Source: Siderastrea radians
Lineage: Eukaryota; Cnidaria; Anthozoa; Scleractinia; Rhizangiidae
Reading direction: 5' to 3'
Assembly: GCA_964017195.1 (NCBI GenBank)
Contig: OZ024896.1
Coordinates: 27,131,430-27,195,429, forward strand
Length of the DNA stretch: 64,000 bases
Position numbers and translations under genes: made by a program. Every line of letters starts with the position of its first letter. Position 1 is the stretch's first letter. Shown piece after piece: positions 1 to 64,000 of the stretch. The notes under the pieces are model-generated. The model made no database searches. It was not told the origin of the DNA and was given only the letters and a program-made list of their open reading frames with translations.

Positions 1-1700
1 ATTTAATTTTTCGTCGAAAATCGAATGGGTAAGAAAAGGTCATTTGAGTTCCAGGTTGTAAAAAAATACAAAATGCATACCGTCATTTCTGTTCCAATGA
101 TAATCTTCACTTTCCCAAGCAGGGTAAAAATTGCAAAAACGCTCCTTTCTCAGGCCAGGAACCAATTCAGCCACCAATATTTTTACCAGTACTTCTACAG
201 CCATTATAGCATTTCAATAAATTAGCAGAAATCAATTGAGTGCAATTTCGTTTTGTTTAAAGATAAAAGTGAACATGATGACATCACTAGTTGATTGTAC
301 CAGTAATCATTCGCAAGCAAGTGCAACTAAGGATTTACAAAGCAAGTCATGACTGAAAATACTATCAAGACTGCACAGGGTTTAAGCAAAAAAAATAAGA
401 TCCCAGATAAACTGAGAAAATTTTTGGAAGATCTTTGATTGACGCTCGTAATACTAAGAATGCGAGCGCCCCTCTCAGTTTTTGGTGATATTTCGTATAT
501 CTTTCCTTCCAGCAAAGGTTGATGACCTCCTCGTTCCCAGGCGCGAAGATTTCGCCGGATCGCCGGAGCAGCTTGGGAACGAAGCGCGTAAGGCACTTTG
601 GCAAAGAGCACAGTAATAACTTGTAGAGCTTGGCTTATAAGTCATCAGGTTATCTCCAAATGCTCCCCTTCAATAATCTTCAAGGGATGTATACATTATT
701 TTCCTGAGCTGTGAATCACCACAATTTTGGGGGCGAACCGCAAAATGCACCCTGTTTGTTTGTTCCCGTGAGCCTTGAGCCGTTAAATTCGATAATTACT
801 CTTCGTGAAGCGACGCTAGAGATTTCAATTTGTTGTGTGACTTTGTAACCTGAAAGCACAGGTTTCTTGGTCACCCTATGTTCCGGCGGGCAAATAAGTA
901 ACCTCTGTGCAAAACCGTCCGAATTCCTGTCGTGCATGCGCAACATTCGTCATACGCATCGTCACTTAAGCATCGTCGCTTTCTGTCTTGCAGAGTTTGC
1001 GCGCGCACTCATGCGTCAGCTTGACCAGAACTCCGTGAAAACGTTTCTTGCACTGTATTTATTTCAGCGTTACTTTAAACTCAGGATAAATCTCAGTAAA
1101 ATAAGCCTATAACGATTTCTGCCTGTAAAAAAGAAAAACAAAAGTAACTGTCGCGTACAACAGGTCAGCTAGCGTATCGAAGCGCGCGCATTTTTTGACA
1201 ACATTCACAGCATGGGTAAGCTTTAAACCGGTTGAGAGCAGGTTAGAAACCAGTATTTTTAATTGATTCGTCCAAAAACCCTGGACGGCGGCAGATCAGA
1301 GAATCAGACGGTTTTGCGCAGAGGTTACTCGTTCGTCCGCCGGAACATAGGGCGATCAAGAAACCTCTGCTTGCAGGGTAGTGATATTTGTAGCCTTCAA
1401 CCAAAACTTTCTGAAAAATGATGAATGTGACTTTATGTAAAAGATTGATTCATTTTCCACGAAAAAAGACATACCATTCCTTTACCACCTTTGCAACTGT
1501 CATTTAACCTTTAATAACATGAACTTTTTATTCTTAACATAACTTTTTGTATTTTACTTCATGATGTGCATGCCGTTAGTGTATTCGGATAATACAATTG
1601 CTGGAGGTTTGTAGTGCGCTTGAAAAAGTTAAGTTTTAGGTAAAATTGCAAAACATTCAATCCCTCACCATTACTCTATACTTTTTTGTCATTAATTTAG
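1..1700. other. No recognised gene; 5' part of channel gene presumably upstream
   Basis: I see no coding exon here. The next exon (1701) starts inside a discoidin domain, so the signal peptide and the rest of that domain must lie upstream, either beyond the window or in an exon I failed to recognise. Short open frames near 330-610 and 870-1110 lack domain character or usable splice phase and look like repeat-derived sequence. Confidence 0.5.
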
Positions 1701-1839
1701 AATTTTACTGGAAACACTGACCGGGACACTGTTGTTAAACATGACCTAAGCCCACCAATCAGGGCACGTTATATCCGTTTTCGTCCAGTCACGTGGCATC
1801 ACCACATATCAATGAGAGTGGAGCTCTATGGCTGTCAAG
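1701..1839 (+). CDS. Exon: C-terminal part of F5/8 type C (discoidin) domain
   Basis: The exon follows an acceptor AG at 1699-1700 and ends before the donor GTAATG in phase 1. It encodes 46 residues including DTVVKHDLSPPIRARYIRF and then MRVELYGC. This is the closing half of a discoidin fold: a changing-partner strand, the I.ARYIR.. motif, and the final RVELYGC with its disulphide cysteine. Discoidin domains bind carbohydrate or phospholipid on cell surfaces. The front half of the domain was not found in the window. Confidence 0.85.
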
Positions 1840-4800
1840 GTAATGTACAAAGTTTGAGAGAAGAAAGACAAAAAGTTGAAAAATTTATTTTAAAATCAGG
1901 ACTTTTTCCAAGGTGTTCTACTGAAGTGGCCATTTACGGGCATCGTTATGGGTAATATACTGCCGGAAGCAACCCGGCGATGGACCAGCATCGATCCCAT
2001 CCACCCATCCAGCGGGAGTAGTAATACTCTAATTTGCCTCGTACTATAGAAACTGGGGATCCTGAGCTCCAGCCGTGTGGGTGTCCTGTGGCTCATGTCC
2101 AACTTTACCTATTCATATCACCTTTCCTTAATTATCTTTTATAGCGTGGCAATCCGCCGCTTTAAAAAGGAATAAAGGCCTGGGATCGAATTAGCTACGG
2201 ATTCCGCTCAACGTGCGAGCAATAAGTGCAAAAATTATTCACTGAAAAAATACTCATATCACGGTAACATTTTCAATGCTATCTGAAACACCTCACTTTA
2301 ATTCGCTTCTCCAAGTGACCCCGCGATGAAATTCTCAAGCATTCTCGAGAAAATTAATTCCCAGTCTCGTTAAAATATGCTAAATACGGGCGCCAACTTG
2401 TTTTGAACTGACATGAAGCGTTTTGTAATTAAAATATGGATAACATCACATCCAATTTTCTCTCTCGGGGTCAGCCCGGGAGCAAAAGTATCGATGAGTT
2501 CTCCTTATCTGTTCTGAAAATGTGACCGTACTGCAAGTATTTTTTGGGTGACTTAATTTTTGCACTTACTGCTCGAACGATCAACGGAAATCATCTTTAA
2601 ATGAAGTCATCGAGGTTCGAGTTTTCAAAAACGTCTCTTTACTAAAAGCTTAGTCATGTTAGTTAACCAAACAAAGTTTATAAATTGTCCATTTTTTTTC
2701 TATCCAACTGATGAGTACCAAATTTGGCAGAATTTCCTTTCTAGAATTTCCTTTATGGGATAATAATATAGATTAAACTGAAGCAATCAATTGATTTAAA
2801 GAACTCGTTCCCTGTCCTATACTCGTTTCTAAAGTTGCCAATGTATTTTTGTTTTTTTGGTTTTTTTAGAGTCATTAGGATTATTAAAACCGCCGACCAA
2901 CTTGACAGCAATGGATTCCACTTCTTCTTCATTCATAATAAGCTGGAGTCCGTATTATGGTGAAGCTACTTTGTTAGGCTACCGCGTGTTGGTGCTAAAC
3001 CAGGGACCCAGAGAAAGCAGGGTGAAACGTGCCATAGCGCAACTGGACGGCGAGCTGATAAGGAACTTTACAGTTGCTGCAAATGTTACATCGGTTGAAA
3101 TTGGAAATCTGTCGGCATTTGCCAAATACTGTGTTCGACTTAGTTTGATTGCGCAAGAGAGAAGTGGAGAACTCAGTGATTGTTACTATCTTTACACGGA
3201 GGAAAGTAAGTAGTTATGTTCAGGCGGGTATCCCGTCATGGGAGAAAATTATTTCGGAATTTTACTCGTTTAAGACTGGCGTAGTCGGTCTTAGCCATAT
3301 TAATAAATAAAAAAATTGGGTTTAAATATTAGTTTTATCATTTTTGTTATCTAGGAACTATAGTGTTTCTTTTGAGCAGCTGTCGAGTTTGTGTCTTCAA
3401 ATATCAAATAGATGCCTTCCCTCTGCGCCTTATCCTTTCTGAATTTGGTCACGTTTTCTGTTTGCTTGTTTGTTTGTTTGTTTGTTTGTTTGTTTGTTTG
3501 TTGATGCTTGTTGCATGTGTTTTCTCATTGCAACATTCAACTTCCAAAAGATTAGCTACCCCCACCCTAAGAACGTTTAATTTTTAATTTTAATTTTTAT
3601 TTTTTTTATATGTTTTCTTGCCTGTCAGCTCAGCTCACAGTACACTTAAATTTTATGTCCTATTATGCATTTTTCTGTGATTTTATAAATTATTTTGTTT
3701 CCACCCCATTTTCAGTCTCAATCAAAGCTCCAACCATCTTAGGAGCCCAGAAAATCAACTCCACATCCTTCAGCGTTTCCTGGGATCCAGTCCCTAGTGG
3801 CGGTCTGAGTGCACTGATCGTGGGATATCGCTTATCATACTATGATGCGAATGACCACAACAGCTCTCTGGCTATCACATACACGCTTACAAAGCTTACA
3901 AACAGCAGTCAATATGCTGCGATCCTTAGCGGTTTGCAAGTCTATTCAAACTACTGTGTTCAAGTTCGTGCGTTTACCAACGTAGAGGAGGGCCCCGCCA
4001 GTGAGTGCTTCTTCCTTGATGTCAAAAACGGTAAGACATCACCCGCTTTAACTCCCGACCTTTAAGGCATTCTTTTCAAGATAGTACACCAGTCATTGTA
4101 AGGCTAACGCATAAACAACTTACCTATTGATTGTAACGCTGTCCAACAAAATGTTTTGCATATACTGCAGGAGAACTAATTGCAGTACATGATCGCCCTG
4201 GCACAACAAACACCCGATCGTGTCATTTTTCAGACATTCATGCGCATTAGTTTCCAGTGTCACCCATACCGTGACAAATATTTCCTGGAGATGACATTAT
4301 CAGAATTATTTAACTTTTGCGAATGTTTGGTTTGTCCAACATTTGAACCTTTGCTGCTTTCTGCGGGAAAAAGGGCTAAAACGTAAAAGCAGAAAGCTTG
4401 TTAATTATCGTCAATTATATGTCACTGGGCAGCAAATCGTGTCATCATGTAACATCCTTCATGTGACACTTTTTGTACAATACCAGCACATATAAAACTA
4501 GTAAGGTTGAAAGTAAGAAAACGTGAGAGCAACCAAACAAGTGAGCGATTTTTAAGATCGCTTGCTACGATTTTTGCCTTCTTGCCTGCATGCCAGGCCT
4601 GTCTCCTTGCCGTAAGCAATTTTCTCTAGCGGTGAAATCTTGTATGAAATGCAAATTACTTTCGTAACGATCTGTAAATCGGAAATCTCTAATATAGAAA
4701 TAATAGCGTGCCTTGGTGGGTGATTCCTGTTTGTCGGCAACGAAGCAATTTGCAATTTCTGACAGCAAGTAAAACTAGTAACCAAAAACCGGGCAAAAAA

Positions 4801-7800
4801 CATTGCTTTTAAAAAATCAAAAGGCTCGGTAAGGATTGTGGGTGATTAATAGACGATTAAAGACCTAATAATGCGCCCTAACAAAATTTGCTTTTTTTAA
4901 CTCGGTAACCTCTTGCTGTTTTAAAGTAAAAGAGACGCGTAAGGGAATGATAATAACTGAGAACGTTTCAACTCTATTTGAACTTCATTTGGCCCTCTAG
5001 AAGTCACAGCGCTGCCCCCTCCAAGGTCTTCAGCTTACAGTGATGGCTCCTCGTACGTTTTAGTCCAATGGGAGCCTATAAGGGGTTTTTCAGAAGGTCT
5101 GCTTCAAGGATACTTCGTGTTCCTTCGAGATACAAATACTACAATTATTGCTGGATCGTGCAAGACAAATATCAGCGTGATATCCACTGGCTGTATACAG
5201 GTGGCTGCCTACACAAGAGAGGGCTTGGGGAACATCACGGGGTGTCTCCAGATACAAAAATGTGGGTGTGTTTTTTTCAGTTGGTCAAAACGTGATTCCT
5301 TGTTGCAATGACTGGGAACCTTCAAGCAGGCGGGTGACCTGAATATGGAAAATAAGGCGGATAGTATCAGTTTAACACCGGGCAACGGTTTTGCGTCATA
5401 TAAACTTTTAGAAGTAAAAGCGTGTTTTCAATTTGATTGCCAGTGATTACTAATTAAACTGCTGGCCTTAAACTCTGTGATTGTGACATCGCCTAGAATC
5501 GTTGGCAATCGTATAGAAAGTTAGTCTTCGAATACAGCCGCCTCTCCGCGCTCAGGCCGCTTGCTGCGTTCGGAGGGGCAAGCGCAGGCTAATGAAAAGC
5601 ATCCCTCAATAGAACATTAAAGGTTTTCTCATCAATCATCGACGATTGCGCCAACACCTGTACATGCTTTGTCATGTGATTGATTATCAAAAAAAAGGGG
5701 GAGTATAAAGTTTGTACATCAACACTAGCGCAAGTTTTGACTACATTCCTTCCTCAGCGCTCGCGACCGATGCATGACGCAACGTAACATTGCAAAATTT
5801 ATTACGTGCGCAGTAAAGATGTGTATAAACAATCAGCGCGAAGGTCCTTTAACTATTTATGCATTGGTCAATTCCAGCTGCGCCCATGCCCCCCCGGCAT
5901 AAGCCTTTTTTTTCTTGGATGGCAAATTCCCGGGGGTGGAGGCACTTAAGCTACCAAATGCACCGCGCTGGGGACGAAGGAAGAGGGCAAATACCCCGCC
6001 CCCAGGATCGTACGTCCCCAGTCATTGAACACTGCAGCAGTTTTTATTCGTTGCATAATGGTGCCACTTTCAGGATATTTTTCGTTTCTGTAGGTCTGCC
6101 TATCCGTCTTGTAATTGGTTAATAAAGTTAAAACCGCCAAGCAATGATATTGACTTCACAGAAAACGCTACCGATGATAGTTGATTCTCATTTTATTGTT
6201 ACTTATTATATTTTAAATAGTTCGCTAGTGAAAACATCTTGACACTATAAAATTGTCTGGACCAGTTGGTCAAAGCAGGGTTAAGCTAACCCAGGATTTG
6301 CATTAACTTTTAATTCCGATAAACTTTTAATTCCAGACGATACAGATTTCTGTAAATCTTTTTTGGCCTACATTTTTAAAACTTTGATTGCTTTCAAATA
6401 GTGACTTGAAATTTGCTGTAAAACCTGTTTTGAAATAAGAGAAACAGGGACTTCGGTTAAATTTTAATCCCAGGTTTGCGTTAACCAGCTTTCGAACAAC
6501 CGGGCCCTGTTGTATAAAAGTCATCTGTTGTGGATATTTTAATAATATGCAAAAGTAAATGATGATCCCTTTAAACGTGTTTAGAATTTAATAATCGATC
6601 GTGATAGTTTTAGAATCATCGCGGCTAAATTTTAATTATAAAATCCTTGATCCATGAAGCATACGTACGTCAATTCACGTTGATCGTTCCCGATAGTTCA
6701 AGTCATGCCTTGATTAGCAATGAAGAAATGCATAAAATCGAAAAAACCTCCACAAGTTTGTCCAGTCCTCAACTTTGACGGACGAGCCAATCTGCGACGA
6801 ACCGCTGGTCCTTTCCGATAAAATCCTCCGTGTTTGGATTTCAAATCGGAAACCATGTGCGTGTCAAAAGCCCGGGGGTAGCCCCGGGGTAGGCAAATGC
6901 TCGACCCCCGGGCCGCGCCAAATTTGCTAATGCCCCACCCCCGGGACAGGTAAGGTGCACAAATGCCTCGCAGTTGCCCGGGGGGGGGGATGGGCGCAGC
7001 TGGAATTGACTGATGCGTTAAGGTGTGACTGACAGAAAACTTTTGCAAGCATTACTATCGATTCGGACGGTCAGGTGGCAGGGAAGCAGTAACAATGCTT
7101 CAAGCTTTTGACTGTAACAGAGTCAAACTGTGCAATTTGTTCCTTTTTTGTATTTTTTAACAGTACTTAAAGACATCATTGCTCCTAAGATTAGTGCATC
7201 CATCAGAAAGACTATATCAACAATAGAAGTCAAGTGGGACCCACAGACATTTCAAGGTGTGAAGGGAGAGATTCTGGGTTATGAATTACTGTACGAGCTT
7301 GTGAGAGTCAGTGGAAATCCCAGGGATAATTCTGAGCTGAGAAAAGTTATCATATGCAGCAGTTTTGATAAGTATATTCTGACAAATCTTTCATCTTTCA
7401 CGCGATACAAGTTTCAGATGGCAGCAATTACTGCAAACGGTATTGGACAATACAGTGACCCCGTCTATGGAGGTAGGTAACACAACCGAACCAAAAGAAT
7501 TACGTCTGGGAACGTTGAAGCAATTTCGCATTTTTAAAAGTCGAATATCATACAGCCATATATCCCCGAAATCCCTAAAGTACTTCTGAGAAATTTTAAC
7601 CACCGAGGCTAAGAATGTGTTTGAATAACGGGAAGAACAACAAGACATCACATCTTTGATACACATTCGACGCACTTAAAAACTCTAAAACGATATAAAC
7701 ACTTAAAATTGCGGTATTCCGGTATATTGGAAACGTTGTAAGGAGAAACATAACAATGAAGTGCAGAGATTTCAAATGAATGTTACTGGTCTTTACGCTA

Positions 7801-10800
7801 ACGACGCTATGCTGAGGGTGTTAGGGTAGACAAAGTACCCGAAGACTCCTTAATTAACTCTAAGAACGAGTAGAACTTTTTCCACATTCCGCACGCGGTT
7901 ATCCCGCATGGCCGCGCGCTACCATCAAAGTAGGACATCCCGTGACGACTAACATGGAGTCGAAGAAGATGTGGGCTATTCCACTGGTTTTTACATGAAC
8001 AGTTTTACATTTTAGTAGTTCTCACATGGCCAATTTGACAATTTTATTTAGCAGACGGCTGACGAGGCTCGAGGAGCGAAATATATACCGGACCACCGCA
8101 ATTTTAACAGTGTTTATATCGTTTTAGAGTTTTAAGTGCGTCGAATGTGTATCAAAGACGTGATGTCTTTTTGTTCTTCCCATCCCTCAAAAACGAACCA
8201 CCATTATTCCATGTTGGCCTAAAAGGGTTCTTACAAATTTGATGTCTAATGGGAAATCACGCTATTTTGGTTTTAAAATAGGTTCTTAATTTTTGTAGTA
8301 GGAAATTGCTTGCTGCTGGTCAGAAAACAAATCCAATATGGATGTGGTTCCCGTGTGTTAGAAACGTTTATTGCACCTACTACGTCTACATTTTAAACAA
8401 ACGTAGACCAAGCTCTTGGTCCTAATAATAATAATAATAAACTTTATTAACGTGTCTTAAAACATCTAGCTTACACTAAAGTAAGCTAATTGGGGACACC
8501 TATCTATACCTATCTAAAGTAGTAAAAATATATAAAATATTACAATATATACAATATAAAATATAAAATATAATATCACATCAACCTATAGTGATGAAAA
8601 CCCCCAAATGTTCAGAAAATCAAAAGTCACTAATTACTACATAGAGGACAGTTGTGACATCCTTCCTCCAGTAACGCTTCGAGATTCTTTTTTCTAATAG
8701 TGTTCTTAAAACTATTTAACGAATTAGAATTTCTAATTTCTTTATCCAATTTGGACCAGAGCATCGGACCAAGGTACTGATTTACTTCAACCAACAACAG
8801 TTTCTATGTTTTTCCAAAGAAGAACCAGCCTGTTTCGATTGTCAGGTTAATGCAGAATTTTATATGTTTAGGGACTAAATGACAAATTTTAACCTACAGG
8901 TTCTTAATCCACTTGGTTAACTTCTAACAGTCGGGAAATTACTGTACTATTATCCACACTAATGGAATACTTTTCACCCTGACCTTTCACCCTTCTTTTC
9001 CTAGTGTTGAAAACTACTTGGAACAAAACCAAATTTGAAAAATCATCCATGGGGTTGACAGGCAACTAATGCTTTTGTAGGCATGTTGACATTTTTGACT
9101 CTGAGTATATAGAAGAAAAGGGTCTCGCTCGTAACTTTAGTACGGTGTTTTGAATTTTCGCTTCACACTCCAAGTGGTTTACCGTATTTTCCCGATTAAA
9201 CGCCGGGTCTAAAAGAGGACTGAAGTCGGGGAATAAGCCCCTCAGGCGTTTATTTGTGGTATAATGAATTTAAGGTGTAAGGGCAAGATACAGGATGTCA
9301 AGTAGAACGAATAAAAACCTTTTAAAAAAAATGGCGGGCCCAAATAAACCGCTGATTCAAACAAACGCCGGGTCCACCAGGCCAAGTTTGAAATAAAAGC
9401 CGGGGGAGTTTAATTGAGAAAATACGGTATTTGCGCTGATAGAGCCATAGCCTAATTAATGCTTTCAATGAAAGGACTCCAAGTACAGGGTGGGTTGCTG
9501 TTGATACAATAGCTCATAGTGATTATCCAATCACAAGGCGCAAGCAAGTGCCCAGTTGAGAATCATCTCCTGTGCATAGTCACCAGAGCGCTCGATCCAT
9601 TGCTGACCAAAGATATCAAGGGCTCTTAAGTCTTGAATATAGCAAACAGAACAAAAAATGCTAAACATTAAGTAAAAGTAATAAATATAAGTTATTGAGC
9701 TATATGTAGGTTCGCGTTGCAAAAATATTGGTCTTATTCTTTCGTGTAAGTAATAGGCCAAGCCGGAAACGAAGAAAGAAGAAATAACAGAACAAGTAGT
9801 CCAATATACGTTTTATTTGGGTGTCTTTTTCATACATTTGTCAATAGCATCTATTATATAACTTAAGATGAAATGGAAAGTGGTAAATTGCCCTCTGTCT
9901 TGAAGCTAACCCCAATCTCCTTTAGTATATGTTAGTATTGTTGTAAGAAACGTACCTGAATAGTGTAGTGTCGTAATTTAGTTTGATACTATAGGTATGT
10001 AGAATTGAATCTAGTTTTGTAAGTAGTGTATGATTGCAAATTTTTTTAAAAAATCTATATATGGCAAACGAGCCCTTCACAACACAAGTCAGTGAAATCA
10101 AAGCCGTGAGATGTCCGTATGGCAAAGTTCGCACCGTTCGGAGAACCAATCAGAATGAACCTATTCATCTGGGATCGGCTTAACCAGATTTTAAAGGCTT
10201 TATTGGAAATAACGTAGTTTTCAGAACTAATAAACGTTATCACTTTTATCTCTTCCAGAGACTTGTGCTTGTTCAAAATACATTACAGTTGCATCCAGCT
10301 CTCTGAATCTCCAAGACGCCAACACCGATGACCCCAACTATGATGCTATTGCCGCTGGGTTGAAAAAGGTCATCTCACAACTTGTAGTTGACTCGTGTGG
10401 TTACTGCGAAGAATTCGGCCAAACAAACCTTATCTACAGCAACGATAGCAGCTTGGAAGAGTTGGTGTTTCCCGTCACGAAGACATCATACGGACAGAGT
10501 GCATACAGCAAGTTTATACCGGTTATACGAGTTCCAGGGGTGGTTGTTATAACAAGGAAAAAAGAGCTGGGGATGATTTTGACGGAAGCGGCAAGTGGTT
10601 CAATTCTTCAATCTTGGCCAATTTTTGCTCTTACCATCATGATGGCCTTGCTAGCAGGAATTATCATCTGGTTCCTCGTAAGTTTAATAATGTCTTTAGT
10701 TTAACATACAACTAACTTCATAGACCATGATAAGAAAAATATAGGTACGTAATGCGTATGTCTTCCCGCTAAAAGTATCAACAACAAAACTTTATTTACA

Positions 10801-13800
10801 AGAAAAATCAATATACTACAAATACAGACTACCTGCAAATAGCGAAGCTAATTGAGGCAGGTAGTATGAATACGTGTCATTTACACTTAAATTACAATAC
10901 GAATACAAAAAGATTTTACAAAATAATAAATATGGTATAACAGAATAAATTACAATAATAACTTTAATTATATTTATCATGAGCAATAAGCTAGTGGTCT
11001 GTATTCCTTTTATTCCCACTAAAGAACACTAACCCAAACGAGATGTAACCCGTACTCCTACAGGTTACACGTGAAAGCTGATGAACTCAGTGAATAAAAG
11101 TTCATAATAAAGAGAAACCTCAGCATCAGGAGTTTTGGCGGCAATGTTGACGGCGACGCCACTACTTTGCATACTGTAAAATGTGGTTATAAATAAGCCC
11201 ATGTAGAAGACGCAAGTGTCATAAAGTCACAAGTGTAATAAGGTTTGGCCACAAATGTAATAAACTTTTCACAAATATCCAGAAACGTCAATGACACCTG
11301 TTATTCAAAGCTGATGTAGTCTTCATTCACAATCGCTCAAGTTATGCTATTTTACACCTTATTCCTCAAAGAACTCTCCAAAATGTAAATGACTGTAAAG
11401 CTATGACGCACAGCAGATGTTATTGTTTAGCTTAAAGGAGCTGTGTTACGATATTTAGCCAAATTCAGCCACTAGGACCTGGCCACCAAATTGAGCGAAA
11501 CCTAAAAATTGCCGAAAGGTTGAGGTGGCCGAACACAGTTTTCTTGTACCTATGCGTTATTTATCGTTATTTTTAAACCACTGGCAGTTGGGCAGCCAAA
11601 ATTGGCAAGGTGCAAGTTCAACTAAAGAAGATTGTATTTTGGTACGTTTTATTGGACTAGGTACCGTTACCATGGCAACACAGCTGGTAGTAAACCAGCT
11701 TCAAATAATGGGTTTGATTTATTTTCAGAAAATCCAGTCGTTAGATTTTTTCCATCATTTGTCTCTAGAAAACTCAGAAAAATACTTGCCTATTGACTTT
11801 GGTCTCGTGAAATTTTGACAGAGAGATCTTCTGTTATTTTGTGTTTTGCATTTTAACGTTTTCTGTCAGATTTCAATTTTTGTTTGCAGGCGAGCTAAGC
11901 GTGTTCCGAACTATTATTCTACCAAATTTCATGAAATTCTAACGAGCGGTTCCGTAGAAATCAGTGCATTTCCACTAAATCGTGCAGTCACAATTTTCTG
12001 GTTAACTGCGCATGCGCTGCATTTGGCAGGATTCTTGATCTTTTCTCGATCCATACAAACAATCCCAGAAAGGCAGGGTATTTTCCAAGAGTATTACCTT
12101 TAATACATTGAAAAACAAACGTTTTTGACACAACAAACTGTTTGATTGTTAAGACGGAAAAAACACTTGCACAATCTTCACTGAACAAAATGAAATGATC
12201 GCTGTACAGGCGCCAACAGGCCGCATGTTTGTTTCTCTCAAAACCTTGTGCGCGCGCACTTATTCACGTCAGCAGTACAAATCGTAGAGCGCGTGCAAAC
12301 TGTGTTCAGACACCGTAAAGAACACAACAAATACAAAAGAAGGCACGGATAGGCCAAATTGAAAGAGATTAACGGGGATTGCAATTGGGGTCTTGGAAAA
12401 CTGTTCAGCCTAACAGTGTTTCAAAGTTTATCTCTGTTGCTTGTAAATTTAAATATAACGCTCGGGATACATATTTCTTTGTCACGAAGCTGTGATTTTG
12501 TCATTTACAACTAATATCTTTGCTAACGTTAAGTTCCATAGCGAGTAAGGGCGAGTAATTGGAAAAACCAAACATATTGGACTGGACTGCCGTGACACAG
12601 CCTCTTTAAACGACAAAAACTGGGAATTCAAAAGAGTTCACCTTTGAACAAACAACTTCGAAACAAAAGATTGACCACTTCGATATGATAAATTAAAGAA
12701 GATAAACTAAAAAAGCTAGTTGCAATTCATAGTAGTTTAGTTTTTCAACACGAGCTACAGCGTGACTACTACAGCGTGACTGCTACAGCGTGACTACTAG
12801 CTTTGTTATCTTGGTAGTAAATTGTGCTCGTTTTAAACACAATACAGAAACCTGCTTTTGTCCAAACATAAGCTGGATAAAAGGCCAGTCTTTACCCTCG
12901 TATACTTGTTGTCTTCCAATGAATGTCAGATACGATAACAGAATGAAGAAAAACTATAACAAAAGTAACGTGAGAAAACTTTACAACAGTGTGCATAAAT
13001 ATTTGTTAAAAAGAAAGAGAAAAACCTTCATGATGCAATTGTTGAACTAAAGATGACAGAGGTGTCTGTCGAAACATGTTTTCTAAAGTCAAAACTGTGG
13101 TGCGTTTTCTTCAAATATCTGAGTATGTGTTTGTTTGCGTTTTTGTTAGGACTCCAAGACCAACCCTGATCACTTTCCACGTCAGTTCATAAAAGGGACC
13201 GGCCAAGGATTCTGGTGGTCATTCATTTCCATGACAACAGTCGGGTAAATACAGGTTTTAATCCTAAGATATAGCATTTTTGAGTGCAGTCACAACAAAA
13301 CTAAATTCTTCTCCAAAACGCTGTTTGTTATACTGATGGGTTATTGTACAGGTAAGAAAAGGACCTCAAAACTGAAAGGAAATCTATCAAGGAAATCTTT
13401 GGAAAAGGAAATGTATGTGTAATCAGATTATTAAAACAAAGACAGATGAGATAGAAATAGTTTAACAAGGATTTGAAGCCCCTACTGTGATAAGCTTGAA
13501 AAAGTTGGCTGTTACAAACATTAGCTGAAAACGTGCTATTTTAGGCATTAGTTATACTTGTACTGCTTTGCAAACTGAAGAAAGAACAGCTCTGAGTTCC
13601 ATTGATCCTGCTGTAATTTTTATCCTTGACATTGTTGTTTTTCTCTTCACTCTTTCCTCCTTGTTATTTTTCTTCTTATTATTACTGTTCTTATTATTGT
13701 TGTCATAAATTATTGTTGTTGTTGTTGCTATTCTTGTTGCTCCTGTTGTTATTAATTTGTTCGCGTTGTTAACGTTGTTCTTATCGTTTCGTACTTCTTT

Positions 13801-16800
13801 GTAGTTACGGTGACCTTTGTCCCAAGTCCATCCGAGCCAAAGCATTCGCGATAGTATGGTTCTTGGTTGGTCTGGTTATATTCTCTGTGTTTATTAGCGC
13901 TATAGCCTCCTTGCTGACCGTCACTTCAGTCAAGCATACTATTGGCTCATCAGGCGGAACAGACACAAAAATGGTAATAAACTTGCAATGAATTTACTTT
14001 TACTAACGCAGGCAGTTTATTACGATTGAAGATCATCAAAATGGTCCTTTGAAGTAACCTGTTCGACATCGTTGCGGAAAACCCGTGTTTTTGATCCTTT
14101 GCGTATGGACTGAAGCATCCTCGGAGACCCAGGGGCAGCTAGTCGGGACGACGGGATTTTCATGGGCGAAAGTTTACAACAAGAGCGGGAGAGCCCCTGG
14201 GCAGTTACTCTTACCGATCCAGTTCCAGAAGCGTTTGAATTCTCTCCTTCTGATTGGCCAGAAAAATATTTTTCTAGCCAATCAGCGAAGAGGAACAGCC
14301 GGGCGACTCTCATGCGCGAGGTTGTTTTCCTCATCGATCGCCGTAGTAGCGTGGCTCGTTCAACGGGAACATTTTTGAGAGAGCTTCAGAAAAATGATAA
14401 TAATAAATAAACGAAGTCGAAGAAATCGCAAACTGTAACGTGGCTGCAAGAAAACAAACACTTACAGGGAATTTTTCGCGCCGGATTTATCGAAGGTATC
14501 GCAAATTTTTAGAGCTAGCAACTTCCCCTTTCTCCAATGTAACTAATTATTTCTCCTTCTTCGTTGATCTTCGTCTGAAAATTTCCATCTCTGATGCACG
14601 GGCCACGCAACTATGTTGATCGAGAGCTAGTTCTCTCTAGTACGTGACATGACGTCGCATCGACCGTTAAGCAGAAAATTGCCTAGATCGGCCTCTAGAA
14701 GCTCGGAAAAGCAATAAAAACACAGCAAACACACAGCAGGTAATGTTTTTAAACTGTATTTCCATTTTAATGCATTTTCAGCGGAAAACCGCCGATTATT
14801 TTCGATCGAATTTCAGCTCCATACAAACACTCATATTACGCTTTGGTTAACTGTGGTTAGCACGCTTGATCGACATAGTTGCGTGGCCGGTGCATCGGAG
14901 ATTCTCGTGGAAAGTTTCAGACGTAGTTCAACGAACAAGGAGAAATAATTAGTAACATCGTTTACTCGAGTAGCTATTAGCCTCATGCAACGCTTGAGAA
15001 AGGGGAAGTCGTTAGCTCTAAAAATTTACGATACCTTCGATAAGTCCGCCGTGAAAAATCCCGGTGAGTGTTTGTTGTTTTCCGGCCACGTTATAGTTTG
15101 CAATTTCTTCGACTTCGTTTATTTATTTAGTATTTATTATTTCTCCTCAAAAATGTTCCCGTTGAACAGGCCACGCTACTACGGCGACCGATGAGGAAAA
15201 CAACCTCGTGTAAGAAGACATGAGAGTTGCCCGGCTGTTCCTCTTCGCTGATTAACCAGAAAAATATTTTTCTGGCCAATCAGAAGGAGAGAATTCAAAC
15301 GCTTCTGGAACTGGATCAGTAAGAGTAACTGCCCAGGGGCTCTCCTGCTCTTGTTGTAAACTTTCGCCCGTGAAAATCCCGTCGTCCCGACTAGCTGCCC
15401 CTGGGTCTCCGAGGATGGGACTGGAGAAGCCAATCGGTCATTTTTTATCTCCAAAAATCTCTACTTAGGGTAGCGCTTTTCGGTAGCACTTTTGAGTGGC
15501 TTTTTTAGTGAATTGAGGAAAGCCAACTGTATTAACAAAAACCGCATAAAAACAATTGAAAAAATATAGGTATGGACGGAAAAACGCTTAAAAAGTGTTT
15601 GTACAAAGGACGTTTCTATTCCTTTATCGCGAGTAGCCCAATGGCCTTGATAATAACTTAGTGCTGGGTTACTTTCTTGTATTATAAATTAAGGTCGTAT
15701 TTGATTACGACAAATTGTTTTCGGTTGATTGGGTTAGTTCTTTCTTTCGTGATCTATTGGAAAAATCTTTTTCGGATGCTTTGGTTGAGCATATTGTGCA
15801 ATAGCTATCAACCGTTTGAACCAATAACGGTTGAAAAGTGTTCTGTGGGGAGAATGGAACCCAGTCTTCCAAAACTTGTTGACGTTGACACGGTTAGTTA
15901 CAATAGAACACGACCTAAGTAACATACAAATCGCACCGCAGGTTGCTGTTGTGGCTGATTCACCTGAACAACGAGTTGCACTTGGCTCTCTCAGTGGTAA
16001 ACTCAGCATAGGTAAGATAAATATAAGGGACGGACCATTAGAAAAGTGATGGGTGGGGTGGGGAAAAAACCAAAAAAAAAATTCGTGTAATGGAAAATGT
16101 CCGAAAAAAAAATTCATGCAAGGGAAAATGTCCGGAAAAAATTCATGCACAAGATAGGCCTCATTTTGATATGAAACCATAATCCGTTCTGCCAAAGTGC
16201 TCAAGTAGTGTCTCCAGTGTTTAAAAAATTGGAAATTTTTTGGGGCTCTGCCAGGATGCTATAAAATATTGTTTTCATAATTAATATTTCTTTTATCGGG
16301 AGTGGGATACCTTCGCCTGGAACAAATTTTTTGTTGTTTTTATAGTCATAGTCATGCAGTTGAACCCCGTTATTTTGAACCGTCAGGGGAAACAAAAAAA
16401 GTTTGAAATAGCGGGAGTTCAAAATAACCGATAGTAAATGAATGAAGGGCAAATCCAGTGGGATCATTCTCACTACTATCTTATTACCTTCAGTTAGTGA
16501 ATTCTGATACATGTATGTACCCTGTTGTTGTTCAACTTTATTCCTGGTTTAATTTTTAGTGTCCTTTATTCCTGGGTATGGTGATGTCCGATAATGACTT
16601 TAAACCAAAGGGAAAAAATAAAAACAAGGATAAAATTGAACCACAACATGATACAATGGATGATTTCGGTTAGTGAATCGAAGCAGCTGTCACTAGCCAC
16701 TTGGCTAGTTAGCAAAATAATTACTCTCGAGCCCTGACAGGGCTTTTGGGCTCCCTATAATTTTTATTACAGCACAACCCTGCATTTTAAAGCGAGCATT

Positions 16801-19534
16801 ATTAAAAAGTGTTTTGTAATAAAATAAACTTAAAAATGTAAAGTAACGTAACAGTACAAGCTATGTATTTAGTAAAACAAAGTTGCGTTGGTTTTAATTA
16901 ATTCAATAGCAAATTGTGCATAAGGAAAACATTTTCTCAAAAAAAAAAACTTCATGCATAGGGCTGTAGCCAAAAAAAAAATTCTTGCACTGGAAATGGG
17001 CCAAAAAAAAAATTCTGGCTGGCAAAAAATCCCCCATCCCCCCCATCACTTTTCTAATGGTCCGTCCCTAAATGTTGATAGAACAATGCTAAAAGCGTTA
17101 GAACGTGTTTATCATTCCATTGTAGGTACGTAGGTGTAGGTACGTATGTTTTTCCGAGTCACTTAAGTTTCACTGGCTCGCTGACTGACTGACTGACTGA
17201 CTGACTGACTGACTGACTGACTGATTGACTGGCTGGTTGGCTGACTGACTGACTGACTAACTGACTGACTGACTGACTGATTGACTGACTGACTGATTGA
17301 CTGGCTGGTTGGCTGACTGACTGACTGACTAACTGACTGACTGATTAACTGACTGAACGAACGAACGAACGAACGAACGATCGATCGATCGAATTACTTA
17401 ACAGACGAAACGCACGCAAACATTTCCATGATTTTAGCAGAAAGTTGATCATCTTATAGTTGTGATTCAGTTACAAAGTGCCTATCACCCGTATCGACAC
17501 TTACTTAACAGCAAACTGTATTTTGTCGGTAAGAAACAAAGGGAGGACCATCCAGTAGCCCTTACTGTTGAAAGCACTCCAGACGTTCATGACAAGTACT
17601 CATTTTGAATTTTATCTTTATCTTAAGTATAATAGCTTTAGCACTCTATTTAAGGTTCGACATTCTCGGATGTAGAGCAGCTGGTCGATGCTCTGAAGAC
17701 GGAAAGAGTTGACTCTATATTAGTGGACATGTACACACCGGTCAAACGCAAGGACTTGTTCAATGGCTCCTGGTTTGAAGTCGCCAAGCTCCTAGAGACC
17801 GAGATCTCTCATGGCGTTCTTCTGCAAGGAAGTGCTGTTAAAATGGCTGACGAATTGTCAAGAATGATCGTCGCTAAAAATGTCCAGACGGAGTATCTAC
17901 AGGATGGAAGTGAAGATCAAGGATATGAGGCGAGATTAAATTACTATTGCCACTTTATCATTGGGAAATAATTATAACTGGACTGCCTTAGACATGGTCC
18001 TTTTGTGGCTTTACCATTAAACAAAACTGCCAAAACGGTGGCCTGTAAGGAGCAGAGAATTCCAGCTCGCAGTAGCAATGGCTAATCGAGGCGGGCGGTA
18101 ATGCAACAATCAAATTGGTGAACTGTTCTTTACTCAATACAAAGATTTTTCTCGTTTGCCAGTTTCCTATTCTCCTAAGACAATTCTCAAAAGAATATCT
18201 TACAAAAGTAAATGTAATAATATATGTCTATTTCAAAAAACAAAATGAAAAACGCCGCAGGAAAATGTGGCAACGCAGGTTTTATTTAAAAAGAAAAACA
18301 AAGAATTTGAACCAGGTTAAAAGGCCCAAGGCTTCACTCCGGGAGTGTCAATACGAGGTCTAATTTTTTTCTTTGAAATATTTTGAAACCTTATCCATGG
18401 ATTTTTCATGACCCATACAGGACGTAAATAATGACGAAGAGCCTGTGACATTCTTTGAGCCCAGCAGTCCCTACTATCGCACAACTATGTACGCCACCTT
18501 AACTGCTTTGGCTGTGTTCCTGTGCTGTGGAGTTTTGTACCAGATATCATGCTACAAAAGAGAAAGAACTGGACCGGACAACAGTAAGTTCATAACAGCT
18601 CAGTATGGGGATTGGCGGGGGTGGGGGGGGGGGGGAGTATGGGTGGGATTGGGGTTGGAATAGGATGTACTGGTCAACAAATATCTCATCGCACTTTCGA
18701 CCCCTTAGGTTGTTGGCTCAATTCCTGGGAAGCTAGCGAAGCTATCCTAAGTGATAAATCCATTTCTTGTTATAGACAAGAAACTGCTCCTGCACATTGT
18801 TTTTCTCCAATCAGGTGTGTGCACGTGACAAGTGATTTTGTAATATAGTTTCACACATCCATACACTTTGCCGAAGACTGTTTTGCAGTCCCCAGCCACA
18901 GCTCCCACATGGCTTATGTGAAGCTAAGGCTTAAAGAAGCCTTCGGGTTTGCCACGGGAGTAAATGGCTGGTTACGGGTTCTTCCAGCCTGACAAGCAGC
19001 TGACCGAGGCTACTAGTCAGCGGCTCATGCGGTTGTACGCATGAGTAAGGTTCTTTTCTGGCCAACTAGCGGAGATTGTGCAATGTGTCCATTGCTATGA
19101 ATGTTTTATTTACATGGGGCAATGTAAACAGGAGTTGGTGAGTAAATAGAATTCATTTCATTGGTTACATAAATTTTATAATATGTTTACTCAAGGGTTA
19201 GCTGTCTCCTCGCCCCATTATTCCCCCGAACCCAACACTTCAGACTATCGCCTAATAGCCTCAACGCGAAAAAAATCTATTTCTGATCTATTTATTCTAA
19301 CACAGCGTTGAACCTTCTTTTGCAGGAATCAGACAAAACTCTGTTTCACCAGAGAGCCCAGACGCAAGAGATGCCATGGAAATAGCTGTGGAGGAATTTT
19401 ACAATTCCTTTAGTGCAACATACAAAGAGTTGCGACGAAAATGCAAGAATGAGCTAATACTGCTGGCAAAACTGAAACAGCAAGGGTTGAAAAGCTCGAG
19501 GTTTCATAACAGAGCCTGGGAATCGAATGTATAA
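1701..19534 (+). CDS. Discoidin/FN3 receptor fused to iGluR-like potassium channel core (5' partial, 12 exons)
   Basis: Twelve exons join in one frame to 921 residues plus stop: 1701-1839, 2870-3205, 3716-4030, 5001-5267, 7164-7472, 10259-10677, 13150-13244, 13805-13973, 15942-16011, 17655-17929, 18421-18583, 19326-19534. Residues 1-46 end an F5/8C domain; 47-455 are four FN3 domains; 456-573 an S1-like half; 574-595 helix 1; 625-630 the filter TVGYGD; about 640-664 helix 2; about 665-815 an S2-like half; 821-842 helix 3; then a 79-residue tail. S1-M-P-M-S2-M is the iGluR layout, and TVGYGD is the filter of K+ channels and of bacterial GluR0. The segment SAIASLLTVTS resembles the iGluR M3 signature. 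Inference: a plasma-membrane K+-selective channel with a large extracellular adhesive or ligand-binding region. The ligand is unknown. The N-terminus lies outside the window. An unusual leak or two-pore channel is the alternative, but the split S1/S2 and third helix argue against it. Confidence 0.85.
1896..2105 (-). repeat. Probable dispersed repeat in intron 1
   Basis: An uninterrupted frame of 68 codons on the minus strand without any domain. Its base composition differs from the surrounding intron and includes a CCATCC-rich stretch. I think it is a fragment of a dispersed element, but I found no second copy in the window. Confidence 0.3.
2870..3205 (+). CDS. Exon: fibronectin type III domain 1
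   Basis: A complete FN3 domain in one exon with phase 1 at both ends. The acceptor follows a T-rich tract and the donor is GTAAGT. It opens with PPTNLTAMDSTSSSFIISW, the usual A and B strands with the conserved tryptophan. Strand F carries YCVRLSLIA, followed by a G-strand cysteine in SDCYYLY. The two cysteines could form a domain-internal disulphide. Confidence 0.9.
3464..3502 (+). repeat. (TTTG)n microsatellite
   Basis: About nine uninterrupted TTTG units in the intron between FN3 exons 1 and 2. A simple repeat with no other structure around it. Confidence 0.95.
3716..4030 (+). CDS. Exon: fibronectin type III domain 2
   Basis: Single-exon FN3 domain, phase 1 on both sides, donor GTAAGA. 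Landmarks are APTILGAQKINSTSFSVSW in strands A-B, GYRLSYYD in strand C, LQVYSNYCVQVRAFT in strands E-F and ASECFFLDV in strand G. It has the same F/G cysteine pair as the preceding domain, and several N-glycosylation sequons (for example NSS). Confidence 0.9.
5001..5267 (+). CDS. Exon: fibronectin type III domain 3
   Basis: The shortest FN3 exon, 89 residues. It starts VTALPPPRSSAYSDGSS, has the strand B tryptophan in VLVQWEP, strand C in LQGYFVFLRD and strand F in GCIQVAAYTREG. The end is less certain than for its neighbours: a GT at 5268 gives the phase 1 junction that fits the next exon, while the GT at 5266 gives the wrong phase. Confidence 0.8.
5861..7016. mobile_element. Inverted pair of C/G-rich repeat ends
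   Basis: 5861-5887 and 6990-7016 are inverted repeats of 27 bases with two mismatches, each ending in a run of C or G. Both carry CAATTCCAGCTGCGCCCAT or its complement. Inside each end is a long stretch with further CCCGGG-type runs. This is either one 1.16-kb element or two copies of one MITE family in opposite orientation. It lies in the intron between FN3 exons 3 and 4. Confidence 0.7.
7164..7472 (+). CDS. Exon: fibronectin type III domain 4
   Basis: Single-exon FN3 domain, phase 1 on both sides, donor GTAGGT. It reads PKISASIRKTISTIEVKW, then GEILGYELLYELV, then SSFTRYKFQMAAITANGIG and a short G strand. Unlike domains 1-3 it has no F/G cysteine pair. It is the last extracellular domain before the channel core. 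Confidence 0.9.
7630..8181. mobile_element. MITE with about 100-bp terminal inverted repeats
   Basis: 7630-7728 and 8082-8181 are near-perfect reverse complements. Both include the core CTAAAACGATATAAAC or its complement and end in GGGAAGAAC or its complement. The interior is about 350 bases and non-coding. It lies in the intron downstream of FN3 exon 4. Confidence 0.85.
9181..9428. mobile_element. Small MITE, about 250 bp
   Basis: Starts ACCGTATTTTCCCGATTAAA and ends with a diverged reverse complement (GAGAAAATACGGT). No coding capacity. It is intronic and shows two internal CGCCGGGTC copies. Confidence 0.75.
10259..10677 (+). CDS. Exon: S1-like half-domain and first membrane helix
   Basis: The exon enters in phase 1 and ends in phase 0 at GTAAGT. 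After a cysteine-containing linker it encodes about 118 residues resembling, at low similarity, the S1 half of an iGluR ligand-binding domain. The best part is YSKFIPVIRVPGVVVITRK, where an iGluR has its 'Pf...g..ilv.k' segment just before M1. The last 22 residues start SWPIFALTIMMALLAGII and form a clear membrane helix. I cannot identify the ligand-binding residues. Confidence 0.8.
11520..11965 (+). repeat. Dispersed repeat, copy 1
   Basis: Reads as the reverse complement of 22080-22565, with scattered substitutions and small indels. Shared landmarks are ACCATGGCAACA, TTTTCAGAAAATCCAGTC and TTGCATTTT.ACGTTTTCTG. Its open frames carry no recognisable domain, so I call it non-coding or decayed. 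It lies in the intron before the pore exon. Confidence 0.75.
13150..13244 (+). CDS. Exon: pore helix and first half of the potassium filter
   Basis: Encodes DSKTNPDHFPRQFIKGTGQ followed by the pore helix GFWWSFISMTTV, and ends two bases into the first filter glycine. The aromatic WW before the threonine pair is typical of potassium channel pore helices. The donor is GTAAAT, phase 2. Confidence 0.9.
13640..13800 (+). repeat. TTATTG/TTGTTG-rich simple repeat
   Basis: Pyrimidine-rich tract of interrupted TTATTA and GTTGTT units that runs up to the acceptor of the filter exon at 13805. Part of it probably serves as the polypyrimidine tract. Confidence 0.8.
13805..13973 (+). CDS. Exon: rest of filter (GYGD) and pore-lining helix
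   Basis: The exon completes the glycine codon split by the intron, giving TVGYGD, then LCPKSIRAK and a long hydrophobic helix (AFAIVWFLVGLVIFSVF). It ends SAIASLLTVTS, which aligns with the end of the iGluR M3 helix rather than with a classical potassium channel. Phase 0 exit at GTAATA. A pyrimidine- and TTG-rich repeat tract runs right up to its acceptor. Confidence 0.92.
14116..15417. mobile_element. Foldback transposon, 1.3 kb, long inverted arms, 9-bp target duplication
   Basis: 14116 to about 14620 and about 14860 to 15417 are inverted copies of each other, leaving only about 240 bases of unique interior. The ends read CATCCTCGGAGACCCAGG and its complement. Flanks are GGACTGAAG (14107-14115) and GGACTGGAG (15418-15426), a 9-base duplication with one mismatch. 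Long inverted repeats with a 9-base duplication are known from Mutator-like elements. No transposase is encoded. The element sits in the intron between the pore helix and the S2 domain. Confidence 0.85.
15942..16011 (+). CDS. Exon: start of S2-like half-domain
   Basis: A 70-base exon, phase 0 to phase 1, encoding VAVVADSPEQRVALGSLSGK and three more residues. An upstream acceptor CAG and the donor GTAAGA support it. It lies where the S2 half of an iGluR ligand-binding domain begins. It is supported by phase agreement with both neighbours. Confidence 0.75.
16027..17068. mobile_element. Non-autonomous element with TAA target duplication (Harbinger-like)
   Basis: Ends GGGACGGACCATTAGAAAAG and the exact complement, bounded by TAA at 16024-16026 and 17069-17071. 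Sub-terminal A-rich units (AAAAAAATTC.TGCA) are repeated near both ends in opposite orientation. A 3-base TAA duplication is typical of PIF/Harbinger elements. I saw no transposase. Confidence 0.8.
17168..17395 (+). repeat. (GACT)n array passing into GAAC and GATC units
   Basis: Long tetranucleotide array of GACT with variants (GATT, GGCT), duplicated in a block of about 55 bases, then CGAA and CGAT units. It is about 260 bases upstream of the S2 exon and purely simple sequence. Confidence 0.95.
17655..17929 (+). CDS. Exon: main part of S2-like half-domain
   Basis: Encodes STFSDVEQLVDALKTERVDS, then ILVDMYTPV, then a helix-rich stretch, GVLLQGSAVKMADELSRMI and YLQDGSEDQGYE. The order of a serine-led helix start, an 'ALKT..VDSILVD' strand and a late 'GVLL.GSA.K' strand fits the S2 half of periplasmic-binding-like domains. 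No phase-compatible GT donor exists. GAG followed by GCGAGA gives the only junction that keeps the next exon open, so a GC-AG intron is proposed. Confidence 0.75.
18421..18583 (+). CDS. Exon: third membrane helix
   Basis: Phase 0 entry after a CAG at 18418-18420, phase 1 exit at GTAAGT. Acidic start (DVNNDEEPVTFFEPSSP), then a membrane helix from TMYATLTALAVFLCCGVLYQ, then basic KRER on the cytoplasmic side. This corresponds to iGluR M4. Its presence separates the protein from two-helix potassium channels. Confidence 0.85.
19326..19534 (+). CDS. Exon: cytoplasmic tail and stop
   Basis: Phase 1 entry after TTTTGCAG. About 69 residues: a serine/proline segment (RQNSVSPESPDARDAMEI), then a charged helical stretch (YKELRRKCKNELILLAKLKQ) and a TAA stop at 19532-19534. 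The tail has no recognised domain. Its helix could be a short coiled coil. Confidence 0.85.
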
Positions 19535-22500
19535 CCTTTTTACACTAGGCGCCCTACTGAAGCTCCATTTTCAACGTACAAAGCGTTATTGTCATATAGA
19601 TAGCCCCTGGATACAAGCAATAACGGATGGGCTCGATTGATTTCGCTACAGTTATCATCTCTTGTTCATTACTAATATCAGCTCTTGTAAACCACTGTTT
19701 AATATCCGCACCCTCTCATTTGACAAAACACTGCTCATCACGCGGTACATCGTCCTCTTTGATAACTATTTCAACAATTACAATGTCAAATTTTCAGATC
19801 ACAATTACGACATTTAAGAACTAAATTATAAAATTAATCAGAGGGTTACAAAATACGTAAACCCCTTTCTGGCTTCGTGGTATATGGAAGGATAATGCCT
19901 TGGCTGAAAGACTGTCCTGCAAATTTGTAGTTACTCACCGTTCTTCTCTTCTCGGCATTTGTTACTCTTCAGACACTATTTCCGCATTGGACATTATACC
20001 ACCCCAAATACCAGCCGCCAAAGGGTTTTTTCTGACTAAATATGTTACTACTGGACAAGTATCCATGCAAACATGTCGTGAGAATAGAAACGGCTTCTTC
20101 TGAGGTAAATCATTTAAAAGGGGCTGCCTATATTTGCGTTCGACGATAGGAGAACGTAACCCTAATCCCTGCCGGAGTGAAATCGCGATTTTCTCTGTAG
20201 TGGGTGGACGGACACCAATTTAGCCCCCCCCCCTACCCCCGAAGATTTTTGCAGGGGAACCAAATGACCTCGCTTTCACATCCAAAGGCGTCTTTGTTGC
20301 GAAGAAGCTTGTTTTGAACGAGGGAAGTTCTAGGCTCGAAAAAGCAACCTTTCGCCCAAGGAGTTATTGTAAATCTTCGATCAAAGTCTTGGAGAAGTAT
20401 GCACGACTCCTTGGTACATATGTAAGCCTGCAGGTTCGCCGTTCAGTTGGCATTCTAACCTTCTCGCCTTCGATGAGGAACCACTCGGCATACAACATTC
20501 AAATTTAGATGTCCGGGAAAGAAACACGCTATTTAAATTTACTTGATACATGTGAAATCATTTCTCTCTCGAGCAATGCCTTGGCGAGTCACTCTCGAAG
20601 TTTTGTGTAATGTCCACGCTGCCACTCTTAAATTTAGAAATTGCGTTGTCTGCTTATTTCGGAAATCGACGTTTATCAACGAAGCTGCGAACTAAAAGAG
20701 GTTGAGAGGACCATTGCGCAAATATTTTTGGAGGTTATCAAAGGTAAAGAGTTCAACGGTACTTGTAACATTTCAGTTTAATTTTGTATTTACATGTGAA
20801 ACTTTGGATGAGCAATATGTCCGCCTGAAAAGTCCGCAACTTTGTTATTTTATTTACATGCATTTCATATCTGACAATGTTCGATTTTCTATTGAAAATA
20901 TATCAACTGATAACAACCCAGGGAAAGGGTCGAGAAAGATCAGGAAGCTGAGGAGACTCTTTCTTTCCCTAATTTCGGTGTCGACAAGGGTTGCAATCGA
21001 ACGCACTCCACTAATCTGCGATTACTACTAGTGTAGAACTATTTGGACGGCAGATTCGTTCTCGTGGAGGATATAGTTTACTGGTCGTCAGACATATTTT
21101 GTAAATATTGTAACATTTAGTCTTGGAAAATTCGGTCAGCTTTGGCCACATTTAGGTTCTATGCTTAATGGAGCCGAGTTCGGCAAAACGTTTTCACTAA
21201 AACTTTTAGTCAGTATTTCAGTATATGTGTATACTAGACTTTTTCACATCATCGAACGTCAAACGTGTAGCAATACGATTTTAAGCGAGCTTCAACTTAT
21301 ATATTAACAGCAACAGTTGAATAAGGGATCATTCTTTGAGCACTCTCTAAAAGGCTGCACTTTAATCTCAAGTGGCTTCATAGAGCGAGTTTTTCTCTAA
21401 TTTCACTTTTTTGAAGTGCATTTTCACTTTGAGCAAAATTATAAAAAGGAATTGTATTACACAGCAGTCATGTCTTTCTTCTGAATTCCAATCACACTTT
21501 TGAATTTTAAAGTAAATTAAGACAACCAGAAACTGTTGAAAGGGTTAGCGCTGTGGCTTGAGCGCTCGTTTCCCACCAATGTGGCTTGGGATCGAATCCA
21601 GGTCTTACGATCAAAAGAAGAACTTTCCGTTTATATGAAAAATCAGTGAGAATTTCCACCAAAAAGTGGAACAGTACATTTTTCCACAAACAAAATGAAA
21701 TGAGTCGAGTATCAACCGATAAACAGAGAGCGCTTTCCCCATCGTCCCCCGCGCTCCCGTTTTCTCTCTCCAGCGCTCCCGCTTCCGTATTTTTTTCTTT
21801 CACTGGTGTTTACTAACAGGAGCCTCTGCGGAGGAGAGAGTTTGTATGGAAAAACCGGTGAGAATTTTCCGCCAGCAGGTCACTACAGTAATGACGCCAA
21901 TGCCGTACAGTAATACTCCGATAATTCCGGTAAAAACAAGAGAAGACGGTTGTTCAGCATTTACGTGGAGAAACCGGTTGGTCCACGGTTTGTGGAAATG
22001 GTAAGCCGAAAACCTCCCGAATGGGAGAGATTGCGTGTGGCAATTGCACCGTTCACTCTAATTTAATGAGAGTCTAAAACTAGTTTGACAATTGGTGCAG
22101 GGTCTGGAACTGGTAGTAAAAAGGCCAATGGAACACAATTTTCCGTTCGGATGCCCTCTCCTCCGTAGAGGTTCCTATTACAACTCAAAAATTGAAATCT
22201 AACATAGAACATGTTCAGAAAACGTGAAAATGCAAAGCACCAAATTTCAGAACATCTCTTTATCAAACTTTCCGAGACCAGTATCTTAAAAGCTAAAAAT
22301 ATTTGTCTGAGTTTTCTAGAGACAAATGACTAATGACTGGATTTTCTGAAAATAAATGAAACCCGTCATTAAATGCTGGTATACTACCAGCGGTATTGCC
22401 ATGGCAACAGTACTTAGCCCAATTAAACACCCCGAATTATAATCTTTTTAGTTGAACTTGAATCTTCCTAATTTGGCTGCCCAACTACCAGTGGTTAGAA

Positions 22501-35163: not shown

Positions 35164-38100
35164 GTGGGCTTCCAGTTTCTTTTTTACCATAATTATACAA
35201 ATTTACAGTCTAACTTCCGTTAAAGGAGAGCATCAATTATCCAGACCAAAATAGTCTGGTTAATTGAGAGGAATGAATGCTTTCTAGAGACAATGCAAAA
35301 TGAAAACATTGTCAAGCAGGATTTGGATGAGCAAACTGTATCTACATACAGCAATTAAAAATGGCCACATGCTTGACTTCCCAATCAATTTTCACTGGTG
35401 AACATGAAGTGTAACTAAAGCTTGTTTGAAAGTAAAAAAAAAAAAAATAAGGAAAACCTGTTTAGGGATCACTAACACCTTTTCAGCTGTTACTTGTAAC
35501 CAAAACTTGTAAATATTCATAAATAAATCTGGTCCACTGAGAAATGACCAGTTAATTATAAAGTTGAGAAAAGTGAAGTTTGACTGTTTGGACACCACAG
35601 AACCAACATCTTTTTGAGCTCAGAGAGACCACAAATCCTATTAACTTTAACTTTAAAGGAGCCCCTAATAGGATCTACCAGAATCTGACCATGTAGCGTG
35701 GTTAGAATACGCTTTCATCCCTAAGAGGTACCAGTTAAAAATAGTTGTTGTCTTGTGTTTCTCTAACTTTACACCATGAAAGGGACATGCATCAAGATTA
35801 CTCCAGTGTAATGATGGTCAATTTTCCAAACCAAGAATGTTTACCCCTTACAGTGTACATTGTAAATTTATGATAAGCACAACCACCACTTTTATAATTT
35901 TGTATTGGAGTCCTTCTGGGTGATTTTTATTGTGTAAGCCCAACTGTTTTTTAAGTCATTTAACTTAGTCTTACGGTTAACAGGAATTCATTCTTTGAAT
36001 GTACTCATTTTCCCTCAAATTTGAAAATAATCAGGGACTATTCTTTTTAGTATATAGTTTCTCACCGATGGATGGTTTCCAAATATCCTTGTACACATGA
36101 TAACCACGAACAGCTGAAGAAGGCACTAAAACCTCCATTTCAGTTTGCTTTGCGAATGATGAAACTGATCTATGTTGTCACCAGTTTTCTCTCTTCTCAT
36201 GAAATGCCTAGCTTGAGCTTGTAAACTTGGGGTGCGGCTTATACGCCAATGTTTACGGTATCAAAGCAGTGGATAGTGTTTTTCGTGCACTCTGATTGGC
36301 TACTCAAACTCGGGATAGCATTTGCTATTTACCTCCCAGCATTTTTCTGGATTTCGCGCGTGAGTTTTGCCTTATTTCTTGGAAAAAGGAACTATTTGGT
36401 GCTGGCTATCCACTGGTTTGGTATAATTTATACTAAAACAATTACCGGTATTCACCTCACTGGTGAAGAGAGGTAGATATTTACCTCACCACTTCCTCAG
36501 GGAGATTGAAGGGGGTGGGGGGGGGGGGCAGGTTATTCAAGAAGGTGCTTATTTAAAGTCTCAAAAAGAAAGGCAAATACATGTACATAATTTTGAGGAG
36601 GGTGGACCACTATTATTACATTATTTGTATCAGCACAGCATATTGCAGTTTGTTTTTTTGCAATCTGATTAGTTCCCTTCTGAATTAATATGGCTCATTA
36701 TTGTATGGGTATGAGCAGGCACACACACATTGGCTCCCTACTGTATTGACTATTAGCTCATATTCTGGGATTGAGAAGTCACATGAAAAAGTTGGGCTCA
36801 ATTGCGTGCTGGGATTTCATGTAATAATTGTCCAATATACCATACGTTAGAAAGCTTGCATAATTTCAAAAAGTATACATGTAAATAGGAATTGAATGGT
36901 ACATGTACTTTTCTTCTTTTTGTTTCTTTTACTCCTCTTCACTTAGTCATCACATAACATCCTATTGTTGAGTATAATGTTATTCTAAACAATTACTTTG
37001 GTCAATCTTGCCATACACAAACACATAGCCAACTCATTGCTAATAGGATATCATGACAAATAAGTTTAGATAATTCAGATGATAAAATTTAACTTAAAAT
37101 CTCTTTGCTCAAACTTAATTTTCCAGAGGAAAATTTCAAGGCAAGACCATCACTCGACAGTATACACCCGTATCTCCATCAGACTTTTGTGGCTTCTTTG
37201 ATGTGCTCATTAAGGTATGGCTTAGCTGATTAACTGGTTTGCCATAAAATTCTGATCATAAGCCATGGGCTTATATTTGTCCAAAGGGCCTTTTTGGTGG
37301 GCTTATTATTGGAGGGAGGTTTGGGCTTCAAAAGTGTTTGGGCTTATATTTGGAAGGAATTTTATGTCTGAAAATGAGGGATTTTGTGTCTGAAAAAGCT
37401 GTGACAGAAGGATTGTGGGTACAAGGTGGAGGAATTGAACTTTTTTGCAGATACTATCTGTAGCGTAACATAACATGTATGCTCCCAAATATGACAAAAA
37501 CAGTGATCTCTAATAGGATCAAACTTTACAATTATCTTGTATAACTTGTATAATACATTGCAATTTGCTTGTTGTTTTTGTATGGCACCCTGTTGTTGAT
37601 AAACCCGTGGTTGATGTAAATACAGTATTCAGATTGCTATTTACATAGGTGGAATAATGTGGTAGGAATGCAAACACTTGAGGATGTTATGCCAATATTG
37701 TTCTTGGTATGTAAACTTAGTATGAGCCTGTAGTCTTATATTCCAGAGGGGGGGGGGGGGGTATATTCTGGAGGGCTTATTTTTTTCTGTGGGAGGGCCT
37801 ATTATGGGAATTTTACTGAATTTTAAATGTTACTAGTGGCAATAAACTCCCGCTATCTCCATCTACCAGCTGTCATGAACTGGAATAAGTTTCCTTTGGA
37901 TGGCATAGAATAATGCAGGGTTCTCATTGAGCTTGTAAACAAAAGTCTAGCTTTAGTGATTATTACCATTCTTGAGTTTGTTTCAACCACTTTAGAGACT
38001 TCAACAGCCACATTGCCTCGAGTTTTCAGCTGGAACGTGCCCACGAAATTTAGAGGGCATGTCTGACATACCTTACCCCTATGATGCTTTAAGTGTTTCA

Positions 38101-41100
38101 ACCTCCTGTAAGCAGACACCTCCTGTAAGCAGACTTGTGTGCTTGGTCCCGAGGGTGTCCGCTTACGCGAGGTTCCCCTGTACAGGATTTATGGAATACA
38201 TACTCTTCATTAGCTTTAGAATGGTATAGTATACATGGGGACATTGAGTTTGTAATACTCTTCATTAGCTTTAGAATGGTATATCATACATGGGGACATT
38301 GAGTTTGTAATTCCTGATCTGGAAAAATTGCCATTTAATTGCCTTTGGGCTTAAAAGCTTTGGGTTAACTGCACAAAAGCGTTACATTTGCTTGTTTGTT
38401 AAAAACGTACAGGTGTGTTAGAAACAGAAGTAGTCTGTTTTTCAGCCTGCCTGCTAGCACTTTATGGGAAATCTGAGTGATTTAACACTGGCTTACTCCA
38501 CCTCAAGTTTGAAAACGTTTTTGTTTCTGAAATTCGATTGTTAAAGTAGGACTTTATTGTTGATTTATCAGTGAGCCACATACTTACTGTAGATGATTCA
38601 TCATCTCTTACATGAAACTCAGAGGTTATGGTGAGGTTAAGTCTCAGGGAGCTAGGGAGTCCCCCCCCTCCTTCACAGCGGTCAAACGCAAAAAACGTCA
38701 CTTCCGGTTTTTCAGAACCTTGAAGTTTGAATCAGTTCAGACCTTTCAGAGGGCGAAGTTCGTATGAAAACGATACATGAAATGTCCCGATAAACCAAAT
38801 TTCGCGCCGATAAAACTTGTGGATGCCAGTTACTTTATTCTGAACACATGCTCAAAGTAAAAAGCTTAAGTTTTCAGAAACGGCGTTAAGTTTTGCCGTT
38901 TAAGTGGAACTTTCGACTTTTGTCTGTATTTTGTTTTGTAAAGGTATGGCTGGAATTGCGCACGCATCTTGCGTTTTACCACTGTGAACCCCCCTCCACT
39001 CTTTGAATGGGAAGCCAGTTCATCTCTTGGTTACCCCTCAGTCAATGTTTAACTCAGACCACCTTGAGCAGAGCCCTGTTTGACTTATTTACATTGTGTT
39101 TTAAATTTCATACTACTTACAAAGACACCAACGCAACAATTTACACATCAAGCATTTTGTCACTCATTTAGGGCCATCTGATAAGATGGTACTTTCTTGA
39201 TTGTTCTTATCCACTGCCAAATAAATTACTTATTCAGCCAAAGCCTGTGCTTCATTTCAGGTGTATCGAAATGGGAAGATGTCCAGTTATGTGGAAAGTT
39301 GGCAAGTTGGAGACATGGTTGAATGGAGGGGACCGTTTGGAAGATTTCCATATCAGCCAAATCAGGTAACTCGTGTTGTCATAAAATCTTGCAAAATCTT
39401 TCAGCTATTACCTAATCTTACAAAAATTCATTGAATCTAAAAAAATTACAAATTCGAGTCTCGAGACGCGAGGATCGAGACTCGAGGGACTTACCTTTGA
39501 CCGGTACTGTATGCAAGCTCTTACAAAATTTTACAGTGATACTTACATGATTGTTTGAAGTGTTGCAGAATATTAAACAGAATCTTATAACATCTATCTT
39601 ATGGAAGCTTGCACTGAATCGTATGAAATCTTACACAGAATGTTATTAAAAACTCACTCTCAGAGAGAATCTTATAAACCTTATGGAATTTTACGCAGAG
39701 CCGTGTTATGAACTCTAGAGGAATCTTACACAAAATTCTAAGATTACACTCAGTAAGCAATCTTGCACAGAATCGTATGAAATGTTATGGAAAGTAACAA
39801 AGAATCTGAATCTTGAAGAACCTTGTACTGAATCTTAGAAAAAAAATTCTTGTGGATTGTTATGCAGAATCTTATAAATCTCACGAATCTTGCACAAAAT
39901 GTCATTAAATCTTACACAGAATCTTATAAAAACTTAACAAATCTTAAACAAAATCGTGTGAAATCCTATTTAAGAATTTTATAAAATGTCAAGCAATTTT
40001 ACACAGAATCTTAATATAAAATCTTAAGTAATCTTACACAAAAGCTTATATCTTACACAGAATCTTTTAAAATCTTAAGGAATCTTACACAAAAGCTTAT
40101 ATCTTACACTGAATCTTTTAAAATCTTAAGGAATCTTACAGAATTTCGTAAAATCTTACGAAATCTTGCACAGAATCTTATAAAATCTTGAGAAATATTA
40201 CACAGAATATCGTAAAATCTTGGGAAATCTTACACGGAATCTTACGATATATAGAAATCGTTCACAAAATCTTATAACATCTTTTAAGATTTTCTACACA
40301 GAATCTTATAAAATCTTACATGTACAAAGGTCTTACACAGAATCTTAAAAATCTTAAGGAATCTTAACAGAAGCTTAAAAAATCTTGAGAAATCTTACAC
40401 GGAATCTTATAAATCTTAAAGAAATCTTACACAGAATCTTATAAAATCTCGACTAATTTTACACAGAATCTTATAAAATCTTAAGAAATCTTACGCAGAA
40501 TCTTATAAATTCTTGAGAAATTTTACATAGAATCTTATAAAATCTTAAGAAATTTTACACAGAATCTTATAAATCCCAAGGAATCTTACACAGAATATTA
40601 AATATTAGGGCATCTTACACAGAATCTTATAAAATCTCAACAGTCTGGCGCAACTACGACACGTGGTCTTTTTCACATGCAAACGAAAATGGACAAATAG
40701 AAAAGCGATTCCAGAGAAGCAGTAATCAGTGAGATTTTATTCTTCCTGGATTGTAATGTTTGGTCTCGTGCATCAAAACGTGCGAGAGGCCCCGAGCGTT
40801 GATGGCATCTAACATCTTTGTGGATGACTATTGCACGAAATTTGCTATAACCACATTTTAGAATGTTTGTTTCTTTATCCAAGAGAAAGAGTGAAAAGCT
40901 AAGTGCAACCGATATCTTCAGTTTTTTCGAAAATGGACCCCGTTAAGTAAATGCATACACTGCTGAGACTAAGGCATCCCCCATAGCTTTAAAGTAATTG
41001 TTCTAGATTGTTGTTATCAAATGGCCTTTTGGGTCCTAATGATTGTTCTCTTTGATTTTCAGTGTCGGCGCATCGGCATGCTAGCAGCAGGTACAGGCAT

Positions 41101-43086
41101 TGCCCCGATGCTGCAAGTGATTCAAGGAATCGTAGCCAATGAGCTCGATGAAACGTTTATCCACCTGGTCTACTCCAATCGAACATATGACGATATTTTG
41201 ATGAAGGAGACACTTGATGAAATGAAAGCTTACTGGAACTTTTCAGTCTTGTATGTAATAACCGAGGTTAGTTGCATATTTTGAGTCTGATATGTAATGT
41301 TTATAAGCCAAGTCCGTGGTCTGTACCGTAAGTTATAGACCGATTTTCCTCTTCGAGGCGGAAAAACGAGGTTCTGTATATTAAGGTACAGACTGCAAAG
41401 ACGAGGCTGATAACTTTGCCATAATTTATGAATTCTTCCACAATTTTGGCTTCTTTTTTCCCACACAATTGTCAAATTTCTTACGAGCTGATTGGGTCTT
41501 GCCCACTGATTAAAATGACATATCATGTAACACAAACGCATTACTTTGCTACTATAAATTTGACACGACATTTTCCTATGAAGTTGACTTGTGACCTCAG
41601 CAATGACGCCTTAATGTGTCCAAATGGAACTACTTGCTCCTCTCGTTTTTCGCTTGGTCTTTTTTATGGTGTTGTTTCTGTCTCGAATGTAGGCAAGTTT
41701 TTCTCGCTCTATCCTGGCCTTAGACGGTTATGCTTGTAAAGGAACCTTGTAAATAAAGTCCTTGCCGTTGCGAATTTTCATTCTAGAAATTCGTTGATGA
41801 GGGCCCAGCTGGCCCTTTGAGAGAGCCCTTTTTTACCAAAGGAGTTGGCGATATTTGAACCTCTTTATGTTATGTGGAAATTGATGGTGTGCAGTGTAAG
41901 TCGTAAAGATATCGAACTTTTGATAAGTTGGTCGAATAAATGGTGTCTCGAAAAAGGAGTGTTAGTAGGTATGGAAGTGTCTCTTTTTTTAGTTTTAGTA
42001 AAACAACCACGTTAATTTTTTAATCTTATGTCACATGTAGGAAACGAAGGCGTCCTTGGGGAATTTTTACGCCCCACGTTTTATTCACCGTTGCAAATTT
42101 TGTGCGCTTATGATTTGTAATTATAGTACAACGCTAAATTTTCGCGTGCTCCCATTGGTCGAAATCGATCACGTGACGTGACAGTGTCTCTCCTCAGCGG
42201 GCGCCTATCAGCGCATAGTGCCCGTTTTCGGCAATTTTCGCTCAAAAGTTAGCGTTGTACAGTAAAAACAATAGAGTCCTTCTGTCTCAGGCCCCATATG
42301 TGATAGGTTCCGTCAGAAATTTAATGTTCAAACTTCATATAAACCCTCGAACTACGTTCTCGGGCTAATATTTGTCGTGAACATCAAATTTCCTGGGGCC
42401 TACAAAAATTCAGGTTTTTTCTAGAGTACGGTAACAGTTTCCAGTTGCAACTATTTGACATCGTTTTGAAAACTTTTTCATGCTTTCCGTGTAAACTGGC
42501 CGAAAAAAGTGAAAGAACTTTGAGAGGCGAAATTGTCAGCCTTGACGTTTGTCGTCTCTCGTAGTACTTGAATTTGATTGGTTAATTCATGAGTTGAAAC
42601 AGAAGCCATCAAAAAATTGTCAAAAAGATTTTAAAAAATAATGAAAAGTTTTTGAAAAAGGCACCGATACGGGCCGTAGCACTGTAACAACATTATGCAA
42701 GGCTTATGTTTTTCTTCGTAGTGAAGTTGTCAAAAAGTCACGAAAAATGCCAAAATTTTTTCAAAAAGTAATGAAACTCTTCGTAAGTGGCGACGGTGCA
42801 GAGCGTAACACTATAATACCCGGGTATAATAACATTATCTAGGGCTTATGTTTTTGTTTGTTTTCTTAATTTTTCTTAATAGAAATGTGAAGCCGACCAA
42901 TCTAAAGTTAAGTACGGAGATCACGTGTCTTACGGCAGGATCAGTCAAGAGCTTGTGTCGCGTGAGATGCCTGAGCCGTCACGTAATATTCAAGTGCTCA
43001 TCTGTGGAACGAAATCCTTTGACAAAGACATGATCAATTATCTTAAGGCCTTGGGTTACACTTCAGATATGTATTTCAAATTTTAG
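34799..43086 (+). CDS. CYB5RL: NADH-cytochrome b5 reductase-like protein (5 exons, complete)
   Basis: Exons 34799-35163, 37127-37214, 39261-39365, 41063-41266, 42883-43086 join in frame to 321 residues. The start ATG is in a strong context (GCCATGG). Residues 31-48 carry the oxidoreductase-like N-terminal motif DCCGTGCIPC followed by an acidic stretch, as in the CYB5RL type. The FAD-binding part starts at FRSFALVSI and contains RQYTPVS; GPFGRFPY follows. The NADH-binding part has GMLAAGTGIAPM and CGTKSFDKDM, and the protein ends in the usual aromatic YFKF. The family transfers electrons from NADH through FAD to b5-type acceptors; for this subgroup the acceptor is not established. CGT replaces the more common CGP. 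Length matches the family (about 315). Introns are long and repeat-filled, with one minisatellite. Confidence 0.93.
36267..36415. mobile_element. Small MITE in CYB5RL intron 1
   Basis: Starts CAGTGGATAG and ends CTATCCACTG, about 150 bases. No coding capacity. Confidence 0.55.
37127..37214 (+). CDS. CYB5RL: CYB5RL exon 2: FAD-binding RQYTPVS
   Basis: Phase 2 in, phase 0 out at GTATGG. Encodes GKTITRQYTPVSPSDFCGFF and DVLIK. The arginine and tyrosine of RxYT contact FAD in the family. Confidence 0.92.
38201..38310 (+). repeat. Tandem duplication of 55 bp
   Basis: Two adjacent 55-base copies (38201-38255, 38256-38310) beginning TACTCTTCATTAGC and differing at about two positions. A recent tandem duplication in CYB5RL intron 2. 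Confidence 0.9.
39261..39365 (+). CDS. CYB5RL: CYB5RL exon 3: end of FAD domain
   Basis: Phase 0 to phase 0, donor GTAACT. Encodes VYRNGKMSSYVESWQVGD and MVEWRGPFGRFPYQPNQ. Confidence 0.92.
39380..40650 (+). repeat. Diverged minisatellite in CYB5RL intron 3
   Basis: More than 1.2 kb of imperfect tandem units of roughly 30 bases built on AATCTTACACAGAATCTTAT and AAAATCTTAAG. Units are more regular in the last 600 bases. No coding or RNA structure beyond the repetition. Confidence 0.9.
41063..41266 (+). CDS. CYB5RL: CYB5RL exon 4: NADH-binding GTGIAPM
   Basis: Phase 0 to phase 0. Starts CRRIGMLAAGTGIAPMLQVI, continues with ETFIHLVYSNRTYDDIL and ends VITE before GTTAGT. Confidence 0.92.
42123..42400 (+). 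repeat. Dispersed repeat, copy 1
   Basis: About 280 bases matching 59260-59538 in the same orientation. The first 140 bases are a MITE-like unit from ATAGTACAACGCT to AGCGTTGTACA. The rest contains CTTCTGTCTCAGGCC and CCCTCGAACTACGTTCT. Confidence 0.9.
42883..43086 (+). CDS. CYB5RL: CYB5RL exon 5: C-terminus
   Basis: Phase 0 entry. Contains YGDHVSYGRISQELVSREMP, NIQVLICGTKSFDKDM and the stop TAG at 43084-43086. Confidence 0.92.
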   Translation, partial: KCEADQSKVKYGDHVSYGRISQELVSREMPEPSRNIQVLICGTKSFDKDMINYLKALGYTSDMYFKF

Positions 43087-44245
43087 TTGTCCAGAAAACG
43101 GTTTTCAAAGTACAAACGTTCCTGTTTTCAAGTTCTTAACGACATAGGCGGCGTTTCAACTAACAAGACCTTGCAATTTATTGCAACTTCCCCGATTGAT
43201 TATGACGAGAATAGAAAGGGGGAAGTATATTACATCTTTGAAATCGGCTAGTGTGATTATGCATCTAGGGAATAATAACGTATTTTTAAAAATCAGAAAG
43301 GACCATTATTTGAGCAGGAATGCAGGTTCTTACGTCTCAAAACACTTCTCTGTTTTCATTCACGGGAAACGCCCATCCTTTTCGGTGGAAATTTCTAGAC
43401 TGAGATTTTGACGTAGCCACGGGGTTTTTCTCGAGATAAGAGAGCGGCGTGTTGCTGACGTGAAATACTAAGCGTGAGTTTCAGCGCCGTTCTCTGATTG
43501 GGAAAAGAGAATGGGAAATATCAAAAATCACTGAACCATTTATGATCTAGCATGGTGTGCTGTAATACGGAGAAGCTAGTGTATTCGACACTTAATTACT
43601 CGTCAAAATTAGACTGCGAGCAGTGAGCTCACTCTCCCGCCCACGCTACTCGCGGCTCGTGGCTTCGCCGCTCGCCGCTCGAATATCGCCCTCGTGACTT
43701 TGCCGTTCATCCAGCACGGATTTTAAAGCAAAAGAGAGCCTGCTCGTAGTCTACGTCAAAATATACTGTAAGAAGACTTAAATAGCAAAGGCGTGAAACA
43801 TAGGGCGTTCTTACCAGTGTTAGCGGAGGGTAATACATCTTGTGGTTATGTCACAGAGCCACACCCCAACCCCCTCCTCCCCCTTACTCGCTAACTTTTC
43901 TCATAAGAGAACAAGAGTGAATAGCCTCATCCAACTCGCGCTGATAGCGAAAAAGCTTTCTCCAAACTCGTAGCTCCCCGCTTTAAAAAACGCCAGCTAA
44001 TCGAAAAATAACGGAGCGTTTTTAAAGAAAATATTTTGCGTACATTTGCATCGGACAACATAAACTTAATTTTAGGCAAACGCGTAATTCTTATTTCCAG
44101 TCAGTTCGTTTGGAGGAAAATGACATTTAAAAAAACCTCCCAATCTTCGGGAAATAATAACAGTATTTATGGACTGAATATTACCACCCAATCAATCTTA
44201 TTTGAAAGATGAGTCATTGAAGGGAAATGCAAACTTCGGCGAACA
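43087..44245. other. Intergenic, no gene recognised
   Basis: Apart from the short MITE at 43611-43752, no coding or RNA feature was seen on either strand. Confidence 0.5.
43611..43752. mobile_element. Short MITE, about 140 bp
   Basis: Ends AGACTGCGAGCA and TGCTCGTAGTCT, one mismatch. Interior is rich in GCTCGCCGCTCG-type sequence. No TSD resolved. Confidence 0.6.
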
Positions 44246-44265
44246 ATGCAAACACAGTTGATTTT

Positions 44266-44641
44266 GAAATTATGAATATATGAAGTTCATATATTTGAAC
44301 TGCGGAATGAAGAAATAAATGTAAAGAAGATCCTCGCAGTTATTAACGCAACTTATGCAGTTGCGAAAAGAAAGCCTGAAAAAATCAGGCTTGCCGGGAC
44401 TCGAACCCTGACCTCTGTGATACCGGTGCAGCGCTCTAACCAATTGAGCTAACAAGCCAACTGGGAGCTGGTCATTAAATTGGTTCGTAATATACCCGGG
44501 AATGATGAAGATGACGGTATCGCAGAGGTCAGGATTCGAGTCCCGGCAAGCCTGATTTTTTCAGGCTTTCTTTTCGCAACTGCATAAGTTGCGTTAATGA
44601 CTGCGAGGATCTTCTTTACATTTATTACAGTTGATTTTATT
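44266..44641. mobile_element. Two tRNA-derived SINEs, head to head, in one target duplication
   Basis: One copy (minus strand, about 44310-44458) has a full tRNA-like head; the other (plus strand, about 44514-44625) starts inside the head. Their heads face each other and their tails (GCCTGATTTTTTCAGGCTTT and the TGCGAGGATCTTCTTTACA end) are inverted copies. The whole is flanked by a 20-base direct repeat (44246-44265 and 44642-44661). Such tRNA-headed elements are copied by LINE reverse transcriptase. Confidence 0.8.
44388..44458 (-). repeat. tRNA-like SINE head (Thr-type anticodon loop), not a functional tRNA
   Basis: Folds as acceptor GGCTTGT/GCAAGCC, D-arm GCTC/GAGC, and a T-arm within GGGTTCGAGTCCC. 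Polymerase III A-box TAGCTCAATTGG and B-box GGTTCGAGTCCC are intact. The anticodon stem has two mismatches and the loop CCGGTAT would give GGT (Thr). SINE body follows the 3' end directly, and a second copy lies beside it, so I read it as a SINE head. Confidence 0.7.
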
Positions 44642-45215
44642 ATGCAAACACAGTTGATTTTATTGAAAGGATTTGACGCTAGTGCAGTAAGGTTTGTTAA
44701 TGACTACATATGTTAACAGGTGAACTCGAACACTGAAAAATCAAAACGAAAAAATCCATGCAAAGCCGAAAGATTGACTCTTTCATAATATTAAAAAGAA
44801 AACATTAAGATTTGACAACAGCGAGGAAAACACCGTACTAATAAGGATGGTAATTTAAGGATCAATTTTACAGTGTTGTTCCTTTCAGTATCAATATATT
44901 TTTCATCGGTACATCTCGTGATAAAATTCAACCATATTCCTGTCACAGGCGGCTGTAGTTTGGAATGAGAATAAACGTTACGGTCTTGATCACACTGAGA
45001 AAGAACTCAGCTCAAACCCAGGCCTACATACCACTGATTTTTAACTACACTCGGACACAACTCTTGCCAATTATCACAATTTATAACATCTGTGTGTTTA
45101 CAACAAACCAATAACATTTTCATCATGCACTGCGTACACGGAAAACCTTTCGGTCTTTTTGTACAGGTACATAACTTTATTAACAGAAATTTTAAATTCG
45201 ACGGTTTAATCAACC
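44640..45215 (+). repeat. Diverged segmental duplication, unit A
   Basis: Matches, in the same order and strand, pieces at 46310-46480, 46500-46600 plus 49144-49200, and 50037-50180. The best block is 45068-45205 against 50041-50178, starting GCCAATTATCACAATT in both. Unit B is expanded by inserted elements. No coding function seen. Confidence 0.75.
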
Positions 45216-45325
45216 AATCAATCGTTTATTTACCCACGTAACATCAATGAGACAAAAAGCTCGTTCAAAATACTTACGTGCACCTAGAAAGTATAAAGTA
45301 TTAAAAACTGTAAAAACCTAGTTGA

Positions 45326-45635
45326 TAATACACGTAGCAACTGCCGTTAATCGGCTACAATGTCTAGCATGGTCTGCGGAAAGCGAATCACGACTTGGAA
45401 ACTGCAAGTAATCATACTTATTTGTTCAGGGAAGGTTTCTCTGACAAGCCTGCAACTAAACTACTGAACCACGCTTCCCCAGCAACGCTTTTTACTTCCT
45501 TTGGGGAGAATTGTCCGCTACTTGCTGAAGGACAATTCTCGACGACAAAATAAACGCAGTTTAAACGAAGAGCGTTACAAGCCCGAACTGCGATCAATCA
45601 CTCAATCGGCTTCCACGATCACTATTTTGGTCTCA
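45326..45635 (-). pseudogene. 5'-end relic of a GPCR paralogue
   Basis: Aligns with 56737 to about 57080, the N-terminal coding and leader part of the intact GPCR at 55759-56934, in the same orientation. Shared stretches include GATAATACA.GTAG.AACTGCCGT, GCGAAT.AC..TTTGGAAACTGCA (with one base fewer) and TGTCCGC.ACTTGCT. Deletions break the frame, and nothing matching the membrane helices follows. It is a truncated, non-functional copy. Confidence 0.75.
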
Positions 45636-46642
45636 AAAATATTCTTTATATATGATTACAGTTGAACGAGAAAGTTCAACGTTCATACAAGCTGATACAT
45701 GTCAATTTCTTTAACAAGTAAAAAGAAACGAGAAGGAAAAAAATGAACTAAATGATAACAGTACTTTAGCAACATAACTAAGCCCTCCCTTGCCTTTGCG
45801 TTTTTTTCGTCGTCCGTCATGAAAGTCTGGCTATGTCCCAGTTATGAAGTCTGCCGTATTCATTTCTATATACACGTACACAATATTGACTATCAACATT
45901 GTTATTAATTCAATGTAGATTTTATGATCCAAAGAGGTCATTGGCCGTCACAGGACAGCCTCAAGGTCGAACATTGTCATTTAAGAATCGGATGCTTTTG
46001 TAATTTAAAAAATTAAAAAACGACAGTTTTTTTAATATCATAATTACTCGAGATACGGACTCGTCTCTTAATTAAGGCCAAGGCAAAACACATTCTGTTC
46101 AACATAGCGGGGGATTTGAGAAAACCGAGTTCGGATTCCACTAAGCAATAGTAAAAAAATAGTAAGTAAATCAAAGGGAAACGAGATTCAGTTCGAGATA
46201 GTGGCTGCACTTATGAACTGTAAACTATCACGGCGTTCAAATGCAATCAATCATATTAAAATACACAAGTACAATGTAGTTGTAAGTGAAATGCAAACTG
46301 TGCTGTCGACCTAAACAGTTGACTTTATTAAAACGATTTCACACTTGTGCAATTAATTTTAACGACAAGCAATGACTACTTATATTAACGGGATATCTTG
46401 AACGCGCTACGTGGAAAAATTAAACCAAAACATCCATGCAAACCCAAAAGAGTGATTTCTGTAAATGAAAATTAAAAACTGCATATTAGTAAGATCTTAC
46501 GACAATTAGATAATTTTTTGATCAATTTTGTAAGTGTTTTTCCATTCAATAGCAATTATATTTTAGTGACGAACAGTACGAGACATCGTGCTAATGTATA
46601 AAGTGCACCTAACCCCAAAATATTTTTTTCGCTAAAATAACT

Positions 46643-46990
46643 CTGCACCTGTTCGAAAAGCATTACGCCTTTTTTTTATGAAATCCCGCTCAATCTTGAC
46701 TTTTTATAGGCTGTAAAAGTTACGAAATCTAGCCATCATCTGGTACACGACCGAGCTAGTGAGGGCATGGGTCTATTCTGGATTTGACATCACAAACTGA
46801 TTTGCATCTCCTTAAGTCTTTGTAAACATGCATGCAAACAGTTTGTGACGTCAAATCAAGAATAGACCCATGCCCCTTCTAACTCGGTCGTGCGACAAAT
46901 GGTGCTTAGTTTGTCGTAAGTTTTGAAGCCCATAAAAAAGTCAAAAACTGGAAATAATGGCGGAATATTTTTAAAATAGGTGCAATGATT
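46643..46990. repeat. Left sub-terminal palindrome of the recombinase element
   Basis: Arms of more than 110 bases each side of about 46819, including ACCGAGCTAGTGAGGGCATG against CATGCCCCTTCTAACTCGGT. It would form a long imperfect hairpin in single-stranded DNA or RNA. Confidence 0.85.
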
Positions 46991-47059
46991 TTTATATCAT
47001 AGATACTGAGATTTCCTCACGTAAAAAAGATTACGTAAAAATGATACGTAAAATACATT

Positions 47060-47151
47060 AGCCAATAGGAAACGCGAACGATGAAAACTCACTAGTGAAA
47101 AAACGTCGTTCGCCCAATCACAAACGCGAACGACGAAAACTCACTAGTGAA
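47060..47151 (+). repeat. Short direct duplication in recombinase leader
   Basis: CCAAT..AAACGCGAACGA.GAAAACTCACTAGTGAA occurs twice, about 52 bases apart, just upstream of the recombinase frame. Confidence 0.85.
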
Positions 47152-48565
47152 CTAGTGAACAACATCGCATTCATCGCATCGCGATTTCGATTGTCGTCCA
47201 TTTTCGTCTCAGCGACATGGCGGAGGCCGGCAACTGCTTCAAGGTTTGTGTCTTTAGACGACACAATTGAGTCGTTTATTGAAGAGCATGAAAACCCCAA
47301 CACGGTGAAAAAAACAAAACGAGAGGTCGCTTTGTTGACAGTGTTCCTTCAAACAAAAGGAGAAACACGCGAGATAGCAGAAATTCCTCCTGTTAAGTTG
47401 AATGAACTTCTCAGCGAATTCATATTAAGCGTCCGCACAAAGGAAGGGCAAGAATACGAGCCGTCTTCGCTCCGAGGGATGGTAGCGAGTTTTGAAAGGC
47501 ACCTTAAAAGAAAGTCCTATCCAGTTAGCATCATCAATGACCTAGCATTTGAAAAGTTAAGAAAAACACTCCAGTCTAAACAGAAACAGCTCAAGAAACA
47601 GGGAAGAGGAAACAAGCCTAATGCTTCGGTGGCTCTAACAGAGGATGAAATAAAACTTCTCTTCGACAAAGGCCTCCTCGGTGTATCAAGTCCTGAAGCC
47701 ATTTTAAACACCCTGTGGCTGAACAACAGCCTCCATTTTGGGCTTCGAGGAGTAAAAGAGCACCACGATATGCGCTGGGGCGATGTTAAGTTGTGCAAAA
47801 CAGACCAGGGTGTACTTGAATACTTGGAGTTCAACGAGCGCCAAACGAAAACAAGAACTGGCGCCGACCACCGCGATGTGAGACCCTTCGCACCAAAAAT
47901 GTTTTCAACTGATGGTAGCGAAAAAGATCCGGTAGCAGTTTACAAACTTTTTGTTCAGAAAAGACCGGAAAAAATGAAAGATCCCGACGCTCCGTCTTAC
48001 ATTGCAGTTAACAACGTATCGATGAAATCCAAACCTTCGAATTCTGAAAAGTGCTGGTTCAAATGCAACGCGGTCGGCACCAACAAACTCGGGGGTCTTA
48101 TGAAAGAAATGTCAAAGAAAGCGGGTCTTCAGAACGATAAACTCCGCCAGCGCTAGGAAAACCATGATTCAAACCCTCAGTGAAAATAATGTGCCACCGA
48201 CACAAATCGCACAGCTCTCCGGCCACAAAAACCTGAAAAGTATTGAAAACTACAGTCACCTCAGCACAAAACAACAAATGCATATGTCAAATGTACTGGC
48301 AAACATTTCTAGTGAGTGTTCAAGCATCACTCCATTTACTCCGACTGTAACTCCGTCAACTTCAGCTGTATTTCGAACAGAAGGAGCCTGTCGCTTCAGT
48401 AACCCTGGCCAACAGTCTATGGCTTTATTCTCGGGTGCAGTCATTCATGGAGGACAGTTTTCTGTGACCATCAACACTGTGAATCAATCGCCACCGCTTC
48501 CTCCTCCCTCGGAAAAGCGACAATGGAAAAGAATCAGAGTCTCTAGCGATTCAGATGATGACTAA
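47095..48565 (+). pseudogene. Crypton-like tyrosine recombinase (DUF3504 type), frameshifted
   Basis: The long frame runs from the middle of the leader to a TAG at 48154-48156; a second frame takes over at about 48143 and continues to 48565. Recognisable parts: N-terminal helical region RFVSLDDTIESFIEEHENPN; the first catalytic block FGLRGVKEHHDMRWGDV; in the second frame SARKTMIQTLSENNVPPTQI, LSGHKNLKSIENYSHLS with the GHK histidine and the NYS tyrosine. The frame break removes the histidine of the HxxR box. The first in-frame codon at 47095 is GTG, not ATG. The best ATG (47215-47217, in ACATGGCGG) is in another frame, suggesting an earlier frameshift too. Coral genomes carry many such genes; this copy is probably dead. 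Confidence 0.85.
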
Positions 48566-48951
48566 GACACTGTAGGCTTTTGCATACAGTTTTCTTGACT
48601 TTGTTGTATTATACTGATTTGGTAATAGTTCGCTTGCGTTGTCGTTGTGTTATTCAGCGTATACCGCTGTTTTATAATATCTGATTTACAAACATTAAAT
48701 TTGAACTTATAAGCCTCAGTCAGGTTTTTTTTTTCAACTGAAAAATGTTTATAAAAGTTGTGAAGGTATAAACTGACGTTTTATTTCTTGTGTTACTTCA
48801 TTAAATATTTGATTTTGAAAGAGAAACTGATGTTTTAGTTATTCTAGTTTTACACGCATACATTGCAGTTGAATGGGTTCCCTAAACATGCGCGTAAGAT
48901 TGACAAAATTTGGCTTTTCAAAAATCTCAGTATCTATAAAATCTCAGTAAT

Positions 48952-49110
48952 TAATATGTAGAGATTACTCCATGGAAAATGCGCGCGCGTACGATTTTTT
49001 ATTCACTCGTTGAGTTGTATCAGAAAACTCACTCGTTCGTTTTCTGATACTACTCAACTCGTGAATAAAAATCGTACGCGCGCATTTTCCATGGAGTAAT
49101 CTCTATATAT
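48952..49110. repeat. Right sub-terminal palindrome of the recombinase element
   Basis: Nearly perfect arms 48952-49028 and 49039-49110. The arms contain ATTACTCCATGGAAAATGCG and GTTTTCTGATAC or their complements. The high identity of the two arms suggests conservation or recent repair. Confidence 0.9.
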
Positions 49111-49290
49111 TAGCGTAAAAAATATTTTGGGGTTAGGTGCACTGTAACAATATGCTTGTTTGGGCGGCTGTATATTTTTGACTGAAGAATAAATGGAAAA
49201 TTAAGCCTTGGATCAAACTGATCCAGAACTAAGCCACAAACGGACATGTCACTTCATTTCAAATTTTTGCTGTTATTTTTTTTTTATTAG

Positions 49291-49508
49291 TTTAGGCCCA
49301 GTTCAGAAGCCGTACCTCTCATGTGCCGTACCAAGTAGTACGTAGTTTTTTGGCAGTTGTACGGTGTCCAAATTAGTTTTTTCGACAGATTTCAATTAGG
49401 CAAGCCAAAATCTTAGGGTACGGCAAAGCTTGTCGCTTAATACAACCTAGGAGCGAAAATGTGTTTGGTACGGCACATGAGAGGTACGGCGTTTGAACTG
49501 GGCCTAAC
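49291..49508. mobile_element. MITE with about 41-bp inverted repeats
   Basis: Ends TTAGGCCCAGTTCAGAAGCC and GGTACGGCGTTTGAACTGGG plus CCTAA, with arms matching over about 40 bases including CATGAGAGGTACGGC. Interior about 135 bases, non-coding. Confidence 0.85.
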
Positions 49509-50040
49509 TGATGTTTACTTTTAAAGCACCGCCCATCGCTACGAAGTCGTTTCAAGAGGACGTCTGTTGGTAAACGATCAACCACCCTTGGTTTTTTCTG
49601 ACATCAAACACGGATGTACTGTATTATAGATTTAGTATTTTCAAAGCTGAAATCTCGATTAAATTGATTTGTCGAGATAATTGTAAAATATTGGCAATCG
49701 TTATGGAAAAATAAAGTTTATGTTTAATTTAAGTATCAACTTGTTTCATACAAAATTTCAGGCTCGTTCGACTGACTGTTACTCCTGCCGAGCGATAAGA
49801 ATACACAGAATTATCACGACCAGGAATTTAGACACGCTAGAATATAAATATATCTTGAATTATCATACATATTAATTCAAATATGTCTTACAAAAATATG
49901 ATAACTAGAGACAATATTTTTTTCATTCGAATTCCGTAATTCGGCCAATTCAAACGTACCTTTATTTCAGTTAAAGAAAAAATTGTTAATTTTTGCCTAG
50001 CACTACATAACGCTCATTTTTACTATAACAGGAAGAAACG

Positions 50041-50180
50041 TGCCAATTATCACAATTCATAACATTTGTGTGTTTAGGGCAAACTAATAACGTGTTCAGC
50101 AGGCACTGCGTACACAGAGTCTTTCGGTCTTAACGTACAGGTATAGAACTTTAGTAATAGCAATATTAAATTCGACAGTT
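50041..50180 (+). repeat. Segmental duplication, unit B end
   Basis: Counterpart of 45068-45205, roughly four of five bases identical, same strand. Confidence 0.8.
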
Positions 50181-50272
50181 ATTGGTTACTGACATGGCTT
50201 GTTAAATGCCGCCTTGCATACGGCAACTGCGCCCGCGATACGAGCGGCAGTCAAAACCATGGTGTCCTGTCA

Positions 50273-53200
50273 GACAGGGCTGAAAAACGACTGCGCATGC
50301 TCGAGATCAGTATGTCAATTCGTTCGATCGGTCGTTTGTTTGTCGCCATGCGAGCTTGATTTCTCGGTCGATTTTGGCGTCGTGTCACTCGAGAAGATGG
50401 AACTTGGGATGCGATTGAAAGGTACTTCTGTGGTGGAGATTTTTTCAGACAAACTGGGAACTTGTCTATCTACTGTTTGGCTGTTTTAAAAGTCGTGGAA
50501 ACCCAGCGAATTCTTGAGATCATCGGCTGCAGCACTACGGTGAGTGAGTCCTCAGATTAAATTTAGCATTGCACTTTATAGCTATACCTTACCAAACTTT
50601 TGTGCAACACTCCTAGAGTTAGGTTTGTTTTAGACAATAAGTTCCAATAAGTTTAGGTTAGCAATCTATTTCCAAAAACAAAACTTTGCGATCATACTTG
50701 CGAAACAGATATTTGGCTCCCAAACAAGAAATGAAACCCACAAGTGAATAAAGGGTTCTGTCGGAGCGTTCGTAAGCATTCCTCTCAACAGAATTATTTC
50801 CTAGGTTATTAAAGCGAATTATTTGTCTTTCTTGTCTACAAAGTGCTTGCCTCTCGTGTGAGACAATAGACTCGGACAGTGTGTACGGGGTAGCGACAGT
50901 ATTCAGTTACAAATTCATGCAGCTAAGTGTTGGCCAGATGAGCTGAGATTGTCGTTCTCTCTTCTAAAACTGTTGTCAAACATGTAGTGTCACATACCCA
51001 TAACACTTATATGTGGAAGGAAAATGGCAGCTGACTGCCAGATAAGATTATTTATATCAACTGTAACAGAATCAGAAATTTTACCATTTCTTGATTATGA
51101 CCTTTGATCATATAAATTGGAACATAATTTATTGTTGGTAATTCCTTTACCTCATTATTTTATTTCTGATCATGATTGGGCTTGTGCACAAAAATGTTTA
51201 TCTTGTGTAGTTTTTTCTGCTACTACATTGCCCTATAGTTTTTCCCTATATTTTTACAAACTCGTGAAAGCTTATGGTAAATGTTTATTTTTCAGTGACC
51301 CATATTCCAAGGAAAATGCTTTAGTGCTGGGGAGTGGTTCTGGCAAACATGAGGATCATGATATGATACAGGATCTTGGTTTTTTTTTATTTGTGAGAAA
51401 TAACCAGCAGGCCCTGCAGAAGGGGAAGTATAAGAAGAACTTAGAACTAAGTCAACAGAGGCCATCAAGAGTGAAATGGGGACAGTGGAAGGTGTTGTCC
51501 CAGTGATTCTCCTACAGCCCCACCAGCTGCACTGCCCACCACACCTAAAGCTAAAACTCAAGATGATCCATACACAGCAAACATTTTCCTCACTGTGACT
51601 GATTTCTGGACATTTCCATGTTGTATAGGTGTTGGATATAAGGGTAGGACTTCCTTGAAATCCCAGAGGTAGTGTTATACCACTGGTTCTGAGTACATCA
51701 CCCTGTTTTTTCCATGTTCTGGATTTAGGGGCTCACATGACTGGTGGTGGATGCTTCTTTTAAATAAAAATCCGTGCATTTCCTACTTGTGAATAGTTTT
51801 TATTTGTATCTTGGGTTTGACAGGCCCATACATCCTGAGATCAGCTTTGCAATAATCCAGTTTTTTTTTTCAAACAAATATTGTGCACTTGAAGGGTCAA
51901 GTCAGGGACTTTATTGCCATAATTATGTCAGTTTTCAGAATATTTCATTCATTTCTTTAGAGATGATCTGCAATATATTATAAACTACAACTTTTCTTTT
52001 AACAGTTTTCAGTTTCCTGTAAAGAAAGACATTTGCTGGTAATTTATGCCATAGGAGTGTGTGTTGCATGGCACTTTAATTACCATTTAAAATTAGTTAA
52101 TAAAAGCAATTGAAAATGAACCAACATATTCTTGATGTTCATTTATTTAGCTGTAAAGTGACTCATTGGATGGCAAAATCAATGGCATGAAAAGCAAAGG
52201 ACTACCATCAAGTAATGAAAACATCCCAAAAATAACTATTTTGAAGGAAGTCACCAAAGGGTGAACTATTGTCCTGAGTGTGGTGCTATGTCCTAACATC
52301 TGACCTATGGACAACCCCTCAAGGATATGGCACAACTAGCTGCATAGAGTCCATTTCCCTTTTGTAATGCAGTCCTTGTAATGTAGTCTGTCAAGAAGTT
52401 TAGAAAATTTGTTTCCAGTGTTCCATCACCCATGAACTTTAACTGAATTAAAAACCCATCTTCCAGTTAAATTAAATCAAAATATGACACCTAAAATAGT
52501 GCTCAATTTTGTGAAACAGAGGTAAAGGACTGTCCTGGTTGCTCTTTTCTTTTGCTGGAAAAGTTTTGACTACCCGTAATATAAGCAAGGAGGTCCTTCA
52601 GGAGTCCAGGACTGTTTTATCAGTAAACTGCTTCATTGCTTTTCGATGTAATATTCTTTTCTGGAGCGGTTGTCTGGTGTCTGTACAGGGCTTTTTAAAA
52701 TACTGTCAACTCCAGTGAAATGATGATTCTCTTTTCCTTTTCCGTGGCTGTTCAAAATCTTAAAAAGGCGGACTGGAAATTACAGGAATGTCTGAAATTG
52801 TTTTGATTGTCTTTCAGTAAAGGACTCAACCAGCGACTGTCCTGACGCTCGATCGATCGGCGATGTTTTAGACAAGCTAAGTCTCCGGAGACACAGTGCG
52901 CCTGAGGGCCTAATACACCCAAAACAGGACTCTTAGGCATTTCTGGTTTTCCCAGCAAACCAATAGTTTGCGAAAACAGATGAAAAAGTGGTCAGAAAAA
53001 GCCAAAACAATACCGTAAACAGTACCCTATAATCCAGCCGGCTCGCAACTTTCCGACTATGTCACGCGAAAGGTCGTTTTTCCGTGCGAGAACAATTTTT
53101 GTATAATTTGTACACCCTCTAAATTTTTGGAAAAATATTGTTCCTCTTCAAAAATTTAAACGAAATTATTATCTTTTTAACGGTGTCCTTATTTTTTCAT

Positions 53201-53317
53201 TTTAAACTCGAGCTGTTTTTTTCCCGCTAAGAGGCCTCCATTTTGAATGAGCCCGCGCCTGAGCCCACAATCGTTACCGCAGGACATTGACTTGCGCAGT
53301 CGTTTTTCAGCCCTGTC
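50273..53317. mobile_element. Three-kb span bounded by perfect 25-bp inverted repeats
   Basis: 50273-50297 and 53293-53317 are exact reverse complements over 25 bases (core GGGCTGAAAAACGACTGCGC). Beyond them the similarity continues weakly (GTCCTGTCAG). Interior frames near 51120-51500 show no domain. A strong donor-like sequence GGTGAGTGAG occurs at 50539. It may be a large element, or two copies of a short repeat in opposite orientation around an unrecognised transcription unit. Confidence 0.5.
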
Positions 53318-53329
53318 GTCCTGTCAGTG

Positions 53330-55758
53330 TTCTCGGTTACGGTTCAGAATGCTACGACTGAAAACAGAGGAAACCCCAGTATTTTGTGTCTGTAAGCAAA
53401 AGCAAGAGTTTATAGCGACTGAAGCTATATAGGGTTCTCGATCCATTCAAAGGCAGGGTATTTTCCAATAGTATTGTATTGTTGCGCTTGCAAGAAAGGT
53501 AAAAATTAGTACGAAGGTCGAAGCTGCTAGCGTTTGCGTTTTGTGTGGCTTGTGTTGGATTAAAAGTGTGCATCGTTTAAAGGGTAAGAAGAGTAACCAG
53601 ACGACGACTAAAACCGTCTAAAACCGTAATATTACACCAGAATTTATTCCTTATATCAGAAGAGTTAACTCGAGCTGCTCTACTTCCAGCGGGCCCCACT
53701 GGGATCAGATTCGGAGAAACAACAACGCCATCATGAGAGCTACAAAACAGCTAATTCCAGTAAGACTTTTAGCGGTTTTGTATGATCTACAAAACAGCAG
53801 TTGAAGTGACATTAGCATCGTTACAAGTTGAATGGCGTTACGAGTGCTTGTTGAGAAAGAAAAAATTACCACACTCAAATTTTCTGATTTAAGCCGCCCA
53901 AGTTTCGAAAGGCACGTTTACATAGCTTTAATAATGCGACTACCACCCAAGAAATAAGCTTATACTAAACAGCCGGATCATAAATTTTTTAATTGGTTTC
54001 TGAAGAACAACTTCATCTCTTAGAGTCGCCTGTGATTATCGGTTCTTCCTTTTTGCAACGAATTCGACGTAACGCAAAGTTTTATAATTCCAAATCTCTT
54101 TTGGTACTGCGGACTGATGCAGGACCGCTTGACCGGCATTTTGCTCTTTTAAAATTACTTTCACTTCTCCTTTTTGAATAAACTCCTCCTGCCTGAATCC
54201 TAGAATAGTTCTCAAATTTGTTCCTTTTAATTATAACAATTGAAATCTTCCTGAAATTTCGTGAGAAATTACACATTTGCCTCTCTTTGCTCTCTGTCTG
54301 TAAAAGTCGATTGATTTCACGTTTTGAAGGATACCTTATCTGGAGTGGAAATTTAAGCGAGAAAAAATAAGCATATCAATATTTGACTAAATAAACTTTG
54401 TTCCTGCAATTACCGTTCCAATCCAGTTAGTCAAGTTAATCACCCACTTATAAAGACGGGCTAGGTAATAATTATTTTGACTTTCCGTGGTGAATAAAGC
54501 AAGCGAAAGTGTCGTTTCCTTGGCGGTCCGCATGTTTTCTTTGTTTTGCTTGGCCTGAATTTGAGGTGAGTTTTGACTTTTGAGAAGAAAAGTAAATTTT
54601 CTGCAGCTTTTCACCACGAGCCTTTTGCTGTTACGATGACACAAGGAAGCTCCAAATTCCAAAACGGCCTTTTCGTTCATCTCCAGATATGTGGAAAATT
54701 ATACAAACTTGCCTCTTTCCAAATTGAAGCATGAGCTGTGTAGCGCAACCATACAACGACTATAGATCAAATTTGTCAAATATTCATGATGTATCTCTGA
54801 TCTGATGAACGGGAATATTTTTCCCTAACCGATAAGACCAATCTCGTTCACAGCTGGAAGTTGGAAGTTGGTGTGAATTAAAACCAGACATGAAGTACAC
54901 GATGAAAACAAGTATGAAGTGACCGAAGATCTTTACAAGGACAGAAGACGGATTGTACCCGACGCCACTCAGAGCTGCTCAGTTAGCAGACAGCCATGTG
55001 ATAAACGATGCCAAGGAGAGTGAAAGGGATGTGAAGTTTCTTGTGAAAATTGATATTCAGTAGACAAGAGGAAAACCTTTATAGCCTCCTTCGCATTCAA
55101 GTCCAGTTAGCGATGTCTCCCGCCGCAGAAAAAAGTTTTGAATTGATTCTGGTTGCTCATCCAGTCCATATAATTGCAAACAGTTGTGGCTTTAATAAAT
55201 TGAAGTAAGGCAAGCGGTTAATTTGAAGAAAACGCTGAAGTAAAACCGCATCTCCACAGTATAAACTTCGCTGATCACGCAGAAATCGAAGCGAAGAGCA
55301 CAAAATCTGCATGACGTCAGGACACCACAGTTTTTCCCGCCTACTGAATGCTGATTGGTTAATTCAAATTTCACCGTATGCAAGGCGAACAGTAGTAACA
55401 CAAGAAATAAAACGGGTATATCCGCCAAAAAAATACCACATTTTATAAACACGGTGTTTAAAAAGCAAAAGATTAAGTGGCCTTGTTTTAAAAAAGTTAT
55501 GAGGCGACACGACCTCAAACCAGCGTTTTTATTTAGCGAAGTTTCCGTTTTCATTCTTCACATCCGCGCCACCCAAAGCGCTGTTAAAGAAGCTCGCTCA
55601 AATGTGTTTTTGTCGAAGGCAACTTTTGCTTTCTTCAATCGCTTGCCTTTCTTGAAGTTTTAAAATGTCAATGAATTTTCATTACCAATGTCATAAGAAT
55701 ACAGTTCTTAAAACCGCGCAAATTGTAATTTATACAATGTTCGTCATAATCAACGCCT
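53330..55758. other. Intergenic, no gene recognised
   Basis: AT-rich, with short frames only. 53425-53475 resembles 12040-12090 (TTCTCGATCCAT and GGCAGGGTATTTTCCAA), a fragment of another dispersed repeat. Confidence 0.45.
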
Positions 55759-56934
55759 TTACTCTTTGGAGCAAATAGATAGCACCTCTATGTCTTTCAT
55801 TGTTTCAGGGGTGTCAGGAACCCCTGTTCTCATTACATACGTTCCATATTCACTTTTCGGGGTCCGCGACCTCGCTTCTGTAACATATTCCACATCTACC
55901 GAGTACTCTACACTCTTCCGACATATTAGACTTGTTACCGAGTTAATAACCCGGAAAACGGCTCGGCGTATCTCGCGATTGCGCCAGCAATAAATCATTG
56001 GGTTCAAAGAACTGTTAAGAAATATCAGATTTTCCGCCCAGGGGTAGAAATTGTACAGTAGTTCAGGCGAATCGCCTTTGATAGTGCGAATGAGTAGAAT
56101 TACCATTCCTGGCGTGTAGCAAATTAACAGCGCCCCGAATATATAAGCCATTGTCTTGGCGAGTTTAGTTTCGCGCGCTACGCTTGGGGCAAGCGGATCG
56201 TAGTTTTGCTGCTCTGTTACAATTCGCCGATGATGCCTCCTTGCTTCGCGGAATATAAAGAAGTAGACAAAAGCTGTAATGGCATAACAAGAGCCGATAA
56301 CTGCGAAGCATATTAAGTACACGATGCGGTTAGGGATTCCAGCGAAGCGTACACAGGTGAGAGTCACCCAAGCCAGCCAAACACCGCCTATGATGCTCAA
56401 AACACGACTTTTTGTTACCAATCTCATGTAGTTCAGCGGTGAAAAAATGGCAACATATCTTTCACAGCTTATCAAAGTAAGGTTAAGGAAAGATGCACCC
56501 GTGCAGAACAAAGCCATTGTAAGATATGCAATCCACACTTCACAGTCATCAACCCCGGACAGAGCCAGAGATTGGCGTGTAATGTACAGAGGTTCTACAA
56601 CAACTCCTACTAGCAAATCCGTACACGACAAGCTGACTAGAAACAGATTCGCAAAAGTACGGATTTCACGCGTTCGTGCGAAGGCCAGGAGAAATAACGT
56701 ATTGCACGAGACTCCAGTTATCAAGCCCAGTGCGCTGATAATACAGGTAGAAACTGCCGTCACTCGTGCTGACATGGTGTGCGGGAAGCGAATGACAGTT
56801 TGGAAACTGCAGTTGACGACGTTCATTTCTTCAGTGACCGTTGAGGCGCTTAGAGAAGGCATTGTAGCCGCTCTGATAAACCTGCAACCAACTTCCCTGG
56901 TAACGCTGTTTACTTCCTTAGACTTGTCCGCCAC
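55759..56934 (-). CDS. Class A (rhodopsin-like) GPCR with short second extracellular loop
   Basis: Intronless, 391 residues. After a 55-residue N-terminus, helix 1 ends SCNTLFLLAF; helix 2 has SLSCTDLLVG; helix 3 runs from DDCEVW to LISCERYVAIFSPL (ERY for DRY); helix 4 GGVWLAWVTL; helix 5 AVIGSCYAITAFVYFF; helix 6 GALLICYTPGMVILL; helix 7 LNSSLNPMIYCW followed by RNREIRRAVF. Between helices 4 and 5 only about ten residues remain, and no loop cysteine is left to pair with that of helix 3. This is known from the melanocortin/adenosine/lysophospholipid group, and cnidarian genomes contain many such receptors. The tail (about 60 residues) has tyrosine and proline motifs (RTPKSEYGTYV). The first of two early methionines is chosen; M25 is also possible. 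Ligand unknown. Confidence 0.92.
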   Translation of the reverse strand: MADKSKEVNSVTREVGCRFIRAATMPSLSASTVTEEMNVVNCSFQTVIRFPHTMSARVTAVSTCIISALGLITGVSCNTLFLLAFARTREIRTFANLFLVSLSCTDLLVGVVVEPLYITRQSLALSGVDDCEVWIAYLTMALFCTGASFLNLTLISCERYVAIFSPLNYMRLVTKSRVLSIIGGVWLAWVTLTCVRFAGIPNRIVYLICFAVIGSCYAITAFVYFFIFREARRHHRRIVTEQQNYDPLAPSVARETKLAKTMAYIFGALLICYTPGMVILLIRTIKGDSPELLYNFYPWAENLIFLNSSLNPMIYCWRNREIRRAVFRVINSVTSLICRKSVEYSVDVEYVTEARSRTPKSEYGTYVMRTGVPDTPETMKDIEVLSICSKE

Positions 56935-59259
56935 TTGCTAAAGAACAATCGTCAACCGCAACATAAACACAGTGTTAAAACGAGCGCGCAAAACTTAACT
57001 TAGGTTATGAGCACTTCTCCAACGAATTTAAGCGGTAACAGGGTGATCAAACGCTCAATCGATTTCCACGGTTGTTCTTTTGCCTCAAAACAAAGCAAAG
57101 CAGCACAAACTAAGCCGGTTGATGATTTAAATAGGAGCGGCACTGTCGACTGAGCACATAAACCTTAGAATGGCTGGCTATGGAGAGTTGACTTAAACAC
57201 ACCTGCGTTTTTGTGGGCAGAGTTCAGACGTGACGGTGTTTATTTTTCATTATAGCGTCATGTATTCACAGCTAGAGAGAACGGAGGCAAACAAAGTGAC
57301 TAGCGTAATTGTAATTTACTTGGGTTGAACGATTTACATCCAAAATGGTATTGAAAGGCATCTCTACAGCCACTTCTTTTCGTATTCTCACTTGGAGATA
57401 GCGGAACAAAGTTGCGCTTTTCTTGTTTTGTGTTGTATTTGTGTGTTTCTTTAATTCGACAAAAGCGATTAAGCATAAATCGAGAAAAAGCAATTTCCAC
57501 CGCCAGATTTAATTTCGCCAGGATAGAATACGTAATTAAAAAATCACAAACTGAGGCAAAACAAGGGAATTAAATTTTTCACTTTTTTTTCTTTTTTGGG
57601 GAATTCTTCAGGTGCCGGGAATTAAAGCGGAAATCCGAAAAATGTTGCTTTTCACCACACGTCAAACATAACTGAAATGACAAAACTTTTGATTTCCAAT
57701 TCGACAGTCCTTCATCGTGTAATCTAACACGGATAAATTGCCTCGACTTAATGAGGAAAATTGTAATTAGTTTTCCGTCAAATGCGGCTCATTTGTAAAG
57801 TCACTGTATTTTCAAACTCACAAGCAATTTTATGTTTCTACTTAAACAGAAACTGTCGGTCCCTCAACTGAATGCCACACATTTAACTTTCCAGAATTGG
57901 GTAAATCTGTTAAATTTTCCCCAAATGGGCTGACTTGTAAAGAAAAGTTAAGATGAGCAGCATCAAAGCGATTTCTTCCTTTTATTTACATATTTTTAAT
58001 TTGTTTTTTTGCTTGTAGAAGTGCTCATATTTCTTAAGTTCTCAAAGCAATATATTTTAAGAAAATAAAAACAGCCAAATGTAGGTATATTTATGTACTA
58101 CTGATAAGTGAAATAAAGACTACCTGATTTAAAATTGAACGAATGACTCTTCAATAACGCAATATTAAAGCAATATAACGCAAAGGGTTAGAAGAAGGGT
58201 TTGATTATAAAAAGCACAGAACAAATAAACCTCGTTTTCACCAGCGTAAACATTTCATTTCCAAGACGATCTCAACTGTCAGTTCTCATTTTTTTTTTTT
58301 GCAATTCATTAGTAAATGAAATTATAACCAGGAAATTGAGCGTTTTGAACTGTTCCATTAACAAAGGAAAGAAAGACATTGAAGTAACAGCAAGCACTTA
58401 ACATTAGCACGCTACCCAGCCATTTGCTGAATTACCGGCAGTGAACAACGTTTACGTTGAAATTATCCTGAGTGGAGCTTAGTATTACAGGCGAGAGCCC
58501 GGCCACAAAAAATCTCATTTTGCTAATGAAATTTACAAAGCGCATTTTAGTTAAATTTTATTCATCGAGAGTTCCTGCAATAATTCCGGCCGATACTGAC
58601 AAAGTGATATGACAGTCATAAATGGAGAAGGGATGAAAATTTCACTTTTGTGGACAAGTAAAGACAACTCCGTCTCCCGGAACCATTATAAATAAAGCGA
58701 AGACAACGTAAAAACATCTATGAATACAACAATCGGCTAGCCATTTTTCCTCCAAATTCACAATCTTCTTAATTTTCTGTCTTCGTGAGAATTTGGCTTT
58801 CGGTCAAGCCTTACATGATAAGATACATTGTACAGCTATGTTCCCCAATTTTTCCAGGCAACCATGAGCTAACCGAGAATCTATGGCAATTTTGAGTTCG
58901 ATGAGGATTTCATTAAACTCTTTTTTCTCTTTCTTTTTCAGCTTTCGACCTTTTTCCTCCTACTTTAGCTACTTTGAAACTGTAACTTGTAATCAGCAAC
59001 GGAGACGCTCATTAACAAAAGAAACAGAAACTATGGTTTGCTTTGAAGTTGAAAAATAGAAACAATAAAATGGGAGTTGCACATTTGCAGAGTGGCAGTT
59101 TGTCCACTGTATCCGTAAAATTGTAATTTGGCATGTATAAAACGCGGGTTAGCGGTTTTTAAAAACCAGGCATTGGGCTCAGCTGTTCAAAACAGGCTGC
59201 TCAGCCCTTTAGGTCAGTGCCTTCGCTGGTTTTACCTATGAGCCGTTAAAACACTTTTC
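56935..59259. other. Intergenic, upstream of GPCR; no gene recognised
   Basis: The first 150 bases are the GPCR leader, shared with the relic at 45326-45635. The rest is AT-rich without exons, RNAs or clear elements. Confidence 0.5.
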
Positions 59260-59538
59260 ATAGTACAACGCTAATTTTGGCGTGCTCCCATTGGTCGAAA
59301 TCGATCAAGTGACGCGATAGTGTCTCTCCTCAGCGGGCGCCCTATCAGCGCATAGTGCCCGTTTTGGCAATTTTCGCTAAAAATGTAGCGTTGTACAATA
59401 AAAAATAATCGAGTCCTTCTGTCTCAGGCCGTGTGTGTGTGATAGGTTCCCTCAGAAATTTGATGTTTAAACTTCATATAAGCCCTCGAACTACGTTCTT
59501 GGGCTAATATTTGTTGTGAACATCTAATTTCCTCGGGC
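59260..59538 (+). repeat. Dispersed repeat, copy 2
   Basis: Direct counterpart of 42123-42400. The shared core includes CTCCCATTGGTCGAAATCGA and CTCTCCTCAGCGGGCGCC. Confidence 0.9.
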
Positions 59539-60039
59539 AACCTGTCACACGATAATGCCCTCGACAGAAGAACTCTACTCTTTAAGTAGGGGATTCAAGT
59601 TTGCGAATTACTATAGTCCGTCTCTTATTGTGTATGTATTTGTTTCCTCAGTCGATCGTATTTATTATATCTATAGTGAACCGGATAGTTAGGATGTAAC
59701 GTTTCCAGCCTAACTGGCCCTTAGTTGCTCTCTTAGTGAGCTATATTACGGAACTTTAGATTTGACTACGAGAGGAGATTGTCTACGAGTACGACTTTTC
59801 AGTTGCAGTTTGTAGGCATTACATTTTCACGTCACATTCCTGTCTTATTCCTAAAGCTTCCTTCTTTAGTGGAAAACAACACGAAGAAGTGAGACCTCTG
59901 GAAATGTCACTGGTTTGATATTCAAAAGTCGCACCCGTACTCAATCTCGTACTCGTAGTCCGATCTAAAGGTCTCCATTAAGGTCTAGACTCGCCTGAAC
60001 TGTCAAGTTTCCCATCCTAACTGACAACACGTCTGTTGA

Positions 60040-60810
60040 ATTTAGGCGGGATACAAGTCAAAAAAAGATTTATGCCAGCGTTTGCCAGCCTAACTGACTC
60101 TAAGCCTGCGTGCTGACTTGGAGGTAAAGGTCAAGTGTGGACCGGATTTTCCGACTCAAAATTGATTTGTTTCGTCTTAGTAAGTTCCCCGGTCTTCTGA
60201 CTGCTCGGCTCGCTTACTTGTTCTCTGACGAAGGGCTAACGCTCGAAACGTCAGCTTTCAATTTCTCTACTATGGCCAATTTACCTAATCAACTCAGTTG
60301 ATAAACACAAATTTTTGTGTTTCACTTCCCCACCGACGAAGCACCACAGTTTCTCTAGAAAGTACCCCCCTTGCTTGTGGATGTACGTTAAGCGCGACCT
60401 AACGTTTCAGAGTCAAGAGTGATTTGTTTTGTCAGAGCTATACATTCCCTACTCCCTACCGGCAGCCAGTAAACCTAAGCCGGCGTGCTTACTAAGAGAT
60501 GTGGGTCTAGTGTGACTTGGATTTTTAAAGTCGGAAGTGAATTGTTTCGTTACAACCCAAGCCTAACTAGTAGCCTAGCAAGCACTAAACAACGTCACTA
60601 AGCCTGCGTGCTTATTTGAAGATGTAGGTCAAACATGACTCCTACTTTCAAAAGCGATTTATTTCGTTAGAGCTGTGCGTCTCTAACCTACTGACTTGCG
60701 CCAAGCCTTCGTGGTTATTTAAGGATGTGGAGTCAAGAGCGTCTAGTTGGAGCAGCGTTTTTAGTTCCACAAGGGAGTTATTTTGTCATTGCTATTTATT
60801 TGTCGGGGTG
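60040..60810 (+). repeat. Degenerate tandem repeats, unit about 120-150 bp
   Basis: The phrase AAGCC.GCGTGCT, then a GATGTRGGTC-like element, then a GATTTGTTTCGT.A-like element, recurs at least four times with much variation and with an unrelated segment around 60220-60360. It may be the terminal repeat area of an old retroelement. Confidence 0.6.
60224..60255 (+). ncRNA. Candidate hammerhead ribozyme core of Penelope-type retroelements
   Basis: CTGACGA (60225-60231), a GGGC-loop-GCTC hairpin, then GAAAC and GTCAGC fit the hammerhead core CUGANGA / stem II / GAAA / cleavage triplet GUC. Stem III would be minimal, as described for hammerheads in Penelope-like elements, which work better as dimers. 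Palindrome ATCAACTCAGTTGATAA follows at 60289. No reverse transcriptase remains here. Fold and activity are unverified. Confidence 0.5.
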
Positions 60811-62718
60811 TAGGTTAAAAAGTAATGATGTAGTCGTAAGTTACTTAACTGAGTAGGAGTTCCATTCAATTCAGTACGTATTCGTGAGGAGTTGCTGTAT
60901 ATTGTAAATACTATCTTAGTAACTGTAAGTTCATATGGTGGGATTGGTTCTTAACAAGCCCTCTCTAAATAAACTTATTTGCTTTCTAACACCGTTGTGT
61001 TTCTTGTTGTGCGGAACACGAACTTTTTTAGAAATGGTTACACACAAAAAAAAACGAGAAGGAGAGGGGAGGGGAGGGGTCCATTCAACCATCCCGCTCC
61101 CCTTGTATCACGGTGGGGGTATGAGCAGTGCTCGTACGTCCAACGGTTGCAGAACCTAATGCAAATTAGCAAAACCAACAGCATTTCTTCATTTGCATTG
61201 GGTTTGGCACATGTAAAATTCGAAGTTTGACCTGGCCCTGAACAACCCGCGATCAGGTTCTAATTTCGATTCGCCTGCCAGCTAGCGACTCACACAAGAG
61301 AATATGAGAGCGCTGCAAAAATTCGGCCTGATCGGAGGGAATATGGTTAACCTCAATGTTAGATCGTTAAGATTTTTCCTTGCCTTTACAGACGGATGGA
61401 TTTGTCTTCATAAATTTAGCTGGGGACAATTTTCGTTTGGGCTGGAACAGTGCGAACACCCGGTAACAGGTTTTTAAGGTTTCAAAGAGAACATGCGCAG
61501 TAGGTCATTTAGTCATGACAGTTGGCAGAATTCAACTTCCCAGTGAAAACGTCTATGAAATGTTCTTCTATCATCTAGTTTCGAATTGAATAACTTCAGA
61601 GTGAAGTGATAAACGCTTTTATACAAGAGAAACAAACCTTGGTTAATCCTGAGTTATTATTCTTGCACTTTCGAGTGACCGTGTCTTGATTATCCTTACA
61701 CTCGGGAAACCAGTGACCCTTTTCGGTCAAAATCTTGCGTGTACAGAGATTTTGCAAGACCACGGATTTCGTGAGGTTGCTAGGATAAAGAGTGACGAAG
61801 TATTTAAGGACACTATCGTCAATTTTTAGAAACACTTTGAAAGGCCCAAAAACACATTTACATCAACGAAAGCCTAAAAACAATGGTCCAGTTTTGTTAA
61901 AAAATCGTCTGTGGTGCACGGATGTTATTGATAAGTGTCTTTGTCTTCGGTTGGACAAAGTGAAAATGGGTTGAAACTTGAAAACGTCGAAAGGGCGTTT
62001 TCAGATTCTTCCCTCATTTCTTCTACCGAATTAGCAAATACTGATTCCGGCTTGTTCTTTCGTCCTCTTGGCGGTCAAGAATTTTCCCATTTTTGACCAA
62101 GAAACCAAACAAAAACCTCCCTGATTTTGCCCTTTGTTTCGGCAAGGTCACGAGTGCGTGCGTTATTCTGTTTGAAACTCTTCGAGTGTCCTGGCAGAAT
62201 AAGACAACCATCAATTCTGCACTCTGTTCTTAGGAATCGACAGCAGTTCAGGCGCCTGTAAATTACAGAACGCGATGACACCTTTCACTCTCTTCGAACA
62301 CGCAACCCGCATGCCCCATGCATCACTAACTTTGACCTACCCTAGTTTTACATGAATCCACACGAATTCAACCCTCCCACTCGTTTGTTGGAATCTCGTC
62401 GAGTTTTATTCTTGTTGGGTCCGAGTTTAATAATTCCACACCAATGCAAACTGACCGTTACGACATGGAATGTGCTAAAATATACATACATACAAAGAAC
62501 TATTTACATAAAAATATTCCGCTAACACAATAGTCTACTTTGTCAAGCTCAGAGGGACTCAACGACGTCAAATGGTTTTACCGTCAAATCGCGGCCACAT
62601 TTAACTGTCCACCAACAAAAGAGGAATTCTTTTTGCCATGAATGGAGCTTCGAATGGCTCCAAAACCCAACGTTAAATATTTTTACACACGTCAACAAAG
62701 CGATGTTGCTAGTGTATT
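60811..62718. other. Intergenic, probably including the 3' UTR of the gene at 62719
   Basis: A purine-rich stretch (GAGGGGAGGGGAGGGG) lies near 61065. No gene, RNA or inverted-repeat element was recognised. The last few hundred bases are presumably 3' untranslated sequence of the minus-strand gene. Confidence 0.45.
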
Positions 62719-62805
62719 TTAATCCTCATGTGGATCATCCGATTCCTCCCTGATACCAAGTTCCTCAAGTAACTGTTTTTCCATCTGGAGATATTCTTGA
62801 TATTC
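62719..62805 (-). CDS. Terminal coding exon of an unidentified gene
   Basis: On the minus strand, TTCTGCGCAG is followed by an open frame EYQEYLQMEKQLLEELGI then REESDDPHED and a TAA stop. A T-rich tract precedes the acceptor. The sequence is a helical, acidic tail, typical of conserved nuclear or cytosolic proteins, but I cannot name it. Upstream exons should lie to the right, beyond 62806, and were not found in the window. Confidence 0.6.
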   Translation of the reverse strand, partial: EYQEYLQMEKQLLEELGIREESDDPHED

Positions 62806-62836
62806 CTGCGCAGAATCCAATACAAAAAAACAATGT

Positions 62837-63224
62837 TTAAAGGGGTTATGTCACGAGGATTTTGCTATTTTAGGTCAATTCTTGTTAAAATCATAACCTA
62901 ATGCCTTTACTCAAACACAAAATGCTCCTGTAAAACTATAAGGAAGATATCAAATGAATTTTATTAGGCAGAGCTAACCATAATATTTTTTTGGTGATTT
63001 TTGAGAACATAGCGTCAAAACCTGAAAAAATTGGCCCACTTTTTTCAAGTTTCAATCCATTTCCATCCTTGCCATCGGTAGCAACAGACGACAGGAAACA
63101 GTTTCAGTGGCGTAAGGTAGTCTTTAATAACAAAGCTAGACCCTTATTTTTGGAATTCAATTGATGCCAAGACACTTTTTAGCTTTTTAAAAGATGCTAA
63201 AATAGCGTGACATAGCCCCTTTAA
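62837..63224. mobile_element. TTAA-flanked MITE 1
   Basis: TTAA, then AGGGGTTATGTCACG; the other end is CGTGACATAGCCCCT, then TTAA (63221-63224). About 380 bases, non-coding. TTAA target duplications are typical of piggyBac elements. It is in the intron of the minus-strand gene. Confidence 0.8.
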
Positions 63225-63420
63225 CCCTTTCACTCCTATACCAAGTTATGGTGAGATGATTTGTCATTCCAGCTTTTTAACTTGTTGACAAAATCCTATC
63301 GTGTTACCATTCAAATGAAACCTTTTGCATAGCACTATTTATTTCTTAGGATTTTACGAAACGAAATTTGAAATTTTTTTAAATTTTTTGCTTTGGCCAC
63401 TTTAGGAGTGAAAGGGTTAA
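63221..63420. mobile_element. TTAA-flanked MITE 2, abutting MITE 1
   Basis: TTAACCCTTTCACTCCT at the left end and AGGAGTGAAAGGGTTAA at the right, 200 bases in all. Its left TTAA is the right TTAA of MITE 1. Confidence 0.85.
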
Positions 63421-63512
63421 AGCAAAGCAAGACAAGTTAAAAGGGAAAAGAGTTAACAGCCGATTTCAATGCGTGTGAAGGTGTTTGATTGGTCATGATT
63501 AGAAAGCTACAA

Positions 63513-63694
63513 CCACAGACATAAATTTTTGAGACACCTAACGCTTTGTAGGTCGCTACCCCTTCCCCCTCTCAATGTTGCCAAAAAATCCACCGTTTCT
63601 CGCAGTTAAAACCAAATTTTGTAGTTTTTTCAACATTGCAAAGGGGAAGAGGGGGAGAACACGGCAAGGTGTCTCATGATTTTTGTCTGCGGTA
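63513..63694. mobile_element. Short MITE, about 180 bp
   Basis: Ends ACCACAGACATAAATTTTTG then AGACACC, and GGTGTCTCATGATTTTTGTC then TGCGGT, imperfect inverted repeats of 27 bases. Second-level inverted matches (CCCCTTCCCCCTCT against GGGGAAGAGGGGGA) lie inside. Confidence 0.75.
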
Positions 63695-64000
63695 GTAGCA
63701 AAGATACAGTCTCCTTCCGCATCTCTTGACAGTTGATACAAGCCTCGCTAAGTTCGCTTTGCTTGCCGATTTTCTCTTCGATCTAAGAGGTACTCGGTCA
63801 AGGCCAGAATTCGATACTAATGGTCAAATAAATATCAAACTGTTTTATAGTGCTGTAAGAAAAAGGAAAAATAACCAAGGAAAGCAAAATCCTGAGCTAC
63901 GAAATAAGCTTCACTTATTCATGAGAAACTGCATACTTGGCTGATTCGCTTTAAAGAAAAAGAGACGTCGTAGTGACTTCTTAACAAAATCGAAGAGAGA

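What the first reader, a model, noticed from the sequence alone, without database searches (positions are those of the whole stretch)
1701..19534. iGluR-like channel core with a potassium filter, joined to a discoidin/FN3 ectodomain
The exons give S1-helix-pore-helix-S2-helix, the iGluR order, with TVGYGD in the pore and SAIASLLTVTS where iGluRs have their M3 signature. Potassium-selective glutamate receptor-like channels are known from bacteria (GluR0) and a rotifer (AvGluR1). Here the usual amino-terminal domain is replaced by an F5/8C domain and four FN3 domains, as in adhesion receptors. Such a protein could couple surface or matrix recognition directly to K+ flux. I know of no functional description of this combination.
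Basis: partly seen in the sequence, partly recalled or inferred. Interest (0 to 1): 0.88.

Follow-up and report, generated by a model that had tools for sequence, protein, structure and literature searches.

The report
Coral adhesion receptor with potassium pore
This coral gene appears to encode a glutamate-receptor-shaped potassium channel whose outer part has been replaced by adhesion-type domains and whose ligand pocket lacks the residue needed to hold glutamate, pointing to a little-noticed family of cnidarian receptors.

Summary
Twelve exons (1701-19534, + strand) join in phase into 919 aa: the last third of an F5/8C domain, three clear FN3 domains and a degenerate one, S1-M1-P(TVGYGD)-M3-S2-M4, and a cytoplasmic helix. 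The gene's 5' end was not found. A Stylophora protein of unnamed function is its nearest relative (66% identity in the core); Acropora, Montipora, Oculina, Porites, Nematostella and Hydractinia have the same core behind other ectodomains (FN3, F5/8C, TSP1, C-lectin, CUB+Ig, PA14). AlphaFold models of two relatives fold S1+S2 into a clamshell that overlays GluR0, AMPA and NMDA receptors; S2 alone is homologous to bacterial GluR0-like S2. The S1 arginine that holds the ligand carboxylate is absent in 13 of 13 adhesion-type rows (window included), kept in 5 of 5 ectodomain-free coral and 13 of 13 bacterial rows; the S2 aspartate is kept in all these 31 (six further metagenome rows differ). So: an iGluR/GluR0-type K+ channel core turned orphan receptor with shuffled ectodomains. 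Selectivity, ligand and adhesion gating are untested. Eight paper searches listed no description.

The parts
1701..1839 (+). exon 1 of the model: C-terminal third of an F5/8C (discoidin) domain; ends in phase 1
   Evidence: Pfam F5_F8_type_C 38.9 bits, profile 86-127 of 127; 77% identical to Stylophora P0003 residues 104-150
2870..3205 (+). exon 2: FN3 domain, symmetric phase 1-1 exon
   Evidence: fn3 40.7 bits; phases; P0003 51%, P0004 58%
3716..4030 (+). exon 3: FN3 domain, symmetric phase 1-1 exon, no clear one-to-one partner in Stylophora
   Evidence: fn3 46.6 bits; phases; only weak hits (E 0.004) in P0003
5001..5261 (+). exon 4: degenerate FN3, symmetric phase 1-1 exon; the matching segment is present or absent in Stylophora isoforms
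   Evidence: fn3 14.6 bits, below cut-off 25; P0003 48%, P0004 64%; isoform X1 has 85 extra aa here, residues 322-406
7164..7472 (+). exon 5: membrane-proximal FN3, symmetric phase 1-1 exon
   Evidence: fn3 39.0 bits; P0003 52%
10259..10677 (+). exon 6: CxC linker, S1 lobe with CGxC, and M1
   Evidence: P0003 54%, P0004 65%; S1 and M1 elements in models of relatives
13150..13244 (+). exon 7: M1-P linker and pore helix, ending in TTVG
   Evidence: P0003 76% over 13144-13245; Ion_trans_2 and Lig_chan span it
13805..13973 (+). exon 8: rest of the filter (GYGD) and M3 (ISAIASLLTVTS)
   Evidence: P0003 74%; Lig_chan match ends here
15942..16011 (+). exon 9: first strand and helix of S2 (VAVVADSPEQR)
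   Evidence: P0004 71% over 15915-16016; joins 17655 directly by comparison with P0003 and P0004
17655..17929 (+). exon 10: bulk of S2, with the conserved aspartate (LVDMY) and an NGS sequon; donor reads GC
   Evidence: P0003 65%, P0004 72%; donor site
18421..18583 (+). exon 11: M4 and basic KRER after it
   Evidence: P0003 68%; M4 helix in models of relatives
19326..19534 (+). exon 12: conserved amphipathic cytoplasmic helix (VEEFY...) and stop
   Evidence: P0003 52%, P0004 62%; helix in models of relatives; helical periodicity

Best explanation
The gene encodes one subunit of a (presumably tetrameric) channel of the iGluR/GluR0 fold. Shown by sequence or by predicted fold of relatives: S1 and S2 form a two-lobed clamshell; M1-P-M3 is a K+-channel-type pore with TVGYGD; M4 and a conserved cytoplasmic helix follow; adhesion-type domains on phase 1-1 exons stand where iGluRs have their amino-terminal domain. 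Inferred: the ectodomain is outside, so the pore loop enters from the cytoplasm, inverted relative to ordinary K+ channels, as reported for GluR0. Closing of the clamshell pulls on M3 and opens a K+-selective pore, so that activation hyperpolarises the cell (an inhibitory ionotropic receptor). Because the S1 arginine is lost while the S2 aspartate and Ser/Thr are kept, the ligand is probably not glutamate bound in the classical way; it may be another small amine-bearing molecule, or the clamshell may be set by the ectodomain. The F5/8C and FN3 part most likely places or clusters the channel at a cell-cell or cell-matrix contact. Exon shuffling of class 1-1 modules explains why cnidarian relatives have other domains in front of the same core.
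Against: No expression, current, ligand or localisation data. The two models are of relatives, not of the window protein (the spliced window protein was not submitted); the alignment behind the better one (A6) contains bacterial GluR0-like rows; pTM is only 0.36 (P0003) and 0.58 (P0016). Foldseek lists only iGluR chains in the 50 rows shown for the core, E 1.3e-10 to 4.1e-9, but with TM-scores by query length of 0.26-0.42 and rmsd 8.9-16.4 A, so the placement of clamshell against membrane part is not reproduced as a whole. Lig_chan passes its Pfam cut-off in only 5 of 13 adhesion-type sequences (window, P0003, P0011, P0112, P0017); 8 are below or unlisted. S1 does not match bacterial S1 directly (E 0.38); the link runs through the ectodomain-free coral proteins, whose own S1 match to bacteria is weak (E 0.013). 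The loop that should carry the arginine is gappy in the alignment, and some relatives have an arginine nearby. The intron after 17929 would need a GC donor. Sequence search of the PDB with the core lists ordinary K+ channels in the rows shown, because the pore dominates.
Confidence: 0.62

Rival explanations
1. An amino-acid-gated K+ receptor like GluR0 or AvGluR1: some amino acid still binds in the clamshell by another basic residue, and the ectodomain is only a spacer or sorting signal.
For: S2 aspartate and Ser/Thr kept in 13 of 13 adhesion-type rows; the predicted clamshell of P0016 overlays glutamate-bound GluR0; ectodomain-free coral relatives keep the arginine in 5 of 5, so an amino-acid-gated ancestor is likely.
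Against: No arginine lies between FP and FIPV in the S1 segment of the window protein (sequence); no basic residue is conserved at that column in the family alignment.
Confidence: 0.22
2. A silent or structural subunit: the core has become a non-conducting or accessory part and the protein serves mainly as an adhesion receptor, or works only with partner subunits.
For: The ligand arginine is lost; ectodomains differ between lineages; one Nematostella relative (P0111) has SVGYGD in place of TVGYGD.
Against: The pore is well kept: TxGYGD in 12 of 13 adhesion-type sequences, window included, and W, G and filter residues are invariant in A2. A dead pore should drift.
Confidence: 0.1
3. Two neighbouring genes: an adhesion protein (exons 1-5) and a channel (exons 6-12) read together by mistake.
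For: No cDNA of this species was at hand; exons 5 and 6 are 2.8 kb apart.
Against: Relatives from several species join FN3 and core in one protein; P0005 and P0006 come from contigs of 3,136 and 3,862 bases that hold FN3 and pore together; in P0003, P0005 and P0006, for example, the last FN3 leads straight into the CxC of S1; phases fit.
Confidence: 0.04
4. An ordinary (non-iGluR) K+ channel pore with unrelated flanking domains.
For: PDB sequence hits shown are K+ channels over the pore; Lig_chan is below cut-off in 8 of 13 adhesion-type sequences.
Against: S2 alone matches GluR0-like S2; Lig_chan above cut-off in the window protein; predicted S1+S2 clamshell in two relatives.
Confidence: 0.02

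Closest known systems
GluR0 (Synechocystis, Nostoc) and bacterial SBP_bac_3-Lig_chan-Ion_trans_2 proteins
   Same: S1-M1-P-M3-S2 order, TVGYGD filter, M3 ending in S-x-LTV, S2 with conserved D; predicted clamshell of P0016 overlays 2pyy and 1ii5; inverted pore in GluR0 (PMC13099474, section 6)
   Different: GluR0 has no amino-terminal domain and no M4 (PMC6385376, passage); bacterial rows keep the S1 arginine (13 of 13), which the coral protein lacks
AvGluR1 (rotifer Adineta vaga)
   Same: animal iGluR-type protein with a K+ filter (PMC12332018 and PMC12226733, passages; the original paper is not held)
   Different: gated by glutamate and other amino acids and of ordinary iGluR architecture according to those passages; no F5/8C or FN3 known to me (recalled). 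Its sequence was not compared here
Animal iGluRs (AMPA, kainate, delta, NMDA, epsilon)
   Same: S1-M1-M2-M3-S2-M4 order with M4 and extracellular clamshell; AMPA and NMDA receptor structures overlay the models
   Different: K+-type filter instead of Q/R/N site, GluR0-type M3 end instead of SYTANLAAF (motif recalled), adhesion modules instead of the LIVBP-like amino-terminal domain, no S1 arginine
Ectodomain-free coral channels P0020, P0021, P0023-P0025 (Oculina, Pocillopora, Stylophora; about 480 aa)
   Same: same core with M4; S1 profile match
   Different: no adhesion domains found in the one scanned, P0020; S1 arginine kept 5 of 5
Receptor phosphatases (PTPRF, PTPRQ)
   Same: FN3 stalks; databases name two relatives so (P0008, P0022)
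   Different: no tyrosine phosphatase domain was found in either; the names look like FN3-driven errors

Membership tests
iGluR / GluR0 superfamily | S1 and S2 form one two-lobed clamshell split by the pore | tested here: met
   models of two relatives overlay GluR0 ligand cores, GluA2 and an NMDA receptor chain; S2-only profile match. Prediction only, and on relatives
iGluR / GluR0 superfamily | M1-P-M3 pore of Lig_chan type | tested here: met
   window protein Lig_chan 37.0 bits over cut-off 30.8; 5 of 13 adhesion-type sequences pass
iGluR / GluR0 superfamily | ligand-binding arginine in S1 | tested here: not met
   0 of 13 adhesion-type rows incl. window; 5 of 5 ectodomain-free coral and 13 of 13 bacterial rows have it. 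Lost also in some members elsewhere, such as many insect IRs (recalled), so this bars 'amino acid receptor', not the fold
iGluR / GluR0 superfamily | acidic residue in S2 that holds the ligand amine | tested here: met
   Asp 13 of 13 adhesion-type rows
K+-selective iGluRs (GluR0, AvGluR1) | TxGYG filter | tested here: met
   TTVGYGD across exons 7/8; invariant GYGD in A2; TxGYGD 12 of 13
K+-selective iGluRs (GluR0, AvGluR1) | measured K+ selectivity and ligand gating | not testable with these tools
   needs recordings
Eukaryotic iGluRs | M4 after S2 | tested here: met
   helix 874-908 in the P0003 model, matching exon 18421-18583
Eukaryotic iGluRs (AMPA/kainate/delta/NMDA/epsilon) | LIVBP-like amino-terminal domain | tested here: not met
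   F5/8C and FN3 instead in the part held; the extreme N-terminus was not found in the window, but Stylophora P0003 shows no such domain
Eukaryotic iGluRs (AMPA/kainate/delta/NMDA/epsilon) | place inside one of the animal iGluR clades | not tested
   no animal iGluR sequences were in the tree; iGluRs of usual length (about 900 aa, recalled) lie outside the length range
FN3/F5-8C adhesion receptors | FN3 array with discoidin domain, extracellular | tested here: met
   complete F5/8C (88.0 bits) and TSP1 in Stylophora. Location outside the cell is inferred

The most novel reading that the evidence does not exclude
Cnidarians have a whole class of inhibitory ionotropic receptors that are not transmitter-gated: a GluR0-like K+ channel core that lost amino-acid binding and was placed, by shuffling of class 1-1 exons, behind discoidin, FN3, TSP1, lectin, CUB/Ig or PA14 modules, so that contact with a neighbour cell, prey, symbiont or matrix, carried through the invariant CxC...CxxC cysteines at the ectodomain-to-S1 junction, sets the clamshell and opens an inverted K+ pore.
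Probability: 0.25. Interest if true: 0.9.

Novelty: new variant of a known kind. Interest (0 to 1): 0.72.

Why it matters
K+-selective iGluRs in animals are known to me, and in the passages read, from a single rotifer protein. Here is a family with the same filter in corals, a sea anemone and a hydrozoan, with GluR0-like cores, an added M4, and adhesion-type ectodomains, in which the classical ligand arginine has been lost. It bears on two open questions: how K+-filter and cation-type iGluRs are related, and how cnidarians, where glutamate is not considered a major synaptic transmitter (PMC12226733, passage), use fast receptor channels. If it works as proposed it turns recognition directly into hyperpolarisation. 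The family may have been overlooked because gene models skip the pore exons (Desmophyllum P0004 and P0009) or are named after FN3 domains as phosphatases (P0008, P0022).

Tried and rejected
Extra exon at 17460-17528: it kept the frame in my first model, but Stylophora and Desmophyllum run straight from the end of exon 9 to the next S2 exon, so I dropped it. Searches were run with this 942-aa version or a part of it; Pfam was repeated on the corrected 919 aa with the same families; two searches were not repeated.

A TSP1 exon between exons 1 and 2, as in Stylophora, and the N-terminal two thirds of F5/8C upstream of 1701: tblastn found nothing convincing in 1-2869. A second copy of the gene in the window: no hit with E under 0.1 outside 1600-19600 from ten relatives.

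PDB sequence searches with the core show only K+ channels among the 60 rows listed of 385 and 421; the bacterial profile finds GluR0 and GluA2, the ectodomain-free coral profile K+ channels and GluN1. Foldseek and VIA rows for the full-length model are mostly FN3 structures, so a core was folded separately. Its VIA list mixes iGluRs and periplasmic binding proteins at tied Z. AvGluR1 did not appear in the rows shown; that excludes nothing.

Coiled coil at the C-terminus: the averaged hydropathy of 12 family segments peaks at 3.6-3.7 residues, the period of an amphipathic helix; 12 of 5,000 position shuffles reach it. A coiled coil is not shown.

Rows dropped or edited: P0004 and P0009 (no pore) were left out of A2 and of the tree; P0008 and P0009 were not in A2. 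The P0012 row of A2 was typed without two stretches (20 and 78 aa) that looked like gene-model duplicates (checked; isoform P0110 lacks both), and the P0011 row without its last 69 aa. A2 was used.

Own-genome search did not complete, so species, copy number and the upstream part stay unknown. Paper searches listed no paper on such a protein; only four papers were opened, and most subscription journals are missing.

Full report
What is in the window. The + strand between 1701 and 19534 holds twelve exons that splice in consistent phase to 919 aa and a stop. Ten of eleven introns are GT-AG; the one after 17929 would be GC-AG, and that join is supported by the Desmophyllum protein, which aligns across it without a gap to speak of. 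In order the protein has the last third of an F5/8C domain, four FN3 units of which one is degenerate, S1, M1, a pore helix with TTVGYGD split over exons 7 and 8, M3 ending in ISAIASLLTVTS, S2, M4 and a conserved amphipathic tail. Lig_chan, Ion_trans_2, fn3 and F5_F8_type_C all pass Pfam's cut-offs. The match to coral relatives is far above shuffled controls (142 and 193 bits against at most 24.6 and 27.7 in 50 triplet shuffles). The start of the gene was not found in 1-1700.

Relatives. A search with the core found 15 proteins at E up to 0.001; 12 of them cover 48-100% of the query, the other three 7-15%. A profile search gave 98 and a third search, with a Nematostella protein, 4, the query among them. 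Each search scored only about 8,000 candidates sharing most words, within a length range, so absence from other animals is not shown. Stylophora LOC111323926 has the same order plus TSP1, with a complete F5/8C (88.0 bits), and is the window protein's nearest row in a 37-row tree (66% identity over 433 columns, pair support 100/99). The same core stands behind C-lectin, F5/8C and FN3 in Montipora, CUB and Ig in Hydractinia, TSP1 or PA14 and FN3 in Nematostella, and FN3 arrays in Acropora, Oculina and Porites. In the tree the coral and Nematostella adhesion-type rows form one weakly supported group (84/90), and Hydractinia, Porites P0018 and P0010 another (95/94).

Modular ectodomain. Exons 2-5, one per FN3, all begin and end in phase 1, and exon 6, where the core begins, also starts in phase 1. 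Stylophora isoform X1 differs from X4 by one 85-aa segment that matches exon 4. Symmetric class 1-1 exons are the usual material of exon shuffling (recalled, Patthy's rule), which fits the different domains in front of one core.

Homology beyond the pore. The cnidarian core profile and 34 bacterial GluR0-like proteins align with probability 99.9% from the end of S1 into S2. With the pore cut out, S2 alone aligns with bacterial S2 (93%, E 3.4e-7) and with S2 of ectodomain-free coral proteins (96%, E 2e-9); S1 aligns with S1 of the latter (88%, E 3e-6), but not with bacterial S1 (E 0.38), and the ectodomain-free S1 itself matches bacterial S1 weakly (E 0.013). The bacterial profile finds GluR0 and GluA2 in the PDB. 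Lig_chan passes its cut-off in 5 of 13 adhesion-type sequences.

Ligand site. In a 37-row alignment the S1 arginine is present in 13 of 13 bacterial and 5 of 5 ectodomain-free coral rows and in 0 of 13 adhesion-type rows (window included; P0010, whose ectodomain is cut, counted here). The S2 aspartate is present in all 31 of these rows. Six metagenome rows of unknown origin have arginine in 1 of 6 and aspartate in 2 of 6. The alignment in this loop is gappy, but the window protein has no arginine at all between FP and FIPV. Hence canonical glutamate binding is unlikely. Four cysteines, CxC before S1 and CxxC in S1, are invariant in the eleven rows, in the window and in six further relatives; what they do is open.

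How it probably works. Extracellular placement of the FN3 and S1 part (adhesion modules; all 14 sequons in predicted outside parts; basic residues after M4) makes the pore inverted, as reported for GluR0 from PhoA fusions (PMC13099474, section 6). A K+ pore coupled to an AMPA-type clamshell is known to work from an engineered chimera (PMC6385376 and PMC12332018, passages). So the likely output is ligand- or contact-controlled K+ current and hyperpolarisation. Which ligand, and whether the ectodomain gates or only places the channel, is not known.

Novelty. Eight paper searches listed nothing on such a protein. A broad 2025 iGluR phylogeny (PMC12226733; passages and the first of two parts of section 6 read) speaks of cnidarian AKDF and NMDA receptors and of the rotifer K+ receptor, but in what I read not of a cnidarian K+-filter class. 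I file it as a new variant of a known kind: iGluR/GluR0 fold yes, amino-acid receptor probably not, ectodomain new to me.

Noticed in passing
14116-15417: A large imperfect palindrome (five nested pairs of inverted arms, 88-96% complementary; the outermost 199 nt) sits in the intron between exons 8 and 9; looks like a foldback-type mobile element.
   Followed up: partly
25310-26320 and 55759-56937 (- strand): Two class A GPCR open frames that appear intronless, 7tm_1 155 and 106 bits.
   Followed up: partly
47062-48565 (+ strand): Open frame 47062-48156 with DUF3504 (70.8 bits) and QRICH1-like similarity (28.7 bits, just below its cut-off of 30.8), possibly continued in another frame at 48104-48565 (not scanned); perhaps a decayed or domesticated Crypton-type recombinase (Crypton link recalled).
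   Followed up: partly
34760-35254 and 40973-41284 (+ strand): Probable exons of a cytochrome-b5-reductase-like gene: Oxidored-like N-terminus (46.9 bits) and NAD_binding_1 (52.9 bits).
   Followed up: partly
about 17170-17390: Long CTGA-type tetranucleotide repeat shortly before the S2 exon at 17655 (seen).
   Followed up: no
Desmophyllum P0004 and P0009 (OS493_030877 and OS493_030876): Consecutive locus tags in the same genome, both with the core but without the pore in their gene models; probably tandem genes with pore exons missed.
   Followed up: partly
P0026-P0032 (metagenome proteins): A distinct clade (100/100 for the six of seven included) of K+-filter GluR-like channels, mostly 440-500 aa, of unknown organism, with arginine in 1 of 6 and aspartate in 2 of 6.
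   Followed up: partly
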